Shown: positions 1-41,723 of the stretch, one piece after another
How the letters are laid out: each line of letters begins with the position of its first letter
Position numbering within the stretch: position 1 is the stretch's first letter
Origin: a virus
Reading direction: 5' to 3' (one strand)
Virus record (IMG/VR): IMGVR_UViG_3300036652_002526
Coordinates: 1 to 41,723 of that record
DNA: 41,723 nucleotides
Position numbers and translations under genes: made by a program
Notes under the pieces: generated by a model
Database searches by the model: none
What the model saw: the letters and a program-made list of their open reading frames with translations, nothing else
What the model was told of the DNA's origin: nothing

Positions 1-471
1 GACGGGGCCGCTGGCCGTGACGTCACCCGTTAAAGCAGTCAAATAGTTGCCCGTGGGCTGCTTACCGGCAAGGTCAGATACCAGGTTCGTTACCTGCGAT
101 TCCGCAATGTTCGGGATATCGGCGGGGGAGGCGGTCGCGACGGTGCTGCCATTGCCCTTGAGGAGGCCGTTGAGTGTCGTCGCGGTGGTATTAGAGACGC
201 TGTTTGGCCCTGCGGGACCAGTCGCGCCAGTCGCGCCAGTCGCACCAGTGGACCCCGTGGGACCGGTTGGGCCAATGGCGCCGGTTAGCCCCTGCGGTCC
301 GGTGGGCCCAGTCGCGCCCGTGGCGCCAACCGGGCCAGTCGGACCCGGTGGGCCCGTGAGGACAGCAGTCGCGAGCACTTGCGCCTCGGAAACGCTCGTC
401 ACGCTCACGCTGCCAGATTCGGAGAGCTCCGTCAGGTCAGCCGCGATGGTGATCATGCTCGTGGGTTGCAT
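1..471 (-). CDS. Collagen-like tail fibre, N-terminal part (runs off left edge)
   Basis: Open reading frame starting at ATG 471 and open at base 1 (157 codons seen). After an N-terminal segment of about 40 residues there is a run of Gly-X-Y triplets ([18 protein letters not shown] and similar, about residues 40-85), typical of phage fibre stalks that form collagen-like trimers. Next come a linker ([15 protein letters not shown]) and a module [17 protein letters not shown] that recurs at the right edge of the window. The start overlaps the upstream stop as TAATG, so it is translationally coupled to the 126-aa gene. The frame matches that of the 1055-residue tailspike at the right edge through a 126-bp exact repeat, so this is probably the N-terminus of that same giant fibre. 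Role inferred: virion-attached stalk of the receptor-binding fibre. Confidence 0.8.
3..128. repeat. 126-bp direct repeat, left copy (also 41595-41720)
   Basis: Bases 3-128 are identical to 41595-41720. Identity stops inside both window ends: bases 1-2 and 41721-41723 do not match the other copy's flanks. This is therefore not a simple end overlap of a circular contig. Both copies are read in the same frame on the minus strand and encode a fibre module ([20 protein letters not shown], then [19 protein letters not shown]). Confidence 0.95.
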
Positions 472-851
472 TACGACGTGCTCAGGTTATAATCCGCGTC
501 GACGCCGAGCGTGCCGCGCAACACCGTAAAGATGCGGCGGTTGCTGCCGGACAGATCGTTACTCAGCTGCACGTCCCAGTAGTACGTGGTTCCGGGCGCC
601 AGCTTACTCGTGTCGTTATTGGCAACACCGTTGCAGAGTTGAAAGTTGAGAATGCCAGTCGAGTCTCCGGGCGCGCTGACCTGGATCACGGGCGTGTCAC
701 CGGTCACGGGTGTCTGGCTGGCAGTGACGGTAAAGGTCGTGTTGTAGCCGGTCAGATTGGCCGGGTTGCCGTTGACGGTCAATGGCACCTGCAGCAAGGG
801 CGTGTCGCCGCGGATAAGGTTATTGGGGAATTTCGTCAGCTTATTGGCCAT
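471..851 (-). CDS. Small virion protein, fibre-associated (Ig-like/BppU-like)
   Basis: 126 aa, ATG at 851. The N-terminus ([16 protein letters not shown], then [11 protein letters not shown]) has the strand pattern of the small beta-sandwich domains found at the base of phage fibres and in BppU-type upper baseplate proteins. No membrane segment or signal peptide is visible. The stop overlaps the start of the collagen-like fibre gene (TAATG), and the gene lies 14 bp after the 62-aa gene, so it belongs to the late operon. The assignment rests on strand pattern and position only; a baseplate or adaptor role is inference. Confidence 0.55.
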
Positions 852-865
852 GGCAGGGGATTAGC

Positions 866-1054
866 TTATTTCTTGTTCCAAGACGCCGCGTTACGAGCAA
901 AATTAGCCTTCTTCTTCGCCGCGGGGGAGGCGTTCGGATTCGCCAGGACGGAGCTGGCCTCGCCTTGGATGCTCTTGCCGGCGCGTTTCGCCATACGCGT
1001 GAACGAGCCCTTCGCGGACTTCTTGATGTGGATGCCTGATTTCTTCGCTGCCAT
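866..1054 (-). CDS. Small basic virion-associated protein
   Basis: 62 aa, very rich in Lys and Ala. The N-terminal GIHIKKSAKGSF and C-terminal SPAAKKKANFARNAASW match a small protein often encoded among phage structural genes (IHIKxSxKG... KxxxARNAxxW, recalled). A good ribosome site (AAGGGG, 7 nt before the ATG at 1054) supports the start. It sits between the collar fibre and the fibre-base protein. The function is unknown; the basic character would suit DNA or scaffold contact in the virion. Confidence 0.65.
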   Translation of the reverse strand: MAAKKSGIHIKKSAKGSFTRMAKRAGKSIQGEASSVLANPNASPAAKKKANFARNAASWNKK

Positions 1055-1065
1055 ATGGATTCCCC

Positions 1066-2022
1066 TTATGTCTTAATGATGTAATTGATCGTCTGGTATG
1101 GCTGCAGGTTGTTGTGGGCCGTTCCGCCGCCGCTGTTCTGAATGCTGATACCCGTCCCCGCGCTATTCGTGTTCTGATTGCCCCAAGTAATCTGCTGGTA
1201 GCCGCTGACCTGGGCCGTCGTATTCGTCGAGCTGCCCGCGAAGACGTTGTTGGGAACCACGTGCGCGTGGCCCGGATCGGTGACGCCGTGGCCGTGAGCG
1301 GGCATCTCGCTGAGGGTGAGGATGTGGGTCTCTTCGCCGCCGGTCGATCCGAGCGTGGCAAACGTTCCGCTGTTCTTGCCGACCGGGACGCGGCCGCGGA
1401 AGTCAGGAAGATTGAAGGTGGTGGTGCCGTCGCCAGCGCCATAGGCGGTCCCAATTGCGGTAAAGAGCGCGGCATACGTCGCGCGTGAGATCGCCGAGCC
1501 ATCGCAGAGCATGAAGCCAGACGGTGAGCTGGCGCCGCCAAAGGGCAGAATAGAACCGGCAGGTATCAGGCCGCCGCCGGAAACCGTTAGCGAGCCGCCG
1601 ATCGTAACGTTGCCGGTCGCGGTGAGCGTATCGGTATTGAGGTTGGTATGCGTGCCATCCTGTTTATGCTCGGCGAGCAGCCCTTCCATGAGATCTTCGG
1701 CCCACTGAGCAGTCGGTCCCATCTGCACCACGTCGCCGATGGCATTGCCGGCATCCGCCGCGCCGCCCGTCCGGGCGATATTACTGAGCGTGCCGGTACC
1801 ATCACTGGTGCCGCGCCAGTCCGTTTGGCTGCCGGCGATCTGCTTGCCGTTAGTGTCGACTTTGTAGGTGGAGAATTTGATTCCGGTGCTGGTCGGCCAG
1901 TACTGCTGCGTATCGACGCTGAGGGAGGTCACGCCGGTCGCCCGGGTGGCGGTGACGTGCGCGACGGCGGGGATGCCGCCGTTGGCCGTCTCTGAAAGCT
2001 TATCGTTCGCGCTCGCTGCCAT
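1066..2022 (-). CDS. Tail collar (microcystin-dependent-type) fibre protein
   Basis: 318 aa. The N-terminal 60 residues (TATRATGVTSLSVDTQQYWP) look like a virion-attachment beta domain. The middle contains ATGNVTIGGSLTVSGGG, a triple-helix-like fibre stretch. The C-terminal half is a classic phage tail collar domain: AGSILPFGGASSPSGFMLCD, then TFNLPDFRGRVPVGK, then AHGHGVTDPGHAH and a final YQTINYIIKT. A ribosome site AAAGGAT and a TATAAT hexamer lie just upstream of the ATG at 2022, so it may also have its own promoter. Role: fibre or spike for host contact. The collar-domain call is strong; its place in the virion is inferred from context. Confidence 0.88.
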   Translation of the reverse strand: MAASANDKLSETANGGIPAVAHVTATRATGVTSLSVDTQQYWPTSTGIKFSTYKVDTNGKQIAGSQTDWRGTSDGTGTLSNIARTGGAADAGNAIGDVVQMGPTAQWAEDLMEGLLAEHKQDGTHTNLNTDTLTATGNVTIGGSLTVSGGGLIPAGSILPFGGASSPSGFMLCDGSAISRATYAALFTAIGTAYGAGDGTTTFNLPDFRGRVPVGKNSGTFATLGSTGGEETHILTLSEMPAHGHGVTDPGHAHVVPNNVFAGSSTNTTAQVSGYQQITWGNQNTNSAGTGISIQNSGGGTAHNNLQPYQTINYIIKT

Positions 2023-2067
2023 TGTTATCCTTTATTATACATATCGCTTATGTTTTACCAACCTGCC

Positions 2068-4062
2068 TTAGATATCCCGGTTGCCGGTGATGACGAATTC
2101 GGCAACCACATTATCCAGCTCGTAATCCGTCCCGGCGGCGGTGCTGTTCCAGTCGTATTCGAAATAGCGCAGCTCCTCGTTCACGTCGATAATCAGGTCC
2201 TGGCTAACGTTGATAATCTGCTGCGGCACCGCGATGACCTGGCTCCAGGCGTTATTCGACCAGGGCTGCTCGCTCCAGCCGGTAATCGTCTGCTCGCTGT
2301 TGGTCGTCAGCGACCCATTGAAGCTGTAAGGCTGCTTCTGAAACTCACCGCCGACGTTGACATTGATCGTGCCGACCGGATGCAGGAAGGTAAAGACCAC
2401 TTTGAGCAGCTTGGCGCAGGTGCGCTCATCCTTGGCGAAGAAGAGGCGACCGCTGCTGCCGCTCGTCGAAAAGGCGGCGCCGTTATTGACGGTGTACTGC
2501 TGATACGAGAATTCAAAGATCTGATTGTTCGAGAGCACGCAGAAATGGCTCTGACCGTCGCCGCCTTCGGCCACGGTGTTGCTGTTGTAGTGCATGAGCC
2601 ACGCGGCGGCAACATTCCACGGTTTCATCCAAGCGCCGCCGCGGTCAATATCGAGCACCCAGATCTGGTTATTCGTGCTACTGCCGACCGGCAACGCCCA
2701 GTAGAGCCGCCCGTTGTCCAAATCGCTGGCGCAGCCGCTCATCGCTTCCAGGTTCAGGCTAGGGATATCCGTTTGAATGGTATTGCTGACGCGGCGGGTC
2801 GAGATAATCGTCTGGATCTGCGGGATCGTGCCGTCCGTCTTGAAACCATCGATCGACGGGTAGTAATTCGTGTCGTTGTAATAGAGAATGCCGTCCGGCG
2901 AGCAGGTGCCGTCGAGACCGCTCTCCTCCGTGACGTCAAAGAAGTTTACCGTCTGCGCCCCGACGGTGATCGAGTCAGGCGTGAGCGTGAAGCGCTTACC
3001 CCGGCCGTTCGTGCCCTGGCAGTAGCAGACGATCGCCGGAGCGCCACCGTTGCCACGGAACGGGCGCACGCGGACCGGCACCTCTTTGCCGCCGTTATTG
3101 ACCGGGATCGTGGTGCCGCCATTCGCCGGAGAGAAATCCAGTTGGTAAGGATACGTGCCGCCGGCAACCACCATATACGGATTATTCTTGATGCCGGTCA
3201 GAAACACCTGGCTGTTCACCACGTCACCGCGGGTCGCGGCCGGCCCGGCCGTGCTGTCGACGAGCGGGTAGGGCCGCGTCGTATCCTGGTAGGCGCTGCC
3301 ATTGTCGGTATAGGTGGTACCGGTCAGGCCCGAAGCGATCAGGAATTCGGTGCCGACGCCACCAACGCCCATGTAGACATCGTAGCCGGCCGCGCCCGCG
3401 ACGGCCGGCCAGCCGATCTGGAGGCTCTGCGTACTGGCGTTCCAGAGGTCGCGGTCGGTACTGACGGTCACCGAGAGCACAGCTGAGGCGATGCTCTCAC
3501 CGACCGTGCTATTCGCGCTGACGCGATAGGTAATCGTGAAGGTGGTCCCGGTCAGGCCGGTGTTCGTCGTGAGCGTTGGGGCCGTCGGCGTGGTCAGGGC
3601 GGTATATGGCACGATGACCTGGGTAGCAATGTCGTAATAGCTGAGCGTGTCGGTGCCGTTCATCACCAGCACTTTGTTGCCGATCTGGACAAAGTGGGCC
3701 AGTGCGGTGGTGTTATACGTCTTGCCGGAGACAGCCGTCCAGGCTCCGAGGTCTTTGGAGGTATAGACTTTGGCGACGCCCGAGACCACCTGCATGCACG
3801 TGCGGTAATTCAGGATCGGCACGACCGTCGTATCGCGGTACTCGTAAATCTCGCCTAAGACCGTTCCAACCGGCTGGGTGCCGTAGAGGATCAGGGAGGG
3901 CATGGGCCGGATCGTATCATTCTGCGTCAGCAGGACATTGCCGGAGCTCACCAGGCCGTTCACCGGCGTCCGCGGATCGTTCCAGGCGGTCACGACGCCG
4001 TTCTGCCAGGCTTTGACGCTGATCGTCTGAACGACCGCCGGTTTCAGCCCGCTTAGAGCCAT
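2068..4062 (-). CDS. Tail tubular/stopper-like structural protein
   Basis: 664 aa, dominated by beta strands, Tyr and Trp, without membrane segments or low-complexity regions. It begins MALSGLKPAVVQTISVKAWQ and includes AGYDVYMGVGGVGTEFLIA, a fibronectin-like strand pattern around residues 190-260. Size, composition and position (after the 238-aa connector gene, before the collar fibre) match the T7 gp12-like nozzle or tail tubular B-like proteins of short-tailed phages. The start overlaps the end of the 238-aa gene by 10 bp. The function is inferred from position; no catalytic motif is seen. Confidence 0.55.
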   Translation of the reverse strand: MALSGLKPAVVQTISVKAWQNGVVTAWNDPRTPVNGLVSSGNVLLTQNDTIRPMPSLILYGTQPVGTVLGEIYEYRDTTVVPILNYRTCMQVVSGVAKVYTSKDLGAWTAVSGKTYNTTALAHFVQIGNKVLVMNGTDTLSYYDIATQVIVPYTALTTPTAPTLTTNTGLTGTTFTITYRVSANSTVGESIASAVLSVTVSTDRDLWNASTQSLQIGWPAVAGAAGYDVYMGVGGVGTEFLIASGLTGTTYTDNGSAYQDTTRPYPLVDSTAGPAATRGDVVNSQVFLTGIKNNPYMVVAGGTYPYQLDFSPANGGTTIPVNNGGKEVPVRVRPFRGNGGAPAIVCYCQGTNGRGKRFTLTPDSITVGAQTVNFFDVTEESGLDGTCSPDGILYYNDTNYYPSIDGFKTDGTIPQIQTIISTRRVSNTIQTDIPSLNLEAMSGCASDLDNGRLYWALPVGSSTNNQIWVLDIDRGGAWMKPWNVAAAWLMHYNSNTVAEGGDGQSHFCVLSNNQIFEFSYQQYTVNNGAAFSTSGSSGRLFFAKDERTCAKLLKVVFTFLHPVGTINVNVGGEFQKQPYSFNGSLTTNSEQTITGWSEQPWSNNAWSQVIAVPQQIINVSQDLIIDVNEELRYFEYDWNSTAAGTDYELDNVVAEFVITGNRDI

Positions 4063-4769
4063 CCGTTATCCCCGTAGTCGTGGCCACTGTAGTAGTCTTC
4101 CCAGAGGTAGCCGCTGAAGGGTTGCCAGTTGGCGGCCATCGTGTTCGCCTGGGCCTCATTGTCGGCCAGCATGCCGGCCATGATCTGATCGGCCTCGGCT
4201 TTAATAATCGGCGCGATGTCTTTGCGCAGGATGTCGTGCAGCGCCACGTCATAAGCGACCACGGCGACGAGCCAGTTTGGGTCATCGACCGGCACGACAT
4301 CATCAGCGGCCGCCAATTGCGTGGGATACCCGTATATTGGCGCGTAGAGCTTGCCGTTGTATTCCGCGTCGCTCGTCGTGAAGGCCTGAGCGAATTTGAT
4401 GCTGCCGCCGATCCGGGCGCAGACGTTGCGGTCACGGTAGCGCACCAGCTGATCGGCCGGGATGAGCGTGTAATCCGTGTAATTGATGCCGTCCGCGTGG
4501 AGGATGCGCACCGGATCGCCGGTTTCCTGGCTAAGTTTACGGACTTCGGTGTTGTCGAAGTCAAAGGTATCGGTAGCGCTGACGGTGCCGATGAGATAGG
4601 TCGGATTGTAGAGGCCAGCCCAATCGACGCCGATTTGGCTGGCCCAGCTGTTGATGTAGTAATTGCCGAGCGTCAGCAGATAGGTCCACTTGGTGCTGTT
4701 GACCGGATCAGTGAACGGCGTGCCCTCGGCTTTGACCCACGCTTGGGAAATGAAGTCTGTCGTTGTCAT
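4053..4769 (-). CDS. Head-tail adaptor / tail tubular A-like protein
   Basis: 238 aa, ATG at 4769 with ribosome site AAGGGAG 9 nt upstream. Mostly helical, with aromatic-rich turns (WTYLLTLGNYYINSWASQIG) and a C-terminal WEDYYSGHDYGDNGW. Length and position between the internal-virion genes and the large tail protein resemble tail tubular A/adaptor proteins of podoviruses. Last of the head-proximal genes before tail fibres. The identity is positional inference. Confidence 0.5.
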   Translation of the reverse strand: MTTTDFISQAWVKAEGTPFTDPVNSTKWTYLLTLGNYYINSWASQIGVDWAGLYNPTYLIGTVSATDTFDFDNTEVRKLSQETGDPVRILHADGINYTDYTLIPADQLVRYRDRNVCARIGGSIKFAQAFTTSDAEYNGKLYAPIYGYPTQLAAADDVVPVDDPNWLVAVVAYDVALHDILRKDIAPIIKAEADQIMAGMLADNEAQANTMAANWQPFSGYLWEDYYSGHDYGDNGWL

Positions 4770-4804
4770 ATGCTGCTTACTCCCTTCATCCTACCATAAT
4801 CGGC

Positions 4805-7800
4805 TTATGCTTTTACCTTGTGGACGGTCACTCTCGGGGCCTTCGGAGCGTAGCTCTTGAATTTCGGCGCTTTGAACGCGCTCTTCGGGCTGGTCAGTTT
4901 GCCAACGGTAATTTTGGGCGCTTTGACGGTGAAATCACCCGTCTTAAACTTCGGGATAGCCCGGAGCTTCATCTTGCCGCTACTCCTGCCAGAACCGCTG
5001 GTGATCACGCCATTCTTGAATTTCAAGGTGGTTGACAAACCGCTGTCGTAGAGCTGGTTGTCGAGCTGAATAAGTTGGTCCGTCACCGTAGACGCCTGAT
5101 TCGGGTTGGCCGTTAAATAGTTGCTAATCTCCGCCTTGCTCATACCGTATAATTCACTAACTTGCTTGCTGTAACCGCTCGTGACCGCTTCTTTGGCCAG
5201 CGAGTTTTGCCGCGTGAACTGCTGCACGCTGTCATATTTGCCGTTGAGCGCGTCATTGTTATACGTCGCCAAGTTGTACTGGTATTTGTTCTTGGGATCA
5301 TTCAGATATTTCGTTTTATCAGCCGAGGTCATGCCCGCGACTTTGGTCAGGATGCCCTTGCTCTGGGCATCAATGTTCGGGGCAAGGTTGAGACCCGGTA
5401 TGGTGATGTCCTTGCCGAGCGATTGCGGGTTCAGGATAGCCGCCTTGTCCGTGCTCGTCAGCGTCTTCGGATTATCATTGAGGATGGCGACTTTAGCGGC
5501 GGTGCGCGCGCCCGTAATGATGTCATTGATTTGGCTCGTCTTCTGGGCATCGGTCAGCTTCTGGTAATCCGGGTTCTGGAGCAGGTTAGTGATACCCTGG
5601 TGAATGATCGGGCCGCTGTTGGCGATATACTGGTTCATCTGGGTAGGGGTGAGCGTCGTCTTCTGACCGTTGACGGTCATTGATTTCTGGGGAGCCGCGA
5701 AGGCCGGGGCGTTCTGACTGCCCCCAGCCGTGTAAAGGCGCTGCAGCTCCTGCGTGGCCGGATCATTCTGGTTGCGGGCGTCGAGCGAATAGAAGGGATT
5801 GACGGTTTGCATCGCGCCGCTCAGGAGCGGTACTTTGCCACTATTGCCGGACGAGACCGAATTGCCGAACGTATCCAGTTGCGCCGGCTGCGTTGCCTGG
5901 CGCACACCGGGGATCTTGCTTTCAAGGGTGCCGGGGATACTTGGATTATAGGCCCGCTGCGTAGCATCTGTGCCGCGAGCAATTTGCGAGGAAGCGGCCG
6001 GGATAATCGAACCGACCGTGCTATCGAGGAAGGTCTGCGCGTAGCGAGTCGGGTCATTCACCGCGTTCGCAACGCCGGATATGCCCTTTAAGTACGGCTG
6101 CGAAGCCAGCACCTTGCCGCCAGCGGCGCCGGACTGCACGAGCGAGGTGGGTATATTCTTGCCCTGTGCCTGGGCATTGGCGAAACCACCGCCTAAGCCG
6201 AGTGTAATGCCGGCGGGGCCCATCGCGTTCAAGCTAATCCATTTGCCGCCCTTATACGTAGTCGTACCATCAGCGCTCTTGCTGACTTTGCCGCCGACAT
6301 AGACAGAATTTGATTGTTTGCCTTCCGCGGTCCAGAGCGCCTTTTCTTTCGGGTCATTCGGAGCCTGAAGCGTCATGCGACCGCCATTCATGAGCTCGTA
6401 TCCCGTCACGGCGATACCGGTCCCCGTGATAGAACGGCCGACGTGCTGAGAGAACGCCCGTTGGTCAAAGTTACCGCGGCGGATACCATTAATCACGTCG
6501 CCCGCGGCTTTGCCGAGGCCAAGGGGCGTCCAATCGACGAGGCCTTTGGTGCCGATGGCGCCCGGGATACGGGTGAAGGGCGCGAGAATGGTCCCGACGG
6601 GGGCGCCTCCAGGTTTCCAGTTCTGAATTGCTTTCGCGCCCTGACCGAGCGCGCTCTTCTGCTGGTTCGTGAAATGCTCCGCCTCATTCTGAGCCGTCTG
6701 CAATGCTTCTTTGCTCGGTTTATTCACGAAGTTCTTGATAAAGGTGTCGGCTTGAGCGCCCTTGAGGTTCTGGTTCAGCGCTTCGGCGCGGGCCTGGGAT
6801 TGGAGCGACATTTCGTATTCCGCGCTGAAATTGGGCTTGGCCAGTGAACCATGGAGACGGGTAGGCGCTGCTTCATACGGTGTCATGCGCGAGCTTTGTC
6901 CAAGCTTTTGTTCGAAACCGCCGGTACCGGGCACATCCAGGCCCGTCGTCAGCTTCGTGCCGGCAGCTTTTGCCCCTTTCACATAACCCGCAACACCGGC
7001 CTTCAGGTCAGTTGGGTTAAAGACATAGCCACGTTTGCCAGTGACCAGCGACGTCAGCGCGTCAACCCCGGCGGAGACGGGTTTCGAAGCTAACTCGAGC
7101 GGCAAGGTGATGCCATGCGACACCGCGACTTTCGCCGCCGTCTCCGGGCCGGTGAGCAGCCCGGCGCGCCAGATGCCAATCCCGGCTGCACCTTTGCCGC
7201 GCGGGATCTGCTTGTTCACCGTGTCGACGAACTTCTGGTAGGCCAAGCTCTGCTGATCAGCCTGCGACCGAGGCAACGTGCCGGTTTTGACACCGCCCTG
7301 TTTGTCGGGTTTGATGCCATTCTTATCGAGCGTCTGCTTGTACTCGCCGATCGCGTTATTGAGCGTGTCGAGGACTTTGCCCTGGACTTTGACACCGCCC
7401 TTCTGCAAGGCCTTCGTCGCCGAGTAGAGCATCCCTTCAGGTGACTGAGCGGCGAGCGCCGCGCCCGCCTGGATCTGCTGGCCAGCGGCCGTGTGGTGCT
7501 GGGACAATTTGCCATAAATGTCGGACGCGGTGGCCTTATCCGCCGTATCGCCCGTCTGCTGGAGACGATTGGCGACTTCATGGGCATTAAAGACATCCTG
7601 ACGGGTGATCGCGCCCGGTTTCGTGTCGTTCAGCACGTTCGTGACGTCTAACGTCGCCTTCGAAAGATTCATCTTGCCGTAGGTCTGCGCGGCCAGATCC
7701 TGGCCAGCCTTCGTCGCCTGCGGCGTATACCTGACATTCTTCTCCTGGGTCAGCTGCTTGGTGAGCGCATCGACTTTATCGGAATTTTGGACCGTCACGT

Positions 7801-8458
7801 TCGCGAACCGTGATGGCTTCGCCCCGGCGGTCGGGTTATCCAGAGCAGCGTTAGTCGGCAAAGCCGGCTTCGTTGGCATGGTGAGGTCGCGGTTTGGCGT
7901 GGATAAGGCTTTGCCGGAGAGCTTGGTGCGGTCGATCCGCGCCGCTGATGCCTCGGCCGCTTTGGCGGCGTCCGCAGCGGCATTGTCAACCGGATTCAGA
8001 CTACCGCCCTCGGTGCTCATGGCGACATTCATAGCGGCGCCCGGATTGTGGCGGACGTCCGTGTTCTGATTGACGTTCTGGACCCATTGCTTGCCCGCGT
8101 GTTGCAGGGCTTGAGAAGCATGTTGCTGCGCCACGTTATTGTTCGTCGCGCGGGCCGCCAGCAGCGACAGGAAATCAGGAACCGCTTTGACCGTAGGGTT
8201 ATTCGTTATCTGCGACTGGACCAGGTTCTCGACCGGCTGCACGATATGCGGCTGGATCACATCCCGGTTGACCATTGAGCCGAGCGCCGTCCCGAAGCGC
8301 TGCACGGGGTTCAGCTGCGGGGTTTGCACGGGACGCACGGGAGCGGCAGGAACAGGCGGGGGTGGCGGGGCTATGGCATTCCGCACGTCATTGACAGCTC
8401 CGCGCCCGAAATTCACGACGTCGTGCTCGACGTTCTGCAGGAACGGCATCAAGGACAT
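4805..8458 (-). CDS. Large internal virion / ejection-type protein
   Basis: 1217 aa, the longest complete gene here. The N-terminus has a proline-rich hinge (IAPPPPPVPAAPVRPVQTPQ) followed by long Ala/Gln/Lys-rich helical regions. Around residues 480-800 it has Gly-rich stretches (GPAGITLGLGGGFANAQAQG) that could insert into membranes. The last 60 residues are strongly basic with KAPK-type repeats (KAPKITV, KAPKFKS, KAPRVTV). No lytic transglycosylase or peptidase motif was recognised. Position between the capsid block and the tail adaptor is typical for internal virion or DNA-ejection proteins of short-tailed phages; a tape-measure protein is the alternative. The start is 4 bp from the stop of the 358-aa gene. 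Confidence 0.55.
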   Translation of the reverse strand: MSLMPFLQNVEHDVVNFGRGAVNDVRNAIAPPPPPVPAAPVRPVQTPQLNPVQRFGTALGSMVNRDVIQPHIVQPVENLVQSQITNNPTVKAVPDFLSLLAARATNNNVAQQHASQALQHAGKQWVQNVNQNTDVRHNPGAAMNVAMSTEGGSLNPVDNAAADAAKAAEASAARIDRTKLSGKALSTPNRDLTMPTKPALPTNAALDNPTAGAKPSRFANVTVQNSDKVDALTKQLTQEKNVRYTPQATKAGQDLAAQTYGKMNLSKATLDVTNVLNDTKPGAITRQDVFNAHEVANRLQQTGDTADKATASDIYGKLSQHHTAAGQQIQAGAALAAQSPEGMLYSATKALQKGGVKVQGKVLDTLNNAIGEYKQTLDKNGIKPDKQGGVKTGTLPRSQADQQSLAYQKFVDTVNKQIPRGKGAAGIGIWRAGLLTGPETAAKVAVSHGITLPLELASKPVSAGVDALTSLVTGKRGYVFNPTDLKAGVAGYVKGAKAAGTKLTTGLDVPGTGGFEQKLGQSSRMTPYEAAPTRLHGSLAKPNFSAEYEMSLQSQARAEALNQNLKGAQADTFIKNFVNKPSKEALQTAQNEAEHFTNQQKSALGQGAKAIQNWKPGGAPVGTILAPFTRIPGAIGTKGLVDWTPLGLGKAAGDVINGIRRGNFDQRAFSQHVGRSITGTGIAVTGYELMNGGRMTLQAPNDPKEKALWTAEGKQSNSVYVGGKVSKSADGTTTYKGGKWISLNAMGPAGITLGLGGGFANAQAQGKNIPTSLVQSGAAGGKVLASQPYLKGISGVANAVNDPTRYAQTFLDSTVGSIIPAASSQIARGTDATQRAYNPSIPGTLESKIPGVRQATQPAQLDTFGNSVSSGNSGKVPLLSGAMQTVNPFYSLDARNQNDPATQELQRLYTAGGSQNAPAFAAPQKSMTVNGQKTTLTPTQMNQYIANSGPIIHQGITNLLQNPDYQKLTDAQKTSQINDIITGARTAAKVAILNDNPKTLTSTDKAAILNPQSLGKDITIPGLNLAPNIDAQSKGILTKVAGMTSADKTKYLNDPKNKYQYNLATYNNDALNGKYDSVQQFTRQNSLAKEAVTSGYSKQVSELYGMSKAEISNYLTANPNQASTVTDQLIQLDNQLYDSGLSTTLKFKNGVITSGSGRSSGKMKLRAIPKFKTGDFTVKAPKITVGKLTSPKSAFKAPKFKSYAPKAPRVTVHKVKA

Positions 8459-8462
8459 CGGG

Positions 8463-9539
8463 CTACCCTGCCAAGGCGTTAGCGTTTTGGCGATTGTTCA
8501 AGAGAAACGCGTATGGAGCGACGCTATCCGTGGCAGCGCTTGCTCCAGGGCGAGTGGCGAGGGCAACCGTACTCGGGTTGGCCGTGTAGCTTGCCAGTGC
8601 TGGCGGCGTATAGGTGACTGGCGCTCGCGCCGCGACCGGCTGTGGATTGCCCAGGGCTGCAGCAGCGGCCATCAGGGCCTTGGCCTGCTCGACATCGGGT
8701 TGCGAGGCCGCCACGCCTGTGCCGCCGGCGGCAGCCGTGCGTTCGTTGGTCAGGGTGGCTAGCGCCGTCAGCAGGTTGGCTTTATTAGTATCAAACTTGG
8801 CCTGGGCGGCATTCACCGCTTGCGTGCGCTGCAGGTCCGCGTTCCGCGTATCCATCGTGTAGGCGTTCTCGGTATTGTTGTAATTGGTATCCAACCCCTG
8901 CTCATTCTGGCCGAAGGTCAGCCCCGCTTGCGCCCGTTGCCCCGTGCCTTGCTTGCCGGCCAGTAGCGCCGCATAGTCTCCGGCGGACTCACCCCCAGCG
9001 CCACGAGCGCCAAGCAGGCGATCAACGCTGGATATAGTATTGCCGGTATTGGTGTTGATGGCGTTTTTCGTGGTGACATAGCCTCGGGCATCCTGGGTTT
9101 TGGCCGTATTGTACGACTGTTTCGTGAGGGCATTCTGCTGGTTCAGGTTGTTCATCGTCGTCTGGTAACTGTTCGCGATGGATGCCAGATCATTATTGTA
9201 CGTCGGCGTCAGGTCGTTGATTTCGGCGTTGGTGGTATCAATGCCCTGATCGTAGGAGCTCAAGTTGGCGCCGTTCCCGGTGCTACTGGTAGCGGTACCG
9301 TCCGTGGTGCTGCCGCTACCAGTAGCTGGCGTATTTGTGTTCGCGCCGAGCACCTGCGGCGTGAGCAAAATCTGGCTGGCCGTGGGCGCGACGGTGAGCT
9401 GGGGATTCGGCGAAGCGACGCCCTGGACCGTCGGCCCGGAGGGAGTTTGAATCCCGGCGGCGGTGCCTTGCAGCACGCTCATCGCCGAGGGCGAGCTGCC
9501 CTGGAAACCGGTCGGATTAGTGGAAACCGTCAGTGCCAT
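8463..9539 (-). CDS. Virion protein, Ala/Asn/Thr-rich (putative internal protein)
   Basis: 358 aa, low sequence complexity at both ends and a predicted helical/coiled-coil middle (NDLASIANSYQTTMNNLNQQ; NTENAYTMDTRNADLQRTQA). Ribosome site AAAGG precedes the ATG at 9539, and a TGCTAGAAT extended -10-like box lies about 15 nt upstream. Directly followed by the 1217-aa protein, as expected for a pair of ejection proteins. No known catalytic motif. The structural assignment rests on position and composition. Confidence 0.5.
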   Translation of the reverse strand: MALTVSTNPTGFQGSSPSAMSVLQGTAAGIQTPSGPTVQGVASPNPQLTVAPTASQILLTPQVLGANTNTPATGSGSTTDGTATSSTGNGANLSSYDQGIDTTNAEINDLTPTYNNDLASIANSYQTTMNNLNQQNALTKQSYNTAKTQDARGYVTTKNAINTNTGNTISSVDRLLGARGAGGESAGDYAALLAGKQGTGQRAQAGLTFGQNEQGLDTNYNNTENAYTMDTRNADLQRTQAVNAAQAKFDTNKANLLTALATLTNERTAAAGGTGVAASQPDVEQAKALMAAAAALGNPQPVAARAPVTYTPPALASYTANPSTVALATRPGASAATDSVAPYAFLLNNRQNANALAG

Positions 9540-9609
9540 AGTGGTTATGCCTTTATTCTAGCAAACATTAGTGGATAAAGGGGCAGCGAGAGACGCCGCC
9601 CCGAAAGAA

Positions 9610-9744
9610 CTAGTTGCCCTTAAAGCCTTCCGGCAGGGGCATCTTCTTGACTTTGGCCCGGTTGGAAGCGCCCTTAATGTGCTTCGCCCCGGCAGCCTTG
9701 CGCAGGCTCGATTGGATCGCCTGCTGATGGGAATTCATCGCCAT
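9610..9744 (-). CDS. Small basic capsid-block protein
   Basis: 44 aa, start ATG 9744, 1 bp after the stop of the 121-aa gene. Sequence features: QQAIQSSLRKAAGAKHIK, then RAKVKKMPLPEGFKGN; net strongly positive. Fits the tight packing of the late operon and keeps the coding direction. Probably a minor virion or DNA-associated protein; family unknown. A 70-bp gap separates it from the 358-aa gene. Confidence 0.5.
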   Translation of the reverse strand: MAMNSHQQAIQSSLRKAAGAKHIKGASNRAKVKKMPLPEGFKGN

Positions 9745-9745
9745 A

Positions 9746-10111
9746 TTACTTGGCGCTCCCGCCCATATTACTGGCTGCGCTCTTGGCGCTCTGCGTGGTG
9801 TTTAAACCGCGCTTAGTCGCCTGGTCGGCGCTCGCCTGTTGACTCGGCGTCGGATCGACGTCAGCCGCGGCGTGCGTGTTCACGGGGCCTTGATGCTGCT
9901 CCAGAGTCTGGAAATTCGCCAGACCCGGATCGCTCGGGTTGGCGAGCGCCGCTTCCCGCACGGGACTGGCGGCAGCGACGCCTTCCATCGCGTTCACCTG
10001 GGCATTACGCTCGGCATGGAGGTCCACGCCATCCTCTGCCAGCCGCCGTTGGGTGATCGCTGTGGCGTCAGCTTTGATCTGTTCGATATAGTTCTTCGTT
10101 AAATCTGCCAT
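9746..10111 (-). CDS. Capsid-block protein of unknown function
   Basis: 121 aa, ATG at 10111 with AAGG upstream. Ala/Gln/Asn/Thr-rich, acidic N-terminal helix (TKNYIEQIKADATAITQRRL) and a flexible C-terminus. Lies directly after the major capsid gene, the usual place for decoration, head-completion or scaffold-like factors. No recognised domain. Confidence 0.5.
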   Translation of the reverse strand: MADLTKNYIEQIKADATAITQRRLAEDGVDLHAERNAQVNAMEGVAAASPVREAALANPSDPGLANFQTLEQHQGPVNTHAAADVDPTPSQQASADQATKRGLNTTQSAKSAASNMGGSAK

Positions 10112-10149
10112 ATAGATACCTTGATTACGTTACTATTGCGAGACCACTA

Positions 10150-10989
10150 TTACGCGGTCTTATGTTGGGCGCAGGCATTGATCTTAGCGGTCAGCGCGAA
10201 CGCGTCGTAGACGATACGGCCTTCGAGCAACCAGCCGTTGATGCCGGGCGCGTCGGTATGGGTCAGGTAGGACGCCAGAATCATCGGGCTCACCAGGACG
10301 TCAGGATGGGTAATGATGAGGTCGGTGCTCGTCGGCATGTAGGAAGCAGGCAGGCAAATCACCATGCAGCCTTCCAAATCGCCGTAGTCGCCGCTTTGGC
10401 GGGCTTTCTGAGCGATGTCGCTGTTCAGGATGTAGCCGGACTGCACGAGCGCCGTACGATAGGCGTTCGTCATGAAGACGAGGCGGCCCTGGATCGGTAC
10501 GAGGTTATCGCTGATCGCGCCGTTGAGCGTCATGAAGTTGGCATAGGCGTTCGCGCTTGTCGTCGCGCCGGCCACGATGGCCGCGTTCGTGGTACTCGTG
10601 CTGGCCGCAGCGGCGACGCCGAGGGCCGCCATACGGTAGATGTCAATTTCCGGAGTGACCACTTCGCGGATCTGACGGGCTAAGAAGCTGCCGGCTTCCT
10701 CGACGCCTTCCTGCTCGGCGTTGTTGCGCCGGTCAATGGTGGTCGTGAAGGCGCGGTCACGGCTAAGCGTCAGGCTCTGGGTGGTCGTGCCGGCTTCCGA
10801 CGGGGTACCGTAGCGGCTAGTGCCGGAACGGGTGTAAGTCCCCATCGTGACGGTGGCGACCGAGTAGACGACGACCGTGGTCACGCCTTCCCAGTCATAA
10901 TCTTGGTTCGTGGCCTTCTGGGTAAAGCTCAGGTGGCTAAACCGCTCGGCGACTTTCGGGCTATATTTTTGGGCTAAGTTCACAGCCAT
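10150..10989 (-). CDS. Major capsid protein (HK97-like fold expected)
   Basis: 279 aa. N-terminal arm (MAVNLAQKYSPKVAERF), then a beta-rich region and the segment TLSRDRAFTTTIDRRNN, followed by EEAGSFLARQIREVVTPEID (the spine-helix-like region of many HK97-fold capsids), an Ala-rich A-domain region and a C-terminal beta stretch (GINGWLLEGRIVYDAFALTA). Follows a scaffold-type gene and has a strong ribosome site (AAGGAAGGAA), as expected for the most abundant virion protein. Identification combines position, length and fold pattern. Confidence 0.8.
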   Translation of the reverse strand: MAVNLAQKYSPKVAERFSHLSFTQKATNQDYDWEGVTTVVVYSVATVTMGTYTRSGTSRYGTPSEAGTTTQSLTLSRDRAFTTTIDRRNNAEQEGVEEAGSFLARQIREVVTPEIDIYRMAALGVAAAASTSTTNAAIVAGATTSANAYANFMTLNGAISDNLVPIQGRLVFMTNAYRTALVQSGYILNSDIAQKARQSGDYGDLEGCMVICLPASYMPTSTDLIITHPDVLVSPMILASYLTHTDAPGINGWLLEGRIVYDAFALTAKINACAQHKTA

Positions 10990-11024
10990 AGAAACAGGTT
11001 ATTCCTTCCTTGGTGGCCGTCCGT

Positions 11025-11897
11025 TTAGTACTTGTCAAACTCCTTGTCGAAGGCGGATTCAAACTTGTCCTTCGTCTTGGAGCCTTTCGGGCCGCTGCTG
11101 GCAACCACGTCGGCGCTGGCGATGGCTTTTTTCACCGCTTTCGCGCCCTTGGCTTCGCCGCTGGCAGTCCCGATCTGGACGGCATCATTTATCAATTTGT
11201 AAAGCTTATAGATGGGCATATGGGTGCCGACGGTCTGGCCGGTGTTCTCGTCTTTGATGAGATTGGCATTGAATAACTCGCTGGCCGCTTCGTGCAGCTG
11301 CTTGTTGTAGCCTTTGCCGTCCATCTCCGGGTTGAAAACCGGGAAATCGCGGATCACGCGCTCCGATTCGCTCTCGATCACCAGTTGGGCTTCGGCGACG
11401 GTGGAGTTGTACTTGTCAATCTCCTGCTGCTGCCGCATGGCTTCGACTTTGGCCTCGAGCTCGCTCATGCCGCCCTCTTTCAGGGCTTCTTCGGTTTGCG
11501 GCTGGTAGACTTTGGCGTTGGCCTCTTCCACCTGCTTCTTGAGCTCGTTGCGTTTGGTGACCAGATCGCGGATTTCGCTGTTCAGCTGCTCTTTACGAGC
11601 GTCCGCGCCTTTCGGCTTGTCCTCATTCGTTTGGCTGGCGTCAGCAGCATCCTCGGCGCCTTCGGCCGGCTTGTCGGTGGCAGCGGCGTCATCTGAGGCG
11701 TCTGCCTCCGCATCGTCGCTCTCACCTTTGTCCGCGCCTTCTTCCTTGGGCTTTTGGTCGCCAGTGTCTTTAAAGTCGTTCGGATCCAGATCAAAACGGT
11801 CCAGGTCCTCATTGACTGGCGTGCTTACATCGGCCGCTGCCGGGGCGGTCGCCGCTGCTGCAGCGTCATCTTTTACGGCGGTTGCTGTATCACTCAT
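11025..11897 (-). CDS. Capsid scaffolding protein
   Basis: 290 aa. The N-terminal 110 residues are acidic and low in complexity (Asp, Ala, Glu), then a coiled coil (NSEIRDLVTKRNELKKQVEE; MSELEAKVEAMRQQQEIDKY), and a basic C-terminus (SGPKGSKTKDKFESAFDKEF) of the type that docks onto capsid protein. Directly upstream of the capsid gene; AAGGAG ribosome site 8 nt before the ATG. A textbook arrangement for an internal scaffold, removed during maturation. No protease domain is seen. Confidence 0.75.
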   Translation of the reverse strand: MSDTATAVKDDAAAAATAPAAADVSTPVNEDLDRFDLDPNDFKDTGDQKPKEEGADKGESDDAEADASDDAAATDKPAEGAEDAADASQTNEDKPKGADARKEQLNSEIRDLVTKRNELKKQVEEANAKVYQPQTEEALKEGGMSELEAKVEAMRQQQEIDKYNSTVAEAQLVIESESERVIRDFPVFNPEMDGKGYNKQLHEAASELFNANLIKDENTGQTVGTHMPIYKLYKLINDAVQIGTASGEAKGAKAVKKAIASADVVASSGPKGSKTKDKFESAFDKEFDKY

Positions 11898-11998
11898 AAC
11901 ATGTTCTCCTTGTTAGTTAACGTCCATGACGTTGACGGGACGGAAGTGCGAGATACACTCCACCGGATGCCTGGCTCACTTCAGGCGCCCGGTGCGGT

Positions 11999-12316
11999 TT
12001 ACCTCTGTTCGTCTTCGTCCAGGAGCGACATGATATAGTCCCGTTCCGCGATTAATTTGTCGCGCACGATCCGGTTGGCCTCAACGTGGCGCTGGTAGAC
12101 AGCCGGAGCGTCATCCAATGAGACTTCGATGGAGTCAATGCTCGTGTAATAATCGATTTGGTCATTGAAGCGCTGGATCACATCACGGACGAGTGGCTTG
12201 GCCTGGCGCAGCTTGTCCAGTTCCTCTTTGGCTTCTTCGGTCTGCGTCCCGGGCGCGGCGAACCATTCGCCGTCGTTAGGGTACATGTTGTCATCGTCCA
12301 TAAGATCAGCCATCAC
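11999..12316 (-). CDS. Small acidic helical protein next to portal
   Basis: 105 aa, ATG 12316, overlapping the portal stop by 4 nt (ATGA). Acidic, two or more helices (EEAKEELDKLRQAKPLVRDV; RHVEANRIVRDKLIAERDYI). No known domain. A 100-bp gap follows before the scaffold gene. Possibly a portal or scaffold accessory factor (inference). Confidence 0.5.
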   Translation of the reverse strand: MMADLMDDDNMYPNDGEWFAAPGTQTEEAKEELDKLRQAKPLVRDVIQRFNDQIDYYTSIDSIEVSLDDAPAVYQRHVEANRIVRDKLIAERDYIMSLLDEDEQR

Positions 12317-14562
12317 AGCACCTTTCCACTCATCCGCTTCGTGACGTGCGCCATTACAGTGGCCGCCGGGTGACCGCTATGCAGCATCGCCATCGCCTCG
12401 CCGATCACCTGCGGGTGGACGTTCTGGCGACGCATTTCACCGATCGCGGCCATGTCGTTCGGGCTGAATTTCACGCTGTTCATAGGCGCAGGAGCGACGT
12501 TGTCCGTCTCTGCCAGGTTCGGATCAGTCTGCGGTGGTTGCTGCTGTGGGCCGCTCTGATCAGCCGGAGGGGCGGGGTTCGCCGCTTGCTGAAGATGTTG
12601 CGAGCCGGTATTGAGCGCTTCGGCCTGTTTGGCGCCGTGCTGCAGGTCGTTCGTGTCCATTTGGTTGGCCGTGTCGTTGATATCCGGTTGCAAGCCGGCC
12701 TTCTGCACGATTTGGGCTTTGATCATCGGGCTCGTGCCCGGATCCTTGTAGATGTCCTCCAGTTTGATCGGCGTGTCGGCGACATTGGTGCCGGGCGGCA
12801 GGTTGACGCCGCCCATCGCCAGCGCGGCCGACATGGCATCGGGCGGCACACTGCCGATGAGGCGGATATCCGGCGGGTCAATGATCGGGTACGGCTCCTG
12901 CAGCGCCGCTTGCGCTTCCTGGTCGTTCATCTTGTAGATAATCTTGTCGATATTGTCGACGTTGCTCTTATTGAAGAGTTCGTAATACCACTGGCCGAGA
13001 TCGAGCTTCCAACCGTTCTGGCCCAGGAACCAGCGCATTTGCGGCGTCATGAGCGGCTGCAGCTGTCCCATCAGCTGCATTTGCTGCTGATCCTCGAGCT
13101 CCTGCGACGAGCTCGGATCAACCTTGAAGCGGATGACTTCGGTCACCTGGTCGTAATCGATCGTCAGCACATCGTTCTCATCGAGCAGTGACTGATCGAA
13201 TTTGTCCGCGGCCAGATCACGGAGCTTGCTGGCCGTCTCGCTGTCGAGCTGCAGCTGTTCCTTGCCGCTATGGCAGGCGAACCAGTCGTTGATGGCGCCT
13301 TCGCTCCAGCGCTCGAACGCGTACTCGAATTTCTTGCGGATGAAATTGTCGTCGATACTGAGGTTCTGCTGGACTTGCTGCACGCCCTGCGTCGTCTTGC
13401 TGAATTGGCTGTTGCCGGCCGTCTGGCTAACGCTAGCCGTCGGGGCGCTGAGCAGCTGGTAGAGGCGCGACTGGTTCAGGCTGTAGAGCGTGGAATAATT
13501 GGCGAGGGCGGTGGAGTCGATCGTGACCGGCTCGGCATCGTTTTTCGGGTCCACGCCCAGGTCCCAGATGGCGTTCGGCTGCAGCTGCAGCTGGCTCTTG
13601 TTGTAGGTGCCGTGCTTCTTGACTGGCGGCGCCAGCATGAGCGCCCGGTTGAACTGGTACATCTGGTCTTCGGTGTCCATCAGGTTCTGCAGCGGCGCCA
13701 CCAGCTCGACGAAACCGCGGCCGAACGGATTGTAACCGTTCGTTTCGCAGTAGTTGAAAATCAGGGGGATTTCGCCGCGCGGGTCTTTGTTCTTGGTGGC
13801 GCGCACGATCAGGTTGGACTCGCGGTGGAACATCAGAAACTGGCTGCCGATCCCGCGTTGTAAGCCGATGATCAACTCGATACCGCCGCGCTGGTTGACG
13901 GCGCTGGCCCGATCGGTCGGCGTCATGGCCTTCTCGTCTTTCGTCTGCTCCTTGTCCTTGACCTCTTGGAGATTGGTGACGTTCCAGCCGCTATCGGTCG
14001 CGTCATCCTTGTCCATCTTGCCCACGCGGTCGATCAGCGCCTCGATATCTTCTTCGCGCCACCAGGTGCGCAGGAACAGGTAATTGCTGTCTTCGTCGGA
14101 GATTTTGCCCGGCTGGACGAAGATGTCGCCCCACCAGGGATTGACCCAATCCGGGCCAACGTAGTCGCCGTGGTGCAGGTACGGGCGGTAGATCGGGCTG
14201 AAACCGCGGGTAAGCGAGCCCTCGATCGCCTGCCAGCACTTCTCGATCAGCATGTACTGATGATTGGCGTTCTTGTAGATCACGTGCGTCAGTATGAAAT
14301 TGGCGACGATCGCTACCCAGTCGTTGTCGGGATAGAGGATGCGGCCGGTCGGCAGCACCTGCACCACCCGGCGAGGCGTCTTATGGATAATGCTGGCGGT
14401 GGTGCCGTCGGTATTGCGCGGGTAGTGCTTGTCCAGGCCGGGTTTGGGTTTGTTGTTGGCGAGGCGCTGGTACTCCGAGAAGGGAATCGTGAGGCTGTCG
14501 GTATACTGCTTCGAGAGCTCGAAGCGCCGAAAAACGTTCTCCTCGGTCAGATACTGGAACAT
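12313..14562 (-). CDS. Portal protein
   Basis: 749 aa. It has the features of the large podovirus-type portals: N-terminal TGRILYPDNDWVAIVANFIL, a central aromatic-rich region (HHGDYVGPDWVNPWWGDIFV), the clip/stem segment with LVAPLQNLMDTEDQMYQFNR, and a long Gln/Pro-rich C-terminal barrel-like extension (residues about 640-700). The dodecameric portal would be the packaging channel and the docking point of TerL. Start overlaps the 83-aa gene's stop (TGATG). Confidence 0.85.
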   Translation of the reverse strand: MFQYLTEENVFRRFELSKQYTDSLTIPFSEYQRLANNKPKPGLDKHYPRNTDGTTASIIHKTPRRVVQVLPTGRILYPDNDWVAIVANFILTHVIYKNANHQYMLIEKCWQAIEGSLTRGFSPIYRPYLHHGDYVGPDWVNPWWGDIFVQPGKISDEDSNYLFLRTWWREEDIEALIDRVGKMDKDDATDSGWNVTNLQEVKDKEQTKDEKAMTPTDRASAVNQRGGIELIIGLQRGIGSQFLMFHRESNLIVRATKNKDPRGEIPLIFNYCETNGYNPFGRGFVELVAPLQNLMDTEDQMYQFNRALMLAPPVKKHGTYNKSQLQLQPNAIWDLGVDPKNDAEPVTIDSTALANYSTLYSLNQSRLYQLLSAPTASVSQTAGNSQFSKTTQGVQQVQQNLSIDDNFIRKKFEYAFERWSEGAINDWFACHSGKEQLQLDSETASKLRDLAADKFDQSLLDENDVLTIDYDQVTEVIRFKVDPSSSQELEDQQQMQLMGQLQPLMTPQMRWFLGQNGWKLDLGQWYYELFNKSNVDNIDKIIYKMNDQEAQAALQEPYPIIDPPDIRLIGSVPPDAMSAALAMGGVNLPPGTNVADTPIKLEDIYKDPGTSPMIKAQIVQKAGLQPDINDTANQMDTNDLQHGAKQAEALNTGSQHLQQAANPAPPADQSGPQQQPPQTDPNLAETDNVAPAPMNSVKFSPNDMAAIGEMRRQNVHPQVIGEAMAMLHSGHPAATVMAHVTKRMSGKVL

Positions 14563-14813
14563 CAGGCTTGCTTCGTCCGGTTATGTGCTTCGAGCTTGGT
14601 ATGCATCCGGCCGGCGACATCATTGAGTGATGCGGCATTATTCAGGACAAGATCATCAATATAATCTTCAGCACTGGTTGTACCTTCACCCCGGTACGCA
14701 ATATACGCCGCGGACCAATGGCCCTGGATGTCTTTGTTCAGCGTGAGAAAATGCTTAAAAGAGCAGCCATCACAGTAGAGGTATGGGGGCAAATCTTCAA
14801 CGGTCACTGTCAT
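14562..14813 (-). CDS. Small protein with YCDGC motif
   Basis: 83 aa, ribosome site AAGG 6 nt before the ATG at 14813. The N-terminus has a CxxC followed by a His (PYLYCDGCSFKHFLTL), which could bind metal; the rest is mixed and without a known domain. Encoded between the HAD enzyme and the portal and coupled to the portal by TGATG overlap. Function unknown. Confidence 0.5.
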   Translation of the reverse strand: MTVTVEDLPPYLYCDGCSFKHFLTLNKDIQGHWSAAYIAYRGEGTTSAEDYIDDLVLNNAASLNDVAGRMHTKLEAHNRTKQA

Positions 14814-14862
14814 AATTTACCTTGCATTGTATCTGCTCGTATGCTTAAGCACAAGCGCATCG

Positions 14863-15186
14863 CTAGACCAGGCCAAGGCTGGCGAGCGTACTGGCCCAGT
14901 CGGTGTGGCGGATGGCTTTGTCATCGATGAAGTAGTCGGCGTTCGGCTTGATGGCCGTGATCACGTGATACCTGATGTGGTAGTAGTCGAGCCAATCAGC
15001 CACCGCCTTATGCCCGGCCGGCGAGGTAGCCATGACGGTGAAGATGATGAGCTGAGCGCCGCCATTATAGAGGCGTTCCATCGTCTCGGCTGTCTCCGGC
15101 AGCGGCGCGCCCATGCGCATACCCGGCAGCGGGTGCGCTTTGTCATGGATCACCCCGTCAAAGTCGATGGCGAGCATCAGCCCCAT
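14863..15186 (-). CDS. HAD-superfamily phosphatase-like protein
   Basis: 107 aa. Motif I LAIDFDGVIHD (nucleophile and acid Asp of the HAD family) near the N-terminus, motif II-like IIFTVMATS, a Lys in HVITAIKPNADYFIDDKAI with the DD-type motif IV, so a minimal cap-less HAD fold. The family acts on phosphate monoesters such as nucleotides or DNA 5'/3' ends; the substrate cannot be read from the sequence. Two starts are possible: ATG 15186, or ATG 15177 that overlaps the TerL stop as TGATG. Its place inside the packaging block suggests late expression. Confidence 0.75.
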   Translation of the reverse strand: MGLMLAIDFDGVIHDKAHPLPGMRMGAPLPETAETMERLYNGGAQLIIFTVMATSPAGHKAVADWLDYYHIRYHVITAIKPNADYFIDDKAIRHTDWASTLASLGLV

Positions 15187-16397
15187 AGCGCCGCCAGGTT
15201 GCCGGTGGTTGTCAAGTCGTCCTCTTCCTCTTGCCTCGGCGCGAAGTTTTGCATGCCGTAGACGACGCTCATCATGCCGTCGCTCAGGAAGTGGTCGTAC
15301 TTGGGAATGACATTGCCTTCCGGATCGGTCTGCCACATGAAGTTGCGGTAGCTCTTGATGAAGTTGGTGCTGCGCTTGGTGACGCTCACGCGCTGCTCCT
15401 GCACCCAGCCGATCGCCGTGTTCGTGAAGGTCTTGCCTTCGCGGCCCTTCTTGATGACCGGAATAATGTTGACGCCGTATTCGCGCAGCTCGGCAATACC
15501 GGCCTGGTCGGAATTATCGGCGATCGTCAACACGTTCGGATCCGGCTGGTTCAGGATAAGATCGGCCAGTTGCCGGTGAAGCATGCCGACCCGGTAGGCG
15601 AGCTCGTCAATGATGTAGCCGCCGTTGTAATAGTAAATGTCGCACAGCGCGTTCGGATCGCGGGCAAAGCCGAAATCCAGCCCGCGCACTTCCAGTCGGG
15701 CCTCATGCGGGATCTCGTCGATGATATTCCAGCCGGTGAAGATACGGCCCTGCATCTCGCCGCGCTTGCCTTCGCCGTACGGACGGAACCAGGCGCCATT
15801 GGTGCGGCGCTTCTCGATCTCCTTGACGATAGACGGCTCGAGCGCCTCGTTGTCTTTATAGGTCAGGATGACAAAATCGGTATCCTCGTCGCGGACCGTG
15901 GCGGCAGGCTCGTCATTCAAGCCGTAATCCTCATACATGTAGAAATCGCTGACGGGGTTCCAGTCGGCGAAAGCGTACTCGCGGGTCCGGATCAGCAGCT
16001 GCTCCCAGGATTCTTTAGAGACATTGTTGACCTCATTGACGAACAGGCGGTCACGGCGCGGCCCGCGCACTTTGCTGGCCTGGTCGGCACTGAAGAATTC
16101 GATCTTACTGCCGGACTCGAAGGTATACGTGCTGTCGCCTTTGTTCCAGCGGGCGTCATTGAAGTAGCCGTGCTCCTGCAGGATATTGAGGAAATCGCGC
16201 ATGGCGCCGCGACGCAGGTGCGGGAAACTCTCGCTGACGACGCTGGTGAGCGTCGGCGTCTTGTCTGTCTGCGCGTCGTCGATAAGGAGCTGCAGAATGC
16301 TCACGGTCTTGCCGGCGCTCGTGCCGCCAGCGGCCAGGCGCAGGCGCCGCTTGAGGGCGGCGAGCTTTCTGGTGCTGGTGGTGAGCTGGAAGGCCAT
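15177..16397 (-). CDS. terL: Terminase large subunit (packaging ATPase-nuclease)
   Basis: 406 aa. Walker A GGTSAGKT (residues 24-31), Walker B-like LFVNEVNNV (118-126), the following coupling-type segment SKESWEQLLIRTREYAFADW, and a C-terminal RNase H-like nuclease with acidic residues in VRGLDFGFARDPNALCDIYY, TIADNSDQAG and DHFLSDGMMSV. It pumps DNA through the portal and cuts concatemers. Follows the small subunit by 3 bp and overlaps the HAD gene at its end. Resembles the PBSX/phage terminase 3-like family in length and motif order. Confidence 0.92.
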   Translation of the reverse strand: MAFQLTTSTRKLAALKRRLRLAAGGTSAGKTVSILQLLIDDAQTDKTPTLTSVVSESFPHLRRGAMRDFLNILQEHGYFNDARWNKGDSTYTFESGSKIEFFSADQASKVRGPRRDRLFVNEVNNVSKESWEQLLIRTREYAFADWNPVSDFYMYEDYGLNDEPAATVRDEDTDFVILTYKDNEALEPSIVKEIEKRRTNGAWFRPYGEGKRGEMQGRIFTGWNIIDEIPHEARLEVRGLDFGFARDPNALCDIYYYNGGYIIDELAYRVGMLHRQLADLILNQPDPNVLTIADNSDQAGIAELREYGVNIIPVIKKGREGKTFTNTAIGWVQEQRVSVTKRSTNFIKSYRNFMWQTDPEGNVIPKYDHFLSDGMMSVVYGMQNFAPRQEEEDDLTTTGNLAALWG

Positions 16398-16400
16398 AGG

Positions 16401-16919
16401 CTAGTCATTCACGTCTTGCAAGAGGTGCGGCGCTGCAACGAGCACCGCTTCCGGGGCGTTCTGCTTCTTGGCGATGCCGTCGAGAATCGGCTTCACCTGG
16501 GAGACACGGGCGTCGATATCCAGCTTCTCGCCGTATTTCTTGGGCTTCATTTTGGCCATCAAGAATTTGCGAGTATCGACGCGCAGTTTGGAGCGTTCGA
16601 TCGCCTCGCGGTTCGTCACGCGGTGACCGTTGAAAGTCATCCAGTCATTGGTGCCATTGTCGGCAATGTCGAGGATTTCCTCGGCCATCGAGTCGGCGGC
16701 ATCTTGTTTAGATTGCGCGTATCGTTCTTGAAATTCGGATTTTGTTCGTATCCAACGGTAAATCGTTTCGATCTCGATGCCCACTGCCTTAGAGACGGTA
16801 CGGAGCGACTTACCCATCGCGAGTTCAGCGCAGATACGGTCAGCCAGCCGTTTCGTATACTTCGAGGGGCGCCCCACGGGCCGGGCTTCTACCGGTTTCG
16901 CAAGTGCCTTCCCTGCCAT
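16401..16919 (-). CDS. terS: Terminase small subunit
   Basis: 172 aa. N-terminal basic stretch (VGRPSKYTKRLADRICAELA) followed by a helix-turn-helix (SLRTVSKAVGIEIETIYRWI, about residues 39-58) and a central oligomerisation helix region (QSKQDAADSMAEEILDIADN). This is the recurring layout of small terminases that recognise the packaging site. Sits immediately upstream of TerL. Confidence 0.85.
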   Translation of the reverse strand: MAGKALAKPVEARPVGRPSKYTKRLADRICAELAMGKSLRTVSKAVGIEIETIYRWIRTKSEFQERYAQSKQDAADSMAEEILDIADNGTNDWMTFNGHRVTNREAIERSKLRVDTRKFLMAKMKPKKYGEKLDIDARVSQVKPILDGIAKKQNAPEAVLVAAPHLLQDVND

Positions 16920-16923
16920 AGCG

Positions 16924-17109
16924 CTACAGCTTTACCTTCTTGAAGGCTTCCTTGACGGTATCCAGGATTTCCAGCAGGTTGTCATAGCGCTGGTGATCCA
17001 AGCTTTCAATTTGATTAATCACGAGGTCCAGGTTCGACTCGGCGACGGCCAACACGTGGCCGTGTTGCCGCTGCTGCGCGTCGGTGAGCTGCACCGGGGC
17101 CAGCGCCAT
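16924..17109 (-). CDS. Small helical late protein
   Basis: 61 aa, start overlapping the previous stop as TAATG (17109). Amphipathic helix region (DNLLEILDTVKEAFKKVKL). No known domain. Second gene of the late operon, directly before the terminase pair; an accessory packaging or regulatory role is only a guess. Confidence 0.5.
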   Translation of the reverse strand: MALAPVQLTDAQQRQHGHVLAVAESNLDLVINQIESLDHQRYDNLLEILDTVKEAFKKVKL

Positions 17110-17402
17110 TACCGCTTGACCTCCAGGCGCGTCAGCTCCGGCTCTTTCTCGTTGAGTTTGGCGACGACGTTATCTAAGACACTGTAGAGTAGTTCCTGCG
17201 GCCATTTAGATAGGTCCGTAATGCCTTTCAGCTCCGGCAGATCGACCGTCACGCGCGGCCAGGTAATCGAATTCCCCCGCTCGTCCGTCGCCGTGATCTC
17301 GAAGTGCGGGGCCAGCTCGAAGGAATGCTCGTCCCGGAACGTGCTGTAGCGCCAGACAATCTGTTTGCCCTGCCAGATCAGTTGCCCCTGTCGCTTGCTC
17401 AT
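17109..17402 (-). CDS. First gene of the late operon, unknown
   Basis: 97 aa, ATG 17402. A beta-rich first half (RQGQLIWQGKQIVWRYSTF; ATDERGNSITWPRVTVDLPE) and a helical end (WPQELLYSVLDNVVAKLNEK). No family recognised. It begins only 9 nt after a strong -10 box, so the mRNA probably starts within a few bases of the ATG (leaderless or nearly so). First gene downstream of the likely late promoter. Confidence 0.6.
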   Translation of the reverse strand: MSKRQGQLIWQGKQIVWRYSTFRDEHSFELAPHFEITATDERGNSITWPRVTVDLPELKGITDLSKWPQELLYSVLDNVVAKLNEKEPELTRLEVKR

Positions 17403-17440
17403 ATACGGCTCAGTATAGCATGAGCCGTTTGCTTGGCAAG
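17403..17440 (-). promoter_or_regulatory. Putative late promoter with inverted repeat around the -10 box
   Basis: Minus strand: -35 TTGCCA, 16-bp spacer, extended -10 TGCTATACT (TATACT at 17417-17412), 9 nt to the ATG. The -10 region is the 8-nt centre of a perfect inverted repeat CGGCTCA (17406-17412) / TGAGCCG (17421-17427), a natural repressor or activator site. Drives the 17.4-to-0 kb late genes (inference). Confidence 0.65.
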
Positions 17441-17505
17441 TCCTGCAAACTCCGACCATTTCAGGCTTGACGTATACAGTTTGTCCTTGTAAATAGTAAG
17501 CAGAA

Positions 17506-17526
17506 GCCCCGAAACTAAGCCGGGGC
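17506..17526 (-). terminator. Hairpin after the 112-aa gene
   Basis: GCCCCG (17506-17511) and CGGGGC (17521-17526) form a stem just after the 112-aa gene. The downstream tract is T-rich on the plus side (CCTTTGTTT) and weakly T-rich on the minus side. Probably separates this gene from the late promoter. Confidence 0.5.
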
Positions 17527-17532
17527 CTTTGT

Positions 17533-17871
17533 TTAGACGAGCTGCTGCTGACCTTCGGGCGGCACGGGATGGCCATAGAGCACTTCGCGCGCGTGGTGAT
17601 ACTTCTGCTTGCCGGAGAGCGAGGGGTCGTCCATGATCGCCTTGACGCGGCGCCGACGTTCTTTGATGGTCTCCGGTGAATGCCGACGATGGGCAGCGGG
17701 TTGGTCCGGCATGGGCAGCACGGGAAATTCCACCGACTCGACGGTCTTGATAAACGCGGCCTGAGCTTCATTCTCTGGCGGCTCATTACCAATCAGCACC
17801 TGGTAAACCTTCGCGGCCTGGTAGTGCTCGACATATTTGGTGGTGTGGTCTTTGAACCGAATGGTAGCCAT
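17533..17871 (-). CDS. Small protein, leaderless start, unknown function
   Basis: 112 aa from ATG 17871. TATACT ends exactly 7 nt before this ATG and there is no Shine-Dalgarno sequence, which argues for a leaderless mRNA and against the longer upstream start. A mixed N-terminal half (IRFKDHTTKYVEHYQAAKVY), then a basic region (PETIKERRRRVKAIMDDPSL) and C-terminal HHAREVLYGHPVPPEGQQQ. No recognised family; possibly a regulator near the late promoter. Confidence 0.55.
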   Translation of the reverse strand: MATIRFKDHTTKYVEHYQAAKVYQVLIGNEPPENEAQAAFIKTVESVEFPVLPMPDQPAAHRRHSPETIKERRRRVKAIMDDPSLSGKQKYHHAREVLYGHPVPPEGQQQLV

Positions 17872-17965
17872 GGCCAGCAGTATATCAGAGGTCAACAGAG
17901 AAGCAAGTGAAAATGCTTGCAAAACCACAGCCGGCAGGCATACAGTATTACCTAACTACCTGCAC

Positions 17966-18027
17966 ATCGTCGTGCTCGTAGCCATATAGAAAACCCACCT
18001 TTCGGTGGGTCTGCTATCGTCGTGCTC
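17966..18027. repeat. 12-bp direct repeats flanking a hairpin
   Basis: ATCGTCGTGCTC occurs at 17966-17977 and 18016-18027, exactly 50 bp apart, bracketing the terminator at 17993-18010. Could be a recombination or binding site, or a small duplication. Confidence 0.7.
17993..18010 (-). terminator. Intrinsic terminator with GAAA loop (minus strand)
   Basis: 7-bp stem ACCCACC/GGTGGGT; read on the minus strand the loop is GAAA and the stem is followed by TTTTCTATAT. It ends a leftward transcript coming from the 18.0-18.27 kb region, where no convincing protein gene is seen. Confidence 0.75.
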
Positions 18028-18270
18028 TGATTTTCAAGAGATTACCTTTATCATACGCCCCTCTCTTTGATAGTCAACACATTTCGGTAGCTTTCTATAT
18101 CCATCCATGGCTGGGTAGGTGAGCTGTTTACGCTCCGGCAGGGACGCCTCGGGGAAGATCCGTAAAGACGCTGCAAACGCTTGAGGATGGCAAGAAGTAA
18201 ACGCTGAGGGGTCGGGAGAACCCCTGGAGTCTCCCCTTTGAACGATGAAGCACTTTAACATATCCTAGAC
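18028..18270. other. Structured intergenic stretch, possible RNA
   Basis: Apart from a doubtful 75-codon minus ORF, no gene. It holds two mutually exclusive hairpins at 18207-18235: AGGGGT (18207-18212) with ACCCCT (18220-18225), or GGGAGA (18214-18219) with TCTCCC (18230-18235). There is also a TTTACG/CGTAAA pairing near 18130-18165. A leftward transcript would end at the GAAA-loop terminator at 17993-18010. Confidence 0.45.
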
Positions 18271-18273
18271 TTG

Positions 18274-18489
18274 ATGAACCGCCAACTAATCAATGAGACG
18301 GCGGCTGCCTGGCAGCTATCACCGAAACGGATCAAGCGGATCGCGAACTGGTGCGAGCGTTACGTACCCCCGTATCAGCGAGCGTATGCGTTCGGAAGAA
18401 CCTTGCAGAAAATCCAAGAGAAGCGCTACCGACAGACTCACTCCAAGCAAAAGAAGTCTAAAAAAGTTCGACAGCTGCCTATGATGTAA
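18274..18489 (+). CDS. Small basic protein, unknown function
   Basis: 71 aa, ATG 18274. TATCCT lies 7 nt before the ATG with no ribosome site, another leaderless-type start. Highly basic, helical (AWQLSPKRIKRIANWCERYV; ending KKSKKVRQLP), suggestive of nucleic-acid binding. Isolated plus-strand gene in the accessory zone. About 220 bp follow without a gene; I see only short AT-rich sequence there and the promoter of the next gene. Confidence 0.45.
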   Translation: MNRQLINETAAAWQLSPKRIKRIANWCERYVPPYQRAYAFGRTLQKIQEKRYRQTHSKQKKSKKVRQLPMM

Positions 18490-18666
18490 CATCGGTAAAG
18501 CTATCGAAGCTTATCCGTACCGCGTTGCCTGAGGCGTTTTATATACCATACTCGTCAATATCTCAAAACAGATGAAGCCCGCTTGAATATGTAGAATAAT
18601 CAACACTCGTCTGTGCAGAAGCGGATAACTCACCAATCTAAAGTGTCCACCTGCTGCAAGAAATCC

Positions 18667-18709
18667 TTGAAAGTTGTGGAAATCTCCGATCTGCTACACT
18701 AGAGCCACT
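18667..18709 (+). promoter_or_regulatory. Promoter for the 103-aa membrane protein
   Basis: Extended -10 TGCTACACT (TACACT 18695-18700) 9 nt before the ATG at 18710, with a TTGTGG -35-like hexamer at 18674-18679 (15-bp spacer). The transcript should start within a few bases of the ATG. Confidence 0.55.
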
Positions 18710-19021
18710 ATGCGCATGCTTCTCATGCTGCTCCGCCGAGACGTCCATCAGCTCGAGTACGATCCGGCGATGCAGTACCGCTTTCACTTCGCCCTCACCT
18801 GGTTCTGGTTCCTCACGATGGTCGCGCTGCCGTTCGTGCCGGTGCTGTGGGGCCACACCTTGCCGGCCCTGGTCGTCCAGGAGATATCGCTGTGGGCCAA
18901 CTTCGCCACGCACTTCGGCTCGATGAGCTCCGCGCTCGCGGCGCAGCAAACGACGCGAATTCCAACTGATACTTTGATCGTTGACCGCACAGCGGCAGCA
19001 ATAGACGATATCGCGCTCTAG
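18710..19021 (+). CDS. Small membrane protein
   Basis: 103 aa. Basic N-terminus (LLRRDVHQLEYDPAMQYRF), then one long or two short membrane segments (FHFALTWFWFLTMVALPFVP; LPALVVQEISLWANFATHF) and a conserved-looking FGSMSSALAAQQT. I recall similar proteins (DPAxQxRFHxALAWFW...SLWANFATxFGAMSSA) in phage and element contigs from uncultured bacteria. The function is unknown; superinfection exclusion or lysis control are possibilities. Leaderless-type start, no Shine-Dalgarno sequence. Confidence 0.6.
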   Translation: MRMLLMLLRRDVHQLEYDPAMQYRFHFALTWFWFLTMVALPFVPVLWGHTLPALVVQEISLWANFATHFGSMSSALAAQQTTRIPTDTLIVDRTAAAIDDIAL

Positions 19022-19059
19022 GCCGGTCCTAACACTATTTCACGGCGGTTTCACGGCCA

Positions 19060-19095
19060 ATTAAAAACGTCCGGGAACTGCGGTACCCGAACGTT
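19060..19095 (-). terminator. Intrinsic terminator after the endonuclease gene
   Basis: AACGT/ACGTT plus CGGG/CCCG stem (19066-19095) followed on the minus strand by TTTTTAATT. It lies downstream of the restriction endonuclease gene. The roughly 190 bp between it and that gene (19096-19289) show no ORF or clear motif. Confidence 0.65.
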
Positions 19096-19289
19096 AAGCA
19101 TTAATGTGTAGCCCTGGACCTATTCGGAGGTCAATCGCTTTCTCCCTCCAAGGAATCAGCGATCCCGGTTACCTGGCTAGAGCAGCCATGACAGCTGCGT
19201 AAGTGGGCTGCTGGGCGGAAAGGGTAAGCAGACCGCGACGGCAGCTTTGGGTCCACGCCGTACACCCGGGCTACAGGCGCGATTATACG

Positions 19290-19907
19290 CTACTCGACGT
19301 CCGGCGCCACTTCCTGGTCCGTAAGCAGCGCGCCCTGTGCTGGCCCTGTGAGGTCGGCCGCGATGCCCAGGAGCAACACCGGAATGTCCAGGTCGCTGAC
19401 GCCCCGGTATTCTAGGATCGCCTTGATCTGCTCGAAACAGCCGATGCCCGAGGACATCTGGCCCCGAACGAAGATACGCATCGGCACGACTTCCACGGCC
19501 GCTGAGAAATAATCGTTTTTGGCGAAGATCGGCATCTTGCCGAGCACATCCCAACCAAGGAAAGCGTATTTACCGAATTGCACTTCCAGTCCGAGCCCGT
19601 TCTTGACGCCGTCCCCCTCAATGAAGCCCGTATAATGCTCGCCGGTCTCCGATACGGTGGTCGAGTAGTTGATGCGGGGTTTGGTCCAGCCCTGCATATA
19701 AAGCGTACGGTCGAGGAGCGCCTTGTTCAATTCGATGGGCGCGTAGAGCATCCGCCCGGGCATCGTGACTTCACGGCTCTCCTTCGTGCGGTGGGCGGAT
19801 GCATCAACGTTCGCGATCGCGTCCTCGATCTCCTTCAGCTCCGCCATATACTTCCGGTTTATGACTTCCTGGCCCTTATTAAACGAGTACCGCGCTACAA
19901 TCCGCAC
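19290..19907 (-). CDS. Type II restriction endonuclease, BglII/BstYI-like
   Basis: 205 aa, close to BstYI in length. N-terminal MRIVARYSFNKGQEVI and central GLEVQFGKYAFLGWD match the BglII family. The catalytic arrangement D99-x8-E108-x-Q110 is the one described for BglII (Asp-x8-Glu-x-Gln), followed by VEVVPMRIFVRGQMSSGIG and a hydrophobic SDLDIPVLLLGI strand. It should cut a GATC-centred hexamer (AGATCT or RGATCY in known relatives), but the exact site cannot be read. It follows the methyltransferase on the same strand, with a terminator between them, so the two may have separate promoters. It defends the lysogen against other phages. Confidence 0.85.
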   Translation of the reverse strand: MRIVARYSFNKGQEVINRKYMAELKEIEDAIANVDASAHRTKESREVTMPGRMLYAPIELNKALLDRTLYMQGWTKPRINYSTTVSETGEHYTGFIEGDGVKNGLGLEVQFGKYAFLGWDVLGKMPIFAKNDYFSAAVEVVPMRIFVRGQMSSGIGCFEQIKAILEYRGVSDLDIPVLLLGIAADLTGPAQGALLTDQEVAPDVE

Positions 19908-19953
19908 GCCGATTCCCCTTCCGCTCCAACCAACCTTTCAGCCCTTCACATAC

Positions 19954-19982
19954 AAAAACGCCCCTGCCTAAGCAGCAGGGGC
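19954..19982 (-). terminator. Intrinsic terminator after the methyltransferase
   Basis: 8-bp stem GCCCCTGC (19960-19967)/GCAGGGGC (19975-19982) followed on the minus strand by GTTTTTGT. Separates methyltransferase and endonuclease transcripts, consistent with independent control of the two activities. Confidence 0.85.
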
Positions 19983-20008
19983 ATCGCGGGGAGAAAGGTA
20001 CTGGCGGG

Positions 20009-21064
20009 CTAGGGGTGCTCGGGGGTGGCAGCCGTCCACAGTCCGGCATTCTCGGCCTGGACAGCGGCTGGCGCTGTCTTCTTTGGCTTCACCGCCTTCA
20101 CGGAGTGCGGCGAATCCCACTCGGCTGGCCGCTGGGTAATACTGGAATGCTCCGGCGGCTCATAGACGGGTCGGTCAATGGGCCGTGTCTTGAGCAGACC
20201 TTGCGAGGCGAGCATGACGCGATTGCGGGCGGTCGCGACGTACTCGGCGACAATCTCGCTGCCTGCGCCTTTACGGCCCTGGCGCACTGCCGCCACCGGC
20301 GTGGTGCCCACTCCCATGTAGGGATCGAGTACCCAATCGCCCGGGTCGGTCAGCGCCAGCACGAGACGCTCGATCAGTTCCACTGGAAACTGGCAAGGAT
20401 GGCCAGTCTTTTCAGGGTGGTTATGCTTCACATTCGGAATGATCCACAGGTCGCCGGGGTTCTTGCCGAGCGGGTTAGCCGAGTACTGACCGGCCTTCGG
20501 GCCTTTGTAGTATTTCTTGCCTGGATACTTCTGTGGCACACGCACGGCGTCGAGGTTGAAGGTGTAGCGGTCGCCCTTGGTGAACCAGATGATCGTCTCG
20601 TACCGCCCGCTGAAACGGCGTGAGCAATGGAGGCCATGCTCAAAGTGCCAGATAATGCGGTTGCGTAAACGCAGGCCGAGGCGCTTGAAAATGGGATAGA
20701 GTAGTGTGTCGAGCGGGTAGACTTCGCCGTCAGCGCTGATATGGTTGCCAACTTGCCAGCAGATGCTGCCCTCCTCGTGCAGCGCCGTGACGCACGCTTC
20801 AATGGTCCGGCGCTGGTCGTCGAGGTAGTCATCGAGCGTCAACTTGGTATGCCGCTCATACGTCTTGCCGATGTTGTACGGCGGCGACGTGACAATGAGC
20901 TTTTGGCTGGCCGGCGGCAGGGCAGCGAGCAACTCCAGCCGGTCGCCGTGGAAGAGCACGGCGTTCGCAGTCGGATCATAGTGGTCCGCGATCTGGACGC
21001 CTTCGTCCGCAAACAGGTACACCCTGTCACCCCCATCAGTCGGTCTGTCTGCACTCCCCGACAA
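20009..21064 (-). CDS. Beta-class DNA methyltransferase (N4-C or N6-A)
   Basis: Up to 351 aa. Motif IV TSPPYN (residues 59-64) precedes the SAM-binding motif I DPYMGVGTT (247-255), the order of beta-class amino-methyltransferases; SPPY is common in N4-cytosine enzymes but also occurs in N6-adenine enzymes. Pairs with the BglII-like endonuclease and should methylate the same site to protect the element. The longest frame starts at a TTG (21064); a GTG at 21022 with a GGGGGTGACAG ribosome-site-like sequence fits better. The C-terminal 45 residues are a low-complexity Pro/Ala/Glu tail. Confidence 0.88.
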   Translation of the reverse strand: MSGSADRPTDGGDRVYLFADEGVQIADHYDPTANAVLFHGDRLELLAALPPASQKLIVTSPPYNIGKTYERHTKLTLDDYLDDQRRTIEACVTALHEEGSICWQVGNHISADGEVYPLDTLLYPIFKRLGLRLRNRIIWHFEHGLHCSRRFSGRYETIIWFTKGDRYTFNLDAVRVPQKYPGKKYYKGPKAGQYSANPLGKNPGDLWIIPNVKHNHPEKTGHPCQFPVELIERLVLALTDPGDWVLDPYMGVGTTPVAAVRQGRKGAGSEIVAEYVATARNRVMLASQGLLKTRPIDRPVYEPPEHSSITQRPAEWDSPHSVKAVKPKKTAPAAVQAENAGLWTAATPEHP

Positions 21065-21178
21065 TCATACAGCAATGGATGGAGTGGAAAACAGCAAAGC
21101 CCCGATATGCCTACCTTCTTGAAGACGTGTTACGGAGCGGTTACGGTTCGGCCCCCACTTCTGTGCGGCTGGCGCTGG

Positions 21179-21400
21179 TTATTCCACTTCTTGGGCGACG
21201 TGCTCAAGCAGAATAGAACCGGCAGCTATAGTGGCCGTTACAGTCCGGGACGCAAGATGCCCTAATACGTCGGCAAATTGCTCGGCTTTGTAGAGGGCGA
21301 ATTCCGCGCGGTTGTCTAAGCGATTGTCCCGCCAGACCGGCGTGAACTCATTGGCGTCATAGCCGTAGAGGTTATTTTCGATTGTTTGTTTTAAACGCAT
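21179..21400 (-). CDS. Small protein behind an operator-type promoter
   Basis: 73 aa, ATG 21400. Sequence has a charged middle (VWRDNRLDNRAEFALYKAEQ) and a hydrophobic helix (LASRTVTATIAAGSILLEHV). No HTH recognised. It has the best promoter in the window, placed so that transcription starts at or next to the A of the ATG. It ends about 115 bp before the methyltransferase start, so it could be a controller-type or partner gene of the restriction system, but that is inference. Confidence 0.5.
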   Translation of the reverse strand: MRLKQTIENNLYGYDANEFTPVWRDNRLDNRAEFALYKAEQFADVLGHLASRTVTATIAAGSILLEHVAQEVE

Positions 21401-21435
21401 GTCCCAATAATAGCAAACTTACGCTATTATGTCAA
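21400..21435 (-). promoter_or_regulatory. Strong promoter with 8-bp inverted-repeat operator
   Basis: Minus strand: -35 TTGACA (21435-21430), 17-bp spacer, -10 TATTAT (21412-21407), then 6 nt to the ATG. A perfect inverted repeat ATAATAGC (21407-21414) / GCTATTAT (21423-21430) covers the -10 box and spacer. A protein bound there would block RNA polymerase. Confidence 0.85.
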
Positions 21436-21465
21436 TACATTTGTCGACTTGTCAAATAGCGGCTG

Positions 21466-21855
21466 ATGGAGCGCATAGAGCTCGGCAGCTACCTGCTCAT
21501 GTCCGCGCCGGACACGAAAGCTCAGCTTCGTCTGGGTAAGAACGATTATCATACTCTCATAGAGTAGTCATGGACAGATTCACCGTCTGTAAACTGCCTT
21601 AATCGGCGCGCGAACTTGCGGCTCGTAACACCCCGCCAGAATATCCTCAACCATCCGAGAAGTATACTTACGACGCCCTACCTAGGTGTATATGTTTCTG
21701 GAGCTGGCAGAAAGAGTTACTACACGCTCGTCAGAAATAAAGGGCTCACTTACCGTATAGGCTCCTTCGAGACACCTGAGGAGGCAAAAGAGGCACATCG
21801 ACGACTGCTCAAATTTGTCATTGGCAAGCAGGCATCTATCCTCGCCGAACTGTGA
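21466..21855 (+). pseudogene. Decayed HNH-AP2 homing endonuclease
   Basis: The intact 3' part (about 21595-21855) encodes LNRRANLRLVTPRQNILN, the conserved C-terminal half of an HNH core (NRRxNLRLVTxxxNxxN), then an AP2-type DNA-binding domain (TPYLGVYVSGAGRKSYYTLV, GSFETPEEAKEAHRRLL). The upstream sequence that should carry the catalytic His is in another frame (VVMDRFTVCKL, where VVDHINGNKL is expected), so there is both a frameshift near 21597 and loss of the His. A short in-frame stretch from ATG 21466 (MERIELGSYLL) may be the original N-terminus. A free-standing homing endonuclease that has lost its nuclease; the AP2 part could still bind DNA. Confidence 0.7.
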
Positions 21856-22319
21856 GAGCATTAGTGGTCATGATCATACCATGTACTGGCTGCCACTCCG
21901 AGGCTCCAAACCGCTCGCTTCGCCGCTGATAAAGCTCGTGACGGCGCACGGGTTACCGCATCCTGTACGCCATCACGAGGCTAAACAGGCACGAAGCCGC
22001 ATGAATTCAGGCTCGGAGCGCCCACGGGTACGTCTAGACGCTAGCCCCCCTGGCGGGGTACTGAGGGACGCGTGATCAATGGCAAGGACCTCTTAACCGG
22101 GTGGGCTTTCGCGGTGGCCAGGGCGGACCGCCGTAGGCGAGCCCAACAAAGGCCGCTAGCTTGACACCTCCGCTAAATGTGTCGCGGCATGTTTCAGGAA
22201 GATAGCCCCGTCTTCCTCACCGCCCGGCTGCTTTCCACTTAAACAGCCAGGGCGCGGACTGCCAGACCGTCGAGCCGAGAGCAACCGGCTTGGCCGACCA
22301 CAAAGAGAAAGCCGGGGGA
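21856..22319. other. 464-bp non-coding region with strong secondary structure
   Basis: No convincing ORF on either strand. Predicted pairings: 7-bp outer stem CTCCGAG (21896-21902)/CTCGGAG (22012-22018) enclosing a 12-position stem 21935-21946/21968-21979, perfect but for one position that is C-A on plus and G-U on minus. There is also a hairpin TGGGCT...AGCCCA near 22107-22155 with inner stems, and AGGAAGA/TCTTCCT near 22196-22217. The wobble favours a minus-strand RNA. Family unknown. Confidence 0.5.
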
Positions 22320-22643
22320 TTACTCCTCTTGCTTATCCAACAATGCGTATAGTTCTTCGGGGCCAATGACCTCAAGCGGCGCGTCTTGTTCACTATCTCC
22401 TATCTTCACGAATTGGGGAGTGTTGCGTCTACCAGCAGTACTGACCCCAACGGGCCGCTGGGTGTTGCCGCTGGGGCGCATCTTTGCTTCCAGCGCGGCC
22501 TGAACGAGCTCCTTGAGGGCCTGCGCCATTGTCAAGTCGTGCACCGCAGCGTAGACGCGCACATTCCGGCGCGTTTCTTCGTCCACGTCCTTAATCACCC
22601 AGGTCTGGAGATTCTCCCCGATGTTCTGTTTCTTGCGCGGCAT
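22320..22643 (-). CDS. Ribbon-helix-helix-type DNA-binding protein
   Basis: 107 aa from ATG 22643, chosen for the GAGGTG ribosome site 6 nt upstream. The first 50 residues show the strand-helix-helix pattern of CopG/Arc-like regulators (LQTWVIKDVDEETRRNVRVY, then DLTMAQALKELVQAALE). The remainder is a flexible region and an acidic end (EVIGPEELYALLDKQEE). It is divergent from the TraG operon, so it probably controls that operon and itself. A plasmid-type partition or copy-control role is also possible. Confidence 0.65.
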   Translation of the reverse strand: MPRKKQNIGENLQTWVIKDVDEETRRNVRVYAAVHDLTMAQALKELVQAALEAKMRPSGNTQRPVGVSTAGRRNTPQFVKIGDSEQDAPLEVIGPEELYALLDKQEE

Positions 22644-22734
22644 CTTTATCACCTCTGTTTCGGTAATCCCAATCAGCATCTTTACACATACTTCTTACCA
22701 CACCTTGACAATCTGGTACGCCACGTGCGAATGG

Positions 22735-22765
22735 TAATACTAATCGCGTTAATACGTGATAATAC
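22735..22765. promoter_or_regulatory. Three TAATAC half-sites in the divergent region
   Basis: TAATAC at 22735-22740, 22750-22755 and 22760-22765 (15- and 10-bp steps). Lies between the ribbon-helix-helix gene and the plus-strand operon, the place expected for its operator; proteins of that fold often bind direct repeats. Confidence 0.5.
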
Positions 22766-22827
22766 GATCCCATTCGCAGCGGTCTGTGGGAAGGAGGGTA
22801 AGCAGCGCTACTGCGTCCGGTTGCGGG

Positions 22828-22847
22828 GAGGCGTATAATCTCGCCTC
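22828..22847 (+). promoter_or_regulatory. -10 box inside an inverted repeat, TraG-operon promoter
   Basis: TATAAT (22834-22839) is in the 8-nt centre of the perfect inverted repeat GAGGCG (22828-22833)/CGCCTC (22842-22847). It is about 45 bp before the first gene of the plus-strand operon. No good -35 hexamer is seen, suggesting activator dependence. Confidence 0.6.
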
Positions 22848-22892
22848 ATTCCCCGCTTCGTCGATTGCCACCTTAGTGCAAGGAGAACGCAT

Positions 22893-23162
22893 ATGTCCCG
22901 ACTCTTCAGTAAGTCCGAAATGCTCAAAGGCGCCCTGCTGTACGTAGGCATCGGCATCCTGCTCCAGGTCATCGGCCTGTGGCAGTTCGCGCTGATCTTC
23001 TGGGGCGTGGCCGTCATCTTCGGTCTGCGCTACTGGCACCTCGCCACCCGCGATCGTCGTCTCGCGCAGGTGAATCAGGCCGCAGCCGTGCGGCCGCAGC
23101 CGGTGGCGCCGCCCAAGGCCTCGCCTGACAGCAGCAGCCTCGAGCTGCCTGAGTTCGACTAA
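22893..23162 (+). CDS. Small membrane protein, first gene of the TraG operon
   Basis: 89 aa, AAGGAG ribosome site. After a polar start, two hydrophobic stretches form a helical hairpin (GALLYVGIGILLQVIGLWQF; ALIFWGVAVIFGLRYWHLA), then a basic loop and a Pro/Ser-rich acidic tail. In VirD4/TraG systems the ATPase is often anchored by its own N-terminal membrane helices. The TraG-like protein downstream lacks these, so this small protein may be its separate membrane anchor (inference). Confidence 0.65.
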   Translation: MSRLFSKSEMLKGALLYVGIGILLQVIGLWQFALIFWGVAVIFGLRYWHLATRDRRLAQVNQAAAVRPQPVAPPKASPDSSSLELPEFD

Positions 23163-23234
23163 GCAATCCCTGATGGGGCGGATGGCTGCTTTCGGGCCAC
23201 CCGTCCCATCGGTGTCTCACAGGAGGATCTCCGT

Positions 23235-25271
23235 ATGCCATGGATGAATCCCGACTACTTCAACCGACTCAGTGACCACGAACAAGACCGGCTCTTTGCG
23301 ACGCACCTGCCCCTCGGCGAGAACCCTAACACCGGCGACGCCTTCTGGGTGCCCGATGAAGACCGCTACGCTGGCACCCATGTCATCGGCGTGCAAGGCG
23401 GCGGCAAATCTTCTTGCCTGGAAGGCTTGATCCACCATGACATCCGCCAGGGCAACGCCGTCATCGTGTTCGATGCGCACGGTGACTTGGCTGACCACTG
23501 CTTAGCCGCGCTGCCCGTAGAGGCTATGCCTCGCACCAGTATTCTGGATATGGAGGATGAAGATTTCCCCTTCGGGGCCAACCTGTTCGCCCAAGGGAGC
23601 CTCACGACAGATGCGGCCAAAGGCCAGGCCGTGGAGCGCATTACCCACGTCTTCGATGTCTTCTGGCCGGAGGTCATGAAGCAGCAGTATGCGCCACTCT
23701 ATCTCGAGCACGGCACGCGGGTCCTGCTGGAAAATCCAGGGTCAACGCTGCTCGACTTGCAGCGCTTGCTGCGCCATAAAGCGTACCGGGCACAGTTGCT
23801 CAAGCGTTGCCAGCCTGCGGAGCGCGATTTCTGGCGCCGCGAGTACGACCCGCTGAAGCCCGAGACGCAGATCAGCCGCGCCCGACCGTTGCTCAACCGC
23901 ATCCAACTGTTGACCAGCAGCCCGCTGCTGCGCAACCTCATCTGCCAGGCCCGGGCCATCGACTTCCGCGCGGCCATTGAGCATAGGGAGGTGCTATTCA
24001 TCAAATTGCCCACGACCACACTGGAGAAAGACGCCAGCATGGTCGGCATGGTCCTGATCGGGCAAATCAACGCGGCGGTCTTCTCCACGCGCAACCCCGT
24101 GTCGCTCTACGTCGATGAGTTCCAAAACTTCGTGACGCCGGATTTCGAGAAGTTCCTCAGCCAGGGCCGCAAGTTCCGCCTCCGCATGGTGGTGAGCCAC
24201 CAGCGCAGAGACCAGCTCAGTGAAAAGCTGCAAAAGGCCACGCAGTCGGCGCGCACGAAGGTCGTCTTCCGCGTGACGGCGGAGGATAGTCGCAAGCTGG
24301 CCCAGGATTTTCCTGTACGCGCCAGCCGTCCGAAGCCAGAGGACATCCACCTGTACCCATGCGACTACCTGCTGAGCCACACGCACCTGATGCGCGACGG
24401 CGGCGTACTGGCCTTCGTGGAGAGTTACCTGCTGCCGCTGCAAGGCGCGAAGAGCAGCCGGGGCCAGGTGGTAATCACCGAGCCCGAGTTCCGCGCCGAG
24501 GAATTTGTCAAATCCGTGGACGGCATGATTACCGGGGCGCTGCTGCTCGGGCATATGCTGAACGGCACCCCGCAGAAGCGGTCGCCGGTACGGGTGCCTG
24601 ATCCGACGCCGACCCTCGATGCGCTGCTACGAGAAGTCATGGCCACGGATAACCCCCGGCTGCCGATCCCGCCGGTCATCGTGCGTGGGCTGGCCAACTG
24701 TGGCGACTTCTTCTCGGCTGTGCGCAACATCGCGCCCGAGCACCCAGCGCTGCAGCCAGGCTTTACGCCGCCAGCCCATTTAATCCGCGTCACGAACAAC
24801 GGCTGGCAAGTCTTACGTGCGCCGGAGTCGCCAAGCGAGTGGCTGGCCCACTGCGTGTTTCTCTTGCGCCACACCATGGCCTACCTCGCGGCGCACCCGC
24901 TTGGCAACGTCAAGGAGACCAGCGCCAGCGAGATTGCCCAGCTGCTGACACGGCTGCCCAAACGCCACGCACTCATTCGGAGCGACGACGATTTCGGTCC
25001 GATCAAGACGTTCGACGCGCCGGAGCCAGCACCCGGCAGCGAGGGCGGGGCGGCCTACATTGTCCAAGCCAGCCGCGAGCGCTACTGCCGACCGCGTGAA
25101 GATGTCGAGGCGGCGTTTATTGGGGAAGACGCTGCTCCAGATGAGCCGGAAGAGGAGGAGAGCACGAGCAAGGAAGACGTGCAAGTGGTCGATAACTCAG
25201 GCCTAACGGTTGAGCCGCAGCCATCAGCCGAACTGCCCGACGAACCGGCAGTCAGTCGGTGGGAGCTCTAA
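23235..25271 (+). CDS. TraG/VirD4-like coupling ATPase
   Basis: 678 aa, start supported by AGGAGG. P-loop GVQGGGKSS (residues 52-60), a second strand motif VIVFDAHGDL (77-86), Walker B LYVDEFQNF (291-299), and the following sensor-like region FRLRMVVSHQRRDQLSEKLQ, all as in the TraG/TraD/VirD4 T4CP family (also the HerA/FtsK clade). These hexameric pumps move DNA or protein through membranes or load relaxosomes. The C-terminal 100 residues are acidic and unstructured, usual for substrate recognition. No other type IV secretion gene is present, so it may use the host's or another element's channel, or act in partition or replication. Confidence 0.85.
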   Translation: MPWMNPDYFNRLSDHEQDRLFATHLPLGENPNTGDAFWVPDEDRYAGTHVIGVQGGGKSSCLEGLIHHDIRQGNAVIVFDAHGDLADHCLAALPVEAMPRTSILDMEDEDFPFGANLFAQGSLTTDAAKGQAVERITHVFDVFWPEVMKQQYAPLYLEHGTRVLLENPGSTLLDLQRLLRHKAYRAQLLKRCQPAERDFWRREYDPLKPETQISRARPLLNRIQLLTSSPLLRNLICQARAIDFRAAIEHREVLFIKLPTTTLEKDASMVGMVLIGQINAAVFSTRNPVSLYVDEFQNFVTPDFEKFLSQGRKFRLRMVVSHQRRDQLSEKLQKATQSARTKVVFRVTAEDSRKLAQDFPVRASRPKPEDIHLYPCDYLLSHTHLMRDGGVLAFVESYLLPLQGAKSSRGQVVITEPEFRAEEFVKSVDGMITGALLLGHMLNGTPQKRSPVRVPDPTPTLDALLREVMATDNPRLPIPPVIVRGLANCGDFFSAVRNIAPEHPALQPGFTPPAHLIRVTNNGWQVLRAPESPSEWLAHCVFLLRHTMAYLAAHPLGNVKETSASEIAQLLTRLPKRHALIRSDDDFGPIKTFDAPEPAPGSEGGAAYIVQASRERYCRPREDVEAAFIGEDAAPDEPEEEESTSKEDVQVVDNSGLTVEPQPSAELPDEPAVSRWEL

Positions 25272-25275
25272 AGGT

Positions 25276-26118
25276 ATGAAAACCTTCACCGTCACGCCCA
25301 CCTACGACCTGCTGCTGCGCGGCAACGAGCGTGTTCCCTACGGCCTCTACCAGCTGCAGCTGCTGACCGCCGAACAGCTGACGCGGCTGCACTACCAGCC
25401 CGGCACCCTCAAAACCGTCAAGGCGCGGCTGAAGGCGCTGGCCGACCATGGGTACGTACAAGCCGACGCCATGCCGATCAGACACGAAACCGCCCGCGGG
25501 CTCCTGTACGGCTCGCCCTACTACTACACGCTCGGCCCGGCTGGTGTGCGCTATCTCAAGGAAGCGGGATATGCCACCGCCGCGAGCTGGCGGCCAAGCC
25601 GGGAGGTCGAGAAGAGCCTGCTGTTCCTGCAGCACACGCTGGAGATCAACGACATTCTGATCAGCGCCGCCAAACTTACGGGCGCGTACCGGCTGGAGCG
25701 GATGACCCACGAACGGGTGCTTAAACGCAAGCCTTTTACCTTCAAGTATGAGGGCACGACCTACGGCCTGGTGCCGGACGGCTTCCTGCGCTTTGAGACG
25801 CCAACGCGGCCACGCCGCTTTCTGCTCGAGCATGACCGGGCACGGGAGCCCAACGCCGACATCCGGCGCAAAATCCGGGCGTACCGGGCGCTCCTGCGCA
25901 GCGAGCCGTTCCCCATCCTGTTCACGACCTTCGCGGGCGACGCGCACCGTGACCGTTTGCGCAGTTGGGTACGGGCAGAGCTCGTAAGAGCCAAGGAGCC
26001 GCCGGAAATCGGGCGCTACTTCTACTTTGCGGCGTTCGCCCGTCCGCCCGGCCCCGAAGTCTGGACAAGCCCTGTTTGGTACACCTCGTATGGCGACCCG
26101 CCGCGAGCGCTGCTCTAG
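25276..26118 (+). CDS. Replication-relaxation family protein
   Basis: 280 aa from ATG 25276. The N-terminus contains a winged-helix-like region (LLTAEQLTRLHYQPGTLKTV, LKALADHGYVQADAMPIRHE) and the central part matches the replication-relaxation family (SLLFLQHTLEINDILISAAK; YGLVPDGFLRFETP; FLLEHDRAREPNADIRRKIR). That layout is also related to restriction-like folds. Such genes occur in plasmids and integrative elements next to TraG-like ATPases. It follows the ATPase by 4 bp, so the two are co-expressed and may form one DNA-processing complex. Confidence 0.8.
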   Translation: MKTFTVTPTYDLLLRGNERVPYGLYQLQLLTAEQLTRLHYQPGTLKTVKARLKALADHGYVQADAMPIRHETARGLLYGSPYYYTLGPAGVRYLKEAGYATAASWRPSREVEKSLLFLQHTLEINDILISAAKLTGAYRLERMTHERVLKRKPFTFKYEGTTYGLVPDGFLRFETPTRPRRFLLEHDRAREPNADIRRKIRAYRALLRSEPFPILFTTFAGDAHRDRLRSWVRAELVRAKEPPEIGRYFYFAAFARPPGPEVWTSPVWYTSYGDPPRALL

Positions 26119-26135
26119 CAGCTAGAAAGGCTTTG

Positions 26136-26357
26136 ATGATGGCAGATTACATGTCGGCCGCCGACGCCCATGATGCCGAGCTCATTTTGCGGCTGCTGCT
26201 CCACTACACCGACGAGCAGATTGCCGAGATATGGGAGCGGCAGCTCATTCCGAACGCGCTGATCGACGACGTGCGGGTAGCGGCGCATGAGCAAGGGCTC
26301 GCCTACGTCGGGCGCCTACTGGACGAGGATCTAAGAAACCGGGGGATACGGACATGA
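26136..26357 (+). CDS. Small acidic protein in the TraG operon
   Basis: 73 aa, GAAAGG ribosome site. Helical (HDAELILRLLLHYTDEQIAE; LIDDVRVAAHEQGLAYVGRL). No family recognised. Overlaps the next gene's start by 4 nt (ATGA), so it is coupled to the HTH protein. Confidence 0.5.
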   Translation: MMADYMSAADAHDAELILRLLLHYTDEQIAEIWERQLIPNALIDDVRVAAHEQGLAYVGRLLDEDLRNRGIRT

Positions 26358-26548
26358 AACAACAAGGACGCGAGCCGCCCGTGCTCGTCACCGTCGAAGA
26401 AGCTGCGCGGATTCTGAGCATCGGCAGGACAGCCTGCTACATGCTGGTACTCAAAGGTAAGCTCCAGAGCGTCAAGATCGGTAGAAGCCGCAGGGTCGTG
26501 CTCAGCTCGCTGCAGGAGTTCATCACGCAGCAGCTGGAAAGTGAGTAA
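26354..26548 (+). CDS. Excisionase-like helix-turn-helix protein
   Basis: 64 aa. MerR/excisionase-type HTH (LVTVEEAARILSIGRTACYM, then VLKGKLQSVKIGRSRRVVLS) over nearly the full length, typical of the excisionase/HTH_17 family. Placed about 0.8 kb from the integrase, it is the natural candidate for the directionality factor, or a regulator of the operon. Overlaps the next gene by 8 bp. Confidence 0.8.
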   Translation: MKQQGREPPVLVTVEEAARILSIGRTACYMLVLKGKLQSVKIGRSRRVVLSSLQEFITQQLESE

Positions 26549-26930
26549 GATCATGGCAACCGTAGTGGAGTATGCGACGACGGCAGCGATGGGGCTGCTG
26601 GAGCAGCTGCCACCCACCGACAAGCGGACCTACCGGCGGCCACTAAAAGAGCTAAAGGAGTATATAGGCGCGGGCATCACCACCTACATCTTGTCGCGCT
26701 ACACTGAACCGGCGTCAGGCAGGGGATGGCTCGGACGGCGGCGGCAAGTAGCGGCGGTGCGGAAGCACACCGACTGCCACGCCAAGCAGCCGGAGGTAAC
26801 GATACAGCGCTTCCTCGACGACTACATCCCCAACTGGCCAGTGTTCGCGACGTACTACCTCAATCAGGAGCGTTTCCTGTGGGAAGAGTGGCTGCTCGCG
26901 CTGACCGAAGAGGAAGCAGAGGACGCGTAG
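26541..26930 (+). CDS. Last gene of the TraG operon, unknown
   Basis: Up to 129 aa (GTG 26541; ATG 26553 also possible). Mixed alpha, aromatic-rich end (IPNWPVFATYYLNQERFLWE, ending LALTEEEAEDA). No known domain. Its stop is followed by a long hairpin that terminates the convergent sponge gene. Confidence 0.5.
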   Translation: MSKIMATVVEYATTAAMGLLEQLPPTDKRTYRRPLKELKEYIGAGITTYILSRYTEPASGRGWLGRRRQVAAVRKHTDCHAKQPEVTIQRFLDDYIPNWPVFATYYLNQERFLWEEWLLALTEEEAEDA

Positions 26931-26934
26931 ACAT

Positions 26935-26999
26935 CAAAAAAGACCACCCTCTCCGCTGAGCAAGGGAAGACGCAAGCTAGACGTTTGTGGGGTGGTCTT
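26935..26999 (-). terminator. Long-stem terminator between convergent genes
   Basis: 10-bp stem AAGACCACCC (26940-26949)/GGGTGGTCTT (26990-26999) with a 40-nt loop. The T-tract (TTTTTT) follows on the minus strand, so it mainly ends the sponge gene and may also stop the operon on the plus strand. Confidence 0.75.
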
Positions 27000-27013
27000 C
27001 CTTGATAGTTTGA

Positions 27014-27271
27014 CTACAGATTCCAAGTGGCGGCTTTGACAGCCCACATCTGAGCCTCTTGAGCGCGTGAGATGGCTAGTGCAAGCATGCGCTTCTCCTC
27101 ATCGGATGTGTACATCTGCACACGCATGTCGTTGCAGTTGTCGATAAAGGCCGCTGCTTGAGTTTTCAACTCCTGTACACTTTTCAACTCCTGTACACAC
27201 TGATCATTGCTTGGGTTAAAGGTCAGGCCAACAGCCTTTTCACCAAACGTCAGTTCCCGTTGTGCGTCCAT
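27014..27271 (-). CDS. Acb2/Tad1-type cyclic-nucleotide sponge (anti-CBASS/anti-Thoeris)
   Basis: 85 aa from ATG 27271, chosen because AAGGAG lies 9 nt upstream. GEKAVGLTFNPSNDQCV and the C-terminal RAQEAQMWAVKAATW match, from memory, the small phage proteins with the Acb2/Tad1 hairpin domain (KAVGLTFNPSG...; A.T..Q.AQMWAVKA.TW). Those proteins sequester cyclic di-/trinucleotide or glycocyclic-ADPR signals and so blunt CBASS or Thoeris immunity. Unlike the usual form, it contains a repeated VQELK segment from an 18-bp duplication, lengthening the first helix or loop. Divergent from the integrase with about 55 bp between, suggesting expression at entry or in the lysogen. Confidence 0.65.
   Translation of the reverse strand: MDAQRELTFGEKAVGLTFNPSNDQCVQELKSVQELKTQAAAFIDNCNDMRVQMYTSDEEKRMLALAISRAQEAQMWAVKAATWNL
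27163..27198. repeat. 18-bp perfect tandem duplication inside the sponge gene
   Basis: TTTTCAACTCCTGTACAC at 27163-27180 and again at 27181-27198. It keeps the frame and duplicates six residues (VQELKS / VQELKT). Confidence 0.97.
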
Positions 27272-27326
27272 ACAGTCGATCTCCTTAAGTTCCATCATTG
27301 TAGCACGCTCGGTAGGAGGCACCAAG

Positions 27327-28457
27327 ATGGCAGGCAAACGTGGGAACGGAGAAGGCTCATTGCGGCGGCGCAGCAGTGACGGCCTGTGGGAGGCACGGGT
27401 CACGCTAGCGGACGGCACCCGAAAGAGTTTCTATGGTGAGACACGGGCAGAGGCCGCCAAGAAGATGGCGGAGGCGCTGCAGACGCTCGGCAAGGGCATC
27501 CCTTTAGTTGATGAGAAACAGACGGTCAAACAGTATCTCACCGATTGGATCGAGATCGTGCGGCCGTCTTTAGCCCGGTCATCGGCGTATAAGTACGCCA
27601 GCTACATAAAGCTCCACGTTATTCCGTCGTTAGGTAAGTTGCCGCTGGCGAGGCTCGGCGCGGTGCATTTGCAGAAACTCTACGCGCTGAAGCTCAGTGA
27701 CGGCCTGAGCCCGACGACGGTCAACCTCATCCACAAAGTGCTGCATAAAGCCCTAGACGACGCGCTGAAGCTCGGGCTGGTGCAGCGCAACGTCTGCGAC
27801 CTGGTTGACCCGCCAAGAAGAGCCCACCACGAAATGCGCCCCTTAAATTCCGAGGAAGCCAAAAGATTACTCGGCGCTGCCAAGGGCGATCGGCTAGAAA
27901 CGCTGCTGCTCTTAGCCTTAACGACCGGCATGCGCCAGGGCGAGCTGATGGCGCTCAAGTGGCGCAACGTCGATTTATCCCATGCCACGCTCCAGATCCA
28001 GCTCACCGCCAAACTGGTCGCGGGCAAGGTGTTCGTCGAGGAGACCAAGACGCGCCGGTCGCGACGCCGGATTGCACTGAGCCCTATAGCCGTCGAAGCG
28101 CTCAAAAAGCACCGCGTGCGGCAAAATGAGGAACGGCTTGCCGCTGGCAGCAAATGGGTCGACAACGAGTACGTCTTCCCCAACACCGTCGGCAAGCTGC
28201 TCGATCCGCGCGGCTTACGCAGGCGCTGGTTTGACAAGCTGCTCCTGAAGGCTGGCTTGCCGCATATCCGCTTTCACGATCTTCGGCACTCTGCGGCCAC
28301 CTTGCTCCTGCTGCAAGGGGTGCATCCCAAAGTCGTCAGCGAGCTCTTAGGCCATGCCTCAATCGCGATCACGCTCGATCTCTACAGCCACGTTCTACCT
28401 GACATGCAGAAGGACGCGACGGCCGCGATGGAGCGTGTTTTTGGGTCGTTGGGGTAG
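27327..28457 (+). CDS. int: Tyrosine recombinase / phage integrase
   Basis: 376 aa from ATG 27327, supported by AGGAGG 7 nt upstream. N-terminal arm-type DNA-binding domain (RGNGEGSLRRRSSDGLWEAR), SAM-like core-binding domain (KQYLTDWIEIVRPSLARSSA), and a catalytic domain with Arg203 (TTGMRQGEL), His317-x-x-Arg320 (FHDLRHSAATLL), His343 (LLGHASI) and nucleophile Tyr353 (LDLYSHV). It integrates and, with an excisionase, excises the genome. Followed by a strong terminator and a G-rich repeat region that probably contains attP. Confidence 0.95.
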   Translation: MAGKRGNGEGSLRRRSSDGLWEARVTLADGTRKSFYGETRAEAAKKMAEALQTLGKGIPLVDEKQTVKQYLTDWIEIVRPSLARSSAYKYASYIKLHVIPSLGKLPLARLGAVHLQKLYALKLSDGLSPTTVNLIHKVLHKALDDALKLGLVQRNVCDLVDPPRRAHHEMRPLNSEEAKRLLGAAKGDRLETLLLLALTTGMRQGELMALKWRNVDLSHATLQIQLTAKLVAGKVFVEETKTRRSRRRIALSPIAVEALKKHRVRQNEERLAAGSKWVDNEYVFPNTVGKLLDPRGLRRRWFDKLLLKAGLPHIRFHDLRHSAATLLLLQGVHPKVVSELLGHASIAITLDLYSHVLPDMQKDATAAMERVFGSLG

Positions 28458-28487
28458 CCGTCGGGGTATGGGTGAGAAAAACAGAAC

Positions 28488-28522
28488 ATCCGGGGCGGCC
28501 ATCACGACGGCTCACCCCGGAT
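28488..28522 (+). terminator. Intrinsic terminator after integrase
   Basis: 8-bp stem ATCCGGGG (28488-28495)/CCCCGGAT (28515-28522) followed by ATTTTC, 30 bp after the integrase stop. Confidence 0.8.
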
Positions 28523-28658
28523 ATTTTCATGGCTTGCTAATCTTTAGGCTGGGCGGCCGGGACACGTAGCCCCGGTAACCACCAGTTCCCGGCTATCTCG
28601 TCCGTGAGCATTCGGGGTAGTCCACAATAGGCTGGAAACCGCCCATTACTTATACGTC

Positions 28659-28676
28659 ACAGTCCGATACAGTCCG
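28659..28676. repeat. ACAGTCCG direct repeats with 10-bp period
   Basis: Two copies start at 28659 and 28669, one helical turn apart. A candidate excisionase or integrase arm site by spacing and location. Confidence 0.75.
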
Positions 28677-28687
28677 GAAAAATCCGT

Positions 28688-28711
28688 GGGCGTAGGGGTA
28701 TGGGGTAGGGG
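28688..28711 (+). other. G-quadruplex-forming motif
   Basis: Four G-runs with short loops: GGG-CGTA-GGGG-TAT-GGGG-TA-GGGG. Fits the usual G3+N1-7 rule. A related but weaker G-rich stretch, GGGGTATGGG, occurs at the end of the integrase gene (about 28463). Confidence 0.8.
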
Positions 28712-28752
28712 TAGCGGCTAGGCGGCCGCTCTTCTGCGGCGTTTGGCGTCCT

Positions 28753-28842
28753 TTAGCTCAATATCATTGCGGCGAGCTCTGCATTGGTCAGTCGCTTGCC
28801 TTGGCGTTGCTGTTGTCTGATTTTGTCCGTTCGTTTGCTCAC
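28753..28842 (-). CDS. Micro-ORF of 29 aa, last of a coupled chain
   Basis: GTG 28842 overlaps the preceding stop as GTGA; AAAGGA lies 5 nt upstream. Basic peptide (KRTDKIRQQQRQGKRL, ending AELAAMILS). Supported by the overlap pattern and ribosome site only; it also lies beyond an intrinsic terminator. Confidence 0.35.
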   Translation of the reverse strand: MSKRTDKIRQQQRQGKRLTNAELAAMILS

Positions 28843-28886
28843 AAAAGTCCTTTCTTCTTAAAACTGTCTGCGGTATGGTCGGTCAT
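28839..28886 (-). CDS. Micro-ORF of 15 aa, partial copy of an upstream C-terminus
   Basis: ATG 28886, overlapping both neighbours by 4 nt. The peptide MTDHTADSFKKKGLL repeats the C-terminus of the 109-aa gene (ESFKKKGLLK); the DNA repeat CAAAAGTCCTTTCTTCTTAA occurs at 28841-28860 and 28973-28992. Likely a duplication fragment carrying a ribosome site for the next micro-ORF. Confidence 0.35.
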   Translation of the reverse strand: MTDHTADSFKKKGLL

Positions 28887-28972
28887 GATATAATGTCCTT
28901 AGGCGAACGAAAGTTCGTATGCTGATCAGGCCAAAAAAGCACTGAGAAATCGGTGTTTTTTTGTTGGTTCAT
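28883..28972 (-). CDS. Micro-ORF of 29 aa containing the operon terminator
   Basis: ATG 28972 overlaps the stop of the 109-aa gene (ATGA) and its own stop overlaps the next ATG (ATGA). Encodes MNQQKNTDFSVLFWPDQ and so on. The terminator hairpin of the operon lies within it, so it is either a chance ORF or a translated leader that decides read-through. Confidence 0.3.
   Translation of the reverse strand: MNQQKNTDFSVLFWPDQHTNFRSPKDIIS
28886..28962 (+). ncRNA. Candidate small RNA with promoter and terminator
   Basis: Extended -10 TGATATAAT (TATAAT 28889-28894), expected start near 28901. A CGAAC-GAAA-GTTCG hairpin (28904-28917) follows, then an intrinsic terminator with a GAAA tetraloop (CACTGA/TCGGTG, 28940-28955) and seven T. 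Length about 60 nt, antisense to the end of the early operon. No protein is encoded. Confidence 0.5.
28933..28962. terminator. Bidirectional intrinsic terminator
   Basis: 6-bp stem CACTGA/TCGGTG with a GAAA loop on the plus strand, flanked by AAAAAA and TTTTTTT. Functional signature on both strands: ends the leftward early operon and the rightward candidate sRNA. Confidence 0.85.
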
Positions 28973-29298
28973 TTCAAAAGTCCTTTCTTCTTAAAACTCT
29001 CAGTAATTTGGTCAACTGCTTTATCATGCCCAAGTGCCACAAAGTAGTCAGTCGAATGCTCTTTATCCATGGCGAGGTTTCGATACTTCGGGTCAGCTAG
29101 CCAGTACTCCGGCATTCCCGACTGGATGGCGGCGCGGATAGCGTGCATGACTTTCAACCCGCTTACATGTGCTTCTGGTTTCGCTCCGCTCGCCCGTCTT
29201 GTGCTGTCCCGATAGCCTGCAAGATAGACCTTCTCAAGTATCATTTCTATCACGCTCAGCACATCGTTAGGGGTGTTGTCAGTTGTGTTCTTTGGCAT
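28969..29298 (-). CDS. Early protein, unknown function
   Basis: 109 aa. Helical (LSVIEMILEKVYLAGYRDST; DYFVALGHDKAVDQITESFK) with a lysine-rich C-terminus. Last sizeable gene of the leftward early operon, 2 bp after the 63-aa membrane protein gene. No family recognised. Confidence 0.5.
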   Translation of the reverse strand: MPKNTTDNTPNDVLSVIEMILEKVYLAGYRDSTRRASGAKPEAHVSGLKVMHAIRAAIQSGMPEYWLADPKYRNLAMDKEHSTDYFVALGHDKAVDQITESFKKKGLLK

Positions 29299-29300
29299 GG

Positions 29301-29492
29301 CTATTTCCTAGCCTCTTGCTCTGAGGGCATTATTTTCGCATTATTCAGGGTCATATTTGGATTATTAGCGATCATGTAATGCTGTAATTCACCTCGGCCA
29401 TGTTTCCAACCCATGCCCAGGCTGAACCCGACAAGGTAAAGCACAATAGGTGTGGCAAGAGCAACTAATACGTTCATTACAAGGTCATTCAT
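29301..29492 (-). CDS. Small membrane protein of the early operon
   Basis: 63 aa, AAAAGGAG ribosome site. One N-terminal membrane segment (LVMNVLVALATPIVLYLVGF) and a polar tail, so a single-pass protein. Possibly immunity or superinfection exclusion; no direct evidence. Confidence 0.55.
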   Translation of the reverse strand: MNDLVMNVLVALATPIVLYLVGFSLGMGWKHGRGELQHYMIANNPNMTLNNAKIMPSEQEARK

Positions 29493-29545
29493 ATTCTTCT
29501 CCTTTTACTTAGTGATTAGTGGGGCGCTGTCAGGCAGGGAGGAGG

Positions 29546-29803
29546 TCATATCGTTACCCCAATCACCAAGCCTGACTGCGTCTCCATAATATCCGTAATC
29601 TGGCCTCGATAAGTGAGTGAGTCACCGTGTTTAGTAACCAGAACTGAGTCTATTTTTAGCTTAGATTGTCGCAAGTCATCAATCACCATATTCTGTTGCT
29701 CTAGTTTCTCATGCGCTATGCGTAACTGAAACTCTACGTCTTTCAGCTTGTCTAGTTTCCGAGATAGATTATTATTGGTCTGAAGTAGCTCGTCTTCGTT
29801 CAT
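29546..29803 (-). CDS. Early protein with coiled coil
   Basis: 85 aa. N-terminal 50 residues form heptad repeats (LSRKLDKLKDVEFQLRIAHE, LEQQNMVIDDLRQ), then a small beta segment (VLVTKHGDSLTYRGQ; ETQSGLVIGVTI). Start overlaps the upstream stop (ATGA). Function unknown. Confidence 0.5.
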   Translation of the reverse strand: MNEDELLQTNNNLSRKLDKLKDVEFQLRIAHEKLEQQNMVIDDLRQSKLKIDSVLVTKHGDSLTYRGQITDIMETQSGLVIGVTI

Positions 29804-30180
29804 CTCACTCTTTCCTCATCACTTGTTGCCATGGTGTCTGATAGGATGCCTTGCTTGAACAGCTCAATACAGAGCTTACAGGCGGCGTCTTCGGGAGTGT
29901 GGGCTTCGCACATATAAGCGTCTTCAAGGTCACAATGCCATTTACCATCTTGTTGCCATAGCATTGATATTTCTGGCAGCTTCCGAAGCAGGTAGCCGAG
30001 ACCGTAGGCAGGAATATCCTCTGGGGTATTCGGCCCGATAGTTATCAGACGGTAGTTTTCTGCGCTGATCAGCGGCGTAGGTCGCCATGCTTTCTCTATA
30101 CCTCCCGATTCATATGCTTGGCTAGTCCACCCCGACAGCTCATACAGCTCCTCACACAATTCTCTTGAAGCGACATTCAT
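29800..30180 (-). CDS. Early protein, unknown function
   Basis: 126 aa. N-terminal ELCEELYELSGWTSQAYESG, middle YRLITIGPNTPEDIPAYGLG, and a Trp/Cys-containing C-terminal half (WQQDGKWHCDLEDAYMCEAH). Resembles hypothetical proteins seen in early regions of phages of soil and environmental bacteria (recalled). 4-nt overlaps with both neighbours. Confidence 0.5.
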   Translation of the reverse strand: MNVASRELCEELYELSGWTSQAYESGGIEKAWRPTPLISAENYRLITIGPNTPEDIPAYGLGYLLRKLPEISMLWQQDGKWHCDLEDAYMCEAHTPEDAACKLCIELFKQGILSDTMATSDEERVR

Positions 30181-30530
30181 ACATCTCCCCTCTTACTTGC
30201 CACGGTGCCGCTGTCTGTGATGGCTTGCTGGTCAAGGTACATAATCTCATGCTCTCGTTTTAGCTCGGCCCCTATTTGGTCATAGAAAGCGCCCCAGTTC
30301 GTCTTGTTACAACCCTCCGCCATTTCACGCTTGGCAATCTGGTAGGCAGACCGCAATAAGCTGTTAGGCTTTTCCAGCGCTTTCTGTACCTGGTGGGCGG
30401 TGTAGTGCTCGATAGCGGCTTTGGCTTTGTCGAAGTCTGGCCTGTAGTCTAGGTTGTCACGCTCATAGGTATCCCATACCAAATTGCTTAGTATCTCGCC
30501 TATCTCATCTCCTGCATTGCGTGAGGTCAT
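30177..30530 (-). CDS. Early protein, unknown function
   Basis: 117 aa, mostly helical (FDKAKAAIEHYTAHQVQKAL; FYDQIGAELKREHEIMYLDQ). Acidic N-terminus and no membrane segment. ATGA overlap with its neighbours on both sides. No domain recognised. Confidence 0.5.
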   Translation of the reverse strand: MTSRNAGDEIGEILSNLVWDTYERDNLDYRPDFDKAKAAIEHYTAHQVQKALEKPNSLLRSAYQIAKREMAEGCNKTNWGAFYDQIGAELKREHEIMYLDQQAITDSGTVASKRGDV

Positions 30531-30718
30531 AGCTTCGGCCTCGTCGCTTTGAAATAAGCCGTTTCAAATTCTCGCAATGTGGTTTTCAGCTTACGTTCGA
30601 CCTTCGCCAGCGGGTTGCTCTCTTGTTCTATTACCGCGAGGTTGCTAAGCATATCATCCGGTATGGTGATAGACAGCTTACTGAACGAGCCCTTAGCTAT
30701 TAATACTTCCTTGCTCAT
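30527..30718 (-). CDS. Small early protein, unknown
   Basis: 63 aa. A beta start (VLIAKGSFSKLSITIPDDML) followed by a helix (KVERKLKTTLREFETAYFKA). The strand-helix order resembles a short ribbon-helix-type binder but is not diagnostic. ATGA overlaps on both sides. Confidence 0.45.
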   Translation of the reverse strand: MSKEVLIAKGSFSKLSITIPDDMLSNLAVIEQESNPLAKVERKLKTTLREFETAYFKATRPKL

Positions 30719-30897
30719 AACTCCTCCTTCGTTTCTTGGTTAGTGGTGCTGGTGGGGTGGGAGGGAGGGCTAGCTATGAATATCGTCAGGTCGTCACCAA
30801 TATCTAGCTGGGCATCCCATTTGCGAAGCTTCGGCGTGAGCGTAAAGACATGTTTTCTATCCTTGTAAATCACTACAACCTCAATTTGTCTCATCAC
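30715..30897 (-). CDS. Small early protein, unknown
   Basis: 60 aa, beta-rich (QIEVVVIYKDRKHVFTLTPK; WDAQLDIGDDLTIFIAS) with a polar tail. No recognised family. ATGA overlaps with both neighbours place it firmly in the operon. Confidence 0.45.
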   Translation of the reverse strand: MMRQIEVVVIYKDRKHVFTLTPKLRKWDAQLDIGDDLTIFIASPPSHPTSTTNQETKEEL

Positions 30898-31100
30898 ACC
30901 TCCTTCCCCAACGCTGCCGTGAGCTGCTGGCGGAGCGTTTTGCGGTAGCCATACTCATCGTCCTCCGGTATCTCGTTGTCTATCAGCTCTAGGAACCAGT
31001 CGCAGAGTTGGCGTTTAGCCTCGATGTAATCGTCATATTGCCACTGTGCTGGCTTGAGTAAAATCTCGTCTATCTTGGCGCGTCTTTCGTCTGCGGTCAT
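30894..31100 (-). CDS. Small early protein of the MTxDERxAK family
   Basis: 68 aa: TADERRAKIDEILLK, then QLCDWFLELIDNEIPEDDEY. Its opening is paralogous to the 122-aa protein upstream (TDDERKAKLHDIL), so the operon contains two members of one family. Helical, acidic end. Function unknown. Confidence 0.55.
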   Translation of the reverse strand: MTADERRAKIDEILLKPAQWQYDDYIEAKRQLCDWFLELIDNEIPEDDEYGYRKTLRQQLTAALGKEV

Positions 31101-31900
31101 GTTTCGTCTCCTTCCGTTGTGTTACTGAGTGCTACCCTGCCAGCCTTGAGGATCGCATCAGCGGCACGGAAGGCGACCCGGATCGACGGTTCCGGCGGCC
31201 GTTCCTCATGCAGCCAATGGCGGATATAGCCCCGGCTGCGCGTCGCCGTCTCCTCATCCAGCAGCTCCAGCTCGTTCATGACCAGATAGGCCGTGCCTTC
31301 GGCCTCGAATTCCTTGACGCCCCGGTGGGTGGCATACTCGCCGATGGTACGGGGCAAGGTGTGTCCGAGGATGACGTGCCCGACCTCGTGAAAGAGCGTC
31401 TTGGTCGGATTCACGGCCACCGGATTGACCGCAATTTCCAAGCCTTTGGAATAGCCCTGCACGTTCAGGTTGTGGATGCGGAAGGGCACGCGCCGGATGC
31501 CGAGCTTGTCTAATGCTCTGTCGGTGTCCCACGTGGGCGGCTTGATCTCCGGCAACGGCTCACCATCGGTATCCGAGTAGGCGAACACGCCCCGGACGAC
31601 CTTGAAGCCGACTAACCGCGCGATACGCTCGCGCTTCTCAGCCTCAGTTTCATCGGACTGCTCCTGTACCATGACCGGCACGATCACTTCTTTGGCATGG
31701 GAGCCTCTGAGCACTTGCCGACCGAGTTTGTTCCAGCCCTTCATAGAAGCGACCGGCTCGCGTACGCCCTGCATCATGAACAGCAGCATATTGCCCAAGG
31801 AATACTCGTGTGCGCGGTTGTAGACGTTCCCCATATTGCCGGGAGCGGTCAACGCCTCTTCCATGAGACGGTTCCAGTCTAGCTTAGGCTTTTCGGGCAT
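31097..31900 (-). CDS. ArdC-like antirestriction / zincin protein
   Basis: About 267 aa (ATG 31900; GTG 31903 also possible). N-terminal ArdC-like ssDNA-binding region (NVYNRAHEYSLGNMLLFMMQ; SMKGWNKLGRQVLRGSHAKE), then a metallopeptidase domain with HEVGHVILGH (His172, Glu173, His176) and a downstream Glu in KEFEAEGTAYLVMNE as the third ligand. ArdC-type proteins protect incoming DNA from restriction during transfer. Its place in an early operon fits protection on entry. Overlaps the 122-aa gene by 17 bp. Confidence 0.82.
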   Translation of the reverse strand: MPEKPKLDWNRLMEEALTAPGNMGNVYNRAHEYSLGNMLLFMMQGVREPVASMKGWNKLGRQVLRGSHAKEVIVPVMVQEQSDETEAEKRERIARLVGFKVVRGVFAYSDTDGEPLPEIKPPTWDTDRALDKLGIRRVPFRIHNLNVQGYSKGLEIAVNPVAVNPTKTLFHEVGHVILGHTLPRTIGEYATHRGVKEFEAEGTAYLVMNELELLDEETATRSRGYIRHWLHEERPPEPSIRVAFRAADAILKAGRVALSNTTEGDET

Positions 31901-32252
31901 CACCGTCCAATCCCGCCGCGCGTCTGGCGGCCGCGATCATATCTTCAGGACAGAGGTGCTCATCTTCTTCGAGCGCTTCCTGGAGATTCGGCCACCCTCT
32001 CATAAACCTGTCGTACCACTCCTGGCCGGTCATTGTGGGCGGATCGAGCTCGTTCATTAGTTGCTCCTTGGTAACGGTTCGTATCCCATATTCATTGATG
32101 TTGCGGTACCCAGCCTCCCGGTACACGGCGTCAATCTGGGCGACAAGGCGGTTTAGTATGTTATTGGCGGCGTCTGTCGTCCTAACTTTCCCGTAGTTCA
32201 GCCGATAGCGCAGGATGTCGTGCAGCTTGGCTTTGCGTTCGTCGTCAGTCAT
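31884..32252 (-). CDS. Early protein of the MTxDERxAK family, 122 aa
   Basis: Start ATG 32252 selected over an upstream one because it overlaps the previous stop (ATGA) and matches the paralogue's opening. TDDERKAKLHDILRYRLNYG, DAANNILNRLVAQIDAVYRE, then a C-terminal region with PTMTGQEWYDRFMRGWPNLQ. No catalytic motif. The short paralogue is 68 aa, so this copy has an added C-terminal domain. Confidence 0.55.
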   Translation of the reverse strand: MTDDERKAKLHDILRYRLNYGKVRTTDAANNILNRLVAQIDAVYREAGYRNINEYGIRTVTKEQLMNELDPPTMTGQEWYDRFMRGWPNLQEALEEDEHLCPEDMIAAARRAAGLDGDARKA

Positions 32253-32524
32253 GGCCGGATCGTTAGTGTGATATTCCGTGAGCTCTCCGGATCCTGCAGC
32301 GCGTTGGCGGCTCCCGTCCAAGCGGGTTGTATTTGCCGGCCGCCCAGTGTTTCCGGCTGTAATTGGTCGCCCTGCATCGTTGGCTGCAGTTGCTGAGCGC
32401 CGAAGATCGGCCTATGCGGGATCGGCTGGCGGCGGACATTCAAAGCATGTGCCTCATGCCAGCCGGTAAAGGCCAGCAAGATAACGCTGATAGAAAGTAT
32501 GATGATTCGGGTTAGTTTGTTCAT
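32249..32524 (-). CDS. Exported protein with signal peptide
   Basis: 91 aa. A clear signal peptide: MNKLTRIIILSISVILLAF, ending TGWHEAHA, with a likely cleavage after AHA. The mature part is about 60 residues, Gln/Pro-rich (RPIFGAQQLQPTMQGDQLQP) and has no Cys. ATGA overlaps with RusA (32521-32524) and with the 122-aa gene. Unusual among cytoplasmic replication genes; a superinfection-exclusion or periplasm/cell-surface role is inferred. Confidence 0.6.
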   Translation of the reverse strand: MNKLTRIIILSISVILLAFTGWHEAHALNVRRQPIPHRPIFGAQQLQPTMQGDQLQPETLGGRQIQPAWTGAANALQDPESSRNITLTIRP

Positions 32525-32952
32525 AAGAAGATAGTGATGGCCCCTTTCTCGGCCCAATATTTCTCCGCGTGTAAAATCGCGACGTGCTTGTCCTCTGCCG
32601 CGAAAGTATCCATGAAGCCCTTCACGAGGTTATCGATGTCGGGTTTCTGATCGTGCGGCTGGCCGATTGTCGCGAGCCGTTTCTTCTGGCTCCAGGACTT
32701 GGGCATCGGCAGGTAGAACGTGATGCTTAAGCGCTGACCGAGCTGGAAGTGCGGCAGGCGCATCAGCAGCTCGTCCTGGAAGGCGAAATAGCCGAGAACG
32801 GCGGGGCGGCCCTTGCCGGCATGTTTATCCGTCCAGCGGTCCTGGCGCGTCATCCGCGGCTTGCCGATCGGGGTGACCGGAATACGGACGACCTGCCCCG
32901 CGCACCGATCGACCGTAGCGGCGTCATTATTTGGCTTATTGAGTGTCTTCAT
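32521..32952 (-). CDS. rusA: RusA-family Holliday junction resolvase
   Basis: 143 aa. Conserved KPRMTRQDRW (residues 31-40), the core PDIDNLVKGFMD (104-115) and ED (120-121), giving the Asp cluster that binds the catalytic metals. Cuts four-way junctions in replicating or recombining phage DNA. Sits next to SSB and an HTH gene in the early operon, start overlapping the HTH gene by 4 nt. Length is close to E. coli RusA (120 aa) with a short N-terminal extension. Confidence 0.88.
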   Translation of the reverse strand: MKTLNKPNNDAATVDRCAGQVVRIPVTPIGKPRMTRQDRWTDKHAGKGRPAVLGYFAFQDELLMRLPHFQLGQRLSITFYLPMPKSWSQKKRLATIGQPHDQKPDIDNLVKGFMDTFAAEDKHVAILHAEKYWAEKGAITIFL

Positions 32953-33182
32953 GGCTGTGAGCTCCGCTTACGTTTCTTGCTGGCCTGCTGCTCCTCAGTA
33001 TAGATGCCGACCCATTTCTTGATCGTCAGGCGGTTGCGGTCGTAGAGCCGCGCCAGGTCCTGGATGTTGACGCCCTTCTTGAGCGCGTCCACGAAAAAGG
33101 CATAGCCGAGGTTCGTCTGTCCGTCGAGGTGCGGTCTGAGGCCGCCCCGACGTCTGATGCTGTTAAATCCTCCATGTGGCAT
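32949..33182 (-). CDS. Helix-turn-helix early protein
   Basis: 77 aa, AGGAG ribosome site 6 nt before the ATG. HTH-like segment NIQDLARLYDRNRLTIKKWV (about residues 39-58) after a basic Arg/Gly start, and a Lys/Arg-rich C-terminus. Probably a DNA-binding regulator or replication accessory factor. Confidence 0.6.
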   Translation of the reverse strand: MPHGGFNSIRRRGGLRPHLDGQTNLGYAFFVDALKKGVNIQDLARLYDRNRLTIKKWVGIYTEEQQASKKRKRSSQP

Positions 33183-33190
33183 CGCGGCTC

Positions 33191-33859
33191 CTAGAACGGA
33201 ATGTCATCCAGGTTTATGGGTCCGTCAGGCACGGCAGCGATGGAATCATCGGCCGGCACGGCAGACGGTTTGGCCGCTTTGGGGGCGGTGAGGTGGCGCT
33301 CCCAGGGCAATGGTTCCGGCTCAGTGTTTTCGTCAATCTCGTCGGGCTGTGGGGCATTGGTCGGCAGCGCGTTCGGCAGCAGCTTATGAATGTCGAGGGC
33401 GTGCACTTTGTCTAATTCGGCAGCGGTGAGGTCGCCCTTGTTCGGGCTCGGTGTCACGTCCCAATAGGCTTTGCCGGGCGCTTCCGTGCGGGTAACGGTA
33501 ATGTCGTACTTGGTCGGGTTGCCCCATTCCGGGTTCTTGGCGTAGTCCCGAATCTTGCCGTAGATGCTCGAGCTGATGCGGAAGATCCGCGCCGCGCCGT
33601 CAATGCGGTCAAGCACCAGCAACACGTAGCCTTCACGGACTTCCCAGTCCGGCGAGCGCATGAGGCTCATCCACTGGCCGGGCGTGAGGTTCGCCACCAT
33701 TTCATCCTCAAGCGGCTTGCCGCCCTGGCCGGCCGGCCAGACGGTGACTTCGCGCAGTGGAGCGGCGGCAATACGAAACTTGGCGGCCTCGCCTTTCGTC
33801 TTCAGCTTCAGCCAAATACTTGGCGCGTCCTTCGGTTTGCGATCCCAATCATCTTTCAT
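33191..33859 (-). CDS. Single-stranded DNA-binding-type protein
   Basis: 222 aa from ATG 33859 (AAGGAG 10 nt upstream; an earlier in-frame start has no ribosome site). An OB-like, beta-rich first 150 residues (SIWLKLKTKGEAAKFRIAAA; YDITVTRTEAPGKAYWDVTP) and an acidic, disordered tail ending in INLDDIPF, the hallmark DDIPF tip through which SSBs recruit partners. Basic region for ssDNA. Co-transcribed with RusA. Fold-level call; it could be a T7 gp2.5/T4 gp32-type functional analogue. Confidence 0.72.
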   Translation of the reverse strand: MKDDWDRKPKDAPSIWLKLKTKGEAAKFRIAAAPLREVTVWPAGQGGKPLEDEMVANLTPGQWMSLMRSPDWEVREGYVLLVLDRIDGAARIFRISSSIYGKIRDYAKNPEWGNPTKYDITVTRTEAPGKAYWDVTPSPNKGDLTAAELDKVHALDIHKLLPNALPTNAPQPDEIDENTEPEPLPWERHLTAPKAAKPSAVPADDSIAAVPDGPINLDDIPF

Positions 33860-34031
33860 GTTCGTTAGTCTCCTTCCATAGTCGCTTCGCATCCCTGCGC
33901 AAGCGTTTAATCATGCGCCGCTGGCGGGCCGTATCACGCAGCTCGCAGCCCGGGCAGGCGCACGTGATGGTGCCGTTGCACTCGGTTTGCCTGACCGGGC
34001 GTTTGGTTAGTATTCTAAGTACTCTCTCCAT
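33849..34031 (-). CDS. Small CxCPxC zinc-ribbon-like protein
   Basis: 60 aa from ATG 34031, AAGGAG 8 nt upstream. ECNGTITCACPGCELRDTAR offers four Cys (C-x5-C-x-C-x2-C), a likely zinc site, followed by a strongly basic helix (RRMIKRLRRDAKRLWKE). Presumably nucleic-acid binding. Overlaps the SSB start by 11 bp in another frame. Confidence 0.6.
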   Translation of the reverse strand: MERVLRILTKRPVRQTECNGTITCACPGCELRDTARQRRMIKRLRRDAKRLWKETNEHER

Positions 34032-34102
34032 GTGGGGGTCTCCTTTTTGACCGTTATTTTGGTGCGCCGCTTCAGGCACGCTTTGATCTTGATGTGCTTC
34101 AT
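34007..34102 (-). CDS. 31-aa early ORF overlapping the zinc protein
   Basis: ATG 34102 directly after AAGGAGG (3 nt spacing), the first ORF after the early promoter. Basic peptide (HIKIKACLKRRTKITVKKET). Overlaps the next gene by 25 bp in a different frame, and its internal AAAAAGGAG provides that gene's ribosome site. Either a real small gene or a leader peptide. Confidence 0.4.
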   Translation of the reverse strand: MKHIKIKACLKRRTKITVKKETPTWREYLEY

Positions 34103-34138
34103 GGCCCTCCTTGCTGTATACGTGTCCTGTATATAGCC

Positions 34139-34167
34139 AGCATACGGCTATAGCAATATTATGTCAA
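34139..34167 (-). promoter_or_regulatory. Early leftward promoter
   Basis: Minus strand: TTGACA (34167-34162), 17-bp spacer, TATGCT (34144-34139); start expected near 34131, leaving about 30 nt of leader with an AAGGAGG. Reads the whole 34.1-to-28.7 kb early operon. The -35 and spacer opening TTGACATAATA is identical to the promoter at 21.4 kb. Confidence 0.8.
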
Positions 34168-34190
34168 TTACGTAGCGCGGAAACGCGGCC

Positions 34191-34203
34191 TATACTTATG
34201 CAC
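34191..34203 (+). promoter_or_regulatory. -10 box for the 51-aa gene, divergent from the early promoter
   Basis: TATACT (34191-34196) exactly 7 nt before the ATG at 34204, with a weak -35 TTACGT 17 bp upstream (34168-34173) abutting the early promoter's -35. The CGCGGAAACGCG half-palindrome lies in the spacer. Confidence 0.5.
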
Positions 34204-34359
34204 ATGAGCTATGTCTATGACGACACGGGAGAGCTGCGCTCGATCAAATTCACGGACGAAGCGGAGCCGGAACCGAAGCCGCATTGGTACGACGTCGGCA
34301 CGCGCATTATCTTCAAAGCGGTCCAGGGCGGCGGCCTGATTGCGGTTGTCGTGGCATGA
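34204..34359 (+). CDS. 51-aa protein, leaderless-type start
   Basis: ATG 34204, chosen over the ATG at 34198 because the -10 spacing (7 nt) fits and there is no ribosome site. Acidic first half (DDTGELRSIKFTDEAEPEPK), then beta-like VGTRIIFKAVQGGGLIAVVV. Alone on the plus strand, divergent from the early promoter, the position usual for a repressor or early regulator; but no DNA-binding motif is visible. Confidence 0.45.
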   Translation: MSYVYDDTGELRSIKFTDEAEPEPKPHWYDVGTRIIFKAVQGGGLIAVVVA

Positions 34360-34684
34360 GACTATGATGAGTTTGCGAGCGCCAAAAGCCAGTGCGTAAA
34401 CTGGCGTTCAAACAAACACAAACATACTAAAATAAACAGACGCCCCTTGGCTTGCCCTGAGGGGCGTCATTATTGCATATTGCATAACTTTGTTATACGG
34501 CTCGTTTCTCACCGGTAAGCGCCTTGCCTACCCCCTCTGTTCGCTGCCAGAGAACCCAGGATGATCCGTCTGAATAGTCACAATGACATCCACTCCCCTT
34601 CCCCACCATTTCATGTTCTAAAAGCCCCCTCACCCCTGTAACACACACAGCAGGGGACTACAGCAGGGGAGGGTAGACAGGTTA
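34360..34684. other. 325-bp intergenic region with hairpins
   Basis: No ORF. It contains a 6-bp hairpin GCCAGT (34388-34393)/ACTGGC (34400-34405) and the terminator at 34439-34468. The remaining 215 bp (about 34470-34684) are pyrimidine-rich without a recognisable motif. Confidence 0.6.
34439..34468. terminator. Intrinsic terminator, 9-bp stem
   Basis: GACGCCCCT (34439-34447)/AGGGGCGTC (34460-34468) with a 12-nt loop, followed by ATTATTG. It can serve the 51-aa gene on the plus strand and, with TGTTTATTTT after it, the lysis cassette on the minus strand. Confidence 0.75.
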
Positions 34685-34951
34685 TCAAAAGAGTGATGTG
34701 CCTATGAAGAAATGGGCGCCTAAGTCAATGAAGAACGCGAGCATGGCCGCGTACGCCACGTGATGATACCAGGCGTTGCCGCGGATGATCCACCACACGA
34801 GCTCGGACAAAGTGCCACCATTATCGTGAGTGTCCGTGTACTTGGAACGCAGGCCGAGAGCCGTACATTCGACGATGAGAAAAGCTCCGAGCCACGCGAC
34901 CCAGAGCGGCCAGAAGACGGTCATGAGGGCGAGCGCGGCGACATGATCCAT
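34685..34951 (-). CDS. Holin-like membrane protein
   Basis: 88 aa from ATG 34951, 7 nt after TACTAT, so a leaderless-type start is preferred over the longer frame. Membrane segments: HVAALALMTVFWPLWVAWLG, then ...LSELVWWIIRG... and HHVAYAAMLAFFIDLGAHF, with the loop ALGLRSKYTDTHDNGGTLSE. The latter (GDTLSExVW-like) recalls membrane proteins in phage lysis modules. Follows the endolysin and a 27-aa membrane peptide. It may be the holin or an antiholin. Confidence 0.55.
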   Translation of the reverse strand: MDHVAALALMTVFWPLWVAWLGAFLIVECTALGLRSKYTDTHDNGGTLSELVWWIIRGNAWYHHVAYAAMLAFFIDLGAHFFIGTSLF

Positions 34952-34966
34952 GACGTTTATAGTAGC
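34952..34966 (-). promoter_or_regulatory. Extended -10 box before the holin-like gene
   Basis: TGCTACTAT (TACTAT 34964-34959), followed by 7 nt and the ATG at 34951. Same class of start as at 17402, 17871, 21400 and 35915. Confidence 0.5.
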
Positions 34967-35005
34967 ACGGCTCACGTGGATTTCCGTGGGTGAGGGTGGG
35001 TAACG

Positions 35006-35089
35006 CTAGTGCTTATTCAGAAGCAGGCTGATGAGCCAAGCGGCCACGACAATGAGCGACATGATCCATATGAATCCGTCCATCGTCAT
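35006..35089 (-). CDS. 27-aa single-span membrane peptide
   Basis: ATG 35089, GGGAG 4 nt upstream, 13 bp after the endolysin stop. Sequence is a membrane helix (FIWIMSLIVVAAWLISLLL) with a short polar N-terminus and NKH at the end. A tiny pore-forming (pinholin-like) or regulatory peptide in the lysis cassette. Confidence 0.5.
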   Translation of the reverse strand: MTMDGFIWIMSLIVVAAWLISLLLNKH

Positions 35090-35102
35090 GACGCTCCCGG
35101 CC

Positions 35103-35915
35103 TCACTTTTTGATACGGAGCAGGCTCGCGATGAACGCGAAGAGCGGGTTCGGTTTGGCCGCCGGGGCGCTCTGGATTTGCTGCGCAGACTGCAAATTAG
35201 CCACCTGTGTTTGCAATTGCGCGATAGTTTGGTTGAGCTGGCCGATCTCATTACTGTCAGTCGTGAGCTGCGATTCGAGGCCGCCCAGCTGCGCGTCACG
35301 CGCCGTGACTTCGGGTTGGGCATCATTCAACCATTGCGCGAAGCTGCGCTTGCCGACCGTGGCATTGAGCTCGTCCTGGCTCGGGGCGCTGCTATTAGGC
35401 CGCAGCATCCTGTAGAGTTTAATGGCTTCGTCCGTGGTGGTGATCATTTCGTCTCCTTCGCTTACCGCAGGCGTGGCCGGAGCTGGAGCAGGGGATGCTG
35501 CCGTTGCGGATTTGAACCGCAGCCAGCCGACGACGTACGCGTACGTGTGCGTTACTTTATGGACGGTCGGGCCGCCCCAATTCTGATCGATCGATATGAA
35601 GGTGCCGGTACCCGGCAGCGGCTGCAAACAGACCGCGATGTGTCCCGCACCCCCGGAGCCGGGCAGGCTCGGGCCCCAAATGATAATGTCGCCCGGCTGA
35701 GGAACAGCTGTGGCCGTATTGGGAATGCGCTCGTAGACGTCAGGGAATTGGCCATTCGCGTACCATTGGTAGGCGTCGGCCCAAATGACCGGCTTGCCGT
35801 TGCGGACCACGTAGAAGCAGACCGCCTGGACGCACTGGCCGCGCAGCGACGGCTCGGCCGTGTTGTAGAGCAGCGGCTGGCGCTGATACGTCTCGAGGTA
35901 CTGTTGGGGCGTCAT
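35103..35915 (-). CDS. CHAP-domain endolysin
   Basis: 270 aa from ATG 35915 (7 nt after TACCAT; longer frames upstream lack support). N-terminal CHAP domain with Cys28 (LRGQCVQAVCF) and His92 (GSGGAGHIAVC) as the catalytic pair, after QPGDIIIWG, a hallmark strand of these enzymes. It cuts peptidoglycan cross-links (amidase or endopeptidase). A Pro/Ala linker (about residues 140-155) leads to a C-terminal part with DEAIKLYRMLRPNSSAPSQD and a coiled coil (ESQLTTDSNEIGQLNQTIAQ), probably for wall binding or oligomerisation. No signal peptide, so export should need a holin. Confidence 0.85.
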   Translation of the reverse strand: MTPQQYLETYQRQPLLYNTAEPSLRGQCVQAVCFYVVRNGKPVIWADAYQWYANGQFPDVYERIPNTATAVPQPGDIIIWGPSLPGSGGAGHIAVCLQPLPGTGTFISIDQNWGGPTVHKVTHTYAYVVGWLRFKSATAASPAPAPATPAVSEGDEMITTTDEAIKLYRMLRPNSSAPSQDELNATVGKRSFAQWLNDAQPEVTARDAQLGGLESQLTTDSNEIGQLNQTIAQLQTQVANLQSAQQIQSAPAAKPNPLFAFIASLLRIKK

Positions 35916-35930
35916 TGTTCTTATGGTAGC
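35916..35930 (-). promoter_or_regulatory. Extended -10 box before the endolysin
   Basis: TGCTACCAT (TACCAT 35928-35923) and 7 nt (AAGAACA) to the ATG at 35915. The string CCATAAGAAC before the ATG is repeated at the start of the LysM gene (37744). It is also where the opposite-strand membrane gene begins. Confidence 0.5.
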
Positions 35931-36206
35931 ATGGAAGCAAAGATAAATAAGAACAAAAAAGGAATAGGCAAAAGCGCTATGGCACACGTACTCGGCACGA
36001 TCGGCTGGTTCATTCTCAACACCCTCATTTGGGGCATCGGGGTCAAGGTGATCCTGTTCAGCGCCGCCTCGAAGCTGCTCGGCTCCTGGGTGGCAACCGA
36101 ATTCAGCAAATCCGAGATCCGCCAGCTGATCCTCGAACACTACCAGGCGCACCCGGGGCATTCGGTCGCCGGCTGCGAGCAGGGTAAGTGTGCCGGCGTC
36201 TGCTAG
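35931..36206 (+). CDS. Plus-strand small membrane protein in the lysis cassette
   Basis: 91 aa (ATG 35931; ATG 35979 after AAAGGA is also possible). Lys-rich N-terminus, one membrane segment (LGTIGWFILNTLIWGIGVKV, up to SAASKLL), then a helix and a C-terminal tail with His and three Cys (HPGHSVAGCEQGKCAGVC). Divergent from the endolysin with 15 bp between the starts and convergent on the holin-like gene (6 bp between stops). The only plus-strand gene in this region. It may be an antiholin or regulator of lysis. Confidence 0.55.
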   Translation: MEAKINKNKKGIGKSAMAHVLGTIGWFILNTLIWGIGVKVILFSAASKLLGSWVATEFSKSEIRQLILEHYQAHPGHSVAGCEQGKCAGVC

Positions 36207-36212
36207 GACGCC

Positions 36213-36662
36213 TTATTTAAACTGGGTCGGCTGCAGCGGCGACACGGGCGCGGTGGTGCCTGCTGGCGGGGCGATCAACTGCGCCATGCGCTGTTCGACC
36301 TGTATGTCAATCTTGTTCTGGTAGGAGCGCATGAGCGGCTTGAGGACAAACAGGTAGACCGGCTGCGCCATGAAAGCGGTAATAATCGTGCGGATGGCGA
36401 GCAGCTTGGCGTTCGAGCTGTCCATATGCGTCAGGAACGCCAGGCAGCCGGGCAGCGCGGAGAAGATGATCAGCATGATGAAGATAATCTGTTCGCCCTT
36501 CAGCTTGACCGGGCCGAGGCGATAGGTTTTGTCGCCTTCGAGCTGCAGCCAGTGCTTATAGCCGGATAAGAGCGGCGACACGAGGCCCGAAGCGGCGATG
36601 GCGCCCCAGCCATACTGGCTGATAAATTGGTTGGCGAGCGCGATGAGTTGGTTCTGGTCCAT
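36213..36662 (-). CDS. Membrane protein, probable holin or phage membrane factor
   Basis: 149 aa, AAAGGA 6 nt before the ATG at 36662. Three likely membrane segments: AIAASGLVSPLLSGY, IIFIMLIIFSALPGCLAFL, and IRTIITAFMAQPVYLFVLK; charged C-terminal region (SYQNKIDIQVEQRMAQLIA). Starts by overlapping the LysM gene's end by one base. Its place next to a LysM protein and before the endolysin fits a holin or envelope-associated factor. No direct motif. Confidence 0.55.
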   Translation of the reverse strand: MDQNQLIALANQFISQYGWGAIAASGLVSPLLSGYKHWLQLEGDKTYRLGPVKLKGEQIIFIMLIIFSALPGCLAFLTHMDSSNAKLLAIRTIITAFMAQPVYLFVLKPLMRSYQNKIDIQVEQRMAQLIAPPAGTTAPVSPLQPTQFK

Positions 36663-37744
36663 TATGATTCCTTTCTTATATATTTCTTGGCTACATAGCG
36701 CTGTAACCGTCGGTAACGGCTGAGCACGTAGGCGATAGCTGACCAGCCGTAGCGCTGGCTGGCCGTCAGGCGGTAGCGCGCCATCACATCCGCTTCCGCG
36801 TCCGTCGGGCCGGGGCAGTACAGCTCGCCCTCCGGCATCAGTTTGCTGCGGGGAATAAGGTAGAAATAGCCGGTGTAGTCGTGGTCCAGCGGCACGATAT
36901 GCTCGACCGGGTTGCCGTATTCATCCACGTCGGCATAGACGCCGAGGTAGGCGTCAACGAGGTCGCCGGTGGCCACGCGGACCGGCTTGCCGCAGCCATC
37001 CAACTCAAGAACGTCCATACCCTCCAGGAAGACGAAACGTTCGACGTGCCGGTCCTCATAGAGCGGGTGCAGCGACGCTTTGACGGCGCTGGTGTTGACC
37101 GCACGGCGCACATCGACAATTTGGCGGAGCTGGGGGAGGGGGGATATTGTAGGGGTTTCAGGGGGATTATTCAGGGCATCCAGGCCGGCAGCGATCTTCT
37201 CGACGGTGGCCGCCATCACCGCCGGCAACTCCCGCTGGGGCGCTTTAGCCGGCTCGGCGTAGCCGTCCGCGAGATCGCCCGGGTCAAAGCCGATCGTGTA
37301 GCGCAAACGTCCGGCGGCGCCGTAGTTACCGAAGCACACCGGGTCGATAAAAAAGGCCATTGTCCGGGCTTCGTCCGGTAGTGGCACGTGGGCAATCGCC
37401 ACGATGTCGACGTTCCCGTCCTCACGAACCCGCGGGCCGCTGGCGATGAGATCACTGGCCGAGCGGGCGCGGCCGAACAGCCACTTGCGGGTGCCACCAG
37501 GTTTTACGACGTGCATCCGGCGCTTCTCGGGCAGCACCTCGATCGAGATATCGTAGACTTCCGGCTCTTCATGGGAGATCGGCAAATGCAGCACGTCACC
37601 GGGCCGGATCGTGCGCGGATCTTCGATGCCGTTGTGCTCCAGAAGGTCCAAGGGACGCAGCCCTAAGCGCGGGGCCACCTTCCAGATGCGGTCACCTTCG
37701 ACCCAAGTGTACGTCGTGACTGGCCGCGTAGGCGTGCTATTCAT
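36662..37744 (-). CDS. LysM-domain protein
   Basis: 360 aa. An N-terminal LysM-like peptidoglycan-binding domain (about residues 13-55: TWVEGDRIWKVAPRLGLRPL, then EDPRTIRPGDVLHLP). The remainder is mixed, with a Pro-rich linker near residue 195 (NNPPETPTISPLPQLRQ) and a C-terminal basic part (YRRLQRYVAKKYIRK). No catalytic motif seen. It probably lies in the virion tail or acts with the lysis genes, between tailspike and holin. The ATG is 7 nt after AACCAT, 14 nt after an extended -10 TGCTATGAT, with the sequence CCATAAGAAC shared with the endolysin. Confidence 0.7.
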   Translation of the reverse strand: MNSTPTRPVTTYTWVEGDRIWKVAPRLGLRPLDLLEHNGIEDPRTIRPGDVLHLPISHEEPEVYDISIEVLPEKRRMHVVKPGGTRKWLFGRARSASDLIASGPRVREDGNVDIVAIAHVPLPDEARTMAFFIDPVCFGNYGAAGRLRYTIGFDPGDLADGYAEPAKAPQRELPAVMAATVEKIAAGLDALNNPPETPTISPLPQLRQIVDVRRAVNTSAVKASLHPLYEDRHVERFVFLEGMDVLELDGCGKPVRVATGDLVDAYLGVYADVDEYGNPVEHIVPLDHDYTGYFYLIPRSKLMPEGELYCPGPTDAEADVMARYRLTASQRYGWSAIAYVLSRYRRLQRYVAKKYIRKES

Positions 37745-37770
37745 GGTTCTTATGGTTAATCATAGCACGC

Positions 37771-38466
37771 TTAGAAGAACGGGAAGAACTGACCGGTATT
37801 CGGAGGAGGGGGGCCACCACCAGAAGGGGCAACAGACGCCATCATAAGAATGACGTTATCCGTGTTGGCATTGGAATAGGTGTGCGTGACTGACCCCGGT
37901 GTGGCAATACCGGTGGTGGATGAAGCGCAGACATCGTACCCACTTTGTGGAGCGCCAATCTGCGTCATATTAGCGCCAGTAGCCGACCCGCTGCCGTGGT
38001 CGTCGAAGTCGCAGAAGCTAAACACCATGCAGTTCGCGGCCACCGTCGTGATGCTGCCCGAGTGGGGGTTGGTGCTCCCGTCCGTTTCAACAAGATTTGA
38101 ATTATCGATAGAGGATGCGGCGTTACCGTAGACGGCGTAGCCGACAGCAGGGTTTGAAGCGGCGCCGCCAAAGGTAACGACCAAGTTATGAGTTCCCGTC
38201 GCCAACCCCGTAATGACGTATAAATACGCTGACGAGTTGGTAAAGTGTCCGCTAGGGTTCGGATACTCGCTCTTCTGGAGCTGCGTTAAATTGACCCCGT
38301 TATACGTAACGGAACTGACTTTGGAGTTAGCTCCGCTCGAACCGTCATATGCCTGGATGCCAACCACTAACGTAGAGTTAGGATTGCTGATAACCACCGA
38401 AATAGTACAGGTGCTACCCGATAGGGTAGTTGAACTGCCGTCGGTATCTAAGGTTGGAGCCGCCAT
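37771..38466 (-). CDS. Structural/adhesin-like virion protein
   Basis: 231 aa. Thr/Ser/Gly/Asn-rich beta sandwich pattern (STLVVGIQAYDGSSGANSKV; GTHNLVVTFGGAASNPAVGY) and a Pro-rich C-terminus (GGGPPPPNTGQFFPFF). No helix or membrane segment. Starts immediately after the tailspike stop, so co-expressed; a tip, decoration or chaperone-like fibre partner is inferred. Confidence 0.55.
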   Translation of the reverse strand: MAAPTLDTDGSSTTLSGSTCTISVVISNPNSTLVVGIQAYDGSSGANSKVSSVTYNGVNLTQLQKSEYPNPSGHFTNSSAYLYVITGLATGTHNLVVTFGGAASNPAVGYAVYGNAASSIDNSNLVETDGSTNPHSGSITTVAANCMVFSFCDFDDHGSGSATGANMTQIGAPQSGYDVCASSTTGIATPGSVTHTYSNANTDNVILMMASVAPSGGGPPPPNTGQFFPFF

Positions 38467-41400
38467 TTAGTACCCCGTCGCGTCAGCGGCCAAGACGACA
38501 AACTTCGCGGCGGCTGCGTCATAGCGCAGTCCGATAGTGTGCGTTTTCCCGGCGACGGTCGTGCCAATCCACGAGGCAATGCCCGAATTGGTAACATTGG
38601 TCGGTGTCGCGACTGTTTGTGAGGCGGCTCCCTTGATGCGGATAAGCAGGTCCTGGCCGTCCGTCGGCGTACCCGATAGCGTGAAGCTGGTGATATTCGC
38701 GGCGAGGGCGGTGATGTTGTATTGGTCATAGGAGTCGGTATTGACCGAAGGCGCGGCACTGGAAGTTGTGGTACCGATGCGTTCGGTAATACGTTTGTTG
38801 GTGAGTGTTTGGGTACTTGTCAACATGGCAATACTCGCCGTGTCCGAGAGGTTGGTGGAAGCTAGAGAGATATTAGCTGAACCGTCAAAAGAAACGCCAG
38901 CGATGGTCCGGGCAGTCGTGAGTTTGGCAGCCGAGCCAGTTGTATTCTGGTTGAATATTGGGAATGTGTTGCCAGCACCAGTGAGGTCTTTATTGGTGAG
39001 TGCTTGGGTGTCAGTCGTACCGACGATGGTGCCTGTTGGAGCCGCCTTAGACGTACCCCATGCCGTCCCAGTCGAAACAGCGATACCGCTGCCGGGATAA
39101 ACCATGCTGCCGCCGCTCACAGTAATGTCGTAGCGAGTGCCCGAGCCATCACCTGTAATACGCGTACCGGAGCCAGTAATCATACCTAACTCGAACTTCA
39201 GGTTGGTCGCCCCGTTAATATTGACGATACCCGTGTTCGGGGTGGCGTCCATGAATATCTGGTCGATGAGGATACCACCAGACATCGCGCCAGCGCTGTC
39301 ATTGATGTTGATAACCGAGTTGCCGATGTTGGCCGTCGGTCCGGTGTTCATAAAGATGTTAGTAAACGACGCTTGGTTGTATCCAGGGGAAGCGGAAGCC
39401 GAGCCGAACGTGATGGCGTTAAACGGCGTGGAGTAGCTGGTGTTGTAATTCCCGGCGCTGAAGAAGATCTGGTCCATATAGAGCTGCTGGGTGTAGCTGT
39501 CAAATACACAGAAGTCGCCGTTGACGGTCGGGTAGTTCTCGATTTTACACTGGCTAAAGAAGAAGCCGTTATTACCGCCGCCCGTCGCACCCGTGCCGCG
39601 TTTAATCCAGATAGCACCGTTTAGGAACGTCTCAACGCGGAGCTGCTCAAACCACAGCATATTGGAGGTGCCATTAGCCGAACCGTAAATGTTGATAACC
39701 GGCAAGCTGGTGCTGCCGCAGTTGTTGAAGGTAATCTGGCTGAAGTACGAATCCTGGGTAGTGTTGATGTCCCAGGCCACGTCGTTGCTGCCAACGAACG
39801 AACAGCCACGGAAGAACATCTGCTGGCAGGAATTGAGTTGGACTAAGCCGCCCGTCGAAGCATTGCCATCGACCGTTATATCAACCATGCCGCCATACTG
39901 GTTCGCGAAGGTTGGCCCTTGATAGCCGAGCCACGATACCGCGACGCCAAAGCTGGAATTTTTGAATATGCGCGAGGCATGGTGACCGTCCCCGCGCAGG
40001 ATTACCCCGTAGCCTGAAGCCGAACTGGTAGCGCTCGAACAGTTGAGGGTAGCCGTTATCTTATATGTTCCCGCAGGGAAGTAGACGGTCGCAGTTCCCT
40101 GGTTTGTCGCCAGAGCCGCATTGATGGCGCTCTGGATAGACGAGGTATCGTCGTTGGAGCCGTTACCGATCGCCCCGTAGTCCTTCACATTGAAGAATGA
40201 CTTGTTTATGGTCACCCATGAGGCGTTCGTGGCATTTGTAGTGAGGTATTTTCCACTGTTGCCCGCCTGTGAGGGGAGAAGGGCATTTAGGGCGGCAGTA
40301 GCGGTTATCTGACCCGTACCGCCATTAGCGAGCGGAAGAATCGTCGAGCCGACGTTCGCCGTTAAATCGATAGAACTGAGCGTTGCCAATGAACCGAGCC
40401 CAAGGTTCGTGCGGGCGCTGCTCGCGCTTGCCACGTCTGAGAGGTTATTCGTGGAGGATAAGGAATAGACAGTGCCCGTCCCTGCATCTGAGATATTAGT
40501 CGTACAGCCGCTGATAGCGTTATTCGCGACAACCGTTGCAGTTGCCCCTGAGCCAATCTGGATGCCCGTAGCGACTTCTGAAATTGTATTGCCGCTGATG
40601 AGGGCATACCCGCCGCTGGTGTTTACTTGGATACCGATCGCGCCCGCAAGGGGTGCTGAACTGCTGGTAACCGTGTTGCCAACGACCGTCGCGCCGTAGC
40701 CTCCGACACTATCATTGATGAATATTCCACTTCCGGCATACCCCATGTGAATGGTGTTTCCTGAAACGGTACAGCCGTCGACGACCTGTATGCCATTACT
40801 CCCAGCCTGGTATACCGTGTTACCAGTGAATGAGCACCGGAAATCTGACGTAAATATTGCGGCATCACCCCCGAAGAACGAATTTCCTGTAACCGACACC
40901 CATTCGCCGCCGGTGCAGAGAAGCGGTGAGCTGCTCCCGAAGTTGTTGCTTTGGCGGTACACGAAGTTACCGGAGAATGTCGAATCCGCATTCAACCAGA
41001 CACCGCCTCCCGACACATGAGCTGCGATGAAGTGGTTGCCAACGGCACGATTGCGCGGACCAAAAAAACAAACAGCAGCACTGCTCGTCGCTTCAAATAT
41101 ATTGTTGGAATATGCGTTATAGTAATAATTTGAATTGAAATACCCACTCGCTTGCCCCTTGATGTGATTCAACGTCAACGTGGAAAACTGTCCCGCTATC
41201 TGCGTCTGGTAACTTGCGCCGTTGTCTATCGTCACGCCGGACAGTTTTAGGTAGTTGCCGGAGAGGACGAGGTTCGCTCCAAGCGTCAGGAGCACCGTTT
41301 CGTCTCCTGCCCCGATAATCGTCAGGTTGGCTTGGGCGAACGTGCCGCCTGCTTCACTGTAAGAGCCTGGTTTGATAAAGATGGTATCCCCTGCAACCGC

Positions 41401-41723
41401 CGCGGCGAGGCAGGCTGAGAGGGTCGTGTAATCACCGCCAGTCGGAGCGACAAGATGCGTATAGAGGATTTGTCCGCTTCCACCCGTACCATTGGCGGCT
41501 GCCGTGATGCGTCCCTTAGCATCGACGGTGAGATTGGTATTCGTGTATGAACCGGGCGCAACGGCTGTGGAGGCAAGCGTTGCCGCGGCGCTGCCGGGGC
41601 CGCTGGCCGTGACGTCACCCGTTAAAGCAGTCAAATAGTTGCCCGTGGGCTGCTTACCGGCAAGGTCAGATACCAGGTTCGTTACCTGCGATTCCGCAAT
41701 GTTCGGGATATCGGCGGGGGTTC
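38467..41723 (-). CDS. Giant beta-helix tailspike (runs off right edge)
   Basis: Open at the right edge, stop at 38467; at least 1080 residues. Order from the visible end: fibre module ([32 protein letters not shown]), a first right-handed beta-helix (GDTIFIKPGSYSEAGGTFAQ to ISGCTTNISDAGTGT, with repeated ISGNTI/VSGNTI turns), a linker, a second pectate-lyase-3-type beta-helix (VKDYGAIGNGSNDDTSSIQS; YFPAGTYKITATLN), and a C-terminal fibre cap (LTNKRITERIGTTTSS; NITSFTLSGTPTDGQDLLI). Such spikes bind and degrade surface polysaccharide. A 126-bp repeat links it in frame to the collagen-like fibre at the left edge, so the complete gene is probably one very long protein. The TTG at 41634 is unlikely to be the true start. 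Confidence 0.85.
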   Translation of the reverse strand, partial: TPADIPNIAESQVTNLVSDLAGKQPTGNYLTALTGDVTASGPGSAAATLASTAVAPGSYTNTNLTVDAKGRITAAANGTGGSGQILYTHLVAPTGGDYTTLSACLAAAVAGDTIFIKPGSYSEAGGTFAQANLTIIGAGDETVLLTLGANLVLSGNYLKLSGVTIDNGASYQTQIAGQFSTLTLNHIKGQASGYFNSNYYYNAYSNNIFEATSSAAVCFFGPRNRAVGNHFIAAHVSGGGVWLNADSTFSGNFVYRQSNNFGSSSPLLCTGGEWVSVTGNSFFGGDAAIFTSDFRCSFTGNTVYQAGSNGIQVVDGCTVSGNTIHMGYAGSGIFINDSVGGYGATVVGNTVTSSSAPLAGAIGIQVNTSGGYALISGNTISEVATGIQIGSGATATVVANNAISGCTTNISDAGTGTVYSLSSTNNLSDVASASSARTNLGLGSLATLSSIDLTANVGSTILPLANGGTGQITATAALNALLPSQAGNSGKYLTTNATNASWVTINKSFFNVKDYGAIGNGSNDDTSSIQSAINAALATNQGTATVYFPAGTYKITATLNCSSATSSASGYGVILRGDGHHASRIFKNSSFGVAVSWLGYQGPTFANQYGGMVDITVDGNASTGGLVQLNSCQQMFFRGCSFVGSNDVAWDINTTQDSYFSQITFNNCGSTSLPVINIYGSANGTSNMLWFEQLRVETFLNGAIWIKRGTGATGGGNNGFFFSQCKIENYPTVNGDFCVFDSYTQQLYMDQIFFSAGNYNTSYSTPFNAITFGSASASPGYNQASFTNIFMNTGPTANIGNSVININDSAGAMSGGILIDQIFMDATPNTGIVNINGATNLKFELGMITGSGTRITGDGSGTRYDITVSGGSMVYPGSGIAVSTGTAWGTSKAAPTGTIVGTTDTQALTNKDLTGAGNTFPIFNQNTTGSAAKLTTARTIAGVSFDGSANISLASTNLSDTASIAMLTSTQTLTNKRITERIGTTTSSAAPSVNTDSYDQYNITALAANITSFTLSGTPTDGQDLLIRIKGAASQTVATPTNVTNSGIASWIGTTVAGKTHTIGLRYDAAAAKFVVLAADATGY
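41595..41720. repeat. 126-bp direct repeat, right copy (also 3-128)
   Basis: Exact copy of bases 3-128 with unmatched flanks on both sides, in the same reading frame of fibre coding sequence. The assembly probably broke or joined at this repeat. Confidence 0.95.

Follow-up and report, generated by a model that had tools for sequence, protein, structure and literature searches.

A MOBC-type relaxase and coupling ATPase cassette beside the integrase of a predicted temperate tailed phage

The phage genome and its operon

The window, i.e., the whole stretch of DNA analysed here (41,723 nucleotides), is the entire IMG/VR record IMGVR_UViG_3300036652_002526 and looks like the complete, circular, ~41.6-kb genome of a tailed phage. 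It carries structural and packaging genes (TerL, TerS, MCP and scaffold) together with those for a tail fibre, a tail spike and an endolysin. The two ends of the record share a direct repeat of 126 bp (3–128 = 41595–41720), the typical assembler product of a circular molecule, which speaks against a broken or chimeric contig. Six intact ORFs on the + strand form one tight operon between 22893 and 26930 (Table 1). The gene content of the operon and its location inside a phage with structural genes, both put forward in the original prediction, were confirmed by the ORFs, the family matches and the phage genes. For the family matches, chance is no concern.

Table 1. Features of the operon and its flanks (positions in the window)
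Feature	Coordinates	Strand	Evidence and remarks
Small DNA-binding protein, weak RHH resemblance	22320..22643	-	Divergent from operon; FitA-like_RHH E 0.007, below cut-off
Intergenic region (213 bp) between divergent RHH-like gene and operon	22680..22892	.	Weak candidate oriT and/or operator
89-aa membrane protein	22893..23162	+	Hydropathy; hydrophobic hairpin; Pro/Ala-rich tail
678-aa TraG/VirD4-type coupling ATPase (T4CP-like)	23235..25271	+	Pfam, alignment, AF2 model
280-aa MOBC-family relaxase (Replic_Relax, PF13814)	25276..26118	+	Profile match; conserved D/E; ATG start after AAAGGT site
72-aa protein, no family match	26139..26357	+	ORF; overlaps next gene
Excisionase-type HTH protein (recombination directionality factor)	26354..26548	+	HTH_17 38.7 bits (cut-off 27); TIGR01764 excisionase 41.5 bits (cut-off 28.8); starts in ATGA overlap with 72-aa gene
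129-aa protein, no family match; last operon gene	26541..26930	+	ORF; start overlaps excisionase-type gene
Inverted repeat, 17-nt arms, 40-nt loop	26933..27006	.	Between operon and convergent Acb2-like gene; probable terminator
Tyrosine integrase (Phage_integrase, SAM-like N-terminal domain)	27327..28457	+	98.8 bits; phrog_1, E 2e-79

The inverted repeat behind the last gene is probably a terminator common to the operon and the convergent Acb2-like gene, and the integrase farther downstream appears to be the phage's own. Conflict genes (BglII-like R-M, Acb2-like and ArdC-like) are abundant in this region. No att-like repeats above chance were found flanking the cassette; the longest was of 11 nt, the same as in shuffles, and on this ground an att-bounded inserted IME was rejected.

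The base composition of the operon bears on two other accounts of its origin. Its GC content is 63% vs. 58% for the genome, and the GC3 of its genes (0.74–0.84) is close to the values of TerL, portal and MCP (0.80–0.83). An assembly chimera of phage DNA with a plasmid or ICE, a worry raised at the outset, is extremely improbable given the circular-type end repeat, the codon-position GC that matches the structural genes and the occurrence of comparable genes together in another, independent phage contig (IMGVR_UViG_3300021178_000422). The phage might instead have gained an IME, or its integration module, by recombination and make use only of Int and Xis, with the mobilisation genes as passengers. 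The higher GC of the operon would agree with such a captured remnant, as would the lack of PF13814 in terminase-related phages, most of whose contigs are partial. However, none of the ORFs is broken, their overlaps, ribosome sites and motifs have been retained, their GC3 resembles that of the structural genes and the flanks lack att-like repeats, so that we regard this account as very unlikely.

A MOBC relaxase would be expected to have a binding site of direct repeats, or an oriT, nearby. Upstream of the operon, a search for an oriT-like site detected TAATAC three times in direct orientation (at 22735, 22750 and 22760). When 22680–22892 was shuffled 500 times with dinucleotides preserved, a triple of this type turned up twice, a weak signal with five regions tested, and no nic site was identified in this segment, which can be taken as a weak candidate for an oriT, an operator or both. 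From its position, the product of the divergent RHH-like gene is possibly a relaxosome accessory protein or a regulator of the operon.

A MOBC-family relaxase and a coupling ATPase

The product of the gene described as "replication-relaxation" matched the Replic_Relax profile (PF13814) with 84.1 bits against a cut-off of 25.3, covering positions 4–180 of 191. With the same profile a CloDF13-type MobC reached 78.1 bits (the mob reading frames are disrupted in the CloDF13 record as deposited, and an intact homologous plasmid was used in its place), and CONJscan names PF13814 proteins MobC (PMC5357655). PF13814 is therefore equated here with the MOBC family, and the protein is, judging from its sequence, a MOBC-family relaxase; the earlier statement that no relaxase was seen was wrong. 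Its identity to the CloDF13-type MobC is ~16%. Residues D168 and E185 correspond to D148 and E161 of MobC and are invariant across the window protein, MobC and three others. They are presumed to be the acidic residues of a PD-(D/E)XK motif, a catalytic role suggested by a review on TraX, the family member from pAD1 (PMC12857230). The single-sequence AF2 model of the relaxase was unusable (pLDDT 33), so the winged-helix and restriction-endonuclease-like fold of the family is predicted for it from the profile match only. With the assignment to MOBC, what had looked like a coupling ATPase in unusual company becomes a recognised mobilisation pair of relaxase and coupling protein. Pairs of this kind are known from small mobilizable plasmids and IMEs; here, as read from the family matches, one lies beside an integrase in a phage genome.

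The ATPase exceeded the cut-offs of two coupling-protein families, TrwB_AAD_bind (24.6 bits) and TraG-D_C (24.2 bits). Its Walker A (GVQGGGKS) and Walker B (YVDEFQNF) motifs are present, and G52, G57, K58, D294 and E295 were invariant in an alignment of 36 sequences. The AF2 model was confident over ~residues 60–350 and had as its top PDB match TrwB of R388 (E 1.1e-8, prob 1.00), a local fold match with TM-scores of 0.36/0.53. HerA was also matched, ranking below TrwB. A tree of the ATPases was not used, because the window protein formed a long branch and may have been paired with MobB through long-branch attraction.

The HerA match is one of the points in favour of a DNA-processing or superinfection-exclusion module, in which a HerA-like translocase, a PD-(D/E)XK-type nuclease and a membrane protein would act on incoming or replicating DNA, cf. 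HerA-NurA and HerA-based defence. Weak PADLOC matches to mad8 and HerA and the abundance of conflict genes nearby point in the same direction. We consider such a module quite unlikely, however: TrwB outranks HerA, TraG-D_C is a relaxosome-recognition family and was matched above its cut-off, the relaxase and the small proteins fit no PADLOC model, and a predicted excisionase is encoded in the same operon.

Hydropathy revealed no hydrophobic segment in the ATPase, i.e., the N-terminal transmembrane domain (TMD) typical of T4CPs is absent, which together with the family matches bears out the description of a TraG/VirD4-like ATPase without its own anchor. T4CPs that have no TMD and are paired with a small membrane protein form a known subfamily (PMC7434980). 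Mobilisation by MobB depends on its TMD (PMC7431656), and a coupling ATPase devoid of one should therefore need a partner. The 89-aa protein encoded just upstream has a single long hydrophobic stretch (~residues 14–46), sufficient for a two-helix hairpin. Searches for families and relatives of this protein gave none, and other loci with TMD-less ATPases were inspected for a conserved small membrane protein encoded upstream, but none was seen. It is plausible that the 89-aa protein is the membrane anchor of the ATPase, with anchor and motor split over two genes. The set resembles TraJ/TraI of pIP501, where a TMD-less motor and a small membrane protein jointly make up the coupling protein (PMC7434980), although pIP501, unlike the window, is a fully conjugative plasmid that encodes a T4SS of its own and a MOBQ relaxase (PMC12857230).

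Similar gene sets in plasmids, IMEs and phages

No close relatives of the relaxase were found by tblastn in phages and plasmids, nor by IMG/VR scans with the window relaxase and three other Replic_Relax proteins, and the ATPase has only distant relatives (<=32% identity). The order of T4CP followed by relaxase is also found in plasmids of Sulfitobacter, S. fredii and Embleya, in four of the Pseudomonadota loci from an HMM survey and in CloDF13-type mobB-mobC. In the latter (MOBC1 mobilizable plasmids), as in the window, the coupling ATPase gene comes directly before the PF13814 relaxase, the key D/E residues are common to both relaxases and there is no mating pore. However, CloDF13 is a small plasmid and its MobB carries its own TMD (PMC7431656). 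Streptococcal class 8 IMEs (PMC5357655) have an equal functional set in compact order, i.e., a VirD4 coupling protein, a PF13814/MobC relaxase, Xis and Int. Their integrase is a serine and not a tyrosine recombinase, and the window differs further by its extra small genes and by being embedded in a complete phage genome. Mobilizable elements that encode their own T4CP are typically MOBC (PMC7434980; PMC5704250). The window holds the relaxase, coupling protein, Xis and Int of an IME together. Also as anticipated, a mating-pore gene is missing: the VirB4 family is absent from the window, as expected for a mobilizable, non-conjugative element, and no other T4SS family was detected among the ORFs scanned.

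Similar sets were also found in phages. The unrelated tailed phage IMGVR_UViG_3300021178_000422, which has portal and capsid genes, carries adjacent and on one strand genes for Int, an HTH-size protein, a VirD4-like ATPase and a Replic_Relax protein. Its portal is of an unrelated Mu type, the gene order differs from that of the window and its relaxase, unlike ours, falls under the curated cut-off (21.7–23 bits). Bacillus phage G encodes both a coupling-type ATPase and a Replic_Relax protein. T4SS/FtsK-type and Replic_Relax proteins are also encoded by Tyroviruses (gp17-gp18; genomes of ~160–170 kb), with ParM and RHH among the neighbours, and by the Bacillus phages Novomoskovsk and Bolokhovo, where the neighbours include TrbC/VirB2 and RHH; they were read as plasmid-prophage functions and MOBC was not recognised (PMC9703825, PMC9658697).

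These phages lead to the alternative of plasmid-prophage maintenance, by which the relaxase would nick the excised circle, either to start rolling-circle-type replication or to relax multimers, and the ATPase would pump phage DNA during segregation, with no conjugation between cells involved. This is how the authors working on Tyroviruses and Bacillus pumilus phages interpreted the adjoining ParM, RHH, FtsK and Replic_Relax genes (PMC9658697, PMC9703825). Microcystis phage Mwe-JY31, with ParA, an RHH-like protein, a T4CP-like ATPase and a weak Replic_Relax match encoded consecutively, agrees with it, and an RHH-like gene adjoins our operon as well. Against this, none of the ParA, ParM, TubZ or plasmid Rep families was found among the ORFs scanned, the phage encodes an integrase and a predicted excisionase, and MobB/MobC, the nearest characterised relatives, serve conjugal mobilisation. 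Maintenance keeps some credibility but we judge it unlikely.

A proposed role in mobilisation

The interpretation that we favour, with moderate confidence, is that the operon and the integrase constitute a CloDF13-like or IME-like mobilisation cassette of a temperate tailed phage, likely nicking and exporting the excised prophage via a resident conjugation system. We infer the nicking, docking and transfer steps, and the anchor role, as follows. Xis and Int would excise the prophage as a circle, in which the MOBC relaxase, perhaps with help from the ATPase and the product of the divergent RHH-like gene, would nick a single strand at an oriT close to the cassette. The coupling ATPase, held at the membrane by the 89-aa protein, would dock on the mating channel that a conjugative element in the same cell provides, and pump the nicked strand into a recipient. 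The idea of movement through the channel of another element, already present in the original prediction, is supported as such by the match of the cassette to CloDF13 mobB-mobC and the streptococcal class 8 elements, which are helper-channel users. More tentatively, and with rather less confidence, the phage may have a dual mode of life, producing virions and also hitch-hiking by conjugation as an excised prophage by means of a MOBC relaxase of its own and a coupling protein whose membrane anchor and motor are separate, with such cassettes recurring in unrelated phages under the name "replication-relaxation".

Gene transfer by phages and by conjugative elements is usually viewed as following two separate routes. 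Among P1-like elements, one study found that all but two phage-plasmids lacked relaxases and oriTs, and that these appeared mainly after the loss of phage functions (PMC10879196). If our interpretation is true, a phage with complete virion genes and an intact relaxase and coupling cassette would combine both transfer routes in one element, and could spread without particles, crossing receptor barriers via the channel of a helper. The finding also offers a rule for phage genomes: where a "replication-relaxation" gene adjoins one for a TraG/VirD4-like ATPase, the two should be taken as a MOBC mobilisation pair, which present annotation masks.

Phage genome and operon

The 126-bp direct repeat at the two ends of the window, which spans the entire IMG/VR record, is the usual mark of a circular assembly, so the window is probably a complete phage genome of ~41.6 kb. 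It codes for large and small terminases, major capsid, scaffold, tail fibre and tail spike proteins and an endolysin. The six ORFs originally predicted at 22893-26930 were all located there. They make up a compact operon in which genes have ribosome-binding sites and starts overlap with stops. Their codon-position GC resembles that of the structural genes (overall GC is 63% in the operon vs. 58% in the genome), which argues that they are real genes at home in this phage. A decaying remnant is unlikely since the genes are intact. The HTH gene product is an excisionase-type protein. No att-like repeats bracketing the cassette were found in the window, and therefore it does not look like an obvious recent insertion.

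Features of the window and of related loci
Sequence	Feature	Coordinates	Strand
Window	End repeat, 126 bp	3-128 = 41595-41720	
Window	CCAGTCG repeat cluster, inside tail-protein region	about 120-420	
Window	BglII-like endonuclease; N6/N4 DNA methylase	19290-19907; 20009-21064	-
Window	RHH-like gene	22320-22643	-
Window	89-aa protein	22893-23162	+
Window	Coupling ATPase, 678 aa	23235-25271	+
Window	Relaxase, 280 aa	25276-26118	+
Window	Small protein	26139-26357	+
Window	HTH/Xis	26354-26548	+
Window	Sixth operon gene	26541-26930	+
Window	Acb2/Tad1 hairpin-domain protein	27014-27274	-
Window	Tyrosine integrase, downstream of operon	27327-28457	+
Window	39-nt direct repeat	28842-28880; 28975-29013	
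Window	ArdC N-terminal domain	31097-31903	-
Bacillus phage G, NC_023719.1	PF13814 gene; gp155 (annotated VirB-like), gp156 (annotated MsbA-like)	85245-93336	
IMGVR_UViG_3300021178_000422	Int-HTH-VirD4-Replic_Relax cassette	L123:5272-10004	
IMGVR_UViG_3300021178_000422	Second TMD-less VirD4-like ATPase, 412 aa, separate from the cassette	L151:7620-8858	
Bacterium isolate AUK113	Two TMD-less VirD4-like ATPases, Replic_Relax gene	L052:9965-15373	opposite (ATPases)

Genes of genetic conflict lie nearby. The Acb2/Tad1-type gene, convergent with the operon and adjoining the integrase, probably codes for an anti-CBASS sponge (40 bits with PF24729, cut-off 27). The BglII-like endonuclease (49 bits) and the adjoining methylase apparently form a complete type II restriction-modification pair. 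The anti-restriction ArdC domain (28.8 bits) belongs to a family common on conjugative plasmids; it fits a conjugation-adapted element, although phages have ArdC too. The 39-nt repeat, whose copies are 85% identical and match exactly over the first 24 nt, lies at the ends of two short neighbouring minus-strand genes, probably through local gene duplication.

Relaxase and coupling ATPase

The original prediction saw no relaxase, but the protein that it called “replication-relaxation” is one by family, scoring 84.1 bits with PF13814 (Replic_Relax; curated cut-off 25.3 bits). An intact CloDF13-type mobC product, annotated “MobC family replication-relaxation protein”, gave 78.1 bits over its full length. 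PF13814 is the MobC relaxase superfamily of streptococcal element surveys and is recognised as such by CONJscan (PMC5357655). In an alignment of five proteins two acidic residues were invariant, the D in the “PD” motif and an E further along (D168 and E185 in the window, D148 and E161 in MobC), as was histidine H120. According to a recent review, MOBC relaxases are PD-(D/E)XK-related, and the prototype TraX has a winged-helix N-terminus and an oriT binding site built of direct repeats (PMC12857230). The single-sequence model of the window relaxase was of very low confidence (pLDDT 33), and its putative fold is assigned from the PF13814 profile.

The ATPase exceeds the cut-offs of TrwB_AAD_bind and TraG-D_C and keeps both Walker motifs (36-sequence alignment). 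Its AlphaFold model, confident over about residues 60-350, is best matched among solved structures by TrwB, the coupling protein of R388 (E 1.1e-8, probability 1.00), followed by HerA, Cag-beta and VirB4. The ATPase might instead serve a HerA-type role in DNA processing or exclusion; PADLOC returned generic ATPase matches only. No transmembrane segment was found in the ATPase. Coupling proteins of this kind with a small membrane partner are known, e.g., pIP501 TraJ/TraI (PMC7434980), and the transmembrane domain of CloDF13 MobB is required for mobilisation (PMC7431656). For these reasons the 89-aa protein encoded upstream, a hydrophobic hairpin carrying a soluble tail, may reasonably be taken as the anchor of the ATPase. 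It had no detectable relatives, and no comparable partner was obvious beside the other TMD-less ATPases.

The gene pair in plasmids and other phages

The order coupling protein-Replic_Relax was also found in CloDF13-type plasmids, on plasmids of Sulfitobacter, Sinorhizobium and Embleya and, by profile search of 299 genomes, in Pseudomonadota. PF13814 is rare (over its cut-off in 4 of the 299), and four of the examined loci had an ATPase gene adjoining it, three of these being near-copies in one genome. In the small-genome isolate AUK113 the two TMD-less VirD4-like ATPase genes have both a Replic_Relax gene and a plasmid-initiator-like gene nearby. The mobB/mobC reading frames of CloDF13 are disrupted as deposited (NC_002119.1), and PLSDB types this MOBC prototype as non-mobilizable; mobility typing may overlook MOBC elements.

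Among phages, IMGVR_UViG_3300021178_000422 offers the best parallel. Its genome of 46 kb encodes a capsid-E protein and a portal and protease of Mu type. On one strand it has four consecutive genes: an integrase gene, a small gene and those for a VirD4-like ATPase (31.0 bits with TrwB_AAD_bind) and a Replic_Relax protein scoring below threshold. Its ATPase and that of the window are only about 22% identical, so the occurrence is independent or ancient. In phage G, a PF13814 protein (90.2 bits) is encoded at a distance of about 5 kb from genes resembling VirB4 and VirD4; gp156 matches the window ATPase, so its “MsbA-like” label is probably a misannotation. Microcystis phage Mwe-JY31 has consecutive genes for ParA, an RHH-like protein, a T4CP-like ATPase and a weak Replic_Relax match. 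Similar genes are encoded by Tyroviruses and two Bacillus pumilus phages (PMC9703825, PMC9658697). Plasmid-prophage maintenance, the main rival explanation, is favoured by phage authors with ParM or RHH neighbours in their phages, but there was no Par motor among the window ORFs scanned.

A proposed mobilisation cassette in a temperate phage

The best reading is a CloDF13-like or IME-like mobilisation cassette carried by a temperate phage. Integrase and excisionase would cut the prophage out, the MOBC relaxase would nick it at oriT, and the coupling ATPase would link the nicked molecule to a mating channel supplied by another element, needed because the phage has none (no VirB4 was found in the window). 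Mobilizable elements that carry a coupling protein of their own, few in number and typically MOBC, are the model for this mechanism (PMC5704250). A weak candidate for an oriT or operator is the 213 bp that separate the operon from the divergent RHH-like gene; they contain three TAATAC repeats (2/500 shuffles), which is suggestive only, since five regions were tested. Downstream of the integrase there is another cluster, of GGGGTA repeats, which may just as well represent attachment-site arms. The component parts were already known; what is new, as recognised here from sequence, is an intact MOBC and coupling-protein cassette within a full phage, its coupling protein possibly split.

Follow-up and report, generated by a model that had tools for sequence, protein, structure and literature searches.

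An exact 126-bp repeat at both ends of a phage record, most likely an assembly overlap within one tail-fibre gene

The window analysed here is the entire IMG/VR record IMGVR_UViG_3300036652_002526 (41,723 bases), which carries the same 126 nucleotides at both ends, and this raises the question whether the repeat belongs to the phage or to the way in which its genome was assembled. An earlier note on this DNA had read the repeat as a module of one giant fibre gene lying across a circular junction, possibly with further copies missing between the ends, and had concluded from the mismatched flanks that it was not a simple contig overlap. We consider it very likely that the record is a complete, circular or circularly permuted genome of a temperate phage that was cut within a single-copy fibre gene, and that the repeat is a k-mer assembly overlap. 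The repeat itself is most likely ordinary, a by-product of assembly and not a biological feature.

The end repeat and the two parts of the fibre gene

A repeat search of the window recovered the direct repeat at 100% identity on the same strand (Table 1), as had been described. An exact match of 126 nt is far beyond chance; the next-longest direct repeat in the window measures 39 nt at 85% identity, and blastn with the repeat as query against the window gave no third copy. The flanks are indeed unmatched on both copies, but the mismatch is small. At the left, base 2 (A) differs from base 41594 (C) while base 1 (G) is still equal to base 41593 (G), and at the right the last three bases, TTC, stand against AGG at positions 129-131 with 0/3 equal. 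Both copies share one reading frame on the minus strand, as the earlier note had seen, and lie in two ORFs (471..1 and 41721..38467) that are both open. Joining the ends by overlap gives 343 + 3254 = 3597 nt, corresponding to 1,199 codons including the stop. The 39-nt repeat lies at 28842-28880 and 28975-29013 with a start-to-start spacing of 133 nt, and its second copy overlaps the 3' end of a small ORF (28969-29298).

The left ORF matches tail-fibre PHROGs and has the collagen-like N-terminus that had been assigned to it from the letters alone (Table 1). In the right ORF the module is followed by a glycine/serine-rich linker, a region (residues 82-490) whose fold is of no recognised kind, a pectate-lyase-type beta-helix (509-731) and a conserved C-terminal part (736-1084). 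Of the double beta-helix proposed for this end, one helix stands, namely residues 509-731 with their match to PF12708, which also match alginate epimerases in the PDB (best E 1.1e-9), and the second finds nothing in Pfam at E ≤ 1. Residues 391-449 of the same ORF show one weak PDB match, to the short tail fibre gp92 (E 1.8e-4). With collagen-like stalk, spacer module, beta-helix and C-terminal part, the protein is a fibre or tailspike of the ordinary modular type of temperate phages.

Table 1. Features at and near the two ends of the window.
Feature	Position	Strand	Evidence
Left contig overhang GA	1..2		base 2 differs from 41594, base 1 equals 41593
5' part of the fibre gene, with its start codon, a collagen-like stalk at residues 40-89 and the module; open at the left end	1..471	-	PF01391 E 2.1e-9; PHROG tail fibre families
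Left 126-nt repeat copy, encoding the fibre module (41 protein letters)	3..128	-	repeat search, blastn
Small structural protein upstream of the fibre gene; L003 counterpart in the same place (L003:5136-5483)	471..851	-	29% over 100 aligned residues, pair E 6e-4
Large structural protein near the left end; L003 counterpart upstream of the fibre gene	2068..4062	-	27% over 672 aligned residues, pair E 2e-58
Protein downstream of the fibre gene, ends GQFFPFF (L003 counterpart: GQFFSFF)	37771..38466	-	33% over 106 aligned residues (second half), pair E 3e-5
3' part of the fibre gene	38467..41721	-	PF12708 E 1.4e-13; 81% best-segment identity to L003
Right 126-nt repeat copy	41595..41720	-	repeat search, blastn
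Right contig overhang TTC	41721..41723		0/3 equal to 129-131

A relative with an intact fibre gene

Scanning IMG/VR with the right ORF yielded seven loci, the best of which, L003 (IMGVR_UViG_3300036651_000466), carries the gene in one piece: a single uninterrupted ORF (5485-8355, 956 aa) with a collagen-like start, one module and the same C-terminal part as the fibre of the window. Residues 736-1026 of the window fibre are 96.6% identical to L003 at the amino-acid level (281/291) and residues 8-81 are 87.8% identical (65/74), whereas most of residues 82-490 have no counterpart there. The genes around the L003 fibre gene are the same as those at the left and right ends of the window and stand in the same order (Table 1), including the gene at 1066-2022, whose counterpart is also found upstream of the L003 fibre ORF (27% over its first part). 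These neighbours differ from L003 in being just 27-33% identical to their counterparts, and this distance outside the C-terminal part of the fibre is a point against the assembly overlap.

As L003 has the end genes of the window side by side and a single gene in place of the two halves, the reading of a circular junction is supported, with gene content that is continuous over the join. The claim of one fibre gene spanning a circular or circularly permuted junction thus holds, the gene being intact in L003 between conserved neighbours. The ends might also belong to two separate fibre genes that merely have a module in common, in which case they would not be adjacent and the record would be an incomplete fragment. 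Modules of this type are indeed common to many different fibres, but in L003 the gene order carries on over the join, and a single gene sits between these neighbours; furthermore, the start region is absent from the right half and the C-terminal part from the left one, each being present in the other half. We regard separate fibre genes as very unlikely.

While the fibre C-terminal part (736-1026) is nearly identical to that of L003, the neighbouring genes are as distant as given above, and this comparison of protein sequences suggests that the receptor-binding end of the fibre was recently exchanged. Recent exchange of the receptor-facing end of a fibre is a well-known pattern.

End overlaps in other records

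As a control, the terminal 400 bases on either side were fetched for 50 further IMG/VR records with a minimum length of 20 kb (38 + 12), a sample that is not random. The first batch comprised the handles G001-G051 (n = 51), from which 13 records under 20 kb were excluded to leave 38; from the 28 loci of the second batch 12 were used after exclusion of those under 20 kb, those whose identifiers are of the isolate type and L151, whose matches are like those of L150. A repeat of at least 30 bp within 30 bases of both ends was found in 13/50 records, with lengths of 127 (four records), 126 (three), 123 (two), 118, 114, 99 and 68 bp (one each). All four 127-bp repeats reach both record ends exactly, and all three 126-bp repeats are followed on the right by 8, 20 and 29 further bases, as is the 118-bp repeat by 19. 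The mismatched flanks of the window therefore do not separate it from a contig overlap as the earlier note had argued, since 3/50 other records show a 126-bp end repeat with extra bases and 4/50 an exact one of 127 bp. Because the length of 126 bp recurs at the ends of other records, it is best attributed to the assembly, where it would be k-1 for k = 127, and not to the fibre.

This agrees with what is described for contigs from circular templates. According to a passage of the CheckV paper, end repeats cluster at odd lengths that are the k-mers of the assembler and derive from circular templates (PMC8116208). Passages of the COBRA paper give the end overlaps as maxK for metaSPAdes and MEGAHIT and as maxK-1 for IDBA_UD, mention metaSPAdes with k up to 127 in use, and mention that joins may fail to be unique owing to strain variants or sequencing error (PMC10914622). 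Like the DTR contigs of CheckV and the self_circular contigs of COBRA, the window has a same-strand exact repeat at both ends, with a length that would be set by the largest k of the assembler and is found in the collection as k or k-1 (127 in 4/50 records, 126 in 3/50), and a genome that is probably otherwise whole. In contrast to them, its repeat would have the length k-1 and not k, and it stops short of the first and last base, with 2 and 3 bases beyond it.

The model that we favour starts from one turn of a circular, or circularly permuted and terminally redundant, genome, and we infer a short-read assembly with 127 as the largest k-mer. The assembler would have opened the circle within the tail-fibre gene, leaving the identical 126 bp at each end. 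In a k = 127 graph, paths with just 126 bases in common have no mutual 127-mer and would stay unjoined, so that a changed base on either side of the shared stretch would suffice to keep the circle open and to leave 126 bp plus a few bases beyond. The terminal GA and TTC would then represent a strain variant or sequencing error, nothing would be missing between the ends, and the fibre gene would be a single one of about 1,198 codons that contains the module once.

Among the 13 control records with end repeats four have an overhang, in all four at the right end alone, whereas the window has one at both ends, which speaks against the assembly overlap. Three of the four control overhangs resume matching past one changed base (7/8, 28/29 and 18/19), and that of G020 diverges (4/20 match) like the right end of the window, whose three bases all differ and hence are not explained by a single changed base, again a point against. 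Neither G017 nor G020, the two records compared in this respect, has a 14-mer in common with the repeat of the window; G055 is a weaker control than these two, as its overlap lies within a sequence having short internal repeats.

A 126-bp direct terminal repeat physically present in a linear virion genome, as in T7, would likewise stand at both ends in the same orientation. Such a repeat would however have to sit in the middle of a gene, at a point over which the gene of the relative is intact; moreover, unmatched bases lie outside both copies, so that the repeat is not at the physical ends, and its length is the k-1 of an assembler found in other records. We consider a terminal repeat of this kind extremely unlikely.

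The record very probably represents a complete genome, yet one which strict end-repeat detectors would miss, as the 2-3 extra bases at each end let a strict start-to-end comparison overlook its completeness. Four other records among the 50 sampled have an overhang of the same type, so that counts of such circular genomes may be too low. In practice this is a small but tangible gain. The four records (L084/L085 of G017, L090/L091 of G020, L170/L171 of G055 and L126/L127 of G045) show end overlaps of 126 or 118 bp with one-sided extra bases and are probably further complete circular genomes missed by a strict end-repeat test.

Module copies in related fibres, and the remaining genome

The repeat could also be genuine, with at least two identical tandem modules in the fibre gene, an assembly that broke in the array and a missing stretch between V (left) and T (right). 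Within the window the module is seen at the contig ends alone. Neither flank continues to match, which speaks for such an array, and at a permissive cut-off 20/51 module-bearing ORFs of other loci have at least two module copies, so that a second copy is not absurd and counts against the assembly overlap. These copies are diverged, however, as module copies inside one fibre normally are. An exact direct repeat of at least 126 nt occurs in 0/51 and one of at least 30 nt in 5/51 of these ORFs, the longest, of 104 nt, being that of L032. Of the three lines of argument, from record ends, from the left flank and from repeats in relatives, this last one is the weakest, since exact repeats as long as k or longer would not show up in assemblies. 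L003 has a single module copy; in addition, the repeat has precisely the k-1 length of a k = 127 assembly, as at the ends of the three control records, and a 126-bp repeat by itself would leave a k = 127 graph unbroken.

The left flank bears on the same question. Base 2 would turn the glycine of GP-G in the left copy into valine, and the right copy keeps the glycine. Scored with a module profile, the window itself being left out, 62 of the 67 module copies of relatives have P-G at a fixed column, the remaining five being two copies shifted by one, one with A-G and two (L-A, G-N) that are truncated or poorly aligned. The valine that tandem modules require at the glycine position after P is found in 0/67 copies, and to judge from these alignments it is more readily explained by an erroneous or variant base at the contig end than by a functional second copy. 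The genuine tandem repeat is therefore unlikely in our view, and the more specific picture of a fibre with at least two identical 42-codon modules, those between the ends having been lost in assembly, with a module number that could vary between particles, seems quite improbable. If it were true, the variable number of modules among phage particles could alter the length of the fibre. The proposal of further missing copies is thus not supported, given the single copy in L003 and the recurrence of the 126-bp length at other record ends, and for recombination between module copies changing fibre length the record holds no evidence.

True intragenic repeats of about 104 nt do exist in such fibres: the related fibre gene of L032 (ORF 6893-10265) contains, elsewhere in the gene, an exact 104-nt direct repeat with copies 210 nt apart, and this can be counted in favour of a genuine repeat. 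In GenBank phages the module gave no match at E ≤ 1e-5, and at E ≤ 10 it gave 19 records, all but one with less than 60% identity. A diversity-generating retroelement was considered and rejected, as no reverse transcriptase was noticed among the ORFs or among the proteins compared with family libraries, and identical copies are not what such an element would produce.

The window encodes terminase, capsid and tail genes as well as a tyrosine integrase. Its TerL is 61% identical to that of a prophage-like contig of Arthrobacter cavernae PO-11 (L191/L192, G064:C95, 40,084 bp). The same contig also encodes a serine recombinase, a portal of the SU10 type and a capsid 33% identical to that of the window. 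This similarity gives a hint that the host may be actinobacterial. No close relatives in viral contigs were found for the 1,217-aa protein at 4805-8458 or for the portal-sized protein of 749 aa at 12313-14562, and the fibre gave 120 pattern matches in genome contigs with no relative among them. A search for TerL in six related records, run without a positive control, found it in 0/6, and a search for tRNA genes gave none.

Finally, the window carries a TraG/VirD4-type coupling ATPase (TraG-D_C E 3.5e-5, TrwB_AAD_bind E 1.4e-5) together with a Replic_Relax protein (E 2.2e-23), at 23235-25271 and 25210-26118, both on the plus strand. The A. cavernae contig also has a TraG-type ATPase near its serine recombinase (23-25% identity, TrwB_AAD_bind E 1.3e-11), and the retention of conjugation-type genes in a temperate phage lineage is worth attention.
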